Below, piece after piece: positions 1 through 64,000 of a stretch of DNA of 64,000 nucleotides. This DNA comes from Pseudomonas sp. SG20056 (GTDB lineage: Bacteria > Pseudomonadota > Gammaproteobacteria > Pseudomonadales > Pseudomonadaceae), in contig NZ_CP134499.1 of assembly GCF_031764535.1 (NCBI RefSeq), positions 558,001 through 622,000 on the forward strand, given 5' to 3'. The position numbers were made by a program, and so were the translations under genes. The notes under the pieces are model-generated. The model searched no databases, had not been told where the DNA came from, and worked only from the letters and a program-made list of their open reading frames with translations. Within the stretch, counting starts at the first letter, position 1. The number at the start of each line of letters is the position of its first letter.

Positions 1-24
1 CAAGGTGTACAGCAAAATCCGGGC

Positions 25-49
25 AAAAAAACGGGCCCAGCGGGCCCGT
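25..49 (-). terminator. Rho-independent terminator after the CoA-transferase gene
   Basis: Read on the minus strand, an 8-bp perfect stem (ACGGGCCC with GGGCCCGT, 3-nt loop) runs straight into a run of seven T. It lies about 18 nt beyond the CoA-transferase stop codon and fits an intrinsic terminator ending that operon. Confidence 0.9.
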
Positions 50-66
50 AAACTCACACTCAAATG

Positions 67-1626
67 TTAATCAGCGTTCAGTTGCTCGCTCAGGCCGATC
101 GGCGGCGGCAGAAACAGCCGCGCATCCATCAGCTGCGGCGTACGCACGATGGGGGTGAAGTCCATGCGGTCGAGGATGTCGCGCTGGATATCCACCCCCG
201 GCGCCACTTCGATCAGCTCCAGACCGTCCAGGGTCAGGCGGAACACGCAGCGTTCGGTGACATACAGCACCGGCTGGCCGCGTTCGGCGGCTTGGTGGCC
301 GGCGAAGGTGCGGTGCTCGACTTCGGCGACGAACTTGCACAGCTCGCCATCCTTGATGATGCGCAGCTGGCCGTCCTCGATGCCGATATCCTGCGCCCCG
401 GCGCTGAAGGTGCCGAGGAACACCACCTGCTTGGCGTTCTGGCTGATATTGATAAAACCGCCCGCTCCGGCCAGGCGTGAGCCGAACTTGGACACGTTGA
501 GGTTGCCCGCCGCATCGGCCTGGGCCAGGCCGAGAAACGCAATATCCAGGCCGCCACCGTCGTAGAAATCGAACTGATAAGGTTGGTCGAGCAGCGCGCT
601 GTGATTGCTCGCCGCGCCAAAATCCAGCCCCGAGGCGGGGATGCCGCCGATCACCCCGGGTTCGGCGGTCAGGGTCAGGCGCTCGATCACGCCTTCTTCG
701 GCCGCAACCCCGGCCACACCTTCCGGCATGCCGATGCCCAGGTTGACCACCGCACCGGCTTTCAGCTCCAGTGCCGCGCGGCGGGCGATCAGTTTGCGCA
801 CATCCAGAGGCATGGCTTTCAGGCTGTCCATCGGCACCCGGGTTTCGCCGGCGAAGGCCGGGTTGTAGGCGGTGGCGAAGGTTTGCTGGTGGTTTACCGG
901 CTCGGCCAGCACCACGCAGTCCACCAGAATCCCAGGGATCTTCACCTCGCGGGCATTCAACGAGCCGCGTTCGACAATGCGCTCAACTTGGGCAATCACC
1001 ACCCCGCCCGAGTTGCGTGCGGCCATGGCGATGGCCAGGCTCTCGATGGTCAGCGCCTCGCGCTCGAAGCTCAGGTTGCCGTCGGCATCGCTGCTGGTGG
1101 CGCGCACCACCGCCACGTGAATGGGGAATGTCGGGTAGAACAGGTAGTCCTCGCCATCGATGGGCATTAGCCGCACCAGCTCGGTGGTGGTGCGCGCATT
1201 GAGCTTGCCGCCGCCGTGGCGCGGGTCGACATAGGTGCCCAAACCAACCCGCGACAGCTGCCCCGGCTTGCCGGCGGCGATATCGCGAAACAGCTGGGAG
1301 ATCACCCCCTGCGGCAGGTTGTAGGCTTCGATGCGGTTATCCACCGCGAGCTTCTGCAGTCCTGGCACCAAGCCCCAGTGGCCGCCGATTACCCGCCGCA
1401 CCAGGCCTTCATGAGCCAGGTGGTTAAGGCCGCGGCCCTTGCCATCCCCTTGGCCGGCGGCATACACCAGAGTCAGGTCGCGTGGAGCCTGTTCAGCAAG
1501 AAAGCGTTGCTCCAGGGCGATGGCGATCTGCTCGGCGAAACCGATGCCGACAAAGCCGCCGGTGGCCAGGTTGGCGTTATCCGGGATGCGCGCCACAGCG
1601 GCGGCGGCAGTCATGATCTTGCTCAT
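67..1626 (-). CDS. Acyl-CoA:acetate/3-ketoacid CoA-transferase (YdiF type, single chain)
   Basis: Predicted 519-residue fused alpha/beta CoA-transferase that would move CoA between acyl-CoA and acetate or a 3-keto acid in the cytosol. The N-terminal half has the glycine-rich [11 protein letters not shown] segment and the C-terminal half has [12 protein letters not shown] followed by TAEPGVIGG. The Glu of TAEPG is the expected catalytic glutamate that forms the CoA thioester. The length suits the single-chain YdiF family rather than split AtoD/AtoA. I chose the ATG at 1626 because the residues before [10 protein letters not shown] are not family-like. It lies 74 nt downstream of the permease gene on the same strand, so the pair probably imports and activates a short-chain organic acid. 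The substrate cannot be read from sequence. Confidence 0.85.
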
Positions 1627-1700
1627 AGCGGGTACTCGAAAGCGATTGAACAACATTGAGTACAGGCGGCATGGCGCACAGGAGCGCCATGCCAGGCCCG

Positions 1701-3086
1701 TCAGAAACTACCGAACAGCGTGCCCAGGGTGATGACGACCACCAGCGCCACCATCGGGAAAGCCACGGTGTTAACGAAGATAAATTTGTACGACTCACGG
1801 TGCGTGAGTTTGCAGATCGCCAGCAGCGAGATCACCGCGCCGTTGTGCGGCAGGGTGTCCATGCAGCCAGAGGCCATCGCCGCGACGCGGTGCAGCAGCT
1901 CGGGGCTGATGCCGGCGGCGTTGGCCATGGTCAGGTACTGCTCGCCGAGGGTCTTCAGCGCAATCGACATACCGCCAGACGCCGAACCGGTGATGCCGGC
2001 GAGGATGTTTACCGCCACCGCTTCGGAGATCAGCGGGTTATCGGAGACGCCCAGCACCAGGTCGCGAATGATCACAAAACCGGCCAGCGAGGCGATCACC
2101 GTGCCGTAACCCACTTCAGCAGCGGTGTTGAGGATGGGCAGCATGGAGCCGAAGGCGCCATCGTTGACGCTCTTTTTCAGGTCCATCCAGCGCTGCCAGT
2201 GCATGGCGATCAACAGCAGGATGGCCGCACTGAGGGCGACGATGATCGACCAGATACCGATCAGCGATTTGGCATCTTGCAGGCCGCCGAATTCCGGCTT
2301 GGCCAGGTAGCTGGTGTCGATGCTCGGCAGAATCTGCTTGGCCATCAGGAAGTTCAGGCCGATCACCACGAAGATCGGGAGCAGAGCCAGCCAGAAGCCG
2401 GGGATCGTGCGCTGGTCCTCGACGACCGGGTCATCGCGGTGCTCGCCGTAGCCTTCACCGGCAGCCATCAGCTTGCGCGACTGCGCGGTAAGCCACCAGG
2501 TACCGAGGCCGAACATGATCAGCCCGGCGATTACGCCCAGGCCCGGCGCAGCAAAGGCGTCGGTGCCGAAAAACGGGTTGGGGATGGCGTTCTGAATTGC
2601 CGGCGTGCCGGGCAGGGCGGTCATGGTGAAAGTAAACGAGCCGAGGGCGATGGCACCGGGGATCAGGCGCTTGGGAATGCCCGCTTCACGGAACAGCGCT
2701 GCGCCAATCGGGTACACCGCAAAGGCCACCACGAACAGCGACACGCCGCCGTAGGTGAGGATGCCGCACGCCAGCACAATGGCCAGGATCGCCCGCTCGC
2801 TGCCGACTTTGGCGACGATGCCCTGGGCGATGGCGCGGGCCGATCCCGAGTCGTCCATCAACTTGCCGAACAGCGCGCCCAGCAGAAACAGCGGAAAGAA
2901 CTGGATCACGTAGCCGCCCATGGCCTTCATAAACACTTGGGTGTAGGTGGGCAGCAGCAGGTGAATGTCACCGGCAAACAGCAAGGCCAGCAACGCGAGC
3001 AGAGGGGCGAGGATCAGCACGTTGATGCCGCGGTAGGCGAGGTACATCAACAATGCGAGGGAAATCAGAATACCGAGGGTACCCAT
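1701..3086 (-). CDS. GntP-family permease
   Basis: A 461-residue polytopic inner-membrane protein with roughly 12 hydrophobic segments and no signal peptide. Gly/Pro-rich membrane motifs such as [15 protein letters not shown] and the [16 protein letters not shown] stretch are typical of the GntP/ion-transporter superfamily (gluconate and short carboxylates). It is the first gene of a two-gene operon with the CoA-transferase, and a sigma-54-type promoter lies 100 nt upstream. P. aeruginosa has a GntP permease (PA2004) beside the sigma-54 activator HbcR, which controls 3-hydroxybutyrate catabolism. By analogy a ketone-body or short hydroxy-acid substrate is likely, but this is inference. Confidence 0.85.
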
Positions 3087-3186
3087 GGCTGGTTCCTTTT
3101 GTTGTTGTTTTAAGCACCGCTCTATGGCGACGCTGATGAGCTTGCTCGTTAAGCCAGGCAGCGAGACAAAGCGTTGAGCAGACTAG

Positions 3187-3202
3187 AGCGAAAGCTGTGC
3201 CA
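3187..3202 (-). promoter_or_regulatory. Sigma-54 (-24/-12) promoter for the permease/CoA-transferase operon
   Basis: On the minus strand the sequence reads TGGCACAGCTTTCGCT. Compared with TGGCACG-N4-TTGCW, the -24 GG and -12 GC are at exact spacing and only two consensus positions differ. It sits 100 nt upstream of the permease ATG, and the gene immediately upstream encodes an enhancer-binding activator. Confidence 0.75.
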
Positions 3203-3310
3203 GACGGGGCTACGACTTTGGTCTAGGTGGGTGAAAGGCTTGTGGTTGAGGGGTTGCGTGGGGGTTTAGGAGGTTTGGCGGGGTTGTCGGAGGAGAAGGG
3301 TGTGTCTTTA

Positions 3311-3370
3311 TTTCTGGAATTAGTCCATGGAGCTGGACGGTTGAGTTGGCTTTAGGTCCAGAATTTTGGA
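3311..3370. promoter_or_regulatory. Possible activator binding region upstream of the sigma-54 promoter
   Basis: Between 3311 and 3370 lie TTCTGGA, TCCATGGA and the imperfect palindrome TCCAGAATTTTGGA, which share TCCAGA/TCTGGA half-sites in opposite orientation. They are about 110-170 bp upstream of the -24 element, the usual distance for an enhancer-binding protein site. This is a pattern-based guess. Confidence 0.35.
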
Positions 3371-3403
3371 TTTTTTACACCTGTAGGAGCGTTCGTATAT
3401 TCC

Positions 3404-3643
3404 GTAGCCCGGATGAAATCCGGGAAATGCTCGGTTGTGCGGTACTTCCCGGATTACATCCGGGCTACAACTCTGACACGAGCATGGATCGTGGGAGGGG
3501 CTTTAGCCGCGACAACAGCGGTTAAAAGCTCGCCGCTAAAGCGCCTCCCACAGCACACGCACGGCTGGCTTTGCTTGTGTAGGAGCGGGCTTGCCCGCGA
3601 TCTCTTGCTGACTCAAAAGCATCGCGGCCAAGGCCGCTCCTAC
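3404..3643. repeat. Cluster of three REP-type inverted-repeat pairs
   Basis: The 595-bp gap between the permease and the regulator gene holds three head-to-head palindromic pairs of different families. Pair one (3404-3468) is GTAGCCCGGATGAAATCCGGG and its inverted partner. Pair two (3491-3551) starts GTGGGAGGGGCTTTAGC and ends with its complement. Pair three (3579-3643) starts GTAGGAGCGGGCTTGCCCGC and ends GGCCGCTCCTAC, the classic pseudomonad REP core. Apart from these and the promoter region I see no gene in the gap. Confidence 0.85.
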
Positions 3644-3681
3644 GGGGAATTGCGTTCGCTTTAGGCGGCAGTGAGCTTGGC

Positions 3682-5142
3682 TTAGTCGTGCTTACCCAAC
3701 CCATGCAGTGCCAGCTTGGCGTACAGCCCTGCGCGGGAAATCCCCAGGCGTTGCGCAGCCTGTTGGCGGTTGCCGGCTGTAGCCTGAAGGGCGTCGATCA
3801 GCGCCTGGCGTTCGGCCCGTGCCAGTTGCTCCGCCAATGTTTGCGTCACGCTGGTCGCTGGCTGCGGCGCAATGCTGTGCGCTGCGGGCGTTACCGGGTC
3901 GACCAGCAACGCCCGCACGGTTTGCGCATCCAGGCGCCCGTCGACATCCAATTGGGCGCGCTCCAGCAGGTTGCGCAGCTCGCGCACATTGCCACGCCAG
4001 GGCTGCGCGCTCAGCAGGGCGAGGGCGTCATCGCTGACTTCCAGCGGGGCCTGCGTCGAGCGGTTGGCAATATCGTCGAGCAGATGCTCCAGCAACGCCG
4101 GAATATCCTCGCGGCGCTCACGCAGCGGCGGCACGCGCAGGGCCAGCACGTTAAGGCGGTAGTAGAGGTCGTCACGGAACTGCCCGGCGGCGACCTTGGC
4201 TTCCAGATCGATATGTGTCGCTGCTATCACCCGTACATTCAACGGTTTGACCTGATTGGAGCCCAGCGGCTCGACCTCCTGCTCCTGCAAGACGCGCAGC
4301 AACTTGGCCTGCAACGGCAGCGGTAGATCGCCGATTTCATCGAGAAACAACGTGCCGCCGTTGGCCACCTCGAACTTGCCGATACGCGCCTTGCGATCCG
4401 CGCCGGTAAAGGCGCCGGGCGCGGTGCCGAACAGCTCGGCCTCGACCAGGGTTTCCGGGATGGCCGCGACGTTGACCGCGACAAACGGCCCGTTGGCCCG
4501 TGGCGACAGGTTGTGGATGCCCTGGGCCAGCAGCTCCTTGCCTGTGCCGGTTTCGCCGCGCAGCAGCACCGTGGCGTCTAGTTGTGCGGCGCGGCGAGCT
4601 TGGCGTTTGACTTCGCTGGCTGCGCTGCTGGCGCCGATAAACCCAGCAATGGTGTAACGCGCGCGGCGCGCCTTGGCCAATTCGTGCTGGGTGGCGACCA
4701 GCTGGTTCTGCAGGGTATTGAATTTGGCCATCAGCGGCTTGAGGTGACGGGCGCGGTCGAACAGCACAAAGCCCAGCGCGCCGACCAGGGTGCCGTCCTC
4801 ATCGCGCAACGGAATACGGGTGACCACAAAGTGTTCGCTGCCGAAGGCCATCAGGTCGAGCATGCTCGGCTGGCCGCTTTCCACCACTTCGCGCAAGCGG
4901 CTGGCTGGCAGCACGTCTTCGATCTCTTTGCCGAGTACGCTGCGCGGGTCGCTGATGCCAACCTTTTCGGCGTACTTGTCGTTGATCCAGACAATCCGCG
5001 CCTGGCGGTTGACCGCGATGGTGCCCTCGCATTGCGCGTTTAGGTGGTCGAACAACAGCGGCATGGCCACGGCGCGGAAGCGCTCGGGCGAAACACCAAT
5101 GATCAGGCCGTGTTGGTCGAGGTCGTCGCGGGCAATGGCCAT
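3682..5142 (-). CDS. Sigma-54-dependent activator with PAS domain (HbcR-like)
   Basis: A 486-residue enhancer-binding protein. An N-terminal PAS-like sensor (about residues 25-130, QARIVWINDKYAEKVGIS) is followed by the AAA+ domain with Walker A GETGTGKE, the sigma-54-contacting GAFTGAD loop and Walker B TLFLDEIG. A C-terminal Fis-type helix-turn-helix (RQQAAQRLGISRAGLYAKL) ends the chain. There is no receiver domain, so the trigger is probably a ligand sensed by the PAS domain. It is transcribed toward the permease operon, whose upstream region has a -24/-12 promoter, so that operon is its likely target. Similarity in layout to P. aeruginosa HbcR is inferred from memory. Confidence 0.88.
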   Translation of the reverse strand: MAIARDDLDQHGLIIGVSPERFRAVAMPLLFDHLNAQCEGTIAVNRQARIVWINDKYAEKVGISDPRSVLGKEIEDVLPASRLREVVESGQPSMLDLMAFGSEHFVVTRIPLRDEDGTLVGALGFVLFDRARHLKPLMAKFNTLQNQLVATQHELAKARRARYTIAGFIGASSAASEVKRQARRAAQLDATVLLRGETGTGKELLAQGIHNLSPRANGPFVAVNVAAIPETLVEAELFGTAPGAFTGADRKARIGKFEVANGGTLFLDEIGDLPLPLQAKLLRVLQEQEVEPLGSNQVKPLNVRVIAATHIDLEAKVAAGQFRDDLYYRLNVLALRVPPLRERREDIPALLEHLLDDIANRSTQAPLEVSDDALALLSAQPWRGNVRELRNLLERAQLDVDGRLDAQTVRALLVDPVTPAAHSIAPQPATSVTQTLAEQLARAERQALIDALQATAGNRQQAAQRLGISRAGLYAKLALHGLGKHD

Positions 5143-5271
5143 GGGCGCAGTACATCCAGAATCAGGTGCGGCCGATTATGGGTGGCGCTGCGCGCAGGGG
5201 GCAACCGGCGGCGATCTGCACTCCGCCGGTAAGTGTCGAGCGCCATGTGCGCGATCAGCCGCAGATCTGCG

Positions 5272-6513
5272 TCACCGCGCCTGCAGCAGGTAATGACGCT
5301 TCTTGCCCAGGCTTAGCCGTCGACCCAGCTGCCAGGCTTGCAACGGCTGGTCCGGATTGCCCTGGCGTTCGCCATCCAGCAGCAAGCCGCCGCCGGCTGC
5401 CAGGCGGCGTACTGCGCTGCGTGAGGGCTGCAAGTTATGGCGCAGCAGCAGGTCGGTGAGGCTGAGACCGCCGGCCAGATCTTCCGCGCTAACGCTTAGC
5501 TGCGGTAGTTCGGCATGCGTATCCTGCGCCGTGAACAGCGCCAGAGCTGTGGCTTCGGCCTCGCGTGCAGCCTGCTCGCCATGGGCCAGGGCGGTGGCGG
5601 CGTTGGCCAGGATGATTTTCGCCTGGTTCAGCTCGGCGCCGGCAAGGGCGCTCAAGCTCGCTACCTCATCCAGCGCTAGTTCGCTAAACAGGGCGAGAAA
5701 GCGCCCCACATCAGCGTCATCGCAATTGCGCCAGAACTGCCAGAAGTCATACGGCGAGAGCTTGTCGCCATTCAGCCATACCGCGCCTGCCGCCGATTTG
5801 CCCATCTTGCGCCCGTCACGGGTGGTCAGCAGCGGCATGGTCAGGCCGAACAGCGGCTGGCAGCCCTGGCGCCGGCCCAATTCCACGCCATTGATGATAT
5901 TGGCCCACTGGTCGGCACCACCCAGTTGCAGGGTGCAATTATGCCGGCGCGCTAGTTCGGTGAAGTCGTGGGCCTGCAGCAGGGTGTAGCCGAACTCCTG
6001 AAAGCTCAGCGAATGCTCACGCTCCAGACGGTTGCGCACGGCATCGAAGGTCAGCAGGCGGTTGATGGAAAAGTGCCGGCCGACCTGGTCGAGAAACTGC
6101 AGGTAGCCGATACCGTCCAGCCAGTCGGCGTTGTCCACCACCAGGCCGTCGCTGGGGCCATCGCCCAGCTGGATGTAGCGGGCAAAGCAGCCGGTAATCC
6201 CGGCGATGTTGTGCTGAATCTGTGCTTCCGTCAGCACCGGCCGGCTGCTGTCGCGAAAGCTTGGGTCGCCGATGCGTGTGGTGGCTCCGCCGATCAGCAG
6301 GATCGGTTTGTGCCCGGCGCGTTGCAGGTGGCGCATCAGCATCAAGGCTTGCAAATGGCCGACGTGCAGGCTGTCCGCCGTAGCATCGAAGCCGAGGTAA
6401 AAGGTGATCGGGCCCTGGCTGAGCGCCAGGCGCAGGCCATCGAGGTCGGTGCTCTGGTGGATAAAGCCACGAGCAGCGAGCTGGTCGAGCAGATCAAGGG
6501 TGTTACTGGGCAT
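5272..6513 (-). CDS. tyrS: Tyrosyl-tRNA synthetase
   Basis: Class I aminoacyl-tRNA synthetase, 413 residues, charging tRNA-Tyr. The Rossmann fold carries the HIGH-type motif HVGH (about residue 50), the tyrosine-pocket segment GGADQWANI, and the KMSKS-type loop KMGKS. The C-terminal part has an S4-like RNA-binding domain ([19 protein letters not shown]). The ATG at 6513 is preceded by AGGAGAC at 6518-6524. The gene is monocistronic here, between the sigma-54 regulator and a divergent diguanylate cyclase gene. Its 5' leader is unusually structured (see leader entries), suggesting expression responds to tyrosine charging. Confidence 0.95.
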
Positions 6514-6603
6514 ACGTGTCTCCTGGTTAAGGCAAAAGCCTGAGGAGACTGGAGTGGGGGTGTGCTATCCGGGCCGCCTCAGGCGGATCGGACATGCAAC
6601 AAC
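6514..6603 (-). promoter_or_regulatory. Mutually exclusive hairpins in the tyrS leader (candidate attenuator / SD sequestration)
   Basis: In transcript order, segment a (CAGGCGG, 6617-6611) can pair with segment b (CCGCCTG, 6586-6580). Segment b (GCCTGAGG, 6584-6577) can instead pair with c (CCTCAGGC, 6545-6538), which is followed by TTTT. Segment c with its 5' neighbour (GTCTCCT, 6549-6543) can pair with d (AGGAGAC, 6524-6518), the tyrS Shine-Dalgarno, enclosing an AGGC-TTTT-GCCT stem. All listed pairings are perfect by inspection. Which one dominates is not known. Confidence 0.6.
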
Positions 6604-6607
6604 GCAT

Positions 6608-6673
6608 CTACCGCCTGGTGAGAGGGGGCAGGGCGTAATAAAACGCGGAAATTGGGCAGATGTGTCTGTGCAT
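6608..6673 (-). CDS. Putative tyrS leader peptide with Phe-Tyr-Tyr
   Basis: A 21-codon reading frame, MHRHICPISAFYYALPPLTRR, ends 94 nt before tyrS. It contains Phe and two adjacent Tyr codons (TTT TAT TAC), and its last codons plus stop overlap segment a of the leader hairpins. This is the geometry of amino-acid-responsive leader peptides: stalling at Tyr leaves segment a free, while reaching the stop covers it. No good Shine-Dalgarno precedes the ATG. A promoter candidate 9 nt upstream would make the message nearly leaderless. No homologue is known to me. Confidence 0.55.
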   Translation of the reverse strand: MHRHICPISAFYYALPPLTRR

Positions 6674-6681
6674 GGGGCGGC

Positions 6682-6709
6682 ACTTTAAGGGCTTTGGCGG
6701 GCAAGTCAA
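6682..6709 (-). promoter_or_regulatory. Candidate sigma-70 promoter for tyrS
   Basis: Minus strand TTGACT (6709-6704) is followed, after 16 nt, by TAAAGT (6687-6682). Transcription would begin about 6675, at or just before the leader-peptide ATG. Confidence 0.5.
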
Positions 6710-6793
6710 CCGCACGTGATCGGCGGTTCGCACGCTGCCTATCTGGTCAAGGCCCAGGCAGTTGAGGCACAGTGAGCCATCAAACCGCCATCC

Positions 6794-7894
6794 ATGCAGT
6801 GCCGGGCCATGTTTTTTCGACCGCGAACCAAACCGGGCAGTGACAGCAACGCCGCCGTCGACGACTTGCAGGATGTCGGCCAGCGTTCGTTGATCCGCAT
6901 GATCTTTGCCAGTACCGGGCTGACCCTCGGGGTGTTCTGCGCGCTGCAATTTATGGCCGGCAACTACCTGTTTGCCAGTTTCGAGCTGGTTGCCACCGCA
7001 ACGTTGCTGTGGGGCGCCTGGCGGATTGTCCGGGTGCGCAACCTATTGCCCTGGATCTACCTCTACCTGCTGCCGACCTTCAGCTTTCTGCTGTACATCA
7101 TCGTTATCCCCAACGCCTCGAAAACCGCCTTTGTTTGGGTCTACAGCATTCCCGTGCTGTCCTACCTGCTGCTCGGACTCAAGCGCGGCAGCTTGCTGTC
7201 ACTGCCTTTTGTGATCGGCGCTTGCCTGTTGTACCTGTACACCTACCCGGTTCAGCGCGATGCCGAAAGCCTGATCGACCTGGGTAACGCGGTGTTTTGC
7301 GGTGTGATGATTCTGGTCTTCGTCTACCTCTATGAAGCCCGCCGCGCCACCGCCTATCAGCAGCTGCAACATATGGCCCGTACCGATGCGCTGACCGGTG
7401 TGGCCAGCCGCGGCAGCTTCCAGCAAAGCCTGGAGCAAAGCATCCGCGAGGCGCAGCGCAGCCAGGCCAAACTGGTGCTGGTGGTACTGGATATCGACTA
7501 TTTCAAGGCGGTGAATGACCAGTACGGCCACGATGCTGGCGACCAAGCCCTGCGCCATATCTGCAACAGCCTCAGCCAGCGCCTGCGCGCCACCGACACC
7601 TTGGGGCGCCTGGGTGGTGAAGAGTTCGGTCTGCTGCTGCGCAATACCGATGGTCAGGGCGCCGAGTCGCTGGTGGAAGGTCTGCGCGTGCAGCTGTGCA
7701 GCCAGCCGATGCGTTATGGCGATCAGGACATTGCGCTGTCTGCAACTTTCGGCCTGGCCGAATGGCCCGTCGATGGCAGCACCGCCGAGCAGCTTTATCG
7801 CTGCGCTGATCAGCGCCTGTATCGCGGTAAGGAGCTGGGCCGCAATCGCCTGGTCGGTCGGCACAGTGCCGAGGCTGAGTCCGGCTGCGAGTAA
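6794..7894 (+). CDS. Membrane diguanylate cyclase (GGDEF)
   Basis: A 366-residue protein: about six hydrophobic segments between residues 30 and 185, then a C-terminal GGDEF domain beginning RTDALTGVASR with active-site GGEEF. It should make cyclic di-GMP from GTP at the inner membrane. I see no RxxD inhibitory site next to the catalytic motif (the residues before it read TDTLGRLGGEEF). The first ATG (6794) has no convincing Shine-Dalgarno, and ATG 6809 is an alternative start. It is divergent from tyrS and followed after 135 bp by an EAL-domain gene, suggesting paired synthesis and breakdown of the messenger. Confidence 0.9.
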   Translation: MQCRAMFFRPRTKPGSDSNAAVDDLQDVGQRSLIRMIFASTGLTLGVFCALQFMAGNYLFASFELVATATLLWGAWRIVRVRNLLPWIYLYLLPTFSFLLYIIVIPNASKTAFVWVYSIPVLSYLLLGLKRGSLLSLPFVIGACLLYLYTYPVQRDAESLIDLGNAVFCGVMILVFVYLYEARRATAYQQLQHMARTDALTGVASRGSFQQSLEQSIREAQRSQAKLVLVVLDIDYFKAVNDQYGHDAGDQALRHICNSLSQRLRATDTLGRLGGEEFGLLLRNTDGQGAESLVEGLRVQLCSQPMRYGDQDIALSATFGLAEWPVDGSTAEQLYRCADQRLYRGKELGRNRLVGRHSAEAESGCE

Positions 7895-8029
7895 TGCGGC
7901 TGCATGCTAATCGTCCGTAGTGCCTCTGCTACGGCGTCTACACTCAACTCGGCCCATCGATAAACCACAGTGTTGGTAAACCCTCGGGCGACTTCCTTGG
8001 CGAAGCAACGGGTCACTCAGGGACTTTTC

Positions 8030-9391
8030 ATGACCGCCCTTTCTGCCTTTTTCAAGCAGGTTATCAAGCTCTGGCACTCACCCGATTTGACCCTGATCGG
8101 TCAGCGCCGCGAGCGCCGCATGCGCATGCTCGCCAGCCTGGTACTGCTGCTGGTCGGTAGCTTCTGGGGGCTGTTCTTCAGCCTGCGTGGCGAGTGGGGC
8201 ATCGTCCTGATGGACTTGTTGATGATCCTTTGTGGCCTCGGTGTATTTACCCTGACCCTGCGCAACCGCGTGCGCCTGGCCAATCTGTTGCTGTTCGGCG
8301 TAATCATCCTGGTGATCGTCGGCACCAGCTTGTTGATGGACCCACATACCGCCGCCGCACCGCGCGCGACCCACCTGTATCTGCTGCCAATTGCCGTGGC
8401 GGCGTTGATGGCCTTTCGCGATGAACGGATGTGGCTGCGCTACGGCGTTGCACTGTTCTGCCTGGGCCTGTTCATTGTGCTGGCCTCTTCATCCTGGAGC
8501 CCGACCAGCGCCTATCACCTGCCGGATGAAGTACGGGTGAGCGGCTCCTGGGTGCAGAGCGTGGCGGCCATGCTGATGTTGTTTGCCCTGCTGCACATCT
8601 TGCAAAGCGATGCGGCCGAGCGCTCGATGCTCGACCGTGACCTACACGCCGCACTGAGTGAGCAGCAGTTTGTGCTGCACTACCAACCGCAACTGCACAG
8701 TAGCGGCAAAGTCACCGGTGCCGAAGTGCTGATCCGCTGGCAGCACCCGCAACGCGGACTGGTGCCGCCAGTCGAGTTCATTGACCATGCCGAGAAAACC
8801 GGGCTGATCATCCCGATTGGCCAATGGGTGCTGGAACAGGCCTTTACCCAGTTGCGCGCCTGGAAGGACGACCCGCTGTATCGAGACATCAGCCTGGCGG
8901 TCAACATCAGTCAGAAGCAATTTCGCCAGGCCAATTTTGTCACTGACATGCTCGGACTGATCGAAACCTACGGCATCGACACACGTCGGCTCGAACTGGA
9001 GTTGACCGAAACTCTTATCGTCCACGACATCGACGACCTGATGCGCAAAATGGCCGTACTGGTCGAGCGCGGCGTGCGCTTCTCCCTGGATGACTTCGGC
9101 ACCGGCTTCTCCTCCCTCAGCCACCTCAAGCGCCTGCCCCTCAACACCCTGAAAATCGACCGCTCATTTGTCAGCGACCTGCTTACCGACAGCAACAGCC
9201 AAGCCATCGTGCGCACTGTCATCGCCCTGGCGCAAAGCATGGGCATGACGGTGATCGCCGAAGGCGTGGAAACCGAAGCGCAGCAGCAGTTTTTGCTGAG
9301 TAACGGCTGCATGCAGTTTCAGGGCTATCTATTCAGCAAGCCGCTGCCATTGGGAGCGTTTACTGTGTTTGTGGAAACGCAGAATGGTTAA
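8030..9391 (+). CDS. Membrane EAL-domain cyclic-di-GMP phosphodiesterase
   Basis: A 453-residue protein with several N-terminal hydrophobic segments (about residues 30-190), then an EAL domain. The signature is AEVLIRW (EVL variant), followed by NIS, ELTET, the [10 protein letters not shown] metal/catalytic loop and AEGVET, so the catalytic set looks complete. It would hydrolyse cyclic di-GMP. The ATG at 8030 ([10 protein letters not shown]) is preferred over upstream in-frame codons because an AGGGAC precedes it. A strong terminator follows. Before the island inserted, the next gene downstream was the tRNA-Ile2 and then rmcA, so three c-di-GMP genes were neighbours. Confidence 0.9.
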
Positions 9392-9402
9392 GGAGAAAAC
9401 GC

Positions 9403-9430
9403 AAAAAGCCGCGCAATGCGCGGCTTTTTA
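9403..9430 (+). terminator. Terminator after the EAL gene
   Basis: Stem GCCGCGC/GCGCGGC with AAT loop, preceded by A5 and followed by T5, 12 bp after the stop codon. The A/T flanks could let it work in both directions. Confidence 0.9.
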
Positions 9431-9432
9431 TT

Positions 9433-9478
9433 TGGTGGGCCCACACGGACTCGAACCGTGGACCAAAGGATTATGAGT
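9433..9478 (-). repeat. attL: 46-bp copy of the tRNA-Ile2 3' half
   Basis: This stretch is identical over 46 bp to 17333-17378, the CCA end through the anticodon loop of the complete tRNA gene at the other island boundary. It lacks the 5' half of a tRNA, so it is an attachment-site duplication rather than a gene. Similarity continues imperfectly for a few bases outward. Confidence 0.95.
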
Positions 9479-9535
9479 TGCCTAGAAACGCTGCAAACCC
9501 AGTGTAATCGTGAGTAGCTTAGCGCAGGTAAACCA

Positions 9536-10294
9536 TCAGGCATCGTCTGTGTCGGGCTTATAGAAAAGATCCCAACTACTCTGATGTTTGACCCGTGGGT
9601 CTACGCCATAAACGGGCGACACTGGGAGGCCGAGAGACTTTCTCTCCTCCAACTGTCGCTCCCAAGGCCGGTCGGTGCCCAGTACTCTCCCAAGATGCTC
9701 AGCGCGCGAGTCTTCTCGGCTTTTCCAAACACCGAGAAGCTCCTGGTACTCATCGCTGGCTGCCAATCGATAAGCCACTTCAACCAGATCACTTCCAACC
9801 CAATGCGCCAAGGGAAGAGTCCGCTCTACTGCAGCAAGACGTTCCTCATCACTCTCCAGATCTACATCACCCTCTTCATACAAGCGCTTTGCCAGTGCAA
9901 TGGCTTTGCTGAAATAGTTATCCGCGCCAGGCTGCTCCGCATGAAGAAACTCAGGGAAAGTCAGTGCTGTAAGTGGCGCCACATGGCCATTAGCAGCATC
10001 GGTCACACCTGTGACCAGCCAGAACGCGTACTTCGGCCACAAGTGGGCTATCGACTCGATCATGGCGGAAGTCGGCTTCTGCTTGCGCGAGAAAGCGCTG
10101 CGCCATCTTGCAGACGGAATATCCGTTAGCTGGGACAGCTTCTCCCAGAAACCACGGCCAGCGTATTGCGGCTGGCTCCACAGGCTGAGCAACGCAGAGA
10201 AAGCCCCTTCATGCCCTTTCAGGCCCTCAAGGTCAGCAGGAGACATTTGCTCCTTCAAAATCAAAATGACGCGATCTTCGATTGTACTTGACAT
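9536..10294 (-). CDS. Phage-type HTH repressor-like regulator
   Basis: A 252-residue protein. Residues about 45-100 contain a helix-turn-helix-like region (EKLSQLTDIPSARWRSAFS) ending in AFWLVTGV, a phrase seen in pseudomonad phage repressors that bind as XRE-type proteins. The rest is unassigned and acidic toward the C-terminus. It is transcribed away from the small HTH/replication operon, and a 10-bp-arm operator lies between them. The sensible role is repressor of the island's rightward promoter and possibly of itself. The minus strand upstream has TATGAT as a -10 candidate and GGGTCAGG just before the ATG. I cannot name the family with certainty. Confidence 0.6.
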   Translation of the reverse strand: MSSTIEDRVILILKEQMSPADLEGLKGHEGAFSALLSLWSQPQYAGRGFWEKLSQLTDIPSARWRSAFSRKQKPTSAMIESIAHLWPKYAFWLVTGVTDAANGHVAPLTALTFPEFLHAEQPGADNYFSKAIALAKRLYEEGDVDLESDEERLAAVERTLPLAHWVGSDLVEVAYRLAASDEYQELLGVWKSREDSRAEHLGRVLGTDRPWERQLEERKSLGLPVSPVYGVDPRVKHQSSWDLFYKPDTDDA

Positions 10295-10316
10295 CCTGAC
10301 CCTTCGATCATAAAAA
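10288..10316 (+). promoter_or_regulatory. Near-consensus sigma-70 promoter of the island's rightward operon
   Basis: TTGACA (10288-10293), 17-nt spacer, TAAAAA (10311-10316). The -35 box overlaps the start codon of the divergent repressor gene. Transcription should start within the operator palindrome. Confidence 0.7.
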
Positions 10317-10318
10317 GA

Positions 10319-10347
10319 ACTAAATGTCTAAAATACGGACATTTAGT
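10319..10347. promoter_or_regulatory. Operator: 10-bp perfect inverted repeat
   Basis: ACTAAATGTC and GACATTTAGT are perfect complements separated by 9 nt. The site covers the predicted start point of the rightward promoter and lies just upstream of the leftward repressor -10 candidate (TATGAT, about 10307-10312). That is the expected place for a repressor controlling both directions. Confidence 0.7.
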
Positions 10348-10419
10348 ATTTTTTAAGGACTCTTACGCCTCTTTGCGTAATGACCTCAGTGTATCGCAAG
10401 CCATTTGAGGAGTCGCCCG

Positions 10420-10638
10420 ATGACAATCGAAGAAACCCTCCTGAACCGCTACGGCGGCTCTCCACTACTCTCCCTCCAACAGTTAGCAGAGGTTCTACAT
10501 CGCAGCAAAGATGGCCTAAGGGTATCCCTAAGCGGAGACAGCGAGTTGTCTGCCGAGCTACGTCGGTGCAAAGTCAAAATCGGCCGCAGGGTCTACTTCA
10601 AAACATCTGCAGTAGCTCGTGTCATTGAAGAAGCCTGA
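10420..10638 (+). CDS. Small HTH DNA-binding protein (excisionase/AlpA-like position)
   Basis: A 72-residue protein. LLSLQQLAEVLHRSKDGLR looks like a helix-turn-helix, followed by KIGRRVYFKTSAVARVI, a strand-helix ending common in small excisionase/AlpA-like winged-helix proteins. The start at ATG 10420 is set by GAGGAG 8 nt upstream. It is the first gene of the repressible operon, with 5 nt to the next start. In phage satellites and integrative elements a gene here usually activates excision or downstream genes. Function is inferred from size and place only. Confidence 0.55.
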   Translation: MTIEETLLNRYGGSPLLSLQQLAEVLHRSKDGLRVSLSGDSELSAELRRCKVKIGRRVYFKTSAVARVIEEA

Positions 10639-10643
10639 CCGTT

Positions 10644-11459
10644 ATGAGCATAAAGGCCATGAACTGGGCATGGGAGCAGCCGCTTCCGCCCGTTCCGAAG
10701 CTAATTCTCATGGCGCTCGCTGATAACGCAGACGATCACGGCTACTGCTGGCCGAAGATGAAGACGATAGCAGCCAAGTGCAGCACTTCGGAACGCACCA
10801 TTCAGCGCACCATCAAGACCCTGCTAACCGCAGGGATGCTGAAGAAAGACGCTCGATTCGATGCCAACGGCCGGCAGGTTTCTAATGGCTACACCCTCGT
10901 ACTAAGCTACCCCGACAAATTGTCACCCCCAGCTGAAGACAGAGCTAGGGAGGGTGACACCCATGTCACCCCGGGGGTGACACAGCTATGTCGGGGGGAG
11001 GGTGACAAAGCTATGTCACCCCTAGAACCACCATATGAACCTTCATATGAATCATCAGTACAGCGCACGGCACAATTGACGCAACTGAACGCAGCGGAGA
11101 AGCAAAAGGTCTCCCAACTGATCCGTTCGATTCCCGCTGATCAACAGGAAGCAATTACTGCTCAACTGCTGAATGCTCTGACCAAGGGAGCCATCAGGTC
11201 CTCCCCGTCACGCTGGTTGAAGGCAGTTATTCACCGAACAGGTCGCGTCAGACATCCTCAGAATGCGTCACAGCGCTCGGAAGCAGACTATGTAGAGCGC
11301 CTGATTCAAGGCGGAATATCAACTGAGGATGCCCAGCACATTGCCCAACAGACCTTTAGTCGACGTATAGTCAGCAGAGCAGGACATCGCAAGTGCCCCC
11401 TAAGCACTCAACAAGCCGACAATAGCGTTTGGCTAAAGGGATTTGCCAAAATTGACTAG
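10644..11459 (+). CDS. HTH_36-type replication-associated protein of the island
   Basis: A 271-residue protein. Residues 1-75 (MNWAWEQPLPPVPKLILMAL, then CSTSERTIQRTIKTL) match the N-terminal winged helix of phage O-like or plasmid replication proteins (HTH_36 type), which bind an origin and recruit helicase. The middle is low-complexity (repeated GDTHVTP/GVTQLCRGEGD-like stretches around residues 95-125) and the C-terminus is a charged helical region. It is the second gene of the repressor-controlled operon. I infer that it starts island replication after excision. A regulator of unknown target is the alternative. Confidence 0.6.
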   Translation: MSIKAMNWAWEQPLPPVPKLILMALADNADDHGYCWPKMKTIAAKCSTSERTIQRTIKTLLTAGMLKKDARFDANGRQVSNGYTLVLSYPDKLSPPAEDRAREGDTHVTPGVTQLCRGEGDKAMSPLEPPYEPSYESSVQRTAQLTQLNAAEKQKVSQLIRSIPADQQEAITAQLLNALTKGAIRSSPSRWLKAVIHRTGRVRHPQNASQRSEADYVERLIQGGISTEDAQHIAQQTFSRRIVSRAGHRKCPLSTQQADNSVWLKGFAKID

Positions 11460-11584
11460 CCCGCCGTAAATCACACAGAGTTTTTGCTGACGCGGGAGAT
11501 GGATCAGTGAATCGCCCTAGGTTTGTGGATGAATCCCAAGTCGAATATTGCCCCTATACTCAGCATGGGCTACTTATAGCCGGA

Positions 11585-11613
11585 TAGCGACGGCTCACTC
11601 CAGGCCGTCGCTA
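11585..11613. repeat. Strong GC hairpin between island core and cargo
   Basis: TAGCGACGGC and GCCGTCGCTA form a 10-bp perfect stem with a 9-nt loop, in the 196-bp gap where the replication gene and the lipoprotein gene converge. No T-run follows on either strand, so it may be a weak terminator or a folded DNA site. Nothing else is evident in the gap. Confidence 0.5.
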
Positions 11614-11655
11614 TAAATGCAAACAGTCGAATCGGAGAAGTAGTCTAAAAGACTT

Positions 11656-12483
11656 TCAATTATTTTCGACTTCGACGCTAGGATTTTTCTGTATATCAAT
11701 AGTCTCGACGGATGGCGACTGGCTTGCGGATGCAAATCCTCCCCCCGTGTCAAATTTGGCCAATTCTCCCGCTATGTAAAATGAGTTTGGACTGGAGAGC
11801 ACGAGCTCTTTATTACTTATCCATCGTACGTTCACTCCAGCACCTAGCTCACCATTTATTGACTGTAGCGCACCATCCTTTAGCTTGGCACTTAACTCGG
11901 CGCCAACATCGGTATCAAACGAGAGCTTTGCTTCAAAGCCCGAGACCAGAATCGCTCGATACATTACTAATCGTCCTGGCTTGGACATTTCATCTTTTTC
12001 TGGAGATGCTGGAGGTAGAGCTTTAACAGCCTGCTCAAACCCTACCTCTTCAATTAAAACTGTATTTAACTTTGAAACCTTAACCTCTACACTCTTTGCT
12101 TTTGAAAACTCGGTTTTTAAGTCCGCTGAGAGAGGTGCAACACTCGAAGCAAAGTCAACGACTGCACCACCAGATAGTTTAGTCGATGAACTTCCTTGAC
12201 AATCAAATTCACTTCCATTCTTAACCCAGTTACTACTACCCGGGATCTTACTTGAGTCTAATCTTAACCTGTAGCCTCCGCCATCAGTGGCCTCGCGCCA
12301 AACCGACCCTGGACCGATTGAGTTAGAAACACCAAAGAAAAGAATTTTCTTCCCATTCAGGTCGCTATACGCGCAGTTCTTAGCAACGTCCGCCCATGCG
12401 TTCTTAGCATTATGCTTACACCCGACCACAACGGCTAACAGCGACAACATGGCTACCGTAACAATACTCTTTTTAACCTTCAT
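11656..12483 (-). CDS. Predicted lipoprotein, partner of the subtilisin-like peptidase
   Basis: A 275-residue protein starting with a lipoprotein signal (SIVTVAMLSLLAVVVGC, Cys at about residue 22). The mature part has an Ile/Gly-rich segment (KILFFGVSNSIGPGSVWRE, about residues 46-64), a Cys near residue 95 (EFDCQG), and a long polar C-terminal half rich in alternating hydrophobic/polar residues (beta-like). I do not recognise the family. It follows the peptidase gene by 12 nt with AGGATC before the ATG, so the two are one transcript. Both are clearly AT-rich compared with the chromosome. A substrate, inhibitor or effector released by the peptidase are all open possibilities. Confidence 0.7.
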   Translation of the reverse strand: MKVKKSIVTVAMLSLLAVVVGCKHNAKNAWADVAKNCAYSDLNGKKILFFGVSNSIGPGSVWREATDGGGYRLRLDSSKIPGSSNWVKNGSEFDCQGSSSTKLSGGAVVDFASSVAPLSADLKTEFSKAKSVEVKVSKLNTVLIEEVGFEQAVKALPPASPEKDEMSKPGRLVMYRAILVSGFEAKLSFDTDVGAELSAKLKDGALQSINGELGAGVNVRWISNKELVLSSPNSFYIAGELAKFDTGGGFASASQSPSVETIDIQKNPSVEVENN

Positions 12484-12495
12484 GATTTGATCCTT

Positions 12496-14415
12496 TCAGT
12501 TTTCAAAAAGCTTTTTGATATCGAGACCATACTGATCACCACTAGCCCCACCCTGCCGTGATTTTTTTACTATTTCTCGTAATTTATGCCCTTTATCTGG
12601 TGCATCATAAATAGAAAATTCCTGAGGAGGTATATATGCTAACTTTGCTGCAAAAAGCCAAGCTACCCGAGGTGCTGCGAAGCTTGTGCCACATATGCTG
12701 TCACTAACATAACCATTGAACGAAATAGCTAGCGGGTCCACACTCCTTGACCCCACGATACTAGAGCGACATTGGAGACTGCCATCGCGAGCGGTATTCA
12801 TGACTGCAACCACATCTTGGTTGCTTACGGATCTCACAGCAAACCACCTTTCTTCGGCTGCAGCATTGTCGGCGCACTCACATTCCTTACTGTAAGCGAG
12901 ATTCGGACGGCAACTTTTGCAGTTGTTTAGCGAAGAGTTTCCAGCAGCAGACACAAGTATCCCTTGATTAAAATCAAAGTGCGTAAACTTGTGCTCCCTC
13001 TTACGTGTCGTCCATGAGAAATTGACCACATATGGATTCCCACTGGCTACAGCATAGAGATCAGCGAATACTAGAGCCGATTCAATGATTGCTTTATCAG
13101 TACTGAGATCTTTTACACCAATATCTTGCTTTAGTCTTTTTACAATATCTCTTGCAATTTTCCTTTTGGCTTTCACCTCTTTATCAGGAACGGGGTCGCC
13201 TCTAGCGCCGAGCATAAAATCATCAATAAGCCTAAGAACTACCAACTCTTCAAGCATCGCCTTCGAGTACACCTGAGCTGTAGAAAGAGGTATATAAACC
13301 ACTCTTACTCTTTGATCATCCCACACCCTACTTGGCTCTAGCTCTACAAGAGTAGCCAGCGACTTGTGTATTGAACGGGCGTGAAAAGCCTCTTTTGGAT
13401 AATCTGTAAAAACCCTAGACTGACTCGAAGGATGTTGCAGCGCCACGGGATAATTAAATCTTTTCTTAATCATCTCTAACGCTTCAGAAACAAATTTTCT
13501 AGAATCATAAAATGCTTCGTCATTCGGCCAACCGTCATCAAGCACAATCAACACCGGCTTTAATTTTGGCTGCCCTGAGAGCTTGGATTTAATTATCATT
13601 CTTTCTTCAGCAGAAAGAAACGGGATAGACTGATAATCCTCAGCAAGACTCTCAGACTCCATATTAACTGAAATAACTTGTGCCTGAACCTCTTCGTATG
13701 ACTGATCTAACTCAATGCCACCGAGATGATCCTTATAATCTTTCGGCAGCCATAAGTGTTCTATGACAAGTGGAGATCCATCACGCCCATCCCCAGAGAC
13801 CACTGGCTTTTCTGTAAAAGCCTGAGTCACAGGGTTAAAGGCATCAAAGGAGGTGACCTTACTTAAACTAGGGTACATGCTACCTTTGGGGATTTTATTA
13901 TACTTATTAAGTAAATTAGGCTCCGAAAGCGCCATCCGCGGAAGGGCGGGTATCTTAATCACAGCACCAGCCTTTAAATTTTCTGGAGCGCCCAAATCAT
14001 TTAATTCAACTATTTTCTCTTCAATTGCCGCATATGCTTGTAGAGAGTTTTTTTGTCCAAACCCATATTCCCTCAGCACCACTTTCGATAGCGCATCTTG
14101 CTCCGAAATAGTAATTTCTCGAGCGATATTAGACTGGAGGGCTTCTTTAAGGTTAAGGGACGGGCGAAGCTTTATGTCTGGCCAAGTTTCTTCACTGCCT
14201 TGAGTACCAGCAGCATCTGGTCTAGACACGACGCTCTCTGGCGTGAAATACCTTGCGTCAATCACACGTCTAACAAGAACATAATCATCCGGCGGCTGAC
14301 TTATCGACTCCTCGAGCGCAGCAGATGATACCGTCGAAAAAGTGCAAGCTGCGACTAATGAAAGTGCTACTCTAAGTACAGTTAATAATTTTTTTAAGTT
14401 TTTGAGGCGGCTCAT
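12496..14415 (-). CDS. Exported subtilisin-like (S8) serine peptidase
   Basis: A 639-residue protein with a signal sequence (about residues 10-32). LSLVAAC could be a lipobox, while SSA-A would suit signal peptidase I. Residues about 103-157 resemble a LysM domain (SEQDALSKVVLREYG then LKAGAVIKIPALP). The S8 fold follows: Asp in VLIVLDDG (D293), His in FHARSIH (H345 or H350), oxyanion Asn in VSAAGN (N493) and nucleophile Ser in CGTSFAAP (S578). A Cys cluster (C499, C502, C512, C514) between them could form disulfides. It probably acts in the periplasm or at the envelope. The gene is first in the pair with the lipoprotein. Its target is unknown. Confidence 0.8.
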   Translation of the reverse strand: MSRLKNLKKLLTVLRVALSLVAACTFSTVSSAALEESISQPPDDYVLVRRVIDARYFTPESVVSRPDAAGTQGSEETWPDIKLRPSLNLKEALQSNIAREITISEQDALSKVVLREYGFGQKNSLQAYAAIEEKIVELNDLGAPENLKAGAVIKIPALPRMALSEPNLLNKYNKIPKGSMYPSLSKVTSFDAFNPVTQAFTEKPVVSGDGRDGSPLVIEHLWLPKDYKDHLGGIELDQSYEEVQAQVISVNMESESLAEDYQSIPFLSAEERMIIKSKLSGQPKLKPVLIVLDDGWPNDEAFYDSRKFVSEALEMIKKRFNYPVALQHPSSQSRVFTDYPKEAFHARSIHKSLATLVELEPSRVWDDQRVRVVYIPLSTAQVYSKAMLEELVVLRLIDDFMLGARGDPVPDKEVKAKRKIARDIVKRLKQDIGVKDLSTDKAIIESALVFADLYAVASGNPYVVNFSWTTRKREHKFTHFDFNQGILVSAAGNSSLNNCKSCRPNLAYSKECECADNAAAEERWFAVRSVSNQDVVAVMNTARDGSLQCRSSIVGSRSVDPLAISFNGYVSDSICGTSFAAPRVAWLFAAKLAYIPPQEFSIYDAPDKGHKLREIVKKSRQGGASGDQYGLDIKKLFEN

Positions 14416-14596
14416 TTAATTGTGCCCTCCGTGGTCGCGTTTCCTATCAAAAACCTCGCTTTAAAAATCACCATAGTTGAGTTAAATGAGAACGCAAGCC
14501 AGATGCCGGCAAATGGCTAGCATGGCAGAGAACGCTTGTCCGCCACCGCCCAGGCCAGAGGCGTGATATGCAGGCCGATGGTCAGAGGACACCTTT

Positions 14597-15514
14597 GTGA
14601 CCGCCGCTGATTCCACAGGCAATTCTCGCGGCTCTCAATCTTCAGCGCATTTAGCTCTGCCTGCGTCTGCCGTAGTCGCAAACGCCGCGCTGCTAAAGCT
14701 CGACCAGTTCATCGAGCAACAAGTGGTACCGCTGTATTACGGTCGTTATGTAGACGACATTCTGCTGGTCATGGAAAACGCCAGCGACATCAAAACTACC
14801 GAGCAGTTTTGGGAGTGGATCTTCAGTCGCGACGGCGGCAAGGATCTGCTCAAAAAAGATAAACGTAGCATCCTGTTCAAGCCTGACTATCTCAAAAAAG
14901 ACCGTATCGCTTTTGAAAACAGCAAAAACAAGCTGTTCATCCTTGCGGGCTCTGCAGGCACCGCTCTGGTCAACGCCATTTCCGAACAGATCAACCAGCG
15001 TGCCAGCGAATGGCGCGCGTTACCCGACCTGCCGAATTCGCCAAACACCGTGGCAACGGATCTGCTCAAAGCTACCAACCTTGCCGGTGAGCAAGCAGAC
15101 AATCTGCGCAAAACAGATTCCCTAACGCTACACCGTGCTGGCTTTGCTCTAAGCCTTCGCAACTACGAAGCCTTCGAGCGCGATATCCCCCCTGAGGATT
15201 GGCAAGCGCACCGCCATGCTTTTTTCGCTGCCGTCATCGAGCATCTGCTGACCCCGGTTAAGTTCTTCGAACTAGCTCAATACCTGCCACGCATCATTCG
15301 CATGGCTACCGCCTGTGAAGATTATGAGTACCTAAACAAGATCATCAATGCGCTGGGCGGCCTGATAAACAAAGTCGAAAACGACTGCACCCTGACGATC
15401 AAAAGCCTAGATGCTGCCAAAGTGCCGGCTGAAGCGCGGCAATTATGGAAACAATCCATCTGGGAAGTTACAGCGCAGAGCATCGTTTCAGCGTTCCCTT
15501 CTATCACGAGCTAA
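14597..15514 (+). pseudogene. Truncated defence-type reverse transcriptase remnant
   Basis: The frame begins near a GTG at 14597 and soon shows RT signatures: ASAVVANAALLKLD (motif B/4 type) and YYGRYVDDILLV with the catalytic YVDD at residues 51-54, followed by about 250 residues of helical thumb/C-terminal region. The fingers and first palm motifs are absent: an in-frame TGA stands at 14564 and the divergent peptidase gene begins only 181 bp upstream. The spacing and wording resemble the UG/DRT class of antiphage RTs, perhaps Drt3b-like, rather than group II intron RTs. The 3' end also looks frameshifted near 15500, because another frame continues with FMLDDSFIKLAKIEL to about 15660. Confidence 0.7.
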
Positions 15515-16367
15515 GCCCGGGCTTTATGCTCGACGACAGTTTCATCAAGTTAGCCAAAATTGAACTGAGCGAATCGCAGTCAAAACTAAACCGCCTTTTC
15601 ATCTCCGCCTTGTTGGCCTGGGCGCAAGAAACACTCCTGAAAAAAGGTTTACCCGTCGGTTTCTGGATTTCACGCGGGCCGCTGTTGGAGTTTTGCCAGC
15701 CCTCAAAGCGAGTGGCTTTCACAATTTTGTCGATCTGCTCGACCACATCACCAATCAGTTTCGGCGTAGTTTCCGGGCGGGTTTCCAGGAAGAGCTTGGT
15801 CAGCGCTTGCTTGTTGTCATCCTCCGTCACCACCTTCTCGCCGGTTTCGCGGTCATAGACCACTACCATGGCTTTCATCTTTTTCGGCTGCACATGGCTG
15901 GTGAAGTGCGCAGCAATATCGGCGCTGATGGCCTCCATGCGCTTCGGTGCCTTGAGCATCACCGCCAGCTTGCCGGCACGTTTGGACAGCCGCAGTGCTC
16001 TTTGCAGATCAGCATTTTTCTTCAGCATCTGTGCGGTGTCTTGATCGGCCCTGCTCCATGCAGAGCGATACTTGTTCAGGCACTCAATAGCTGCGGGCCT
16101 GCTATTCGGGCAAAGTTGATCCAGGATATGATCAATGAAGTCTGGAGTCAGTCGTAGCGGCAAGTAGTAGAGCGAGCCCCCAGCTTCCTGTGTCTCCTCA
16201 ACACGGAGTTCGTCCCCAAACTCTGTAATGGCAAGGTCTGCCAGGGACGTTTGTGCACCGAACAACTGGAGCAGTGATTTCAGTTCCACGCGGAGTTGCA
16301 GGGATTCCATGTTCATCTTGAGCTGAAGCTTGCCGCCTGTGGGTGTGGTTTGTGTCGTGGTGATCAT
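15504..16367 (-). pseudogene. Chimeric frame with type I restriction HsdR fragments
   Basis: An open frame of 287 codons that looks composite. Residues 1-130 are unrecognised. Residues about 137-174 (LKAPKRMEAISADIAAHFTS, then MKAMVVVYDRE) match a motor-domain segment of HsdR. Residues about 186-236 (PKLIGDVVEQIDKIVKATRF, then EGWQ) match the HsdR C-terminal region. In a whole HsdR these parts are separated by hundreds of residues, so an internal deletion is likely. From about residue 237 the frame runs antisense through the RT remnant and is probably not real protein. It remains open, so expression is possible, but restriction activity is not. Confidence 0.6.
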
Positions 16368-16509
16368 GGGCTTCTCCAGTAATTTGAAAATTTGATTTGT
16401 GTTTATTGACAGCGGTGTGTGGGAGGTGGTAGCGAAACAAGGTAATGCTATGCCATCACGATATGTCGCGTCAAAGGTGGCTTGATACTTCCTTTTCTGA
16501 GCGCGATAG

Positions 16510-16977
16510 ATGAGCTACGAAAAGGTGTTGGGCGAGGTAGTCAGAGACGTGAGGCTTCGGGCTGGCCTCACGCATGAAGCTTGTGCTGAAGTCGTCAACG
16601 CTACCCACTTACGCCAGATCGAGAAGGGGCTGGCCGCGGTCAGAATTGACACGCTGGTAGCCCTATGTGGAGTGCTGGGTGTTTCACCAAGCCAATTGCT
16701 TTTGGTTGCTGAGGCGCGTTCGGCTGGTCAGGCGGTTGAGGAGCACCTTAGCGCGAACAACAAGCAAATTCGGTTGCTTCTGGAGGCGGGGCGTTTCGAG
16801 CCTGTCACCTCAAAAGATGCAGCGAGAGGAATTCGTGGCCAGAAGGCTGATGCGACCCGCGATGAGACTCGTCGATTGCAGGTTGAAGGCCTCTCGAAAG
16901 CTGATATCGCGCGTCAGTTAGGCGTCACGGTGAGGACAGTCGAGCGTTATTGGGTCAAGCCAGTCACTCAGAAGTGA
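16510..16977 (+). CDS. XRE-family regulator with second C-terminal HTH
   Basis: A 155-residue protein. Residues about 8-65 form an XRE helix-turn-helix (VVRDVRLRAGLTHEACAEVV then LRQIEKGLAAVRIDTLVALC). Residues about 122-148 (GLSKADIARQLGVTVRTVER) form a second, resolvase/sigma-type helix-turn-helix. It is divergent from the HsdR chimera with a 142-bp gap and is the last gene before the tRNA end. Genes of this kind commonly lie next to integrases in pseudomonad islands and may control excision. Specific targets are unknown. Confidence 0.7.
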   Translation: MSYEKVLGEVVRDVRLRAGLTHEACAEVVNATHLRQIEKGLAAVRIDTLVALCGVLGVSPSQLLLVAEARSAGQAVEEHLSANNKQIRLLLEAGRFEPVTSKDAARGIRGQKADATRDETRRLQVEGLSKADIARQLGVTVRTVERYWVKPVTQK

Positions 16978-17043
16978 CTAGGCGGCATCTACATTGGGTT
17001 TCACGTCTTATACGACATCGTCCGTGTGTTGTGGCGTGAGCGT

Positions 17044-17097
17044 GCGACAGCTCCAGTGAGTCGCAGATTTGGTGCGACACAACTCACTGCATGTCGC
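17044..17097. repeat. Extended interrupted palindrome near the island's tRNA end
   Basis: Nested arms pair across a 7-nt centre: GCGACA (17044) with TGTCGC (17092), CAGTGAGT (17054) with ACTCACTG (17082), and GTCGCA (17060) with TGCGAC (17073). The 355-bp gap 16978-17332 contains this, a tandem repeat and the tRNA terminator, but no gene I can support. Confidence 0.6.
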
Positions 17098-17243
17098 GCT
17101 TCCTGCAATACGCAGGCTCTTTCTCCGGCCTGAGCGCCTAATCCCGTACCCGTTGGGGACGTAGCACAAGCCAATTGGGGTGCTGCCTGGGTGTCGATCT
17201 GCGAGCTAAAGCGCTCGTTGCGTTCCAAAGCAGCAAAAATGAA

Positions 17244-17267
17244 ACGGTACGCAAAACGGTACGCAAA
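17244..17267 (+). repeat. Tandem 12-bp repeat, possible integrase arm sites
   Basis: ACGGTACGCAAA occurs twice head to tail without spacer, 65 bp from the attR core. Short direct repeats containing GGTACGCA (TGCGTACC on the other strand) often lie beside tRNA attachment sites as recombinase arm-type sites. That reading is inference. Confidence 0.5.
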
Positions 17268-17291
17268 TTTTTTATCTGGCCCATAAACGAC

Positions 17292-17315
17292 AAAAGGCCA
17301 GCACGATGGCTGACC
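17292..17315 (-). terminator. Terminator after the tRNA gene
   Basis: Minus strand GGTCAGC and GCTGGCC (one G-U pair) with a 6-nt loop, followed by TTTTG, 18 nt beyond the tRNA CCA end. Because it lies inside the island side of the junction, it was brought in or recreated by the insertion. Confidence 0.7.
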
Positions 17316-17332
17316 TAAGTCGTTGTTTTATA

Positions 17333-17409
17333 TGGTGGGCCCACACGGACTCGAACCGTGGACCAAAGGATTATGAGTCCTCTGCTCTAACCAACTGAGC
17401 TATGGGCCC
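17333..17409 (-). tRNA. tRNA-Ile2 (anticodon CAU, lysidine type)
   Basis: A complete 77-nt cloverleaf with encoded CCA: acceptor GGGCCCA/TGGGCCC, D-arm GCTC-AGTTGGTTA-GAGC, anticodon stem GAGGA/TCCTT with loop CTCATAA, T-arm CACGG-TTCGAGT-CCGTG. The CAT anticodon could mean Met, but the C4-G69 and C5-G68 pairs are those used by TilS to recognise tRNA-Ile2, and the sequence resembles E. coli Ile2 more than elongator Met. It would read AUA after lysidine modification. Its 3' half is the island attachment core. Confidence 0.85.
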
Positions 17410-17424
17410 TCAGAGGCGGGCGGA

Positions 17425-20400
17425 TTATACCGGTGCCTTCTCGGCAGCGCCAACCGAATGGCGCGGGGTGAGGAAGTTTTGTGCGAAGGCGTCCGCATGG
17501 ATGGCGCGGCTGATGACAAAGCCCTGGATTTGCTCGCAGCCTTCGGTGGCGAGAAACAGTTCCTGGGCTTTGGTTTCCACCCCTTCGGCGATCACGGTCA
17601 GTTGCATGCTGCGGCCGAGAGCGATGATGGCGCGCACGATGGCGACGTCGTTGCTGTCATTGGGCAAGCCGCGCACGAAGGATTGGTCAATTTTCAGGGT
17701 GTCGACCGGCAGGCGCTTGAGGTAGCTGAGCGAGGAGTAGCCGGTGCCAAAGTCGTCGATGGCCAGTTGGATGCCCAGGCCTTTTAGTTGATGCAGCAGG
17801 TTCAGGGCTTCTTCGGCCTGGTTCATGATGAAGCTTTCGGTGATTTCCAGTTGCAGCAGTTCCGGGGCCAGGTTGTGGTCTTCCAGCAGGCTGGAGATGC
17901 GCACCAGCAGGTGCGGCTGGCGCAGTTGCACGCCGGTCAGGTTGACCGAAAGCGGGCCGAACGGTGCGTGCTGTTGTTGCCATTGCTGCATTTGCCAGCA
18001 GGCCTGGCGCAGTACCCAGTCGCCAAGGGCGATGATCAGGCCGGTTTCTTCGGCCAGGGGAATAAAGCGATCCGGTGGGATTTCACCGAATAACGGGTGA
18101 TGCCAGCGCACCAGTGCCTCGGCGCCAATCAGGCGGTTGTTGCTGAGGCTGCGCTTGGGTTGGTAGTAGAGCTGCAGTTGTTCCAGTTCGATGGCGCGGC
18201 GTAGTTCGCGCTCCAGGGCCATGCGTTCGGTGGCTTGGAAGGTCAGGTCGCGGGTGTACAGCTCGACGCGGTTACGCCCGCGAGCCTTGGAGCGGTACAT
18301 GGCGGCATCGGCATTTTTTACCAGAGTGGCGACATCATCGCCGTCATCCGGGTAGCGGCTGATACCGATGCTGGCGCTGATAAACAGCTCCTGTTCGTCG
18401 AACCGGAAGGGCAGGCTGAAGCAGTCGAGCAGCTTGTGCGCTACTAGCTCGGCATCGTCGTTATGTTGCAGGCCGGGCAGCAGGATGATGAATTCATCAC
18501 CGCCGAGGCGGGCCACGGTGTCGATATCGCGCAGGTGAGCTTTCAGGCGTTCGGCAATGCTCTTGAGTAGTTCGTCGCCGACCGGGTGGCCGAGGCTGTC
18601 GTTGATGTGTTTGAAGCGGTCCAGGTCGATAAACAGGACGGCGCCCATGCGTTTGTCGATGTGCGCGTCTTCGAGGGCGGCGCGCAGGCGGGCCTCGAAC
18701 AGCATGCGGTTGGGTAGGCCGGTAAGCGGGTCGTGATGGGCCTGGTGGTCGAGGCTGGCCTGGGCGTGCTTGAGTGAGCTGATATCGGCGAAGACGCCGA
18801 CAAAATGGGTGATCTGCTGATCGCTGTCGCGCACGGCGCTGATGGTTAGCCACTCCGGGTAGAGTTCGCCGCTCTTGCGCTTGTTCCATATCTCGCCTTG
18901 CCAGTGCCCGGAGGCACTGAGGTTGTGCCACATGGCGGCGTAGAACGCACTGTCGTGGTTGCCTGAGGCGAGCAGGCGTGGCGACTGGCCGAGGGCTTCG
19001 GCTTCGCTGTAGCCGGTGATGGTGGTGAAGGCGCGGTTGACTGCGGTGATGCGCTGCTGCAGGTCGGTGATCATCACGCCTTCGGCGGTGCTTTCGAAAA
19101 CGGTGGCGGCCTGCTTGAGGTTTTCCTGCATCTGTTCGCGCTCGGTAATGTCGCGCGCGATGGTCAGCATACAGGTGTCGCCTTCGATGGGGATCGGTTG
19201 CACCGACATCTCGCAGGTGCGCAGCGAGCCGTTGCGGGTGCGAATCAGGGCGCGGAAGTCGCGCACTGAGCCGTGTTGTTGCACATGTTCGAACATCCGG
19301 GTGCGGTCTTCCGGGTCGGCCCAGATGCCCAGTTGCAGGGTCGAGCTGTCGGTCGCTTCATTGACGCTGTAGCCGGTGATACGGCTGAAGCCTTCATTGA
19401 CGTCCAGCAGCTGGCCGTCGCTCAAACGGGTAATCAGCAGGCCGTCGGGAGAGGCGTGGAAGGCCTTGGCGAATTTATCTTCGGAGAGTTTCAGGCGTTG
19501 CTGAGTGTCCTTCAGCTCACTGATATCGCGTACCGCCACGACCAGGGTGCTGCTGTCATCCAGGGTGACCTTCTGCGCGGAAATCAGCGCGGTGAACTGG
19601 TTGCCGTCACGCCGGCGGAACGTGCCTTCGATGTTGTGTGCGTTGCCTTTGCGCAGCATTTCCAGGATGCGTGGGCCGATGCCTTGTTCCATCCACAGGT
19701 TCAGCTCCGAGCTGGTATGGCCGATGGCTTCGGCGGCGCTGATGCCGAACTGTTGCTCGAAGGTGTTGTTGACCGCCAGCAGGCGGCCGTCGTGCAGGTT
19801 GAGCAGGGCGATGATGTCTGGGCAGCTGTGGAATACCGAGGCGAATTTCTGTTCTGACAGGGCCAGCGCCTGCTCGGTGTGCTTGGTTTCGGTGATGTCG
19901 ATCAGCAGGCCGCGCAGCATCTGGCTGTCATCCTGCGGCGACAGCGTGATGATGTCGCGTACCCAGACTTCGCGGCCGTCGGCGGCGAGCATACGGTAAT
20001 CCAGGCTGTGGTCGCGCCCGGCTTGGGTTTCACTGCGGCAATAGTCGAGGGTGCGGCGTGCGTCGTCGGGGTGCAGGATGCGCTCGATAAAACCGGGTTG
20101 TAGCCAGTCTTTAACCGGATAGCCAAGCAGCTTCTCTGCCTGGGGCGCGACGTAGGTGTAGCGAAAGTCGCTGGGGTCCATCTGCCATGCAACGGCGTTG
20201 AGGCTTTCCACCAGGCCACGGTAGTGCTGCTCGCTATTACGCAGCTCGCCTTCCAGTAGGGCGCGGTTGTGCATTTCACTGCGCAGGCGATGGTTGATGC
20301 GCAGGATGCTGAAGATGATCAGCAGGGCTGCCAGCAGACCAGGCAGGCCAAACAACAGCAGGCTGCGCCAGAACGGGCGCTCGTCAAGCGGGTCGCCCAC

Positions 20401-21159
20401 CCAGCGTTGCTGGATGTCGGCTATTTCGCTGGGGGTGAGTTCGGCTAGCAGCTTGTCGAGAATGCCTGCCAGGATCGCTTGATCCTTGGGCACGGCCATG
20501 GCCAGTTGGTAGCGATACGGCGTTTGGCCGCTGATGACAATGCCGTCGAGCTTGAGCTGGCGTATGTGCCAGACGCTGGAAGCAAGGTCACCGACCATCA
20601 CGTCGGCTTGCCCGGAGGCCAGGGCTTGCAGGGCGGCGGCTACACTTGGGCGTGCCCAGAGGCGCAGCTCGGGATGCTTTTCGCGCAGCAGTTCGTGGGT
20701 TGCGTAGCTGTCGACGACGGCCACGCGTAGCCCTTGCAGCTCACGCAATCTGCGCGGTTGCGGACCTTGTTCCTGGCTCAGGATGACAATCGGGAAATCG
20801 AGATAGGGGCGGGTGAAGGTCAGGTACTGCTGGCGTTCCGGGGTGGCCATCAGGCTGGGCAGCAGATGCAGCTTGCCGGTTCTGGCGTCGGCCAGCACTT
20901 CGCTCCAGTTCTGTGCCGGGGCCGGGCGCAGAGTGATCGGCAGGCGTTGCTCGATCAGTCGCACATAGTCGGCGGCGAGGCCCTGATACTGCTCGTCGTT
21001 GTCGATAAACTCGTAAGGTGGCCAGTCGCGGTCAACGCCGAGGCTCAGTTGCGGATTCTCGGCCAGCCATAGTTGCTCGGCGGGCGTCAGCTCAAGGCTG
21101 AGGGCGGGCACGGTCCAGCACGCCAGACACAACAGGAGGGTGGCTGCAACACGCGGCAT
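17425..21159 (-). CDS. rmcA: RmcA-like redox-linked c-di-GMP phosphodiesterase
   Basis: A 1,244-residue inner-membrane protein with the architecture of P. aeruginosa RmcA (PA0575): signal peptide (about 1-22), periplasmic SBP_bac_3 domain (about 25-245), one transmembrane helix (LLLFGLPGLLAALLIIFSI), four PAS domains (about 300-795), GGDEF (motif GGDEF) and EAL (GAEALVRW, DDFGTGYSSL). In the known protein the PAS domains bind flavin and link redox state to c-di-GMP breakdown and biofilm structure. Both catalytic signatures are intact here. It lies just downstream of rpoD and next to the tRNA-Ile2, as in P. aeruginosa. The assignment rests on architecture plus synteny. Confidence 0.9.
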   Translation of the reverse strand: MPRVAATLLLCLACWTVPALSLELTPAEQLWLAENPQLSLGVDRDWPPYEFIDNDEQYQGLAADYVRLIEQRLPITLRPAPAQNWSEVLADARTGKLHLLPSLMATPERQQYLTFTRPYLDFPIVILSQEQGPQPRRLRELQGLRVAVVDSYATHELLREKHPELRLWARPSVAAALQALASGQADVMVGDLASSVWHIRQLKLDGIVISGQTPYRYQLAMAVPKDQAILAGILDKLLAELTPSEIADIQQRWVGDPLDERPFWRSLLLFGLPGLLAALLIIFSILRINHRLRSEMHNRALLEGELRNSEQHYRGLVESLNAVAWQMDPSDFRYTYVAPQAEKLLGYPVKDWLQPGFIERILHPDDARRTLDYCRSETQAGRDHSLDYRMLAADGREVWVRDIITLSPQDDSQMLRGLLIDITETKHTEQALALSEQKFASVFHSCPDIIALLNLHDGRLLAVNNTFEQQFGISAAEAIGHTSSELNLWMEQGIGPRILEMLRKGNAHNIEGTFRRRDGNQFTALISAQKVTLDDSSTLVVAVRDISELKDTQQRLKLSEDKFAKAFHASPDGLLITRLSDGQLLDVNEGFSRITGYSVNEATDSSTLQLGIWADPEDRTRMFEHVQQHGSVRDFRALIRTRNGSLRTCEMSVQPIPIEGDTCMLTIARDITEREQMQENLKQAATVFESTAEGVMITDLQQRITAVNRAFTTITGYSEAEALGQSPRLLASGNHDSAFYAAMWHNLSASGHWQGEIWNKRKSGELYPEWLTISAVRDSDQQITHFVGVFADISSLKHAQASLDHQAHHDPLTGLPNRMLFEARLRAALEDAHIDKRMGAVLFIDLDRFKHINDSLGHPVGDELLKSIAERLKAHLRDIDTVARLGGDEFIILLPGLQHNDDAELVAHKLLDCFSLPFRFDEQELFISASIGISRYPDDGDDVATLVKNADAAMYRSKARGRNRVELYTRDLTFQATERMALERELRRAIELEQLQLYYQPKRSLSNNRLIGAEALVRWHHPLFGEIPPDRFIPLAEETGLIIALGDWVLRQACWQMQQWQQQHAPFGPLSVNLTGVQLRQPHLLVRISSLLEDHNLAPELLQLEITESFIMNQAEEALNLLHQLKGLGIQLAIDDFGTGYSSLSYLKRLPVDTLKIDQSFVRGLPNDSNDVAIVRAIIALGRSMQLTVIAEGVETKAQELFLATEGCEQIQGFVISRAIHADAFAQNFLTPRHSVGAAEKAPV

Positions 21160-21233
21160 GAGTTGACTCGTTCGCTGGGCAATTGGGAAAAGTGTAGACC
21201 CGCCTGGCAGGCCTTGGTAGTTGCCCAGAATGC

Positions 21234-21258
21234 AAAACCCCCGGCAGGGCCGGGGGTT
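21234..21258 (-). terminator. Terminator after rpoD
   Basis: Minus strand AACCCCCGGC/GCCGGGGGTT, a 10-bp perfect stem with a 3-nt loop, followed by TTTT. It sits immediately after the rpoD stop codon and ends the rpsU-dnaG-rpoD operon. Confidence 0.9.
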
Positions 21259-21264
21259 CTGGTA

Positions 21265-23109
<1,845 letters not shown>

Positions 23110-23176
23110 AACACCCTATCCACTGAAGGTCTTGGCGGGCAAAAAACAAGCCGCGGATTATACCCGAGTAACACCC

Positions 23177-25153
23177 CTAAGCGCCAGTTGAGCTCGGGAT
23201 TACCGGTGATGCATTACGGCTCAGCAAGCTGCGCAGCTGGTCTTTCTCTTCTGCGCTCAACTCACTTTGACGGGCTTTGCGCAGCAAATGTTCCAGGCTG
23301 CGCTCGCGTTGGCGGGCTACTAGACTAGTTATAGTGTCGAAAAACTGTTGTTCAAGGTTGTCGGCTGAAATCAGCCATTCCTTTTCTGCCAAGGCGCGCA
23401 ATAGGCGGCCCTGTTCGGTGCCGTGCCAGCGTGCGATCAGTTGCAGTGATCGCAGGTTGGGGCTTTTCTGCAGGGCGCCAAGCAGGGCGACCAGCAGCTG
23501 GGCGTAAGTGTCGTCTTCGGCGGCGAAGTGGCTGACATCTTCGACTTTCTGCGCCAGTTGCGGGTGATGCAGCAGGGTGCGCAGGGCGCTCAGGTGCGGC
23601 GATTCGACGCTGACGGCAGTGCGTGGTGCGCGTGGCGCGAACTCACCCTGGCCCTTCTTGCTCCACTTGCCGCCATCTTTCTTCCAGTTGCCCTTGCCTT
23701 TATTGCGTTCAAATTCCGGCGCAGGGCTGGGGTTTTCGTATTCGTTGCGGCTTGGCTCGACATCGTAATAGGCGCTGTCGGGAATTTCGGGGTAATCCGG
23801 GTAGTCGCTGGGCGGTGCGCTGCTGTGGTTTGGCTGGCTGCTGCGGGCGGTTGGCGCCATCTGCTGCATGGCTTCGCCGGACAGGCCGGTGATTTCGCTC
23901 AGGCGCTGGCGCATCAGGGCGCGCAGGTTGTTGCCAGGGATCTTGTCGATCAGCGGCGCGGCCAGGGTCATCAGGTGCGCTTTGCCTTCCAAGGAGCGCG
24001 GGTCGGCTTCTTCACTGAGTTGCTGGAAGAAGTAGTCGGCCAGCGGCTGGGCGTGCTGGTTGATCCGCGCGCGAAAGGCGTCAGTGCCTTCGCTGCGTAC
24101 CAGGGTGTCCGGGTCTTCGCCGTCGGGCAGGAATAGAAAGCGTGCGCGGCGGCCGTCCTGCAGGCTCGATAGGGTCGCCTCCAGGGCGCGCCAGGCGGCG
24201 TTACGGCCGGCGGCGTCGCCGTCGAAGCAAAACAATACGCTGGGGACGACACGAAACAGGCGTTTGAGGTGTTCTTCGCTGGTGGCGGTGCCGAGGGTGG
24301 CAACGGCGTTGCGCAAGCCTTGCTGGGCCAGGGCGATGACGTCCATATAGCCTTCGACCACCATGATCTCGTCGAGATCGCGGTTGTGCTTGCGTGCCTC
24401 GAACAGCCCGTAAAGCTCCTGGCCTTTATGGAACACCGGGGTTTCCGGGGAGTTCAGGTATTTCGGTTTTTCGTCACCCAGTACTCGGCCGCCAAAGGCA
24501 ATCACGCGGCCACGGCTGTCGCGGATGGGAAACATGATGCGATCACGGAAGCGGTCGTAGCGCTTGCCGCTTTCGGCGTTCTCCACCAGTAGGCCGGCGT
24601 CGATCATTGCTTTTTGTTGCAGGCTGTCGCTTGCCAGATGCTTGAGCAGGTTGTCCCAGCCGGGCGGGGCGAAGCCCATGCCGAAGTCGCGGGCGATCTC
24701 GCCGGACAGGCCGCGGCCTTTCAGGTATTCAATCGCGGCTTTGCGCTGTGGGTGGCTTTTCAGTGCCTGCTTGTAGAACTCGGCGGCAGCAGTCAGCAGC
24801 GGGTAAAGCGGCGAGTCCGTAGGTTGGCGCGGTTTGTTGTTGCGTCCGCCTTCCTCGCGCGGCACTTCCATGCCAGCGCGCTTGGCCAAATCCTCGATTG
24901 CCTGGGGGAAATCAAGTTGGTCGTGGTCCATGACAAAACCCAGCGCGTTACCGCCGGCGCCGCAGCCAAAGCAGTAGTAGAACTGTTTGTCTGGGCTGAC
25001 GCTGAACGAGGGGGTTTTTTCTTTATGGAAGGGGCAGCAGGCTGTGTAGTTTTTGCCGGCTTTTTTCAGTTGGATGCGCGAGGCGACCACGTCGACGATG
25101 TCGGTGCGGTTGAGCAGGTCATCGATAAAAGACTGTGGGATCAGGCCGGCCAT
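23177..25153 (-). CDS. dnaG: DNA primase
   Basis: A 658-residue primase that makes RNA primers at the replication fork. It has the N-terminal zinc-binding CCPFHKEKTPSF and CFGCGAGG motifs, the RNA-polymerase core with TOPRIM VVEGYMDVIAL and the CFDGDAAG metal-binding loop, a Pro/Gly/Lys-rich linker (about residues 425-505) and the C-terminal helicase-binding helices. It is the central gene of rpsU-dnaG-rpoD. Tandem hairpins upstream separate it from rpsU and should lower its expression relative to the ribosomal gene. Confidence 0.97.
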   Translation of the reverse strand: MAGLIPQSFIDDLLNRTDIVDVVASRIQLKKAGKNYTACCPFHKEKTPSFSVSPDKQFYYCFGCGAGGNALGFVMDHDQLDFPQAIEDLAKRAGMEVPREEGGRNNKPRQPTDSPLYPLLTAAAEFYKQALKSHPQRKAAIEYLKGRGLSGEIARDFGMGFAPPGWDNLLKHLASDSLQQKAMIDAGLLVENAESGKRYDRFRDRIMFPIRDSRGRVIAFGGRVLGDEKPKYLNSPETPVFHKGQELYGLFEARKHNRDLDEIMVVEGYMDVIALAQQGLRNAVATLGTATSEEHLKRLFRVVPSVLFCFDGDAAGRNAAWRALEATLSSLQDGRRARFLFLPDGEDPDTLVRSEGTDAFRARINQHAQPLADYFFQQLSEEADPRSLEGKAHLMTLAAPLIDKIPGNNLRALMRQRLSEITGLSGEAMQQMAPTARSSQPNHSSAPPSDYPDYPEIPDSAYYDVEPSRNEYENPSPAPEFERNKGKGNWKKDGGKWSKKGQGEFAPRAPRTAVSVESPHLSALRTLLHHPQLAQKVEDVSHFAAEDDTYAQLLVALLGALQKSPNLRSLQLIARWHGTEQGRLLRALAEKEWLISADNLEQQFFDTITSLVARQRERSLEHLLRKARQSELSAEEKDQLRSLLSRNASPVIPSSTGA

Positions 25154-25210
25154 AGGCGCTCAGAATACTGTCATGCGCTGGGGCAGAACAGGGTGGGGCA
25201 AAAACTAAAA

Positions 25211-25273
25211 GACTCCGATCGTCACCCGAAGGTGGCGCGGAGTCTAAAAGCGAAACCCGGCCGAAGCCGGGTG
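25211..25273 (-). terminator. Tandem hairpins between rpsU and dnaG (partial terminator)
   Basis: In transcript order, ACCCGGC/GCCGGGT with a tetraloop (25273-25256) is followed by AGACTCCG/CGGAGTCT enclosing CACC-TTCG-GGTG (25246-25211), then TTTTAGTTTTT. An internal terminator at this place is known for the E. coli operon. The sequence supports the same arrangement here. Confidence 0.8.
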
Positions 25274-25293
25274 TCAGGCGCTGCTTGTACTAA

Positions 25294-25509
25294 TTAGTAC
25301 AGGCGAACGCTGCGGCGCTGCTCGCGCTGCACTTTCTTGGCGTGACGCTTAACAGCGGCCGCTGCTTTGCGCTTACGCTCGGAAGTCGGCTTTTCGTAGA
25401 ATTCACGGCTGCGAACTTCAGCCAGAACACCGGCTTTTTCGCAGGAGCGCTTGAAACGACGCAGAGCTACGTCGAAGGGTTCGTTCTCTTTAACTTTGAC
25501 GGCTGGCAT
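25294..25509 (-). CDS. rpsU: 30S ribosomal protein bS21
   Basis: A 71-residue, strongly basic protein ([20 protein letters not shown], ending [11 protein letters not shown]-like) of the small-subunit platform, needed for efficient initiation. It is the first gene of the macromolecular synthesis operon and divergent from tsaD. AAGG precedes the ATG by about 10 nt. Confidence 0.97.
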
Positions 25510-25714
25510 CCAGGGCGTACCTTCTTTATTACCGGGGGGTAACGTTACTCCTGGCAGATGGCGCTGGAGAACGTAGGTTTTTAAGGGTTGCGGATGTTAC
25601 CGCCTCATCGCGAGGAATGCAAAGCCTCTGATCGAAAAGCGCTGGCCGGCTCGCGCCAGCGGCCATTATCATGCGCGCCTTCGAAGTTGCATACACTACT
25701 ACAAGGCACTGCCC

Positions 25715-26740
25715 ATGCTGGTTCTGGGATTGGAAACCTCCTGCGACGAAACCGGTGTCGCGCTCTACGATAGCGAGCGCGGCCTGCTGGCCGATGCGCT
25801 GTTCAGCCAGATTGACCTTCATCGTGTGTATGGCGGTGTGGTGCCAGAGCTGGCCTCGCGCGATCACGTCAAACGTATGTTGCCGTTGATCCGCCAGGTG
25901 TTGAGTGAGGCGGACTGCGTTGCGACTGACATCGACGCTATCGCCTATACCGCCGGCCCCGGCCTGGTCGGTGCGCTCCTTGTGGGGGCGTCCTGCGCCC
26001 AGGCACTGGCGTTTGCCTGGGATATCCCAGCGCTCGGTGTGCACCATATGGAAGGCCATTTGCTGGCGCCGATGCTGGAAGAGCAGCCGCCGGCTTTTCC
26101 GTTCGTCGCTTTGTTGGTGTCGGGTGGGCATACCCAGCTGGTTCGCGTCGATGGCATCGGTCAGTACCAGTTGCTCGGCGAGTCTCTGGATGATGCGGCG
26201 GGTGAGGCCTTCGACAAGACCGCCAAGCTGATGGGCTTGCAGTACCCAGGCGGCCCCGAGATTGCCCGCTTAGCGCTGAGCGGCACGCCTGGGCGCTTCA
26301 AATTTCCCCGGCCGATGACCGATCGCCCTGGGTTGGAGTTCAGTTTCAGCGGCCTGAAGACTTTTACCCTGAATACCTGGCAGCAGTGTCAGGCTGCGGG
26401 CGACAACTCCGAGCAGACCCGCTGCGACATCGCTCTGGCGTTCCAGCAGGCGGTGGTCGACACCCTCACCATCAAATGCAAGCGTGCGCTCAAGCAAACC
26501 GGGTTGAACAATCTGGTCATCGCCGGCGGCGTGAGTGCCAACCAGGCTCTGCGGCAGTCGCTGGAGAAGATGCTCGCTGAGCTGAAGGGCGGCGTGTTCT
26601 ACGCACGCCCGGCGTTCTGCACCGATAACGGCGCGATGATCGCCTATGCCGGCTGCCAGCGTTTGCTTGCGGGGCAGCATGAGGATTTGAGCATCAAGGT
26701 GCAGGCGCGTTGGCCTATGGAGCAACTGCCGGCGCTGTAA
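25715..26740 (+). CDS. tsaD: tRNA threonylcarbamoyladenosine transferase TsaD
   Basis: A 341-residue Kae1/Gcp protein that transfers the threonylcarbamoyl group to A37 of ANN-decoding tRNAs, together with TsaB and TsaE. It opens with [19 protein letters not shown]. The metal-binding HHMEGH (about residue 110) and the ASKHA-type SGGHTQL motif follow, with [12 protein letters not shown] near the end. Divergence from rpsU is the usual gammaproteobacterial arrangement. Confidence 0.97.
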
Positions 26741-26764
26741 GTCGGCCGGATCCATTCATTCGAT

Positions 26765-27334
26765 TTAGAAATGCCGCTCACGGCCGGCGAATAGATCGCG
26801 TAAATTGCCGCGATGGCGCCAGACGATTAGCGCTGTGAGTGCGCAGACGGGAAGCAGCGCGTCGGGTTGTTGCCAGGCCAGCAGTGGCAGCGTCAGTGGT
26901 GTGGCGATCAGCGCGGCCAGCGAGCTGGTGCGAGTCAGGACAAACGTCAGTAACCAGGCGGCAACGGCCAGCAGGGCGGCGGGTGGGTACAGACCCAGGA
27001 GCATGCCGGCGGCCGTGGCGACACCTTTGCCGCCACGGAAATTGAAGTACAACGGATACAGGTGGCCGACAACGGCTGCCAGGCCGACCCAGGCCTGCTG
27101 CTGCAGGTTGAAGTCGAGCAGGCTGGCGATCAGTACCGGCAGCAGGCCTTTGAGCAGGTCGCCGATCAGTGTGAGGATGGCCAGGCGTTTGCCTGCGACC
27201 CGGAACATGTTGGTGGCGCCGGGGTTGCCCGAGCCACTTGCGCGCGGGTCTGGCCCGCCGCTTAGGCGGCTGAGCAGAATGGCGAAGGACAACGAGCCGA
27301 GCAGGTAGGCGAGGGACGCCAACAGCCAAAACAT
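26765..27334 (-). CDS. plsY: Glycerol-3-phosphate acyltransferase PlsY
   Basis: A 189-residue inner-membrane enzyme that acylates glycerol-3-phosphate using acyl-phosphate, the first step of phospholipid synthesis. It has five or so membrane helices and the PlsY motifs [10 protein letters not shown], the FRGGKGVAT loop and the C-terminal HRGNLRDL-like basic segment. I prefer ATG 27334 ([13 protein letters not shown]) because homologues begin there. ATG 27343, three codons upstream, is possible. It converges with tsaD and is divergent from folB. Confidence 0.93.
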
Positions 27335-27408
27335 GGTATCCATTCCGGGGCAAGGGAGCCCTGATTCTAACTAGGTGCGACAGCCTTGTCGTGCCGCGGA
27401 GAGCGTGC

Positions 27409-27765
27409 TTGGACACAGTTTTTATCGAGGGTCTGGAAGTCGATACGGTGATTGGTGCCTACGACTGGGAGCGCACCATTCGCCAGTGCTTGCGTCTGGA
27501 TTTGTACCTGGGTTGGGATAACCGTCCGGCCGCCGCCGGTGATGAGCTGGACAAGGCACTGGATTACGCCAAGGTTTCGCAGCGGATTCAGGCATTTGCC
27601 AGCGAGTCGCAGTTTATCCTGGTGGAAACCTTTGCCGAACGGTTGGTCGAGTTGCTCATGACTGAGTTCCAGATTCCCTGGGTACGGCTCAAGCTGACCA
27701 AGCCCGGTGCCGTGCCGGCGGCCAGTGGTGGGGTAGGCGTGGAGATCGAGCGCGGATGTCGCTAA
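27409..27765 (+). CDS. folB: Dihydroneopterin aldolase
   Basis: A 118-residue folate-pathway enzyme converting dihydroneopterin to hydroxymethyl-dihydropterin and glycolaldehyde. It shows DTVFIEGLEVDTVIGAYDWE at the N-terminus and KLTKPGAVPAASGGVGVEIE at the end. TTG 27409 is the likely start: GGAGAG lies 7 nt upstream and homologues begin at this point, while the upstream in-frame ATG lacks a site. It overlaps folK by 10 nt, so the two act and are translated together. Confidence 0.92.
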   Translation: MDTVFIEGLEVDTVIGAYDWERTIRQCLRLDLYLGWDNRPAAAGDELDKALDYAKVSQRIQAFASESQFILVETFAERLVELLMTEFQIPWVRLKLTKPGAVPAASGGVGVEIERGCR

Positions 27766-28295
27766 CTCCCGTACTACTCGGTCTGGGCAGCAATATCGGC
27801 CGCGAAGCACACCTGTGTGCCGGCCTCGATGCGCTTGATGGTCTGCTCAGTGAGATGCGCTGCTCGCCGGTATTCGAAAGCCAGGCGGTGGGCATCAAGA
27901 GCGGGCCGTTCTTCAATCTGGTGGTGGCCGGCTATAGCGACCTGCCGCTAGGTGAGCTGGACCGTCGGCTGAAATTTATCGAAGCCGACAATGGTCGCTA
28001 TGCACCTGAACGCAAGGGGCTGCCGCTGGATATCGACGTGCTGCTGTACGGCGGTCTGGTCGGCAACTTCGACGGCTTGATCCTGCCTCGTGCGGAAATT
28101 CTGAAAAACGCCTTCGTCCTCTGGCCGCTAGCCTTGTTGGTGCCGGATGTTCTGCACCCGGCGCAGCAGCGCAGCTTTGCCGAGCTCTGGCAGGATGCGC
28201 AGATTGACCAGCAGCTGTGGCCGGTGGCATTTAGCTGGCGCGAGCAGCAGCTGACACCAGCGGCTCTATGCGCCGAGTATCCGGCCAAGCCCTGA
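27756..28295 (+). CDS. folK: Hydroxymethyl-dihydropterin pyrophosphokinase
   Basis: A 179-residue HPPK that pyrophosphorylates the FolB product for dihydropteroate synthase. GLGSNIGREAHL at the start, SQAVGIKSGPFFNLVVAG in the middle and the catalytic RKGLPLDIDVLLYG loop are all present. It directly follows folB (overlapping) and ends base-to-base against yfiB on the other strand, with no terminator space between. Confidence 0.94.
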   Translation: MSLTPVLLGLGSNIGREAHLCAGLDALDGLLSEMRCSPVFESQAVGIKSGPFFNLVVAGYSDLPLGELDRRLKFIEADNGRYAPERKGLPLDIDVLLYGGLVGNFDGLILPRAEILKNAFVLWPLALLVPDVLHPAQQRSFAELWQDAQIDQQLWPVAFSWREQQLTPAALCAEYPAKP

Positions 28296-28784
28296 TCAAG
28301 GCGTACTGACGATAATCGCCACGCGGCGGTTTTCGCTGCGCCCTTCGGCGGTGTTGTTGTCGGCGATCGGTTTGCTCTGGCCCATGCCGTAGGTCGCGAT
28401 CAATCGAGCGTCCATTCCCGCGCCTTGCATTACGGCCGCGACTGTCCTGGCGCGGCGCAGCGACAGCTGTTCGTTATAAGCTGCCTGGCCGATGTTGTCG
28501 GTATGGCCCTCCAGACGCACCTGCTGAATACCGACGCCCAGTAGCGCCTGGGTGATTTGCGTCAGCTGTGCGGTGCTGGCGCTGGAGACGACCTCCGAAT
28601 CGGTATCGAACAGCACCTTGCCGGAGAGACCGAGTTCCCAGCCGTCTTCGGTCCACTGGAAGCCATGGCTCTTGAGCAAGGCCACCTGCTCGGCACTGAG
28701 GCCTTTGGGTGTGCTCTGACAGCCGCTGATGAGCAGTGCCGCGCCGAGCACGCTGATAAAGATCAATCGCATTAAGCTGCGCAA
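28296..28784 (-). CDS. yfiB: YfiB-like OmpA-domain outer-membrane lipoprotein
   Basis: A 162-residue lipoprotein (lipobox LLISGC, Cys about residue 22) with an OmpA-type peptidoglycan-binding C-terminal domain (VRLEGHTDNIGQAAYNEQLS, then RARTVAAVM). In P. aeruginosa YfiB sequesters YfiR under envelope stress, which frees YfiN. The start is probably TTG 28784, since AGGAG precedes it by 8 nt, whereas ATG 28772 has no site. It is third in the yfiR-yfiN-yfiB operon, 14 nt after yfiN. Confidence 0.9.
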   Translation of the reverse strand: MRSLMRLIFISVLGAALLISGCQSTPKGLSAEQVALLKSHGFQWTEDGWELGLSGKVLFDTDSEVVSSASTAQLTQITQALLGVGIQQVRLEGHTDNIGQAAYNEQLSLRRARTVAAVMQGAGMDARLIATYGMGQSKPIADNNTAEGRSENRRVAIIVSTP

Positions 28785-28798
28785 GATGAAGCTCCTTT

Positions 28799-30058
28799 TC
28801 AGTTGGTAAGTGAATCCTGGCTTTTGGCCATGGTTCGCCCGCCCTGGCTGCGCTTGGCGTGGTACATGGCGACGTCCGCTTCGTGCACCAGGGCTTCGGG
28901 GTTGTCGGCGTGCTCCGGGTAGAGGGCGATGCCGATGCTCAGGGAGGTGGTGATGCTGCCGCCTTCGGGCAGGGCGATGGGCTGATGCATGCTGTCGATG
29001 ATCTTGTCGGCGATCAGCACCGCATCGTCTTCGTGGTGAATGGGTTTGAGCAGCACGGCAAACTCGTCGCCGCCCAGGCGCGCAACGGTGTCGCCCTCGC
29101 GCAATTGGGCGCGCAGGCGCTGGGCAATGGCGATCAGCACCGCATCGCCGGCGGCGTGGCCCAGCTGATCGTTGATTTCCTTGAAACGGTTGCTGTCGAG
29201 AAACAGCACAGCCATCTGCGTCTGGCTGTCGCGGGCTTCGCGCATGCTGCCGAGCAGGCGCGATTCGAAGAAGGCGCGGTTGGGCAGGCCAGTCAGGGCA
29301 TCGTGGCTGGCCTGATGCGCCAGCGAGGCGTTTTCCCGCTCCAGTTGATGCTGCCAGGACTCCAGTTGATCGAGCAGGGCGTTGAAGTCTTCGGCCAGCT
29401 CGTTGAGGTCGGCGATATGGGTGGCCGGTACGCGCTGGTTGAAGGTGCGCTCCACAGAAATGTTGTGCGCCACCTGCGACAGGTTGCGCAGCGGTTGGGT
29501 AATCGCCCGCTGTATGCGCTTGGAGCCATAGGTGGCGCCCAGTGCGCTGAGCGCCAGGCTAGCCAGCAGGCCGAGCAGGCCGCCGATCAGGAAGCGCAGC
29601 AGAGTGGTGCCTTGGCCACTGAGATGCAGTGCGCCGATCTGTTGGCCTTGGTAGGTGATCGGCTGAATCACCACCTCGGGCAGCAGCAGGCGGGCGATCG
29701 ATTGTTCGGCGCTGTTGAGTACGGTGTTATTGGGGGCGTCCAGGCTGGCGAGCAGCTCACCGTCTTTATCGAAGACCGCCACCTGGGCGATTTCTTCGGT
29801 CTTGCAGATCTGTTCCAGGGCATCGCGCACCGCCGCGCGGTCGTTGAATACCACAGCGGCTTCCAGGGTGTAGGCCAGGGAGCGGGCAATCAGCTGCAGG
29901 TTGTGGCCGGCATAGGTGCTCAGCGCCAGCAGGCTGACCAGGGTCAGCGACAGGCTGGTCAGGCCCATGGCCAGCAGGGCGACGCGCAGGTGGGCGTTAT
30001 GCAGCAGGCGGCGCAGGCTTGGACGCTGCGGGTTGATTTCGGGCTTTCTGCGGTTCAT
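28799..30058 (-). CDS. yfiN: YfiN/TpbB-like diguanylate cyclase
   Basis: A 419-residue inner-membrane protein: N-terminal helix (about 30-55), periplasmic CHASE8-like domain (NDRAAVRDALEQICKTEEIA), second helix (LIGGLLGLLASLALSALGA), HAMP and GGDEF domain with intact GGDEFAVLL. It makes c-di-GMP when relieved of periplasmic YfiR, promoting biofilm and small-colony growth in known systems. The start overlaps the yfiR stop (ATGA), so the two are translationally coupled. Confidence 0.92.
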   Translation of the reverse strand: MNRRKPEINPQRPSLRRLLHNAHLRVALLAMGLTSLSLTLVSLLALSTYAGHNLQLIARSLAYTLEAAVVFNDRAAVRDALEQICKTEEIAQVAVFDKDGELLASLDAPNNTVLNSAEQSIARLLLPEVVIQPITYQGQQIGALHLSGQGTTLLRFLIGGLLGLLASLALSALGATYGSKRIQRAITQPLRNLSQVAHNISVERTFNQRVPATHIADLNELAEDFNALLDQLESWQHQLERENASLAHQASHDALTGLPNRAFFESRLLGSMREARDSQTQMAVLFLDSNRFKEINDQLGHAAGDAVLIAIAQRLRAQLREGDTVARLGGDEFAVLLKPIHHEDDAVLIADKIIDSMHQPIALPEGGSITTSLSIGIALYPEHADNPEALVHEADVAMYHAKRSQGGRTMAKSQDSLTN

Positions 30059-30621
30059 GGCTGCGGTCCTGCGCGCTTACCCAGCTGCAGTACATTTGGG
30101 TGAATGCGAATGCCGCTGCGTGCGACGGCATCGAGGTTGACCTTGAACCCGACATGCTCGTCGCTGATGCCCAGGCAGAACAGGCTGCCTTCGCTGCAGG
30201 CTTGGCTGGCTTCGCTGATGGTCAGGATCGGTTTGCCAACCAGGCGGCTGAACAGGGCTATTCGTTGGCTTTCCTCGATTACCCCGAGGTAGACGGCTTC
30301 GCAGTCGGTTTCCAGCAGCGGGCTGTCGACCAGCAGGCGCTTAGCCTGTACTGGCTGGCGGGATTCCAGTTCGTGGTTCTGCCACAGCAGATCGGCGTAT
30401 TCGGTTGGTGCAATCACACATAGACGCAGCGCTTCTGGCTGCTGCGGCCAGCGCGCATAACTGAGGATGCCGTGTACCACATGGGCAACCTGAGTGGCGC
30501 GCAGCGTGGCACTGTCCGCGTCGCTCGATTCGGCGTGGGCCAGTATCGGCAAGAGTGCCAGTAGGGTGCAGCAGAGAGCTTTTCGGTTGGCGCGCATAAA
30601 TACTGGACGATTCAGGTACAA
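30055..30621 (-). CDS. yfiR: YfiR-like periplasmic inhibitor of YfiN
   Basis: A 188-residue exported protein (signal ALCCTLLALLPILAHA) of the YfiR family. Mature cysteines occur in RLCVIAP, ETDCEAVY and the pair SQACSEGSLFCLG, matching the disulfide-forming set of the known protein that makes its activity redox-sensitive. TTG 30621 has GGAG 9 nt upstream. ATG 30597 is an alternative with no site. It is first in yfiRNB. The operon sits between folK and cca, which is not its P. aeruginosa position. Confidence 0.9.
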   Translation of the reverse strand: MYLNRPVFMRANRKALCCTLLALLPILAHAESSDADSATLRATQVAHVVHGILSYARWPQQPEALRLCVIAPTEYADLLWQNHELESRQPVQAKRLLVDSPLLETDCEAVYLGVIEESQRIALFSRLVGKPILTISEASQACSEGSLFCLGISDEHVGFKVNLDAVARSGIRIHPNVLQLGKRAGPQP

Positions 30622-30744
30622 GGTATAGGTCTCCGGCGTGGCCTGTTCGGAGCTGAGGCGACGCGCGTTGGCGCGTGGCGAGGCAGGCTCTTGTAAGTAA
30701 AGCGCAAACGCTTAGATTTTGGCGTCAAAATTTATGCGAAAGAT

Positions 30745-30777
30745 GGCTGGAGGCCTAGTGCTGCAAGGCCTTCAGCC
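30745..30777 (-). terminator. Hairpin after cca, possible terminator
   Basis: GGCTGGAGGCCT and AGGCCTTCAGCC form a 12-bp stem with one mismatch and a 9-nt loop, 23 bp beyond the cca stop and upstream of yfiR. There is no clear T-run, so its terminator activity is uncertain. It is the only structure I see in the 178-bp gap. Confidence 0.45.
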
Positions 30778-30799
30778 TATCAGTGTGCTGCGCGTAACG

Positions 30800-32032
30800 C
30801 TACGTTTGAGGGTGGTTCTGGCGAAATTGCTGAAGCGCCTGCAGGCGTTCTTCCTGCAGTGCGTTGCCCAGTTCGGCCCCTTGCAGGCCACGCTCGAGCA
30901 GCGGTTGCACAGTCACTGCACGGGCGGCGTGCATGGCGGCCCGCAGATAGTCAGCCTGCGGGTAGGCGCGTTGTTCCAGGCCGAGACGGCCGCGGGCGTC
31001 CATTTCACAAGCCGCGATAAATTCTTCGAAGCGTTGCGGGCGGCGGAACACGTCGAAGCCTTGCAGCAGTTTGAGCAGGGTCGACGCCTTCAATTCCAGA
31101 GCGCGGTGGCCGTGGGTGTGGAATTCACCAACCTGCAAGGCCAGTTCCTGGCAATCCTTGGGTGCCTTGCAGCGCTGGTTGATGGCGCGGATCAGCTTCA
31201 GTCCGGTGTGTTCATGGGCGATATGCCTTGGCCATTCGGCCTCCGGCGTCAGACCTTTGCCAACATCGTGCAGCAGGCAGGCCCAGCGTACGGTCAGCGG
31301 TTGCTGGTGTTCGGCGCACTGGCGCAGCACGCTGAGTACATGCTCGCCGGTGTCGATTTCCGGATGATGGGCGGCGGGTTGTGGCACGCCGAACAGCGCG
31401 TCTACCTCGGGCAGCAGTTCGCGCAGAGCGCCGCAGTCGCGCAGCACCTGGATAAATACATCCGGGCGCGGCTCCATCAGGGCGCGGGAGATTTCCTTCC
31501 AGCTACGTTCCGGGGTCAGTGCGTTTAGTTCGCCGGACTCGCTCAGTTCGCGCATCAGTATCATGGTTTCAGGCGCTACGCTGAAGCCCAGTGGCGCATA
31601 GCGGGCGGCAAAGCGGGCGACGCGCAGTACGCGCAGTGGGTCTTCGGCGAAGGCCGGGGAGACGTGGCGCAGCAGCCGGGCTGCGAGGTCGCGCTGGCCA
31701 CCGTAGGGATCGATCAGCGTGCCGTGATTGTCCTCAGCCATGGCATTGACGGTCAGGTCGCGGCGGATCAGGTCTTCTTCCAGGGTGACTTCGGGGCTGG
31801 CAAAGAAGGTAAAACCGCCGTAGCCGCGCCCGCTTTTGCGCTCGGTGCGGGCCAGGGCATATTCCTCGCCGCTCTGCGGATGCAGAAATACCGGGAAGTC
31901 AGCACCCACCGGGCGATAGCCCAATTCGAGCATTTGCTCGGCGCTGGCGCCGACCACGACCCAGTCGATCTCGCTGACTTCACGACCTAACAGGCGATCA
32001 CGTACTGCGCCGCCGACTTTGTAAATCTGCAT
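30800..32032 (-). CDS. cca: CCA-adding tRNA nucleotidyltransferase
   Basis: A 410-residue class II enzyme that adds or repairs the tRNA 3' CCA. The N-terminal nucleotidyltransferase domain shows [20 protein letters not shown] and [12 protein letters not shown]-terminal HD domain (LLHDVGKG) is present, as in gammaproteobacterial enzymes with phosphatase activity. Two adjacent ATGs occur. The second (32032) matches family starts and is 7 nt from GGAGG. That Shine-Dalgarno lies inside a perfect hairpin (see regulatory entry). Confidence 0.95.
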
Positions 32033-32037
32033 CATGG

Positions 32038-32060
32038 ATCCTCCGCTAAGTGCGGAGGAT
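32038..32060 (-). promoter_or_regulatory. Hairpin enclosing the cca Shine-Dalgarno
   Basis: Minus strand ATCCTCCGC-ACTTA-GCGGAGGAT is a 9-bp perfect stem with a 5-nt loop, and its 3' arm contains GGAGG, the ribosome-binding site of cca. Folding would hide the site and limit translation. Confidence 0.65.
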
Positions 32061-32082
32061 AGCGGCTGGCCGCTGACGAGGG

Positions 32083-32139
32083 GTAGCCTGGATGCAGTTC
32101 TGAGAGGGCCAGCGTGTTCCCAGATTGCATTCGGGCTAC
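32083..32139. repeat. REP-like inverted repeat
   Basis: GTAGCCTGGATGCA and its imperfect complement TGCATTCGGGCTAC flank about 29 nt. It resembles the first REP pair at 3404-3468 (GTAGCCCGGAT...). It lies between the lipoprotein gene end and cca. Confidence 0.7.
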
Positions 32140-32648
32140 GGACTGGCTGGGGGAATTTGCTGCAAGAGTGCTTGGGTGGCGCGCTCGAGTAGTTCGGCGC
32201 TGTCTTTGGCGGGGCTCAGGCCGGTGTTGACCAAGCCTTCCCAGAGGATGTGCTGCTCCGGGGTGGTCAGTCGGATGCGCAGGGTGCCGGTTTCATCGCG
32301 CAGGCGGTGGATCGCCTGGTAAGGGCCGAGCGGGGTGGGTGGGGCGGCCTCGACCTTGAAGTCCAGTGGACTGTCTTGCACAGCCAGCCAGTAATACACC
32401 TGAATCTGCGCTTGCGGGGTGGCTTGGTAACCACGGGCGCTCAAGCCTGCGCGCAGCAACTGTTCAAGCTGTGCATAGCGCTCGGCAAAGGGGACGTCGC
32501 CTTCTACGGCCTGTTCGGCGGCGATCAGGCTGAAGCTGCGTTTGCCCGTCAGTTCGGCACTGGCGGGTGTGAGTACCTGGGCGCGGGGCAGCTGGCTGCT
32601 GCAGGTGGCCAGTGCCAGGCACAGCAGTAATACGATAAACAGGCGCAT
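32136..32648 (-). CDS. DUF4136-type lipoprotein
   Basis: A 170-residue predicted lipoprotein ([18 protein letters not shown], Cys about residue 16) with the DUF4136 pattern: [15 protein letters not shown], then [12 protein letters not shown], then a late [15 protein letters not shown] strand. It is envelope-located and its function is unknown. ATG 32648 was chosen because the signal peptide begins there. It is 62 bp downstream of spoVR on the same strand and may be co-transcribed. The same neighbour occurs in P. aeruginosa (PA0585). Confidence 0.75.
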
Positions 32649-32710
32649 CGGCAGATTCCCGGTTGGTCTGCTGCGCATGCTGGTGCTTGGCATCCTGGGC
32701 GCGCAACCGA

Positions 32711-34279
32711 TCAAATGGGCGGGATCATCAGGTCGAGACGCGGGTAGTCGCTGTCATGTTCGGCTTCATGCTTGGGCGGTACATGCTGGGTGCCGATCAG
32801 TTGTTCACCCTGGTACATCTCCAGATGAATATTGAAACCCCACAGGCGGTGCAGGTGTTTCAACACCTCCTCGGTGGAGCTGCCCAGCGGTTTGCGGTCG
32901 TGCTGCTGGTGGCGCAGGGTCAGCGAGCGGTCGCCGCGGCGGTCGATGCTCCATATCTGCACATTGGGCTCGCGGTTGCCCAGGTTGTACTGCGCTGCCA
33001 GGGTTTCGCGGATGGCCTGGTAGCCGGGTTCGTCGTGGATAGCCGGCACAACCAGCTCGTCTTTCTGATCGTCATCGAGAATGCTGAACAGCTTGAGGTC
33101 GCGGATCACCTTGGGCGAAAGATACTGCAGGATAAAACTCTCGTCCTTGAAGCTGTTCATGGCGAATTTCAGGGTGCCTAGCCAGTCACTACCGGCAATC
33201 TCCGGGAACCAGCGGCGATCTTCTTCGGTAGGCTCTTCGCAGATACGGCGGATGTCGCGGTACATGGCAAAGCCCAGGGCATAGGGGTTGATGCCGCTGT
33301 AGTAGGGGCTGTCGAATGGCGGCTGGTAAACCACGCTGGTGTGCGACTGGAGGAACTCCATCATAAAGCCTTCGGTGACCAGGCCTTCGTCGTACAGGTC
33401 GTTCATCAGGGTGTAGTGCCAGAAGGTTGCCCAGCCTTCGTTCATCACCTGGGTCTGGCGCTGCGGATAGAAGTACTGGGCGATCTTGCGCACGATGCGG
33501 ATGATCTCGCGCTGCCAGGGCTCCAGCAGCGGCGCGTGTTTTTCCAGGAAGTAGAGGATGTTTTCCTGTGGTTCGGCAGGGAAACGCTTGCTGTCCTTGT
33601 CGCTACCCTTGCTGGCGTTTTTCGGAATGGTGCGCCAGAGGTCATTGATCTGCTTTTGCAGGTGTTCTTCGCGGTCCTTCATGCGCCGCCGTTCTTCCTC
33701 GGCGGAAATCGGATAGGGACGTTTGTAACGGTCGACACCGTAGTTCATCAGGGCGTGGCAGGAGTCGAGCAGGTCTTCCACCGCATCAATGCCATAACGC
33801 TCTTCGCATTGCATGATGTACTGCTTGGCAAACACTAGGTAGTCGATGATCGAACTGGCGTCGGTCCAGGTGCGGAACAGGTAATTGCCCTTGAAGAAGC
33901 TGTTATGGCCGTAGCAGGCATGGGCAATCACTAGGGCCTGCATGCAGATGGTGTTTTCTTCCATCAGGTAGGCGATGCACGGGTCGGAGTTGATCACGAT
34001 CTCGTAGGCCAGGCCCATCTGCCCACGCTTGTAGCCCTTTTCGGTACTGAGGAAGTGTTTGCCGTAGGACCAGTGGTGGTAGCCCAGCGGCATGCCGACC
34101 GAGGCGTAGGCGTCCATCATCTGTTCGGCAGTGATCACCTCGATCTGGTTGGGGTAGGTGTCCAGGGCATAGCGTTCGGCGAGGCGGCCGATTTCGCGGT
34201 CGTACTGGCGGATCAGCTCGAAGGTCCATTCCGAGCCGGTGGAAATCGGCTGACGGCGCTTGTCTTTGCTGCTGCTCAT
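32711..34279 (-). CDS. SpoVR/YcgB family protein
   Basis: A 522-residue cytosolic SpoVR-family protein ([53 protein letters not shown]). Its biochemical role is undefined. In proteobacteria it is genetically linked to YeaG (PrkA) and YeaH in nutrient-stress responses. ATG 34279 has GGAGG upstream and overlaps the yeaH stop by 4 nt (ATGA), so coupling is likely. Confidence 0.92.
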
Positions 34280-35547
34280 GTGGCTAGCCTCCGCTGGAAC
34301 AGGTCGCGGAATACCGGGTAGATGTCGCCGGCCGATACCAGCTGCTGCTGGGCGAAGGTGTCGGCGAAGGTTTCGCTGACCTGCTCGTATTCGAACCACA
34401 GCGCCTGATGCTCGCGCGGGGTGATCTCGACGTAGGTGAAGTACTGCACGAACGGCATGATCTGCTTGATCAATATATCCCTGCAGATCGGTGAGTCATC
34501 ATTCCAGTTGTCGCCATCCGACGCCTGGGCGGCGTAGATATTCCATTCATTGATCGGGTAGCGCTCGGCCATGATCTCCTGCATCAGCTTGAGCGCGCTG
34601 GAGACGATGGTGCCGCCGGTCTCACGCGAGTAGAAGAACTCCTCTTCATCCACCTCGCGGGCGCTGGTGTGGTGGCGGATAAACACCACCTCGATCTTGT
34701 CGTAATTGCGCTTGAGAAACAGGTACAAGAGGATAAAGAAGCGTTTGGCGATGTCCTTGGTCGACTGCGTCATCGACCCGGACACATCCATCAGGCAGAA
34801 CATCACCGCCTTGGAGCTGGGGTTGGGTTGCTTGACCAGCAGGTTGTACTTGAGGTCGAAGGTGTCGAGGAAGGGCACGCGCTTGATCCGTGCACGCAAT
34901 TTGCTGACTTCTTCTTCAAGCGCCTGGATATCGCCGAGGTTGTCTGGCTGCTCCAGCTTCAGGCGTTCCAGTTCGGCCTGGGCGCTCTTGAGTTTGTTGC
35001 GGCTGCTGCCGGACAGGGCGATGCGTCGGGCGTGGGCGGAACGTAGGGTGCGCACGATATTGATGCGTGACGGGTTGCCTTCATTGCTGATGCCCGCGCG
35101 CACGCTCTTGAAGGTGTCGCTGCCGGTCAGGTGGCGTTTGATCAGGTTAGGTAACTCAAGATCCTCGAACATAAAGTCGAGGAATTCTTCCTGGGTGATC
35201 TGGAAGACGAACTCATCCATGCCTTCGCCGGAGTTGCTGGCCTTGCCGGCGCCTTGGCCGCTGCCACCGCCTTGCGGGCGGGCAATCTTCTCACCGGTGG
35301 TGAACTCACGGTTGCCGGGATGCACGGTGGTCTGGCGACCGCCGCGACCGTGGTGTAGCACCGGCTCGTCGATATCGCGGCCGGGGATGCTGATCTGTTC
35401 GCCGTGTTCCATATCGGTGATGGAGCGGCGGCTGACGGCTTCCTCCACCGCTTTCTTGATGTGGTCGCGGTAGCGCCGCAGGAAACGCTGGCGGTTTACC
35501 GTGCTCTTGTTCTTGCCGTTCAGGCGTCGGTCGATCACATGGCTCAT
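34276..35547 (-). CDS. yeaH: YeaH/DUF444 VWA-domain protein
   Basis: A 423-residue protein. The N-terminal basic region ([20 protein letters not shown]) and a Gly-rich stretch ([20 protein letters not shown]) precede a von Willebrand A domain with the MIDAS motif DVSGSM and a later TGGT. It is the known partner of the PrkA/YeaG kinase. It lies between prkA and spoVR in one operon. A GGAGGG before the ATG gives a good ribosome site. Confidence 0.92.
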
Positions 35548-35588
35548 AACTGCCCTCCGTGCACTGCAGACATCAGGCGCAATCGCTG

Positions 35589-35640
35589 GCAGAGCGCTGT
35601 CCCGCGCTCTGCGCTGTTGCGTGGCCTGTTGCGTCAGGCC
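35589..35640 (-). other. Two intercistronic hairpins between prkA and yeaH
   Basis: GGCCTG/CAGGCC (35640-35623, 6-nt loop) and GCAGAGCGC/GCGCTCTGC (35612-35589, 6-nt loop) lie in the 96-nt gap. No T-run follows either, so they look like RNA processing or stability elements rather than terminators. Confidence 0.45.
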
Positions 35641-35643
35641 GTT

Positions 35644-37575
35644 TTATTGCGATTTACGAACCCGCAGATACCACTCGGACAACAGGCGCACCTGCTTGTC
35701 GGTGTAGCCGCGCTCGACCATGCGAGTGACGAAGTCGTTGTGTTTCTGTTGATCCTCCTTGCTCGCCTTGGCGTTGAAACTGATGACCGGCAGCAGGTCC
35801 TCGGTGTTGGAGAACATCTTCTTCTCGATCACTACGCGCAGCTTCTCGTAGCTGAGCCAGGTTGGGTTCTTGCCATTGTTGTTGGCGCGGGCACGCAGCA
35901 CGAAGTTGACGATCTCGTTGCGGAAATCCTTCGGGTTGCTGATGCCGGCGGGTTTCTCGATTTTCTCCAGTTCTTCGTTGAGCGCGACGCGGTTGAGTAT
36001 CTCGCCGGTTTCCGGGTCGCGGTACTCCTGATCCTGGATCCAGAAGTCGGCGTACAGCACGTAGCGGTCGAAGATGTTTTGCCCGTACTCGCTGTAGGAC
36101 TCGAGGTAAGCGGTCTGGATTTCCTTGCCGATAAACTCGATGTAGCGCGGCGCCAGGTATTCCTTGATAAAGCGCAGGTAGCGCTCGCGGGTTTCGGCGG
36201 GAAACTGTTCCTGCTCGATCTGCTGCTCTAGCACATAGAGCAGGTGCACCGGGTTGGCGGCAATCTCGTGCGGGTCGAAGTTGAACACCTTGGACAGGAT
36301 CTTGAAGGCGAAGCGGGTCGACAGGCCGTTCATGCCTTCATCGACACCGGCGCTGTCGCGGTACTCCTGAATTGATTTGGCCTTGGGGTCGGTGTCCTTG
36401 AGGTTTTCGCCGTCGTAGACGCGCATCTTCGAGTAGACGTTGGAGTTTTCCGGCTCCTTCAGGCGGCTGAGCACGGAGAACTGCGCGAGCATCTTCAGCG
36501 TATCCGGCGCGCAGTGGGCCTTGGCCAGGGAGCTGTTGATCAGCAGCTTGTCGTAGATCTTGATCTCGTCGGAGACGCGCAGGCAATACGGCACCTTGAC
36601 GATGTAGATGCGGTCGATAAAGGCCTCGTTGTTCTTGTTGTTACGGAAACTGTGCCATTCCGACTCGTTGGAGTGGGCCAGCAGGATGCCGCTGTAGGGA
36701 ATAGCACCGAGGCCTTCGGTGCTGTTGTAGTTGCCCTCCTGAGTGGCGGTCAGCAGCGGGTGCAGCACCTTGATCGGCGCCTTGAACATCTCGACGAATT
36801 CCATCAGGCCCTGGTTGGCCCGGCATAGCGCGCCCGAGTAGCTGTAGGCGTCGGCGTCGTTCTGCGGGTATTCCTCGAGCTTGCGGATATCCACCTTACC
36901 GACCAGTGCGGAGATGTCCTGGTTGTTTTCGTCGCCTGGTTCGGTCTTGGCCACGGCGATCTGATTGAGGATCGACGGGTAGAGTTTGACCACGCGGAAC
37001 TGGCTGATGTCGCCGCCGAACTCCTGCAGGCGCTTGGTCGCCCAGGGCGACATGATGCTGTTGAGATAGCGCCGGGGGATGCCGTAATCCTCTTCGAGGA
37101 TGGCGCCGTCTTCGGCGTCGCTGAACAAGCCCAGGGGTGACTCAAATACCGGCGAGCCCTTGATCGCGTAGAACGGTACTTTCTCGATCAGGTGCTTGAG
37201 CTTTTCCGCCAGTGAGGATTTACCGCCGCCTACCGGGCCGAGCAGGTAGAGGATTTGCTAGTGGGATTGCTTCTCTTCCAGACCTTGGGCGGCATGACGG
37301 AAGTAGGAAACGATCTGGTCGATGCACTCTTCCATGCCGTGGAAGTCGGCAAACGCCGGGTAACGGCGAATCACCTTGTTGGAGAAAATTCGCGAGAGTC
37401 GTGGGTCGGTTGAGGTATCGAGCAGTTCAGGCTCGCCAATGGCCAGCAACAGGCGTTCGGCTGCCGAGGCGTAGGCGCTGCGATCCTGTTTGCACAGTTC
37501 GAGGTACTCCTGGAGGGAGAACTCCTCCTGGCGAGTCGCTTCGAAACGTTGTTGGAAGTGGCTGAAAATGCTCAT
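35644..37575 (-). pseudogene. prkA: PrkA/YeaG serine protein kinase gene with in-frame amber codon
   Basis: The frame spans 643 codons from ATG 37575 (GAGGTGA upstream) to 35644 and encodes the full PrkA family sequence (normally about 640 residues). After codon ~105, where relatives read EEKKQILYLL, this sequence reads EEK, then Q-S-H-TAG, then QILYLL. A 12-nt stretch CAATCCCACTAG replaces one Lys codon, with frame kept. The amber codon (37260-37258) comes just before Walker A (GPVGGGKSS), so the truncated N-terminal product cannot be a kinase, and no downstream start keeps the P-loop obviously intact. Otherwise the sequence is undamaged, so this is a very recent lesion, a sequencing or assembly error, or a read-through codon. 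Confidence 0.85.
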
Positions 37576-37679
37576 GACTTCACCTCGCTCGATGCGCAGA
37601 GCCGGTGCGGGTTCGGTCAGGCGCTTGGTAGCCCCGGTGCGTATGCCGCCGGGATAAACCCCCAGAACACCTAATAATC

Positions 37680-37824
37680 TTAGAACTTGTCCAACGTCTG
37701 CTGCGCGTCGATCCTGCTGCGTTAAGAACAGGCTCGGAATGCTCATTTACATCAGTAAACTCCGCTTCCTCGCCTGTTCTTGCCTTGCATGACTCTAGCT
37801 CGCGAGACCTTGAACAGGTTCTTA
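37680..37824. repeat. 145-bp palindromic repeat element (MITE-like)
   Basis: The 415-bp gap 37576-37990 holds a nested palindrome: terminal arms TTAGAACTTGTCCAA and TTGAACAGGTTCTTA (12 of 15 complementary), inner arms AAGAACAGGC (37724) and GCCTGTTCTT (37772), and TTTAC/GTAAA at the centre. It looks like a small non-coding mobile repeat common in pseudomonads. I see no gene in the rest of the gap. Confidence 0.65.
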
Positions 37825-37990
37825 CCGATGGCCCGATGCCGTTTGGCCGGCTCTACCTTGTTTTGGATGGCCTGAGCTAAAGGTAGTTCGGAATCGGCGA
37901 GGTCAAGGGCCGCGCAACGATAACAGGATATTACCGTTGGTCGGCAATGCCCGGCAGGCCACAGCTGGTGCGGCCTGGGCGATGAAAAAA

Positions 37991-38320
37991 TTATTCTTCC
38001 GAACTGTGCGCGGTGTCGTTGGGGAAAGTGGTGCGCCACAGTTCAAAGCCGCCGTCGAGGCTGTAGACATCACTAAAGCCCTGGCCAACCAGATAGGCCG
38101 CCGCGCTCTGGCTGGAGTTGCCGTGGTAGCAGGTGACAATCAGTGGCGCGTCGAGATCGGCCTGGGTGATAAAGGCGTGCAGGGAATGGTTGTCGAGGTG
38201 CTGCGAGCCGCTGATGTGGCCGGCGGCAAAGCTTTGCGGGTCGCGGATATCGACCACTACGGCGCCTTGCTGGCGCAGGGCCTGAGCCTGCTCGGGGGGG
38301 ATGCGTTTGAATTCGCTCAT
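37991..38320 (-). CDS. glpE: GlpE-type thiosulfate sulfurtransferase (rhodanese)
   Basis: A 109-residue single-domain rhodanese that transfers sulfur to cyanide or thiol acceptors. The active-site loop is CYHGNSS with the catalytic Cys about residue 64, and [12 protein letters not shown] and GGFELWR frame the fold. Its ATG overlaps the apaH stop by 4 nt, so it is the last gene of an apaG-apaH-glpE run. Confidence 0.92.
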
Positions 38321-39138
38321 GCTTGCTCCTTACAGTCGCAGCTGTATTTCTCGCCGCTATCGATATTCATCAGGGTCATGCTTGCGCCCCATACACAGCC
38401 GGTATCCAGGGCTATCACGTCGGGTTCTGGGGACTGACCTTCGAGCGCTGCCCAGTGACCGAAAATGATGCGCTGGCCACGAGTCTTGCGCTGCTTGTAG
38501 CTGAACCAGGGGGCGTAGCCCGGTGGCGCGCTGCCGACGCCTTCCTTGCTTTTCAGGTCGAGGGTGCCATCGGCTTTGCAAAAGCGCATGCGGGTGAAGT
38601 AGTTGGTGATTACTCGCAGGCGCGTGACACCGTGCAGGTCGCCGTCCCACTTGGCTGGCTCATTGCCATACATGCCGTCGAGAAACAGCGGCAGGCGCGC
38701 ATCGTCGCGCAGCGCTTCTTCCACTTCGGCGGCGCGCTTGAGGGCTTTGTCCATGCTCCACTGCGGCGGGATGCCTGCATGCACCAGGGCGGTGTCGCGG
38801 GCTTCATCGTAATGCAGAAGTTTCTGCCGGCGCAGCCAGTCGAGGAGGTCGGCAGCATCCGGCGCGTCGATGATCTCGCGCAGGGTGTCACCTTTTTTCA
38901 GACGCTCGATGTTGTGCGCAACGGCCAGCAGATGCAGGTCGTGATTGCCCAGCACACAGGTCAGCGCCTCACGTATGTTGTAGAGAAAGCGCAGCGTCGC
39001 CAAGGATTCTGGGCCACGGTTGACCAAGTCACCCACCAGCCATAGCTTGTCGCGTGCTGGATCGAAGGCCACGCGCTCAAGCAGGCATTGCAGAGGTTTC
39101 AGGCAACCTTGCAGGTCGCCGACGGCGTAGGTGGCCAT
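38317..39138 (-). CDS. apaH: Diadenosine tetraphosphatase
   Basis: A 273-residue symmetric Ap4A hydrolase of the calcineurin-like phosphoesterase fold, lowering alarmone Np4A levels (and able to decap Np4-RNA). Metal-binding motifs [16 protein letters not shown] and GNHD are intact. It overlaps apaG by 1 nt at the start and glpE by 4 nt at the end. Confidence 0.96.
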
Positions 39139-39518
39139 CAGTGCAGCGAGCCCGGCACCGCCAGGCGGAAGGGCGCGATCACGGCGTCAAAGCGTTTGCC
39201 GTCTTCGGCGAGCATCTGGTAACTGCCCTGCATGATGCCGACTCGGGTGGTCATCACTGTGCCGCTGCTGTAGGTGTGACTGGCGCCGGCCTCGATCAGC
39301 GGCTGCTGGCCAACTACGCCGGCGCCGCGTACTTCCTGCACGCGGCCATCGCCGTCGGTAATTACCCAGTGCCGCGAGAGCAGCTTGGCTGGCAGCTCGC
39401 CGTTGTTGCTTACCGTGACGGTGTAGGCGAAGGCAAAGCGGTTCTGCTCCGGCTGCGACTGCTCCGGCAGGTAGCGGGTGACGACGCTGACGTCGATGTT
39501 GTAGCGCGAATCGCTCAT
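39138..39518 (-). CDS. apaG: ApaG (Co2+/Mg2+ efflux-associated) protein
   Basis: A 126-residue beta-sandwich protein: [20 protein letters not shown], then [20 protein letters not shown], then [12 protein letters not shown]. Its biochemical function is uncertain despite the historic link to cation efflux. It lies between rsmA and apaH, the usual order. Confidence 0.95.
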
Positions 39519-39559
39519 GCGTAATTAACTCAGTGGGCAGATACCCAGTCTAGCCGCTG

Positions 39560-40363
39560 TCAGTCGGCGCTGGGCTGTTCGGCCAGTTTGTCTGCCAGGC
39601 GTACAAATGCAGCCAGGTCCAGTTGTTCGGGGCGCAGGCTGCCATCCACGCCTGCCTCTTCGATGGCAGCAGCCGGCAGCAGGGCTTTGAGGGTGTTGCG
39701 CAAGGTCTTGCGGCGCTGGTTGAAGGCTTCGCGCACCACGCGTTCGAGCAGATTATGGTCTTTAGCCGGATGCGGCAGCACTTCGTGCGGCACCAGGCGG
39801 ACGATCGCCGAATCGACCTTGGGCGGTGGATTGAACGCGCCGGGGCCGACATTGAACAGATGCTCCACACGGCAGTGATACTGCACCATGATCGACAGGC
39901 GGCCCCAGTCACCACCACCCGGCTCGGCAGCCAGGCGCTCGACCACTTCCTTCTGCAGCATAAAGTGCATGTCGCGAATCAGCGCGGCATTGCTCAGCAG
40001 GTGGAAGATCAGCGGTGTGGAGATGTTGTACGGCAGATTACCGACCACGCGCAGGCTGTGTGGTGCGGCCTGTAGCTGGTTGAAATCGAATTTGAGGGCG
40101 TCACCCTGGTTTAGGCGGAAGCGTGGATTGCTGCCGAACTGATGTTGCAGAATCGGCACCAGGTCGCGGTCAAGTTCAATCACGTCGAGCTGCGCACCGC
40201 TGTTCAGCAGGCCTTCGGTCAGCGCGCCCTGACCTGGGCCGATTTCCAGCATGTGCTCGCCTTCACGGGCGTGGATGGCGCGCAGGATGCGATGAATCAC
40301 TCCAGCGTCATGCAGGAAGTTCTGGCCGAAACGCTTGCGCGCGCGGTGTTGGTAATCGGACAT
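39560..40363 (-). CDS. rsmA: 16S rRNA dimethyladenosine transferase
   Basis: A 267-residue KsgA methyltransferase that dimethylates two adjacent adenines near the 3' end of 16S rRNA. RKRFGQNFLHD starts the protein. The SAM-binding GPGQGALTEGL and the catalytic NLPYNIS motif are present. It lies between pdxA and apaG. Confidence 0.97.
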   Translation of the reverse strand: MSDYQHRARKRFGQNFLHDAGVIHRILRAIHAREGEHMLEIGPGQGALTEGLLNSGAQLDVIELDRDLVPILQHQFGSNPRFRLNQGDALKFDFNQLQAAPHSLRVVGNLPYNISTPLIFHLLSNAALIRDMHFMLQKEVVERLAAEPGGGDWGRLSIMVQYHCRVEHLFNVGPGAFNPPPKVDSAIVRLVPHEVLPHPAKDHNLLERVVREAFNQRRKTLRNTLKALLPAAAIEEAGVDGSLRPEQLDLAAFVRLADKLAEQPSAD

Positions 40364-40471
40364 GCAGCAGCTCCAGGCTTCAAAGCATCGGCTTGAAGCG
40401 AATGTAACGCGGGTAGAAAGCCCGGCAGTTTAACAGCATTGGCGACGTTCGCCCTGTGCTGGGCTTAGCCG

Positions 40472-41473
40472 TTAGCGGCTTTTCACCTGGCTGGCAGCCA
40501 TTTCATAGGCAGTTTGCAAGGCGACCTGCAGGCTGCCGCAGTCGATCTTGCCGCTGCCGGCCAGATCCAGTGCCGTGCCGTGATCGACCGAGGTGCGGAT
40601 GATCGGCAGGCCCAGGGTGACGTTTACCGCAGCGCCAAAGCCCTTGTATTTCAGCACCGGCAAGCCCTGGTCGTGGTACATCGCCAGCACCGCATCGCAA
40701 TGCTCAAGGTGCTTGGGAGTGAACAGGGTGTCGGCCGGCAGGGGGCCAATTAGGTCGATACCTTCGCTGCGCAGTTGCTGCAGAGTGGGCTCGATGACCT
40801 CGATCTCCTCCCGTCCCAGATGGCCGCTTTCGCCGGCGTGGGGGTTGAGGCCGCAGACCAGAATCCGCGGCAGGGCGATGCCGAATTTCGTGCGCAGGTC
40901 ATGGTCGAGAATACGCGTGACCCGTGCCAGGCGCTCGGGGGTGATGGCTGCGGCTACATCCTTGAGTGGCAGGTGCGTAGTCACCAGCGCCACACGCAGG
41001 CCGTGGGTGGCGAGCATCATCACCACTTGCTCGGTGTGGGTTAGCTCGGCGAGAAATTCGGTATGTCCGGAGAAGGCAATTCCGCCCTCGTTGATCACGC
41101 CCTTGTGCACGGGGGCGGTAATCATCCCAGCGAAATGGCCGTCGAGGCAGCCTTGTCCCGCGCGGGTAAGCGTCTCTAGGACATAGCGCGCATTGTCTGG
41201 GTTCAGTTGGCCGGGGCTTACGGAGGCGGCCAGCGGGGTGTCCCAGACATACAGGCTGCCGGTGGGTGCAGCCTGACTTGGCCAGGCATCGGGGCTGACG
41301 CTGATCAGGTCAATGCTTAACCCCAGCAGTTGGGCGCGCTCAGTCAGCAGGTCGCGGTTGGCAATGGCGATCAAGGCATGTGGTTGCGCTTCACGGGCCA
41401 GCAGCAGGCACAGGTCGGGACCTATGCCTGCGGGCTCACCAGGGGTCAGCGCGAAAAGGCGGGCGTTGCTCAT
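40472..41473 (-). CDS. pdxA: 4-hydroxythreonine-4-phosphate dehydrogenase
   Basis: A 333-residue NAD-dependent enzyme of pyridoxal-phosphate synthesis. It has the opening [11 protein letters not shown], the metal-site [11 protein letters not shown], and [14 protein letters not shown] with later [15 protein letters not shown]. It lies between surA and rsmA in the conserved lptD-surA-pdxA-rsmA order, separated from surA by a terminator. Confidence 0.97.
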
Positions 41474-41576
41474 CGGTAGGCTCTCGCTATGCGTTAACGG
41501 GGCAGTGCATCAGTTGATCGGGGTTAGGGCCATTATGCGTCGGGCCAGCGAGTAGTCGCCAGGCACGGCCGGCCAC

Positions 41577-41612
41577 AAAAAAGCCCGGTCTGCGTGTGCA
41601 TAAACCGGGCTT
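41577..41612 (-). terminator. Terminator between surA and pdxA
   Basis: Minus strand AAGCCCGGT/ACCGGGCTT, a 9-bp stem with a 14-nt loop, followed by TTTT. It ends lptD-surA transcription, so pdxA needs its own promoter or read-through. Confidence 0.8.
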
Positions 41613-41644
41613 GTCTGTTATCTCGCGTTAGGGCGAGGCGCCTG

Positions 41645-42937
41645 TCAGAGCTTTGTCTCGACGTAGGCTTCGTCACGGATCTGCCGCAGCCAGGCTTGCA
41701 GCTCTTCATCGTACTTGCGATTACGCAGTACGGTCATGGCTTGTTGCTCGCGGAACTGGGCGCTGCTGTCAGTGGCACGACGGCCCATGACTTCCAGCAC
41801 GTGCCAGCCGTAAGGGCTCTTGAATGGTTTGGACAGCTCACCCGCAGGCGTGTTGTTCATTACTTCACGGAACTCAGGTACCAACACGTTCGGGTCGATC
41901 CAGCTCAGGGTACCGCCGTTCAGCGCTGAGCCTGGGTCTTCGGAGAAGCTCTTCGCCAGTTCGGCGAAATCTTCTCCGGCCAGGATGCGCTGGTGCAGAC
42001 GTTCAACCAGGCGTTTAGTTTCAGCTTCACTACGGATTTCGCTGGGCTTGATCAGGATGTGGCGAACATTCACTTCGTCACGTACCTGGCTGTCGCCGCC
42101 GCGCTTTTCCAGCAGTTTGAGCATGATGAAACCGCCCGGAGTACGCATCGGCTCAGTGACCTGGCCAACTGACAAGGCGCTAAGCATGGTGTCGAAGGGC
42201 GGTGGCAGCTGTCCGGCTTTACGCCAGCCCATTTCGCCGCCTTCCAGCGCGGTTTCACTGGCTGAGCGGGCAATGGCTAGCTGGGCGAAATCTGCGCCTT
42301 GCTGCAACTGTTGATACAGGTCGCGAGCCTGACGGTCTGCGGCCTGGATGTCTTCCGGGGAAGCACCTTCGGGTACTGGGATCAGGATGTTGGCCAGGCG
42401 GAACTCTTCCGAAAGCTGCATCTTGCCCATGTCCGAGGCGAGGAAGTTCTGCACTTCTTGATCGGTGACCTGGATGCGCTCAGCCACACGGCGCTGGCGT
42501 ACACGGCTGATGATCATCTCGCGGCGTACCTGATCACGCGCATCAGTGTACGACAGCCCGTCCGCAGCTAAAGCGGCGCGGAACTGCTCGATGCTCATGC
42601 CATTGCGTTGCGCGATGGTGCCGATGGCCTGGTTCAGCTCTTCGTCGGTAATCCGAATGCCTGAACGTTCACCGATCTGCAGTTGGATGTTTTCGATGAT
42701 CAGGCGCTCCAGCACCTGCTGGCTGAGCACATGCTCAGGCGGCAGGGCGGCGCCGCGCTGGGCAATGGTCTGCTGCACTTCACGCAAGCGCGAATCGAGC
42801 TGGCTTTGCATGACGACATCGTTATCGACAATCGCTACAACGCGGTTGAGTGGTTGTACCTCAGCGTGTGCCGCAGTACCCAGAAACAGCGCGCCCAACA
42901 GCAGGGGGCGCACGCAATCAGAAAGCTTGATCTTCAC
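41645..42937 (-). CDS. surA: Periplasmic chaperone/prolyl isomerase SurA
   Basis: A 430-residue outer-membrane-protein chaperone: signal peptide ([15 protein letters not shown]), N-domain, two parvulin domains (the first from about residue 170, the second beginning near [15 protein letters not shown]), and a C-terminal helix. It delivers beta-barrels including LptD to the Bam complex. The start is GTG 42937 (reads MKIKLSDC), matching family starts and overlapping the lptD end by 20 nt in another frame, so the two are translationally linked. Confidence 0.95.
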
Positions 42938-45689
42938 GTTCACGATAACCTTGAATGCCTTGGTCGAGGAAAGTCTCAACTTTATTGCCGACTACACCGC
43001 CCAGACCTTTGAGTACGATCTGCAGGAAGATACCGCGATCAGCCTGGTCGTTGAGCGACGGGTTCAGGCTGACTTCGTCGTAGTCGATCCAGTAGCGGTT
43101 GATCAGGCGCAGTTTCCAGCAGCAGCTGTCGTACTCGAAACCGGCAAAGGCTTCAAGAGTGCGGTCGCGACCGTAGTCATACTGCCAGCGGGAAATCACG
43201 CTCCACTGCGGTACGATCGGCCAGATCACTGAGAAGTCGTGCTGACTGATCTTGTAGTAATCCTTGATGTAGTTCGCGCTGCCGGGTGTGCCGTAATCGC
43301 CGCCGCCAACGACCCAGTTGCCGGTTGCTTCGTCATAGCGCACGGTGTCGTTGCGATAGCGATAGCCTGCGTTGACCACCTTGTTCGGGTTGTCTTCCGG
43401 CTGGTAATGGAACATCGCGCTACCCGAGCGCGTGCTGCCGCTGTCCGGATCCCAGTTGAAGTCCGACGAGAAGCGCCAGTCGCGGTTAAAGCGATACAGG
43501 TACTCAAGCGCGTAAGGCGATACCGATGCGGTTGCGTCGACGCGTGTGCGGTAATCAATGCCTGGGAGCTGTACTTGGCGATCTTCGAAGTAGAAGGACT
43601 GGCCGATGCTAAAGCGCTGGCGCTCAAAGCCATTGGGCTCAATCCAGCGGTTGGTTACGCCAAGAGACAGCTTGTTCTCATCGCCGATACGATCCTTGCC
43701 GGAGAAGCGGTTTTCACGCCACAGCGAGGAGTAGCTGAAGTTGCTTTCGCCGGTATCGAAGATTGGGATGTCGGTTTGGTCTTCCTCGGGTACATAGAGG
43801 TAGAACAGGCGAGGCTCAAGGGTCTGGCGGTAGGACTTGCCGAACCATTGAGTGTTGCGGTCAAAGTACAGGCCGCTGTCCAGGCTGAACATGCCTACAC
43901 CACGACTTTGGCTGCTCTTATATTCCTGTTCTGCCAGCAGCGTATTCTTGCCTTGCTGATCCAGTGTCAGGTCGTAGTTGGTCTGTAGGTACTTGACCTG
44001 CGGTTTGATATAGCCCCAGCTCCAGTTGAGCGGCAGGCTGACGCCTGGCTCGACATGCAGGCGCTCACCATTGGCGCGGGCTAGGCCTTGGACGACGGTG
44101 TCGTACCACGGCTGCTCAACTACGCCATCTTCATTGATGAAGTTGCCTTTGCGCAGGCTGCGGTCGAAACGCACATATTCCGTGCCATAACTGAAGTTAA
44201 CGCCTGCGGGTTTAAATGGCAGCACGCCATCCAGCGTAAGCTGCGGCAGACGGTTGTACGGGGTGATGTCAGTAATATTGGCCAGCTCATAAGCATGAGC
44301 ATTCAGACGGGCAGTGTAACTGTCGCCACGATAGGTCAATGTGCCGCGCTGATTGACGTAGCCCGTTGCGCTTACACCCAAATCAGTATCCAGATCCTGG
44401 AAGTAGTAAGGGTCGCTGATGTCGGTGTAATCAACTTCAGCCAGCAGGCGCGAGGTCAGGCCTGTCTTGTGTTGCCAGCTGTACATCCAGCGCTGATCTT
44501 CGTAATCCGACTGCAGTTTGCGGTCATCGTTGCTGTCATCGAGATACGCGCCGCCCACCTGACCTTCGCTGTTCTTGGTGAGGTAGCGGAATTCGCCTTC
44601 CATCATCAAGCCGCGATCACTCATATAGGTCGGGTACAGCGTGGCGTCGTAGTTCGGCGCCAAGTTGAAGTAGTACGGCGTCTGCAGGGTCAGGCCGTTA
44701 TCACTCGAGCTGCCGATGCTGGGTGGCAGGAAGCCGGACTGGCGACGGTCGTCAATTGGGAAGTAGATATAAGGTGTGTAGAACACCGGAATATTCTTCA
44801 CCCGCAGAGTGACGTTGGTCGCGGTGCCGAAACCGGTGGCCGGGTTCAGGGTGATGTTGTTGCCCTTCAGGTGCCAGGCATTGCTGCCGGGCTCACAGCT
44901 GGTGTAGGTGCCGTCTTTCAGGCGGATAATCGCGCTTTCTTCGCGCTTGGCGTAGAGCGCATTGCCGCGGATATGGCTTTTGTGCAGGACGTATTCGGCG
45001 TTGTCGACTTTGGCTTCACCGTTGTCCAGTTGCAACTCGGCGCGGTCACCCACCACCAGCATGCCCTGATCACGCAGGCGCACATTACCGATCAGCTCGC
45101 CGCGGTTTTCCGCCTGGCGCAGGTTGGCTTCATCCGCTTCGACCTGCATGCCCGCTTGGCGCAGAACCACGTCACCGGCGAGGGTGGCGACTTGCTCTTC
45201 CTGCTCATAACGCGAGGCTTTAGCCGAAACGAACATCGGCGCTTCGTCCATCGGCGTCTGGTCGTTCATGCCCGGGCGCGTCGGCTCTACATACGCGCCT
45301 GCGCAGTAAGGGCCGGCTTCAGCCAGCTGGGCGGCGCTGAGATTTTCTCGCGGTACCCAGTCCAGGTGGCTGAAGTCGGCGCTGCGCGAAGCAAGGCCTT
45401 TGCCACGGCTTTCAGTCACCAGGGTCGCTTGCGCGGCTTTTCCCTGAGGTGCTTCGGAGCTACTTCCGCCAGCTTTGTTGCTGGCGACCGAATCACGTTG
45501 TACTGGCCGTGCTGGCAGTGCAGCATTGCTGGTCTTCGGGGCGCATGCCCAGCCGCCGGTGGCGGAAACCTGGCAATCGTACTGCTCGGCAGCGATAGCA
45601 AAAGGAACGGCTAAAGGTTGTAGCGCCAGAAGGCTACCAGTGACCAATAGAGGGAATTTTTTACGAAACGCGGGGTATTTTACTGCCAT
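42918..45689 (-). CDS. lptD: LPS-assembly outer-membrane protein LptD
   Basis: A 923-residue beta-barrel that places lipopolysaccharide in the outer leaflet. It has a signal peptide ([20 protein letters not shown]), the conserved early Cys pair ([16 protein letters not shown]), the OstA/LptA-like jellyroll (about residues 140-260) and a long barrel. The late Cys pair (YDSCCWKL) fits the known disulfide arrangement. ATG 45689 is used because earlier in-frame codons are not homologous-looking. It is divergent from amgK. Confidence 0.96.
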
Positions 45690-45814
45690 CTTATTTTTTC
45701 CGGGCTTCCTGCGCGCCATTGGCCCTGAGGCCGCACGCCTCTCGATGGGCTTGAAAAGATGCTGGATAATAAAGCATGACCCGCGCAACGGCTAGCGCCG
45801 TCGGAGACCTTGTA

Positions 45815-47499
<1,685 letters not shown>

Positions 47500-47500
47500 G

Positions 47501-48262
47501 ATGATCTGGCCTGTGACCCTTCTAGGGGCGGTGGCCGGGCTGGCGGTGGCCAGTATTCCGGGTGCCATGCTCGGTGGTTTGCTGGGCCAGGTGCTTGATC
47601 GGCGTTTGCGTCTGCAGTCCTGGGCAGCCTTGCGTGAGCGCCTGGGCGGTCGCGCCGAGTCGCGTGATGAGTGGCTGCTATTTGTGTTGTTGGGGCGTTT
47701 GGCCAAGAGCGGTGGCCGCGTGTTGCCGGCGCATATCCAGCAGGCGCGGGCGGAAATGCAGCGCCTGGGACTGGATGCCGAGGGGCAGCGCCATGCTATT
47801 GCAGCTTTTGCCCAAGGCAAGATTGGGCGTGACAGTTTGCGTGTGCCGCTGCGTCGTCAGCGCGAGCGCAGTGAAGCGCTGCTGCGCGCGTGCTGGCGAA
47901 TGGCTTGGGTGGATGGCCAGGTCGGGCAGGCTGAGCATGAGCTGATCATGCTCTGGGGCAAATGGCTGCAGGTTTCATCGGCAACCCAGGCGCAGTTGAG
48001 TGAGGCCTACGCACCGCAGCAAGGGCCGTTGGTTTCGACGGCCAGTAATGCCTATCAATGTGCCTTGAATCTGTTGAGCGTAACTGCCGATGCGGAGCCT
48101 GCGCAGATCAAGCAGGCGTATCGACGCTTATTGAGTCGCCATCACCCCGACAAGCTGGCAGGCAGTGGAGCCACGCCCGAGCGTGTGCGCGAGGCGACTG
48201 AGCGTACCCGTGAGCTGCATCAGGCTTATGACCTGATTCGCCAGCGCCACGGCTTTCGTTAG
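47501..48262 (+). CDS. djlA: DjlA-like membrane co-chaperone
   Basis: A 253-residue protein with one N-terminal membrane segment (LLGAVAGLAVASIPGAMLGG, including glycine-zipper spacing), a TerB-like helical domain (about 60-165) and a C-terminal J-domain with the HPD motif (RHHPDK). It would stimulate DnaK at the inner membrane. ATG 47501 follows the murU stop by one base. Confidence 0.9.
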   Translation: MIWPVTLLGAVAGLAVASIPGAMLGGLLGQVLDRRLRLQSWAALRERLGGRAESRDEWLLFVLLGRLAKSGGRVLPAHIQQARAEMQRLGLDAEGQRHAIAAFAQGKIGRDSLRVPLRRQRERSEALLRACWRMAWVDGQVGQAEHELIMLWGKWLQVSSATQAQLSEAYAPQQGPLVSTASNAYQCALNLLSVTADAEPAQIKQAYRRLLSRHHPDKLAGSGATPERVREATERTRELHQAYDLIRQRHGFR

Positions 48263-48268
48263 CCAGTT

Positions 48269-48495
48269 GTTGAAAAACTACCTGCGTTGCCATTGTGGCG
48301 TTAAACACAAACGAGGCAAGCCGCTTACGGCTAACGCGCTTTAGCGCGACCCGAGGGGCGAGTGAAACGACAGATGCTCATGTGCAACTCGTACATTCGC
48401 GTGCGAACCCAGTCCGTTTCCTCGCCGTTTTGACCAGCCGAAGGCTGTTGCTGTTGTAGCGCCTTGCGCTGACTGCCTCGCCAACCTTTTTCAAC
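48269..48495. repeat. Intergenic repeat with GTTGAAAAA inverted ends
   Basis: The 245-bp gap between djlA and the DUF3530 gene starts and ends with GTTGAAAAA/TTTTTCAAC and has an internal CGCGCTTTAGCGCG hairpin. Its middle (TGCTCATGTGC, then CCGTTTCCTCGCC) resembles the core of the repeat at 37680-37824. There is no coding potential that I can support. Confidence 0.55.
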
Positions 48496-48507
48496 GCCCC
48501 GCTAGGG

Positions 48508-49542
48508 TTATTTCGCCTGCAGCTTCAGTGTCAGCCAGCCGCGGATGCGGCGGTAGAGTTGCTCCTGTTCGGCTTCGCGGTTGCCCGGCAAGGCCTTCAT
48601 GGCGATCTGTATATAGCTGGGGTGCTTTTGCCGTTTGCTGGCTTGCGAGCGCTTGAGGGCTGCCTGGCGGTCGGCGGCCAGGTCCTTGTAATAGAAGTCG
48701 CCGGTGGCCAGCTGCAGTTGCGGAATCAGCTCATCCAGGGGCGGGGTATAGCCAGCAGGCAGTTGTGCGGCGACCAGCAGCAGATTCTGAATCTTGGCTG
48801 GCTTGCGTTCGGCCAGGTAGCGCGCGGCCCAGTAAGCGCCGCTGCCGTGGCCAAGCAGCACAATGGTCTTAGCTTGCTGTTGCTCGGCAAACGCGATGGC
48901 TGACTCGATGCGTGCCAGTACGCGTTCGGCATGGGCTTTCTGCTGTTCCTCAATGCTTTTCACTTTGCTTGCCGCGGTTTCGGCATTGTCTAGCTGGCTA
49001 TTAGGGCTTTCCGTAGTAGCTTCATCTGTTGCTGGGCTGCTCTCGGCGCTTTCCTCGGCCTGTGTCTCTGTGGTCTCGGCAGCAGTCTCTTCTGTTGGGA
49101 CTGCAGTGGGTGGTTCGGCGCTGCGCAGTGGCGGCGCGTCACTGTTAGGGTCGGGCAGAGTCAGGCTAAGGCTATGCCAGCCACCGTTTGGCAGTTTGCG
49201 GCGCAAGGGGCCGACGCTTTGCGGCCAATCGGCAGTTTCATCGTCGCCCGGCAGAATGATCACCGCGCCGCTGGGCTCGGCGACATTGGCCGGCAGCCAG
49301 AGAGCAAGAAAGCTTTCATCACCCGCTTGCAGTTGCTGCTGTTCCTTTTGCTCCAGCCGCTGTTCCAGCGCCGTGGCTTCCACCTCGCTACGCTCGGCTA
49401 GAGGTGCACGTACTTCTTCTGCCGTCTCGGTTGACGCGTCCGTAGCGGCGGGGGCTTCTTCTGCAGGTGTTTGTTCTTCCGCCTGCAGTGGGCTGATCGA
49501 TAGAAGCAGGCACAGGGCAAGGGCGGTGGGGCGCGAAAACAT
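48508..49542 (-). CDS. DUF3530 alpha/beta-hydrolase-like exported protein
   Basis: A 344-residue protein with a signal peptide (ALALCLLLSISPLQA), a long Ala/Glu/Thr-rich linker (about residues 22-60 and 135-200) and two hydrolase-like blocks: GAVIILPGDDE near residue 95 and TIVLLGHGSGAYWAARYL, where the Ser of GHGSG fits a nucleophile elbow. The family has no assigned function. It converges with djlA across a repeat and is divergent from rpe. Confidence 0.8.
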   Translation of the reverse strand: MFSRPTALALCLLLSISPLQAEEQTPAEEAPAATDASTETAEEVRAPLAERSEVEATALEQRLEQKEQQQLQAGDESFLALWLPANVAEPSGAVIILPGDDETADWPQSVGPLRRKLPNGGWHSLSLTLPDPNSDAPPLRSAEPPTAVPTEETAAETTETQAEESAESSPATDEATTESPNSQLDNAETAASKVKSIEEQQKAHAERVLARIESAIAFAEQQQAKTIVLLGHGSGAYWAARYLAERKPAKIQNLLLVAAQLPAGYTPPLDELIPQLQLATGDFYYKDLAADRQAALKRSQASKRQKHPSYIQIAMKALPGNREAEQEQLYRRIRGWLTLKLQAK

Positions 49543-49678
49543 GGGGTTCTCCAGCGGGCATCGAGTCTCAGCAGCCTAGCCTTTTCCGCTCGGCTTTGTC
49601 AGGTGTCGCTCACGCGCGCCAGGCCTTGGATCGGGCTGGTACAATGCGCGCCTTCCGTGAATGCCACCGAGGTGCGCT

Positions 49679-50353
49679 ATGCAACCCTTCGCCATTGCTC
49701 CGTCGATTCTTTCCGCTGACTTCGCTCGCCTGGGTGAAGAAGTGGACAAGGTGCTCGCCGCCGGTGCCGACATCGTGCACTTCGATGTCATGGACAACCA
49801 CTACGTGCCCAACCTCACCATCGGTCCGATGGTCTGCGCCGCGTTGCGTAAATACGGCATCACCGCGCCGATCGACGCGCACCTGATGGTCAAACCGGTG
49901 GATCGCATCATCGGCGACTTTATCGAGGCCGGTGCCACCTACATCACCTTCCACCCGGAAGCCTCTGAGCATATCGACCGCTCGCTGCAGCTGATTCGCG
50001 ACGGCGGCTGCAAGGCCGGTCTGGTGTTCAACCCGGCCACCCCGCTGGATGTACTCAAGCACGTGATGGACAAGGTCGACATGATCCTGCTGATGAGCGT
50101 CAACCCAGGCTTCGGAGGGCAGAAATTTATTCCCCATACCCTGGAAAAGCTTAAGCAAGCCCGCGCGCTGATCGATGCTTCTGGCCGTGAAATCCGCCTG
50201 GAGATCGACGGTGGGGTGAATGTGCAGAACATCCGCGAAATCGCCGCTGCCGGTGCCGACACCTTTGTCGCCGGTTCGGCGATCTTCAATCAGCCGGACT
50301 ACAAAGCGGTGATCGACGCCATGCGTGCTGAATTGGCTCAGGCTCGCGGATGA
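49679..50353 (+). CDS. rpe: Ribulose-phosphate 3-epimerase
   Basis: A 224-residue TIM-barrel enzyme interconverting ribulose-5-P and xylulose-5-P. Motifs [41 protein letters not shown] and DGGVN are all present. ATG 49679 has GAGGTG upstream. It overlaps gph by 4 nt. Confidence 0.97.
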
Positions 50354-51045
50354 GTCTGCTGCGCGAACTGTTCCTGGGCGAGTTGCCACGCCTGGTGATG
50401 TTTGATCTGGATGGCACCCTGGTGGATTCGGTACCGGACCTGGCCGCAGCCATCGACAAGACTTTGCGCGATCTGGGGCGGCCGGCTGCGGGTGTGGCAC
50501 AGGTGCGTAATTGGGTCGGTAATGGCGCGAGGGTGCTGGTACGCCGCGCCCTGGCGGGCGGGCTGCAACATGAGCATATAGATGATGCCCTCGCCGAGCC
50601 GGCGCTGGAGCTGTTTATGCAGCATTACGCCGAAAACCACGCGCTGACTCAGGTTTATGCCGGTGTAAAGCCGACCCTGGACTGGCTGCGTGAGCAGCAG
50701 GTGGAGCTGGCGATTGTCACCAACAAGCCCGAGCGTTTTGTTGCGCCCTTGTTGGATGAAAAGGGCTTGGGCGGCTATTTTCGCTGGATTGTAGGCGGCG
50801 ACACCCTCCCTCAGCAGAAACCCGATCCGGCAGCGCTGCTGCATGTGCTGCAACTGGCCCGAGTGGACGCTGCGCACGCGTTGTTTGTCGGTGACTCGCG
50901 TAATGATGTGTTGGCGGCCAGAGCTGCCGGCGTGCCGTGTGTGGCGCTGAGTTACGGCTATAACCACGGCCGACCGATTGCCGAGGAGAATCCTGCGCAT
51001 GTGCTGGATTGTCTGAGCGGCTTGCTGCGCCCGGCTGAGCCCTGA
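50350..51045 (+). CDS. gph: Phosphoglycolate phosphatase
   Basis: A 231-residue HAD-superfamily enzyme: nucleophile motif [10 protein letters not shown], motif II VTNKP, and metal motif [10 protein letters not shown]. It removes 2-phosphoglycolate formed by DNA repair and side reactions. It is coupled to rpe by overlap, and trpE follows, the same order as in P. aeruginosa. Confidence 0.95.
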
Positions 51046-51064
51046 TTTTGCCGGGGTTTGCGGG

Positions 51065-51093
51065 TTGATTCGGGTCCGGCCCTGCGCTAGTGT
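51065..51093 (+). promoter_or_regulatory. Candidate promoter of the trp operon
   Basis: TTGATT (51065-51070), 17 nt, TAGTGT (51088-51093). A start near 51100 leaves about 70 nt before the leader peptide. Confidence 0.5.
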
Positions 51094-51169
51094 GACCGAA
51101 CTTCAATCCCGCCTGAAATAAGAGAGCTTCGTGGTGGTTACCTGCACGCGCTGGTCGGCAAGCACCGAC

Positions 51170-51214
51170 ATGAAAATCATCAAGGCCCTGGCCCGTTGGC
51201 GCTGGCGCCCCTGA
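51170..51214 (+). CDS. trpL: Trp leader peptide
   Basis: A 14-residue peptide, MKIIKALARWRWRP, with two Trp codons separated by one Arg codon near its end, 67 nt before trpE. A GC-rich hairpin follows. Ribosome stalling at Trp codons would control the downstream structure. Attenuation of trpE and trpGDC is known in P. putida, so this is an expected element too small for usual gene calling. Confidence 0.85.
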   Translation: MKIIKALARWRWRP

Positions 51215-51223
51215 TCTGATCTT

Positions 51224-51245
51224 GGCCGCCTAGGCGGCGCGTTTG
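51224..51245 (+). terminator. Attenuator terminator hairpin of the trp leader
   Basis: GCCGCC-TA-GGCGGC (51225-51238) followed by GCGTTT. It lies 10 nt after the leader-peptide stop and 36 nt before the trpE ATG. The T-run is short. Competing antiterminator pairing was not worked out. Confidence 0.65.
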
Positions 51246-51281
51246 CACTCGACCGAATTACCTCAAGCCACGAGGCTGATC

Positions 51282-52775
51282 ATGACCCGCGAAGAATTCC
51301 TGCGTTTAGCCGCTGCCGGCTATAACCGCATTCCTGTTGCCTGCGAAACCCTGGTGGATTTCGACACCCCGCTGTCCATTTATCTGAAGCTGGCCGATGA
51401 GGCCAACACTTACCTGCTGGAGTCCGTGCAGGGCGGTGAGAAGTGGGGGCGTTACTCCATCATTGGCCTGCCGGCACGCACCGTGTTGCGTGCGTACGAG
51501 CATGACGTAACCATCAGCGTCGACGGTGTCGAAGTGGAGCGTCATCACTGCGAAGACCCACTGGCCTTTGTCGAGCAGTTCAAAGATCGCTACAAGGTAC
51601 CGACGCTGGCAGGCTTGCCGCGCTTCAACGGCGGCCTGGTTGGCTACTTCGGCTATGACAGCGTGCGCTACGTCGAGCCCAAACTGGCCAAGGGCGTTAA
51701 CCCCGATGCCTTGGGAACACCGGACATTCTGCTGATGGTGTCCGATGCGGTGGTGGTGTTCGACAACCTGGCCGGCAAGATGCACGCCATCGTGCTGGTT
51801 GATCCGAGCGATGCCGATGCGCTGGAGCAGGGCCAAGCGCGCCTGCAGGAAATCCTGCACAAGCTGCGTCAGCCGATTACCCCGCGCCTGGGTGTGGATC
51901 TGGCCGCGCCGGCCGGTGCCGAGCCGGACTTTATTTCCAGCTTCAAGCGCGATGACTACGAAAATGCAGTCCAGGCGATCAAGGAGTACATCCTGGCGGG
52001 CGATTGCATGCAGGTGGTGATCTCGCAGCGCATGTCGATTCCGTTCACGGCCGCGCCGATTGATCTGTACCGCGCGCTGCGCTGCATCAACCCGACGCCT
52101 TATATGTACTTCTTCAACTTCGGCGACTTCCACGTGGTCGGCAGCTCGCCGGAGGTGTTGGTGCGCCTGGAAGATGGCTTGGTCACCGTGCGCCCGATTG
52201 CCGGCACCCGCCCGCGTGGTGCCAACGAGGAGGCTGACCTGGCCCTGGAAGAGGACCTGCTGTCCGATGCCAAGGAAGTCGCCGAGCACCTGATGCTGAT
52301 CGACCTGGGCCGTAACGATGTTGGTCGTGTGGCCAGCACCGGCAGCGTCAAACTGACCGAGAAGATGGTGATCGAGCGTTATTCCAACGTTATGCACATC
52401 GTCTCTAACGTCACCGGCCACCTTAAAGAAGGCCTGACGGCGATGGATGCGCTGCGCGCCATTCTGCCGGCGGGCACCTTGTCCGGCGCGCCGAAGATTC
52501 GCGCCATGGAAATCATCGATGAGCTGGAACCGGTCAAACGCGGTGTCTACGGCGGCGCCGTGGGCTACCTGGCGTGGAACGGCAATATGGACACCGCCAT
52601 CGCCATTCGTACTGCGGTGATCAAGGACGGCGAGCTGCACGTGCAGGCCGGTGCCGGCATTGTTGCCGACTCGGTGCCCGCGCTGGAGTGGGAGGAGACG
52701 CTGAACAAGCGTCGCGCCATGTTCCGTGCTGTGGCGCTCGCCGAGCAAACCGTTCCTGACCTGTCCACGCGCTGA
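51282..52775 (+). CDS. trpE: Anthranilate synthase component I
   Basis: A 497-residue chorismate-using enzyme, the first step of tryptophan synthesis, inhibited by tryptophan. It has the feedback-site motif [18 protein letters not shown], then the catalytic [19 protein letters not shown] and [17 protein letters not shown] segments. ATG 51282 follows GAGG. trpG starts 11 nt after its stop, so here trpE heads one operon, trpEGDC. Confidence 0.97.
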
Positions 52776-52786
52776 GGAGTCCCGCC

Positions 52787-53380
52787 ATGCTTTTGATGAT
52801 CGATAACTACGACTCCTTCACCTACAACGTGGTGCAGTACCTGGGCGAGCTGGGCGCAGACGTGCATGTGATCCGCAATGATGAACTGTCGATTGCCGAG
52901 ATCGAGGCGCTTAAACCTGAGCGCATCGTGGTCTCGCCTGGCCCGTGCACGCCAACTGAAGCCGGGGTGTCCATTGAGGCAATTATGCATTTCGCCGGCA
53001 AGCTGCCGATTCTCGGTGTGTGCCTGGGCCACCAGAGCATCGGCCAGGCTTTCGGCGGCGATGTCGTGCGTGCGCGCCAGGTGATGCATGGCAAGACCAG
53101 CCCGGTGTTCCACCGCGATCTGGGCGTCTTTGCCGGCCTGAACAACCCGTTGACGGTGACCCGCTATCATTCCCTGGTGGTCAAGCGCGAAACCTTGCCG
53201 GACTGCCTGGAAATCACCGCCTGGACACAGCATGAAGATGGTTCGGTGGATGAGATCATGGGCCTGCGCCACAAGACCCTGCATATTGAGGGCGTGCAGT
53301 TCCACCCTGAGTCGATTCTCACCGAACAGGGCCACGAGCTGTTTGCCAACTTCCTCAAACAACAAGGAGGCCAGCGCTGA
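52787..53380 (+). CDS. trpG: Anthranilate synthase component II (glutamine amidotransferase)
   Basis: A 197-residue class I amidotransferase that supplies ammonia to Trp[21 protein letters not shown] start, catalytic Cys in GVCLGHQ (about residue 79), His/Glu in QFHPESI. It overlaps trpD by 1 nt. Confidence 0.97.
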
Positions 53381-54429
53381 TGAACATCAAGGAAGCCCTC
53401 AATCGAGTGGTCAACCAGCTCGACCTGAGCACCGAAGAAATGCAGGACGTCATGCGCGAGATCATGACGGGCCAGTGCACGGATGCGCAGATCGGCGCCT
53501 TTCTGATGGGCATGCGCATGAAAAGCGAGACCATTGACGAGATCGTCGGTGCCGTTTCGGTCATGCGTGAGCTGGCCAGCCATGTGCACCTGCAGACCCT
53601 CGACCATGTGGTCGACGTGGTCGGCACCGGTGGCGATGGCGCGAATATCTTCAACGTATCGACCGCGGCGAGCTTTGTGGTTGCGGCTGCAGGCGGCAAG
53701 GTGGCCAAGCATGGCAACCGTGCGGTGTCGGGCAAGAGCGGCAGTGCCGACCTGCTCGAGGCGGCGGGTATTTACCTGAGCCTGACGCCGGAGCAGGTGG
53801 CGCGCTGCATCGAGAGCGTTGGCGTCGGCTTTATGTTTGCCCAGGTGCATCACTCGGCGATGAAGTATGCCGCTGTGCCACGTCGTGAGCTGGGCCTGCG
53901 CACCCTCTTCAATATGCTTGGCCCACTGACCAATCCGGCCGGGGTTAAGCATCAGGTGGTGGGCGTGTTCAGTCAGGCGCTGTGCCGGCCGCTTGCCGAA
54001 GTACTCAAGCGCCTCGGCAGCCAACACATCCTGGTGGTGCATTCGCGCGATGGCCTGGATGAATTCAGCCTGGCGTCGGCGACTCATGTCGCCGAATTGA
54101 AGGATGGGCTCATCACCGAATACGAAGTGCTGCCGGAAGACCTCGGGCTGAAGAGCCAGAGTTTGGTTGGCCTGGCGGTGGAAAGCCCGGAGGCCTCGTT
54201 GGCGCTGATTCGTGATGCCCTGACGAAGCGCAAGACCGAAGCCGGGCAGAAAGCGGCCGACATGATTGCCCTGAATGCCGGTGCGGCGCTGTATGCCGCG
54301 GACCTGGCGAGCAGTCTCAAGCAGGGTGTGCAGCTGGCCCATGACGCCTTGCACACCGGCCTGGCCTGGGAAAAATTGCAGGAGTTGGTGTCCTTTACCG
54401 CTGTATTCAAAGAGGAGAATGCCGGGTGA
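53380..54429 (+). CDS. trpD: Anthranilate phosphoribosyltransferase
   Basis: A 349-residue enzyme joining anthranilate and PRPP. It has the PRPP-binding [14 protein letters not shown], the [15 protein letters not shown] loop and LGPLTNPA. It is translationally coupled to trpG before it and trpC after it (4-nt overlap). Confidence 0.97.
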
Positions 54430-55262
54430 GTATTCCAACCGTTCTGGAGAAGATTCTCGCGCGCAAGGCTGAAGAAGTCGCCGCGCGCCGCGCTGTTGTT
54501 TCGCTGGCCGAGCTTGAGCAGCAAGCCCGTAGCGCCGATCCGGTGCGCGGTTTTGCCGAGGCGCTGATCAGCCAGGCCAAGCGCAAGCAGCCGGCGGTGA
54601 TCGCTGAAATCAAAAAGGCCTCACCGAGCAAGGGCGTATTGCGTGAGCATTTTGTGCCGGCTGAGATTGCCCAGAGTTATCAGGCCGGCGGCGCCACCTG
54701 TCTGTCAGTGCTGACCGATATCGATTTCTTTCAGGGCTCCGATCGCTTCCTGCAGGACGCCCGTGCGGCGTGCTCGCTGCCGGTGATTCGCAAGGATTTC
54801 ATGATCGACCCGTACCAGATCGTCGAGGCCCGCGCACTGGGCGCAGACTGTGTGCTGCTGATCGTCTCGGCCCTGGAAGACGCACAAATGGCTGAGTTGG
54901 CGGCGACAGCCAAAGCTTTCGATCTCGATGTACTGGTGGAAGTGCATGACGGCGATGAGCTGGAGCGTGCGTTGAAAACCCTGGATACGCCGTTGGTGGG
55001 GATCAACAACCGTAATCTGCACACCTTCGAGCTGAGCCTGGAAACCACCCTTGACCTGCTGCCGCGGATTCCCCGTGACCGTCTGGTGGTGACCGAGAGC
55101 GGCATCCTCAACCGCGCGGATGTCGAACTGATGGAAATCAGCGAGGTGTATGCCTTTCTGGTCGGCGAGGCGTTTATGCGTGCCGATAATCCGGGGGCTG
55201 AGCTAGAGCGTCTGTTTTTTCCGGAGCGCAAGCGGGTGATCGCAGCACCGGATGTGGACTGA
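54426..55262 (+). CDS. trpC: Indole-3-glycerol-phosphate synthase
   Basis: A 278-residue TIM-barrel enzyme closing the indole ring. [12 protein letters not shown] (catalytic Lys), [24 protein letters not shown] and VTESGI are present. It begins with GTG 54426, inside the trpD stop region. It is the last gene of trpEGDC and is followed by a strong terminator. Confidence 0.97.
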
Positions 55263-55276
55263 AACCACCAAACCAT

Positions 55277-55306
55277 AAAAAAGCCGACGCATGCGTCGGC
55301 TTTTTT
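55277..55306. terminator. Bidirectional terminator between trpC and vfr
   Basis: GCCGACGCATGCGTCGGC is an 18-nt perfect palindrome, flanked by A6 and T6, so it can end both trpC (+) and vfr (-) transcripts. Confidence 0.93.
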
Positions 55307-55324
55307 ATTTCTACGGCAGACGGT

Positions 55325-55969
55325 TCAGCGTGTGCCAAATACCACCATGGTCTTGCCTTTGACGCTGACCAGGCCCTGTTCTTCCAGGGCCTTGAGCACA
55401 CGACCGACCATCTCACGGGAGCAGCCGACGATGCGGCCGATTTCCTGGCGGGTGATTTTGATCTGCATGCCGTCCGGGTGAGTCATGGCGTCGGGTTGCT
55501 TGCACAGGTCCAGCAGGGTGCGCGCAACGCGACCGGTGACGTCTAGAAAGGCCAGGTCGCCCACTTTGCGCGTGGTGTTGCGCAGGCGTTCGGCCATCTG
55601 GCTGCCCAGGGCATAGAGAATGTCCGGGTCCTGCTGGGTGAGTTCGCGAAACTTGGCGTAGCTCAGCTCCGCCACTTCGCACTCGGTCTTGGCGCGCACC
55701 CAGGCACTGCGTTCTTTTTCGGCGCCGTCCTTTTCGAACAGGCCCATTTCTCCGAAGAAGTCGCCGGAGTTGAGGTAAGCGATGATCATTTCCCGACCAT
55801 CATCGTCTTCGATCAGGATAGTGACCGACCCTTTGACGATGAAGAACAGCGTTTCGCAGCGATCGCCCGCATAGATTATGGTGCTCTTGGCGGTATAGCG
55901 ACGGCGGTGGCAATGCGCGAGAAGCTTGTCGAGATTTTTTATTTTAGGTGTGAGGGTAATAGCTACCAT
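55325..55969 (-). CDS. vfr: Vfr, cAMP-receptor-type global regulator
   Basis: A 214-residue CRP/Vfr protein. The N-terminal cyclic-nucleotide domain shows [11 protein letters not shown] and ERSAWVRAK (phosphate-binding cassette). A central dimer helix follows, and the C-terminal HTH is [20 protein letters not shown]. In P. aeruginosa Vfr with cAMP controls virulence, type IV pili and quorum sensing. Position beside trpC is conserved. The 233-bp upstream gap to the osmC gene should hold its promoter, but I could not assign one securely. Confidence 0.95.
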
Positions 55970-56202
55970 GCCTGAATCCCGAATTTATAAAGGTAAGCCG
56001 TTGTGCGGCTGAAGTTCTAATAATAGTTATCTGTACAAGTGTGCCAGTAAATCGCTATCTGCTTAACCACCAGCCCAAGAGTAGGTGTTGTTTTGCGACC
56101 TGGCTAACACTCAGCGGCGAGCTTTTGGCTCTCTTGGCACCCAAAGAGGTTGTAGCGGTGCTGTGCTAAGCTGCCTTCCTTTTTAACAGCGGAGCCCGAG
56201 TA

Positions 56203-56628
56203 ATGAAAGCGCGTATTCAATGGGCAGGCGAAGCCCTGTTTATCGGAGAGTCGGGCAGCGGCCATGCGGTGGTAATGGATGGCCCGCCAGAGAGCGGTGG
56301 ACGTAACCTGGGTGTGCGGCCAATGGAGATGGTGCTGATTGGTCTGGGTGGCTGCAGCAACTTTGATGTGGTCAGCATCCTGAAGAAATCCCGCCAGGCG
56401 GTAGAAAGCTGCGAAGCCTTTCTGGAGGCCGAGCGCGCCACGGAAGAGCCCAAGGTGTTTACCAAGATCCACCTGCATTTCGTGGTCAAGGGCCGTGGTT
56501 TGAAGGAGGCTCAGGTCAAGCGTGCGGTTGAACTGTCGGCCGAAAAGTACTGCTCGGCCTCGATTATGCTGGGCCGCGGCGGCGTCGAGATCAGCCACGA
56601 CTACGAGATTATCGAGTTGGGCGAGTAA
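56203..56628 (+). CDS. OsmC-family protein
   Basis: A 141-residue OsmC/Ohr-fold protein. The two redox cysteines lie in GGCSNFDVVSIL (about residue 49) and EKYCSAS (about residue 119), the usual spacing for a peroxide-reducing pair, although this subgroup (YhfA-like) has no firm substrate. In P. aeruginosa speD follows this gene. Here it is directly followed by a terminator and convergent coq7. Confidence 0.9.
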   Translation: MKARIQWAGEALFIGESGSGHAVVMDGPPESGGRNLGVRPMEMVLIGLGGCSNFDVVSILKKSRQAVESCEAFLEAERATEEPKVFTKIHLHFVVKGRGLKEAQVKRAVELSAEKYCSASIMLGRGGVEISHDYEIIELGE

Positions 56629-56649
56629 GCGGTTGCAGATACCTCGTGG

Positions 56650-56683
56650 CACAGAAAAGGGCACCTCGGTGCCCTTTTCTGTG
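56650..56683. terminator. Bidirectional terminator between the osmC-like gene and coq7
   Basis: CACAGAAAAGGGCACC and GGTGCCCTTTTCTGTG form a 16-bp perfect stem with a 2-nt apex. The A4/T4 inside the stem provides a T-run for both strands. Confidence 0.85.
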
Positions 56684-56697
56684 CCTGCGATTCAGTT

Positions 56698-57345
56698 CTA
56701 TACGCGGTAGGTAGTGCTGGTCATGACCTTGGCCAGCAAGCTCATGCCGAACTTCACCGGCGCCGGGAAGCGCAAGCCGCCGGCGTCCAGTGCGTTGCAG
56801 GCATGCTGCTCTTCATCGACACGCATCTGTTCGAGAATCGCCCGGGATTTCTGGTCTTCCAGCGGGATCTGCTGCAGGTGTTCATCGAGGTGTTTGACCA
56901 CCTGATCTTCGGTGGCGGCGACAAAACCCAGGCTGACCTTGTCGCTGATCAGCCCGGCCGCAGCGCCGACACCGAAAGACAGGCCGTAGAACAGCGGATT
57001 GAGAATGCTCGGTTGGCTGCCCAGCTGACGGATGCGCTGTTCGCACCAGGCCAGATGGTCAATTTCCTCATCGGCGGCATGCTCCATCGCCTCGCGTACC
57101 TGGGGCAACTTGGCGGTCAGCGCCTGGCCCTGGTACAGCGCCTGGGCGCAGACCTCACCGGTATGGTTGATGCGCATCAGCCCGGCCACATGCTGGGCCT
57201 GGCGCTCGTCCAGCTCGGCCTCCGGCTGCACGATCGCTGGTGACGGCCGTGTCGGCTGACCGCTGAACGGCAGCAGGGTGCGCAGGGCCGCATCGGCTTG
57301 CAGCAGCAGGCGATCAACAGGTGAGAAGTGACGTTCGCTGGCCAT
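56698..57345 (-). CDS. coq7: Demethoxyubiquinone hydroxylase Coq7
   Basis: A 215-residue membrane-associated di-iron monooxygenase for ubiquinone synthesis. Iron ligands are in [19 protein letters not shown] and the later DEEQHA segment. A hydrophobic [17 protein letters not shown] stretch likely docks at the membrane. Confidence 0.95.
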
Positions 57346-57438
57346 AAGGACCTCCGGCGATGATGACGGCGTTCAGTTTACTCCACGCGCGGTAGAAGGT
57401 CTGTTGACGTTTCGTCGCAGCCTCGCCGCGCGTCGGCC

Positions 57439-58272
57439 TCACGGCAATTCACGCAGCACGCGAAACCCCAGAGCGTAGTCCTTGTGCTGCGGTTGTTTCA
57501 TATCGCGCTGGCTGCTGCGCAGGTAGCTCGGGCCGCTGTTCCAGGCGCCGCCACGCACTACCCGCGGGCTTTTATCGAGCAGGCTGGCCGCCTGTTGCTC
57601 GCTGCCGTCGAAGGGACTGGCAAAGCGCGAGGCGGTCCATTCCCAGACATTGCCGGCGGTGTCATGCAGGCCGAAGGCATTGGCGGCGAACTGGCCGACA
57701 CGTTCGGTCTTACTCTGGATCAGCCGCGAGGTGGCGCAGCCGCGGCAATGTGCGCGCGGTCGGGTTTCCGGGCTGTCGAGCTGCTCACCCCACCAGTAAT
57801 AACTGGTGCTGCCGGCGCGAGCGGCGTACTCCCACTCGGCTTCGGTGGGCAGGCGATAACGCTGGCCGGTGACCTTCGATAACCATTGGCTGTAGGCCAC
57901 GGCCTGATGCCAGGACACATGGATCACCGGTCGTTGTGCCGACAGGCCCCAGCCTTCGTTATCCGGCATCGCCGTGGCGGTCGCTTCGGCGTAGTGCTGC
58001 CAGTCGCTAAACGTCACTTCATGGCGGCCGATGGCGAAGGGGTGGCTGATTTCGATCGGCGTCAGCGGGCGTTCGTTATGGTTGCCGCGGCCACTGTGAT
58101 CACCCAGCAGATAGTGCCCGGCCGGCACCACAACCAGCTGCGGCCCTTGCTGGTCCAGGGGCAAGGCGTCGCTGAATACGCTGCCAGGCGTATGCGCCTG
58201 CGCTGGATTGCCAATCAGCAGGGCGAGCATGGTCAGTGCGCCGAATAATGAACGACTCAACCCGGAGGCCAT
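57439..58272 (-). CDS. Exported sulfatase-modifying-factor (SUMF1/FGE-fold) protein
   Basis: A 277-residue protein with a signal peptide (LFGALTMLALLIGNPAQA) and an FGE-sulfatase domain: VVVPAGHYLLGDHSG, RPVIHVSWHQAVAYSQWL, RLPTEAEWEYAARAG, GNVWEWTASR and VVRGGAW with GFRVLREL. The Cys pair in HCRGC is not clearly the copper-binding pair of true FGE, so formylglycine activity is doubtful and a binding or activator role is possible. It overlaps the HIT gene end by 16 nt. I do not recall it at this place in P. aeruginosa. Confidence 0.85.
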   Translation of the reverse strand: MASGLSRSLFGALTMLALLIGNPAQAHTPGSVFSDALPLDQQGPQLVVVPAGHYLLGDHSGRGNHNERPLTPIEISHPFAIGRHEVTFSDWQHYAEATATAMPDNEGWGLSAQRPVIHVSWHQAVAYSQWLSKVTGQRYRLPTEAEWEYAARAGSTSYYWWGEQLDSPETRPRAHCRGCATSRLIQSKTERVGQFAANAFGLHDTAGNVWEWTASRFASPFDGSEQQAASLLDKSPRVVRGGAWNSGPSYLRSSQRDMKQPQHKDYALGFRVLRELP

Positions 58273-58595
58273 GCCATTTGCCGCTGACCCAGCACGTGCA
58301 TATGGATGTGATGCACCGTCTGGCCGCCAAGGTCATTGCAGTTCATCACCACGCGAAAGCCTTCCTCGCAGCCTTGTTCCTTGGCCAGGTGCTGAGCCGT
58401 AAAGAGAATATGCCCAGCGAGCGGCTTGTCTGTCTCACCCAGGTCATTGAGAGTGCTGATGTGTTTTTTCGGGATAACCAGAAAGTGCACCGGTGCCTGT
58501 GGGCCAATATCGTGAAAGGCCACCACCTGATCATCTTCATAAAGCTTGCGCGCCGGTATTTCACCAGCGACGATCTTGCAAAACAGACAGTCCAT
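58257..58595 (-). CDS. HIT-family nucleotide hydrolase (HinT-like)
   Basis: A 112-residue histidine-triad protein: CLFCKIVAGEIPA start and the HxHxH motif in VHHIHMHVLG. It would cleave adenosine phosphoramidates. ATG 58595 (MDCLFCK) fits family starts. It is divergent from the AAA ATPase gene. Confidence 0.94.
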   Translation of the reverse strand: MDCLFCKIVAGEIPARKLYEDDQVVAFHDIGPQAPVHFLVIPKKHISTLNDLGETDKPLAGHILFTAQHLAKEQGCEEGFRVVMNCNDLGGQTVHHIHMHVLGQRQMAWPPG

Positions 58596-58650
58596 GGACA
58601 GTCCCCAGGCCATTCAAAAGAGGGCCGAGTTTAGTAGACAAGGAGTGTGG

Positions 58651-60132
58651 GTGAAAAACGATATTCATGATCTGGGTCTGGTGTTGGACTCCAAGACCAA
58701 GCTGGTGCTGATCGAATCCTGGGATGAGCCGCGGGTGCTGGAAACCCTGACCGGTCTCGCCGTGCGCCGTGGCCTTGGCTTGCAGGTGTGGTCGGTAACC
58801 GAGGGTTTGCAGCGTGTGGGCTATTCCATTAAGGAACCGGTCGACAGCACGACACTTGAGCCGGAAACCGCGCTGCGCATGATCAAAGCTGATACGCAGC
58901 CGACGCTGTATGTGATGTGCGACCTGCATCCGTTTCTTGAGGACAACCCCAAGCTGGTGCGCCTGCTCAAGGAAATCGCCATGAGCGAGTCGCCCAGCAA
59001 GCCGACGCTGGTGCTGGTGTCCTATGCCTGCAAGTTGCCACCTGAGGTGCAGCGTTATGCTTCGCGCTTCAGCCTGTCGCTTCCCTCCGAGGAAGAGCTG
59101 CTGGCCATCGTGCGTGACGAAGCCACGGGCTGGAGTGCGCGCAACCGCAATGCTCGGGTACGCACCGACAACCGCACCTTGCAACAAGTGGTGAAAAACC
59201 TGCGTGGTCTCAGCCATGCCGAAGCCCGTGCGCTTGCGCGCAATGTGATCTGCGATGACGGCGCGATTACTCAGGAAGATTTGCCGGAGCTGAACAAGAC
59301 CAAATTCAAGCTGCTCGATCTCGATGGCGTGTTGAGTTTCGAGTACGACACCGCACGTTTCGCCGAGGTCGGTGGGCTGAGCAATCTCAAGCGCTGGCTG
59401 GGTGATCGGCAAAGCATCTTTCTCGAAGGCAAAGGCGTTGATCTACCTAAAGGTGTGTTGCTGGTAGGGGTGCAGGGTGGTGGTAAGAGTCTGGCCGCCA
59501 AGGCCATTGCTGGTCTGTGGGGGTTGCCTCTACTGCGCCTGGACTTTGCCTGCCTGTACAACAAGTTTTTCGGCGAGACCGAACGCAACCTGCGTGAAGC
59601 GCTCAAGCTGGCTGAGCAGATGGCGCCCTGTGTGTTGTGGATGGACGAGATCGAGAAGGGCCTGGCCAGCGGTGACCATGATGGTGGCGTCAGCCAGCGC
59701 GTACTCGGCACCCTGCTGACCTGGATGGCCGAGCGCAAGGCGCCGGTATTTATGGTGGCTACGGCCAACGTGATTTCTCGGCTACCGCCGGAGCTGGTGC
59801 GTAAAGGCCGTTTCGATGAGCTGTTCTTTGTCGATTTGCCGGACGCGGCGGTGCGGGCGGACATCTTCCGTATTCACCTGGCGCGACGTGAGCTGGATGT
59901 AACGGGCTTTGATCTGGGCCAGTTGGCCGCCGCTTGCGATGGCTTTTCTGGCGCGGAGATCGAGCAGGCGGTGGTCAGTGCCCTGTATGCCGCGCAAGCC
60001 CAGCAACAAACGGTCAATCAGGCATTGCTGTTGCAGAGCATTCAAGGCACCGCGCCGCTGTCGGTGGTGATGGCCGAAGACCTTGCGGCGTTGCGCGCCT
60101 GGGCGGACGGCCGCACGGTTAATGCCGGCTAG
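58651..60132 (+). CDS. AAA-family ATPase
   Basis: A 493-residue protein with an N-terminal domain of about 220 residues of unknown role (LGLVLDSKTKLVLIESWDEP), then an AAA+ module: Walker A GVQGGGKS, Walker B VLWMDEIEKGL, and the second-region arginine-finger-type PPELVRKGRFDE. It resembles FtsH/Cdc48-like remodelling ATPases without a protease domain. GTG 58651 with AAGGAG six bases upstream is the start. Conserved in pseudomonads (PA0657 position), function undefined. Confidence 0.88.
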   Translation: MKNDIHDLGLVLDSKTKLVLIESWDEPRVLETLTGLAVRRGLGLQVWSVTEGLQRVGYSIKEPVDSTTLEPETALRMIKADTQPTLYVMCDLHPFLEDNPKLVRLLKEIAMSESPSKPTLVLVSYACKLPPEVQRYASRFSLSLPSEEELLAIVRDEATGWSARNRNARVRTDNRTLQQVVKNLRGLSHAEARALARNVICDDGAITQEDLPELNKTKFKLLDLDGVLSFEYDTARFAEVGGLSNLKRWLGDRQSIFLEGKGVDLPKGVLLVGVQGGGKSLAAKAIAGLWGLPLLRLDFACLYNKFFGETERNLREALKLAEQMAPCVLWMDEIEKGLASGDHDGGVSQRVLGTLLTWMAERKAPVFMVATANVISRLPPELVRKGRFDELFFVDLPDAAVRADIFRIHLARRELDVTGFDLGQLAAACDGFSGAEIEQAVVSALYAAQAQQQTVNQALLLQSIQGTAPLSVVMAEDLAALRAWADGRTVNAG

Positions 60133-60927
60133 CTAGGCTGCCGGCTTGCCGAACTGGCGATTCAGTCGTGCACTGATCCGGCGGACCAGCCAGCGCGGTG
60201 CCAGGCGCGGGCTGAGGGCGAGCAGGCGGTTGCGCCAGCCCGGGATGATGAGTGCGCGATTTTTCTCCAGGGCTTTAACCGTGATCAGTGCCACTTCTTC
60301 GCAGCTCATCATCAGTTTGCTGCCTTGCAGGGCTTTGACGTCCATGCTGGCGCTGCGGAAGAACGCACTGCGAGTGGGGCCTGGGCAGAGTACGGAGACT
60401 TTCACGCCGTCGGCTTTCAGCTCCTCGCGCAGGCCTTCAGAGAAGTGCAGCACATAGGCTTTGCTGGCGTAGTAGTTGCTCATGCCCGGCCCTGGCTGAA
60501 AGCCTGCGACCGAGGCGACGTTAAGAATCTGCCCGCTGCCCTGGCCGGCCATGATGGTGCCGATGGCGTGGCAGAGACGGGCGAGTGCCAGGATATTCAG
60601 TTCGATCAGTTGCTGCTCGCGGGCCCAGTCCTGGGCCACATAAGCACCCGAGGTGCCGATACCGGCGTTGTTCACCAGTAAATCGATAGTGCGTTCGCCT
60701 TGCTCCAGTTCATGCAGCAGACCGCTGACCTGCAGTGGTTGGCTGAGGTCGCAGACGCGGAACAGCACCTCCACGGAAAAGCGTTGAGTCAGTTCGCAGG
60801 CAATGCTTTCCAGTGCGTCGCGCTGGCGCGCCACCAGAATCAGATTGCGGCCACGCCGTGCCAGGGCTTCTGCCAGGGCCAGGCCAATGCCACTGGAGGC
60901 TCCGGTAATTAGCGCGTAACGGGTCAT
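60133..60927 (-). CDS. Short-chain dehydrogenase/reductase
   Basis: A 264-residue classical SDR: cofactor motif TGASSGIG, NNAG, catalytic Ser in NVASVAG and YxxxK in NYYASK. An Arg after the first strand suggests NADP(H). Substrate unknown. ATG 60927 has GGAGA upstream. It ends adjacent to the convergent AAA ATPase stop, with no gap. Confidence 0.92.
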   Translation of the reverse strand: MTRYALITGASSGIGLALAEALARRGRNLILVARQRDALESIACELTQRFSVEVLFRVCDLSQPLQVSGLLHELEQGERTIDLLVNNAGIGTSGAYVAQDWAREQQLIELNILALARLCHAIGTIMAGQGSGQILNVASVAGFQPGPGMSNYYASKAYVLHFSEGLREELKADGVKVSVLCPGPTRSAFFRSASMDVKALQGSKLMMSCEEVALITVKALEKNRALIIPGWRNRLLALSPRLAPRWLVRRISARLNRQFGKPAA

Positions 60928-60984
60928 AGGGTTCTCCGTGATGGGGCCTTTCGACCCCATGTACCGCGCAAGGTTGCGAGAGGG

Positions 60985-61941
60985 TTACAGGCCGGCGTCG
61001 GCGTAGCCCATATAGGCAGGCAGGGCGATGGCCGCAACAATACCGATGACGATGATGGCCACCCAGAGCAGGGCGAGGATTTTCACCGCGCGGCTATTCG
61101 GTGGTGGTGGCGGACCAAAGCGGTTAGCGGCGGTGCTGCCGGGGATGATAAACATCAGCAGGGAGAATACCCCGCCGACAATCGGCACCAGGGTGACCAG
61201 CAGCAGCCAGCCCGACCAGCCGATATCATGCAGGCGCTGTACACCGAACATGATGCCGACCACCGCCACGGCGATACCCACCACGACCATCAGCAGGCCA
61301 CCAAGAATCTCCGATGCGGCGAAAAAGCCGCCGGCGATGCCGAACAACGGCAAGCAGGCCAGCATCAGCACCATCGACCAGGCCAGGTAGCGCAAACGGC
61401 CGATTCGTCCGTCGGTGGTAAAGGCTTTCAGCTCGCCGAACTCCGGCAGAGTTTCCGCTACGGTCGCTTTCGGCGTGGCATAGGGGGTGGTCGCTGCGCT
61501 GACCACTTCTGGTTGGGTTTCCGCGAGCATGGCCTGGCGGGCGATAAATTTCTCGATAACGATGCCGCAGGCCGAGCACTCGATGGCTTTGGCTTGTTGG
61601 TGGCCGCACTTGGGGCAGGTCATTTCGCTTGTGCTGGTGGCACTTGGCGCTGAGCTCTGAGTTTGCGGTGCGTGATCATCAGTCTCTACCAGGCTCAGGC
61701 TGGCGGCGAGGTCCTGTTCCTTGCGCACTTTGGCGCCGGCGCTTTGCAAGGCCTTGATGTACTGGTCGGCTTCGTTTTCGCTGAGGTCACGCTTGATATC
61801 GACATTGCCGCCGCTAAACAGCGAGTTGATCCGCGTCAGGTCGCTCTTGAACAGGCGGGCGAGGTTTTCCTTGGCTGTTTCCAGGCTGACGTCAGGCATC
61901 AACTCGCCGTTGAACACAATCTTGAAGCGGGCTTGGGTCAT
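60985..61941 (-). CDS. DUF805 membrane protein with zinc ribbon
   Basis: A 318-residue multi-part protein: about 75 N-terminal residues of a conserved small domain (FKIVFNGELMPDV), a zinc ribbon (CPKCGHQ, then CSACG, about residues 109-125), a linker, the DUF805 four-helix membrane domain (about 178-275), and a last hydrophobic stretch IVIGIVAAIALPAYMGYADA that looks like the start of a type IV pilin. Function unknown. The corresponding place in P. aeruginosa is PA0659. Confidence 0.8.
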   Translation of the reverse strand: MTQARFKIVFNGELMPDVSLETAKENLARLFKSDLTRINSLFSGGNVDIKRDLSENEADQYIKALQSAGAKVRKEQDLAASLSLVETDDHAPQTQSSAPSATSTSEMTCPKCGHQQAKAIECSACGIVIEKFIARQAMLAETQPEVVSAATTPYATPKATVAETLPEFGELKAFTTDGRIGRLRYLAWSMVLMLACLPLFGIAGGFFAASEILGGLLMVVVGIAVAVVGIMFGVQRLHDIGWSGWLLLVTLVPIVGGVFSLLMFIIPGSTAANRFGPPPPPNSRAVKILALLWVAIIVIGIVAAIALPAYMGYADAGL

Positions 61942-62048
61942 GTCGGCGTCCTTGTCGGTGCCAGAATGGAGTTGCGCTACAGACTAGCCGGCCTGCAGGC
62001 CAGTAAACAAGCCGCCTGCGCGCAAATCTGCAGGGTTCTTGAGGTGCT

Positions 62049-63311
62049 TCACGCGCTGTTGGCGGACCAGCTACCGACCAGGCGGCCGTTGCGTAACAAG
62101 TAGAGCTGGTTGAACAGTGCGAACAGACCTTCCGAACGTTGCGGGCGGAGAAACACCCAGTCATCGACCTGTAAGCCTGTGCCGGCTGAGCCGATCAGGC
62201 GTTCCTGATTGGCGCTACGGCCATACAGGGCGTCATAGCTGAGGCCGGTCGGCGAGACTGGTGTTGCCGGCCATTGCCCGCCATACAGGTAGTAAGCCTG
62301 CTGGCGATTGGGGTTCCAGCGCTGCAGCAGTTGTTGTGATCCGTCGAGAAACGGCAGTTGTCCAGGCAACGCCTTGAGCACCGGGCTGGCGATCCACAGG
62401 GCGGCTTGTTGGGCGGTCAGCAGGTCGCTGTCGAAATCACTGGGTTTGAGCAGTGCGGAGCCGACCGCGACTTCATTCAATGGCGTATCGCGCTGGGTGT
62501 GCAGGGCATAGGTCAGGCTGCCCGCGCCATTGAGCAGCGGCTGTTGCGGCCACAGTTCGCTGAATGCGGCGGCGCTGGTGATAAATGCGCGGTAGCGTGC
62601 GGCGCTCTGGGTAAAGGCGCTGGTTTGGTCTGTCCAGAACGGCGTATGGGCGAGGTGCGCGTCATAGCCCATCAAGCCTCGTACGCGTAGCCGGTTGGGC
62701 GTATTACGCAGCCAGGTGAGTGCGGCGCCAAGTTCTGCGGGCGTCGCAAACCCCCCGCGAGCCAGGCCGATGTCGATTTCAAAGGCAATCTGTAGCGGTT
62801 GGTTGAGGGCGTTGGCCAGTGCTGCGTATTCCTGCAGACGGGGTTGGCTATCGACCAGCCAGGTCAGCTGCTCAGCGGGCACAAAGCCACTGCCCTGCGG
62901 CAGTTGCTGGTAGAAACTCAGGGCCGCTGCTGCGGGTAAGGGCTTGCCGAGCAGCAGGTCGGCCTGGGGGAAGTTCACCGCGAGCTGATTGATCTGCGGC
63001 TGGTGAAACACCATAAAGCGCTGCGTGCCGAGCTTCTTTGCCAGGTACTCCAGCAGGCCGATGGCGGCCAGGGACTTGGCCACCAGACGCAACGGCAACT
63101 GGTTGCCGAGTTGGCTGGCGAGCCGCTCGGCATTCTGATCCAGGCGCGCCAGGTCAACCACCAGCAGAGGGATGCCGCCGCCCTCACGGCGCAAAAGCTG
63201 GTTGAGCGCGGCAAAGTATGGCACGTGGGGCTGGCCGAGATCGCTCGGGCGTAGCGCCCAGCCGCCCAATAACCCCAGCGCGCCGAGGCCGAGCAGATTG
63301 CGTCGCTTCAT
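62049..63311 (-). CDS. Exported PLP-dependent alanine racemase-like (DSD1-type) protein
   Basis: A 420-residue protein with a possible twin-arginine signal (MKRRNLLGLGALGLLGGWAL) and a fold-type III PLP barrel related to D-threonine aldolase and D-serine dehydratase. The candidate PLP lysine is in LRLVAKSL (about residue 77), with later FEIDIGLARGG and GLMGYDAHLA. Substrate unknown, possibly a D-amino acid. ATG 63311 overlaps the end of the upstream nitronate monooxygenase gene by 4 nt, so the pair is coupled. Confidence 0.78.
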   Translation of the reverse strand: MKRRNLLGLGALGLLGGWALRPSDLGQPHVPYFAALNQLLRREGGGIPLLVVDLARLDQNAERLASQLGNQLPLRLVAKSLAAIGLLEYLAKKLGTQRFMVFHQPQINQLAVNFPQADLLLGKPLPAAAALSFYQQLPQGSGFVPAEQLTWLVDSQPRLQEYAALANALNQPLQIAFEIDIGLARGGFATPAELGAALTWLRNTPNRLRVRGLMGYDAHLAHTPFWTDQTSAFTQSAARYRAFITSAAAFSELWPQQPLLNGAGSLTYALHTQRDTPLNEVAVGSALLKPSDFDSDLLTAQQAALWIASPVLKALPGQLPFLDGSQQLLQRWNPNRQQAYYLYGGQWPATPVSPTGLSYDALYGRSANQERLIGSAGTGLQVDDWVFLRPQRSEGLFALFNQLYLLRNGRLVGSWSANSA

Positions 63312-64000
63312 CGCGCCCAGCGTTGTTGCAGTTGCCGGCTGCTCGTAAGCGCAGCGCGGTATTCGCTGTCCAGGCGGGTGATCAGCTGCTCGACGCTGGG
63401 CAGGTCGCTGATAGTGCCAACACCCTGGCCGGCCGACCATACGGTCTTCCAGGCCTTGGCTTCTTCATCCATTGGCTTGAGCTTCTCGCCGTAGTTGATC
63501 TCGCCTTTGTTCTGCAGCTGCTTGAGGTCGTAGCCGGCCAGCTCCAGGCTCTGGCGCATAAAGCTCGCCGGTACGCCGGAGACCGCCGGGGTGTGGATGA
63601 TGTCGGCGGCTTTGGCGTCGAGAATCATCTGCTTATAGGCAGCGGAAGCGGCGTTTTCCTGGGTGGCAATCAGGCGGGTGCCAAGGTAGGCGAGGTCGGC
63701 GCCAAGCAGTTGCGCGGCCAGCACTTCGTGGCCTTGGTTAAGGCAGCCGGCCAGCAGCAGAGTTTTGTCGAAAAACTGGCGGATTTCGGCAATCAGCGCA
63801 AACGGGCTCCAGGTCCCGGCATGTCCGCCTGCGCCAGCTGCGACTGCAATCAGCCCATCGACTCCGGCTTCAGCGGCCTTCTCGGCATGCCGGCGGGTGG
63901 TCACATCATGGAACACCAGGCCCCCGTAACTGTGTACGGCATCCACCACGTCCTTCACTGCACCGAGGCTGGTGATCACGATAGGCACGCGTTGCTCGAC
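63308..64000 (-). CDS. Nitronate monooxygenase/2-nitropropane dioxygenase (5' end outside window)
   Basis: The C-terminal ~230 residues of an FMN-dependent TIM-barrel enzyme of the nitronate monooxygenase family: FMN-binding GVDGLIAVAAGAGGHAGTWS, then GADLAYLGTRLIATQE. The frame remains open to the window edge, so the N-terminus is missing. It oxidises alkyl nitronates such as propionate-3-nitronate in known relatives. It overlaps the PLP gene downstream. Confidence 0.88.
   Translation of the reverse strand, partial: VEQRVPIVITSLGAVKDVVDAVHSYGGLVFHDVTTRRHAEKAAEAGVDGLIAVAAGAGGHAGTWSPFALIAEIRQFFDKTLLLAGCLNQGHEVLAAQLLGADLAYLGTRLIATQENAASAAYKQMILDAKAADIIHTPAVSGVPASFMRQSLELAGYDLKQLQNKGEINYGEKLKPMDEEAKAWKTVWSAGQGVGTISDLPSVEQLITRLDSEYRAALTSSRQLQQRWAR

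Follow-up and report, generated by a model that had tools for sequence, protein, structure and literature searches.

The second tyrosyl-tRNA synthetase gene (tyrS) of Pseudomonas sp. SG20056 is preceded by a conserved leader, in which a short tyrosine-containing reading frame is followed by a chain of mutually exclusive RNA helices that ends at the Shine-Dalgarno (SD) sequence of the gene. We consider it probable (about 0.6) that this leader acts as a translational switch under ribosome control for an auxiliary TyrRS, in which the signal would pass from a sensor frame to a hairpin b, from there to a segment c and finally to the SD sequence. Leader-peptide control of synthetase genes is itself known; what we propose as new is trp-like sensing joined to an SD sequestor for tyrS. 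If this reading holds, tyrS2 would be induced when charged tRNA-Tyr falls, e.g. upon inhibition of the housekeeping enzyme, and the leader peptide would attenuate a synthetase gene at the level of translation, not transcription, on a probably leaderless frame.

In the analyzed stretch of 64,000 nucleotides (the window), tyrS is located on the minus strand (5272-6513), encodes 413 amino acids and matches the NCBIfam model TIGR00234 with 329.1 bits (cut-off 113.8). Another TyrRS of the same genome (G000:C1:628377) shares 32 % identity with the product of the window's tyrS, and inspection by eye of the leader of this housekeeping TyrRS revealed no Tyr-rich short frame. Of 398 genomes sampled from the genus, 12 carry the tyrS type of the window (protein match, E-value 1e-100 or better). 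Because the gene is the second TyrRS of the genome and so few of the sampled genomes carry its type, we regard it as an auxiliary synthetase. A divergently oriented gene, GGDEF-like by eye, begins at 6794.

The 21-codon frame with TTT TAT TAC, which the original prediction had placed 94 nt before the tyrS ATG, is present on the minus strand (6673-6608) and encodes MHRHICPISAFYYALPPLTRR*. Upstream of it, a promoter-like site on the same strand consists of a -35 box TTGACT (6709-6704), a 16 nt spacer and a -10 box TAAAGT (6687-6682); one such site was found, compared to a mean of 0.1 in shuffled sequences. Between the end of the -10 box and the leader ATG lie 8 nt. In 39 of the 42 distinct leaders, TANNNT precedes the ATG by 6-8 nt (two other offsets occur once each), a figure favoured by the choice of start codons, as a promoter score was used where ATGs compete (L002, L003, L117 and L048 among 24 leaders); for L003 and L117 the chosen start codon is doubtful. 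Judged by promoter position alone, the expected transcription start coincides with the leader ATG or lies just upstream of it. An SD-like tetramer before this ATG was detected in 1 of the 42 distinct leaders and, together with the adjoining -10 box, the missing SD suggests that the frame is probably leaderless. A precedent is described in PMC7298713: the trpL/rnTrpL leader RNA of Sinorhizobium meliloti begins at the peptide ATG, but contains Trp codons and acts via transcription termination. By eye, L033 has kept the leader although it diverges upstream of the -35 box.

The leader frames carry 2-4 Tyr codons, and in the window TAT TAC (Tyr12 and Tyr13; 6635-6640, minus strand) are the proposed stalling codons. 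Across the 42 distinct leaders, Tyr makes up 15.3 % of the in-frame codons versus 0.5 % and 2.2 % of those in the two alternative frames, which is partly by construction because leaders were selected for at least two Tyr. The peptides vary from MHRHICPISAFYYALPPLTRR to MNLLTISRVRYYAYYRTSPRR, MRTFLCPISAYYYYLTNIGW and MLRSNLVSRVRYYGYRLPRR, with Tyr alone being common between groups, and they end differently (TRR, SPRR, SFGW, NIGW, ATSN). The spacing is well defined: in all 42 distinct leaders the last Tyr codon begins 13-22 nt before the motif GG[CT]GG of segment a (see below), which places this motif close to the expected leading edge of a ribosome that has the last Tyr codon in its A site. A published profile (PMC12121999) places the 3' edge of the ribosome at +16 to +18 from a start codon.

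For the analysis of conservation, a protein scan of named genomes was used, of which the best 80 of 109 loci were kept. Among these, a Tyr-cluster frame precedes tyrS in 19 of the 19 closest named relatives (L031-L049: Pseudomonas, Stutzerimonas, Thauera, Pseudothauera and one MAG labelled Gammaproteobacteria) and is therefore not a chance observation. In the other 61 of these best 80 of 109 loci, which are more distant (L050-L110, mostly alphaproteobacteria judging from their titles, L071 having just 84 nt upstream), no short frame with a Tyr cluster was found in the 320 nt preceding tyrS. The locus is also present in P. peli. The Thauera relatives L045 and L046 (Pseudothauera, Thauera) carry the same leader together with the same tyrS type at 63-65 % protein identity, which suggests joint transfer of gene and attenuator. 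Within the genus, the leader precedes tyrS2 in 9 of 12 loci and is missing, by eye, in L115, L116 and L118. The tyrS2 copies of L115 and L116 carry a palindrome-like CCTACCTATCGGTAGG near the gene, possibly an operator or a small terminator; L002 and L003 have similar motifs, GGTAGGTG, farther upstream than their promoter (by eye).

A covariance model (R1) built from 19 leaders matched 40 of 398 Pseudomonadaceae genomes (E-value 0.01 or better; all 40 inspected). Of these matches, 34 precede this tyrS type, one of them a broken copy, and the six weakest precede a threonine ammonia-lyase-like gene (family scan for L153 only). When 321 genomes of the class were searched, the model matched G000 and two other sites (L150, L151), neither of them before tyrS. 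A search of the SG20056 genome for further copies of the element returned only the tyrS locus and its own opposite strand at an E-value of 0.08, and the simpler pattern TCTCC..GGAGA occurs at 9 sites per strand in this genome, as it does in a reversed control (likewise 9).

The leaders compared below stem from 57 parsed loci, a non-random set fetched for a leader-model or protein match, with some genomes present twice. The parser demanded at least two Tyr and a GGAG before tyrS; it found the frame in 56 of the 57 loci, which yielded the 42 distinct leaders, all of them with an SD before tyrS by construction since GGAG was required. The exception, L140, represents a natural break (1454-1706): its tyrS2 matches over the first 33 codons alone and then passes into a different frame, the frame of the leader is shifted or lost, and the final base of the -10 box is unlike that of L141. 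A broken leader frame next to a broken tyrS is expected if the leader serves tyrS alone.

Downstream of the Tyr codons, four RNA segments can be distinguished on the minus strand, and those named in the original prediction are all present where it had described them. Segment a, CAGGCGG (6617-6611), has AGGCGG (6611-6616) within the last codons of the leader frame, which can pair with b1. A small hairpin ATGC...GCAT (6594-6607), whose GC and GC columns are nearly invariant in alignment A2, separates a from b1. The segment CCGCCTG (within 6586-6574), described before as b, proved to be part of a hairpin (6568-6592) with b1 CCGCC (6586-6582), the loop TGA (6581-6579), b2 GGCGG (6578-6574) and outer arms TCCG/CGGA; the self-pairing of b with its own 3' half GGCGG had been missed. 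Segment c, GTCTCCTCAGGC (6538-6549), is directly followed by TTTT in the window and can pair either with b via CCTCAGGC (6545-6538) or, via the anti-SD GTCTCCT (6549-6543), with segment d, the SD sequence AGGAGAC of tyrS (6518-6524). The 205-nt leader RNA folds better than 200 of 200 dinucleotide shuffles (z -3.69). Both the Tyr codons and the complementary segments are kept in close relatives, and the GG[CT]GG of segment a is retained even where the stop codon precedes it (L002, L003, L117, L139, L149). The T and G after GGCGG (6610-6608; GGCGGTAG or GGCGGTCG) do not vary among the 23 leaders of alignment A1, where they form the columns GGTAG/GGTCG, and are kept also when located outside the stop codon (L002, L003, L117); no pairing partner that would explain this invariance was found.

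Covariation had been suggested as a check for all helices, and it is borne out for b:c. In alignment A3, which contains 34 of the 42 leaders and leaves out the eight of genus g27 (L141-L148), 96.9 % of the b:c cells are paired, a value reached by 0 of 500 shuffles, while slid versions of the helix reach 59.0 % at most. Twelve cells are changed on both sides (0/500 shuffles), the covariation score is 0.212 (0/500 shuffles as high; slid controls 0.121 at most), and there are three pairs changed on both sides (30/500) and nine further pair types (25/500); for all these values, the shuffles ignore the relatedness of the leaders and the slid controls preserve it. The covariation extends over all three loop positions of b, with TGA/TCA, CAA/TTG, CGA/TCG and TGT/GCA as natural combinations of b loop and c and G-U intermediates such as TGA/TCG and CGA/TTG, and RNAalifold selected b:c unprompted. 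In the eight g27 leaders just 6-7 of 8 pairs form without a gap, and seven of these eight can form b:c with one bulged base (by eye); a clean ungapped b:c is thus missing in 8 of the 42 leaders.

The b1:b2 core is paired in 98.8 % of the cells, six of which are changed on both sides (8/500 shuffles); the number of its covarying pairs is not above that of the shuffles (235/500) and one slid version scores slightly higher. In the outer helix of b, 80.5 % of the cells are paired with changes on both sides in two of four pairs, and 16 of 32 rows lack the outermost pair of the hairpin; by eye, the outer arms vary by group yet mostly pair (CCGA/TCGG, CGTC/GACG, CCAG/CTGG). For the remaining two helices, little or no covariation was seen: a:b1 exhibits almost none, and c:d, although 94.0 % of its cells are paired in the tyrS set, has no pair changed on both sides there (500/500 shuffles as high).

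From these elements, we propose the following relay. The transcript would begin with the leader ATG or directly beside it, which would let a ribosome load at once on the Tyr frame. If Tyr-tRNA is plentiful, this ribosome would reach the stop codon and mask segment a; b1 would then close on b2, leaving c free to pair with d and tyrS switched off. If Tyr-tRNA is short, the ribosome would stall at the Tyr codons, 13-22 nt before a, so that a could pair with b1 and open the b hairpin. In this case b2 and the b loop would capture c before d is made, the SD sequence would stay accessible and tyrS would be on.

A crude folding simulation shows the first part of this order, the rearrangement of b. We applied a greedy co-transcriptional (kinetic) model to 16 of the 42 leaders, with one run per setting and barriers of 9 and 6 kcal/mol. 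At 9 kcal/mol, a ribosome placed at the stop codon gave b1:b2 in 14 of 16 leaders, and one placed on the first or last Tyr codon gave pairing of the b loop with c in 10 of 16; with the barrier at 6 kcal/mol, the corresponding numbers were 12 and 7 of 16. A consistent opening of the SD was not found with this model, even where b:c forms: with a stalled ribosome at 9 kcal/mol, some or all of the GGAG bases remained paired. In the window leader at 9 kcal/mol all four GGAG bases were paired in both states, and only in L037, L043 and L045 was the pairing of GGAG lower at both stalled positions than at the stop codon. In L046 more GGAG bases were paired upon stalling than at the stop, and in L139 and L149 b:c formed with the ribosome at the stop codon. 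Equilibrium folding kept the SD closed in every ribosome state in 24 of 24 leaders and, for this reason, is no test of switching. As the last step does not appear in the kinetic model, the relay is put forward as the best fit to covariation, geometry and physiology and not as a demonstrated switch.

Instead of acting on the SD sequence, the leader might control transcription. In one version, the untranslated C-rich stretch past the leader stop would be a Rho site that is hidden or exposed by the switch; in another, Rho would shorten the untranslated tyrS mRNA. Taken jointly, we regard the two versions as unlikely. The leader is indeed C-rich (by eye), a T-run is not conserved and Rho could operate together with a translational switch, but the conserved helices c:d and b:c point to the SD sequence.

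Classical transcription attenuation, in which b:c or the b hairpin would be an intrinsic terminator prevented by the stalled ribosome, corresponds to the logic of the original prediction. Its conserved Tyr codons and mutually exclusive helices hold up, whereas its interpretation of b:c as a terminator does not, since the T-run is not conserved. By eye, the four T after c, a second point missed before, are often reduced to three or fewer in relatives, and at least five T within 8 nt after c were counted in 1 of 21 scorable leaders (the window's own not among them). After the b hairpin, at least four T in 8 nt occur in 10 of 42 tyrS leaders and at least five in 3 of 42, and the sister leader of ilvA2 (see below) bears a T-run at this position, but 39 of the 42 tyrS leaders have fewer than five, and a scan of the window leader detected no terminator-like site. 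Intrinsic termination is therefore improbable as the common mechanism, and we assign this reading a very low probability.

The response could also have the opposite sign: stalling would favour a:b, free c and allow c:d to shut tyrS in starvation. This had been noted before as a conflict between the transcriptional and the translational reading, and the longer pairing CAGGCGG:CCGCCTG of the window would indeed occupy part of the b:c site. The conflict arose because b was treated as one segment, though it is itself a hairpin, CCGCC-TGA-GGCGG. The part of a that is common to the leaders is GGCGG/GGTGG alone, which needs only CCGCC, so that the loop and b2 stay free for c; with b split into b1, loop and b2, the conflict dissolves and stalling would open the SD. 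In the kinetic model, the window leader with a ribosome stalled at the first Tyr codon had b1 and loop paired 5'-ward and d closed at 6 kcal/mol, but at 9 kcal/mol the stalled state combines a 5'-ward paired b1 with loop:c in L037, L002 and L003. Moreover, shutting off a synthetase when charged tRNA is scarce makes little physiological sense, and we consider the reversed sign very improbable. Least probable of all is the sensing of a drug or ligand by nascent-chain arrest, erm-like and with the second TyrRS as a resistance gene: leader frames can sense antibiotics (PMC12121999), but Tyr alone is common between groups, the variable last residues argue against a specific arrest peptide, and an inhibitor of the housekeeping TyrRS would work via the same Tyr stalling.

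According to PMC1262725, the RNA elements that control tyrosine genes in other species are T-boxes. A scan of window positions 1-20000 at the Rfam gathering score returned only a tRNA, and no T-box was detected at E-values up to 5 in L122, L045 and L002. A sub-threshold sRNA row of Rfam overlaps the region before the L045 leader.

In translational attenuation of erm genes, a ribosome stalled on the leader and alternative helices release the SD in response to an antibiotic. The proposed tyrS switch would resemble this system in the stalled ribosome, the alternative helices and the release of the SD, but its signal would be uncharged tRNA and it has an extra hairpin, b1:b2, between sensor and sequestor. 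Both erm-type features, an SD-sequestering helix (c:d) and an alternative helix that excludes it (b:c), are found in the tyrS leader; of the trp/pheST-type features, the cognate-codon frame is present and an intrinsic terminator before the gene was not found in the window leader. Ribosome-mediated attenuation is also known for an auxiliary TrpRS in Streptomyces. Control of resistance genes by leaders is mentioned in PMC7298713 and PMC12121999. For synthetase genes, PMC1262725 lists leader-peptide control as known or predicted for pheST, trpS and leuS (trpS and leuS predicted in Streptomyces), each with a short frame of cognate codons upstream of the gene as in the tyrS leader. These are described as classical attenuators with terminators, whereas the tyrS switch appears to act on the SD sequence. 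The earlier statement that no such system is described for a pseudomonad tyrS agrees with our search of the open-licence literature, in which no leader peptide before a tyrosyl-tRNA synthetase gene was recognized from titles, the opening lines of abstracts and term counts; term searches of PMC2965389 and PMC3460626 did not return tyrS.

The six weak matches of the tyrS leader model (E-value 0.001-0.01) are leaders of ilvA2, the threonine ammonia-lyase gene, and led to a sister element. In these six, and in the majority of 15 second-copy ilvA loci, the leader encodes a peptide with IITAI (SIITAI in most), followed by a CCCGCC..GGCGGG hairpin with a T-run and by GTCTCC-like and GGAG segments around the SD. 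In the 18 ilvA2 leaders compared (L172 duplicates L153; L176 and L182 were unparsed), c:d shows compensatory changes, namely GTCTCCG/CGGAGAC in L180 and GACTCC/GGAGTC in L184 and L185, and is weaker in L178 and L183. By eye, nine other ilvA copies (L187-L195), taken as housekeeping, are without an Ile leader. The Rfam family RF00624, 'Pseudomonas sRNA P9', matches four of four ilvA2 loci scanned (L172 at 1381-1455, L185, L186 and L180); tried as a classification of the tyrS leader, it gave no match in L122, L045, L002, L139 and L204 (the last two from the same genome). As P9 coincides with the Ile leader, the T-run hairpin and the SD-pairing segment, it is probably the terminated leader RNA of ilvA2.

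The ilvA2/P9 leader shares with the tyrS leader a -10-like box 6-7 nt before the ATG (by eye), an amino-acid-rich peptide, GGCGGG at the peptide end, a CCGCC..GGCGG hairpin and GTCTCC...GGAGAC around the SD. It differs in its Ile (and Thr) codons, in the terminator-like T-run after the b hairpin and in a b:c helix that is partial by eye. We tentatively suggest, as a possibility somewhat short of even odds, that pseudomonads have retuned one attenuator chassis (leaderless sensor peptide, a at the peptide end, b hairpin, c as anti-SD and d as SD), with Ile codons and a terminator for ilvA2 and with Tyr codons and a purely translational relay for TyrRS2. If so, the latter would, to our knowledge, be the first leader-peptide control of a tyrosyl-tRNA synthetase, in which trp-like logic is passed via an intermediate hairpin to an SD sequestor. 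A putative Ile-rich leader peptide attenuator before ilvA2 was also seen in L152-L157 and L173-L184.
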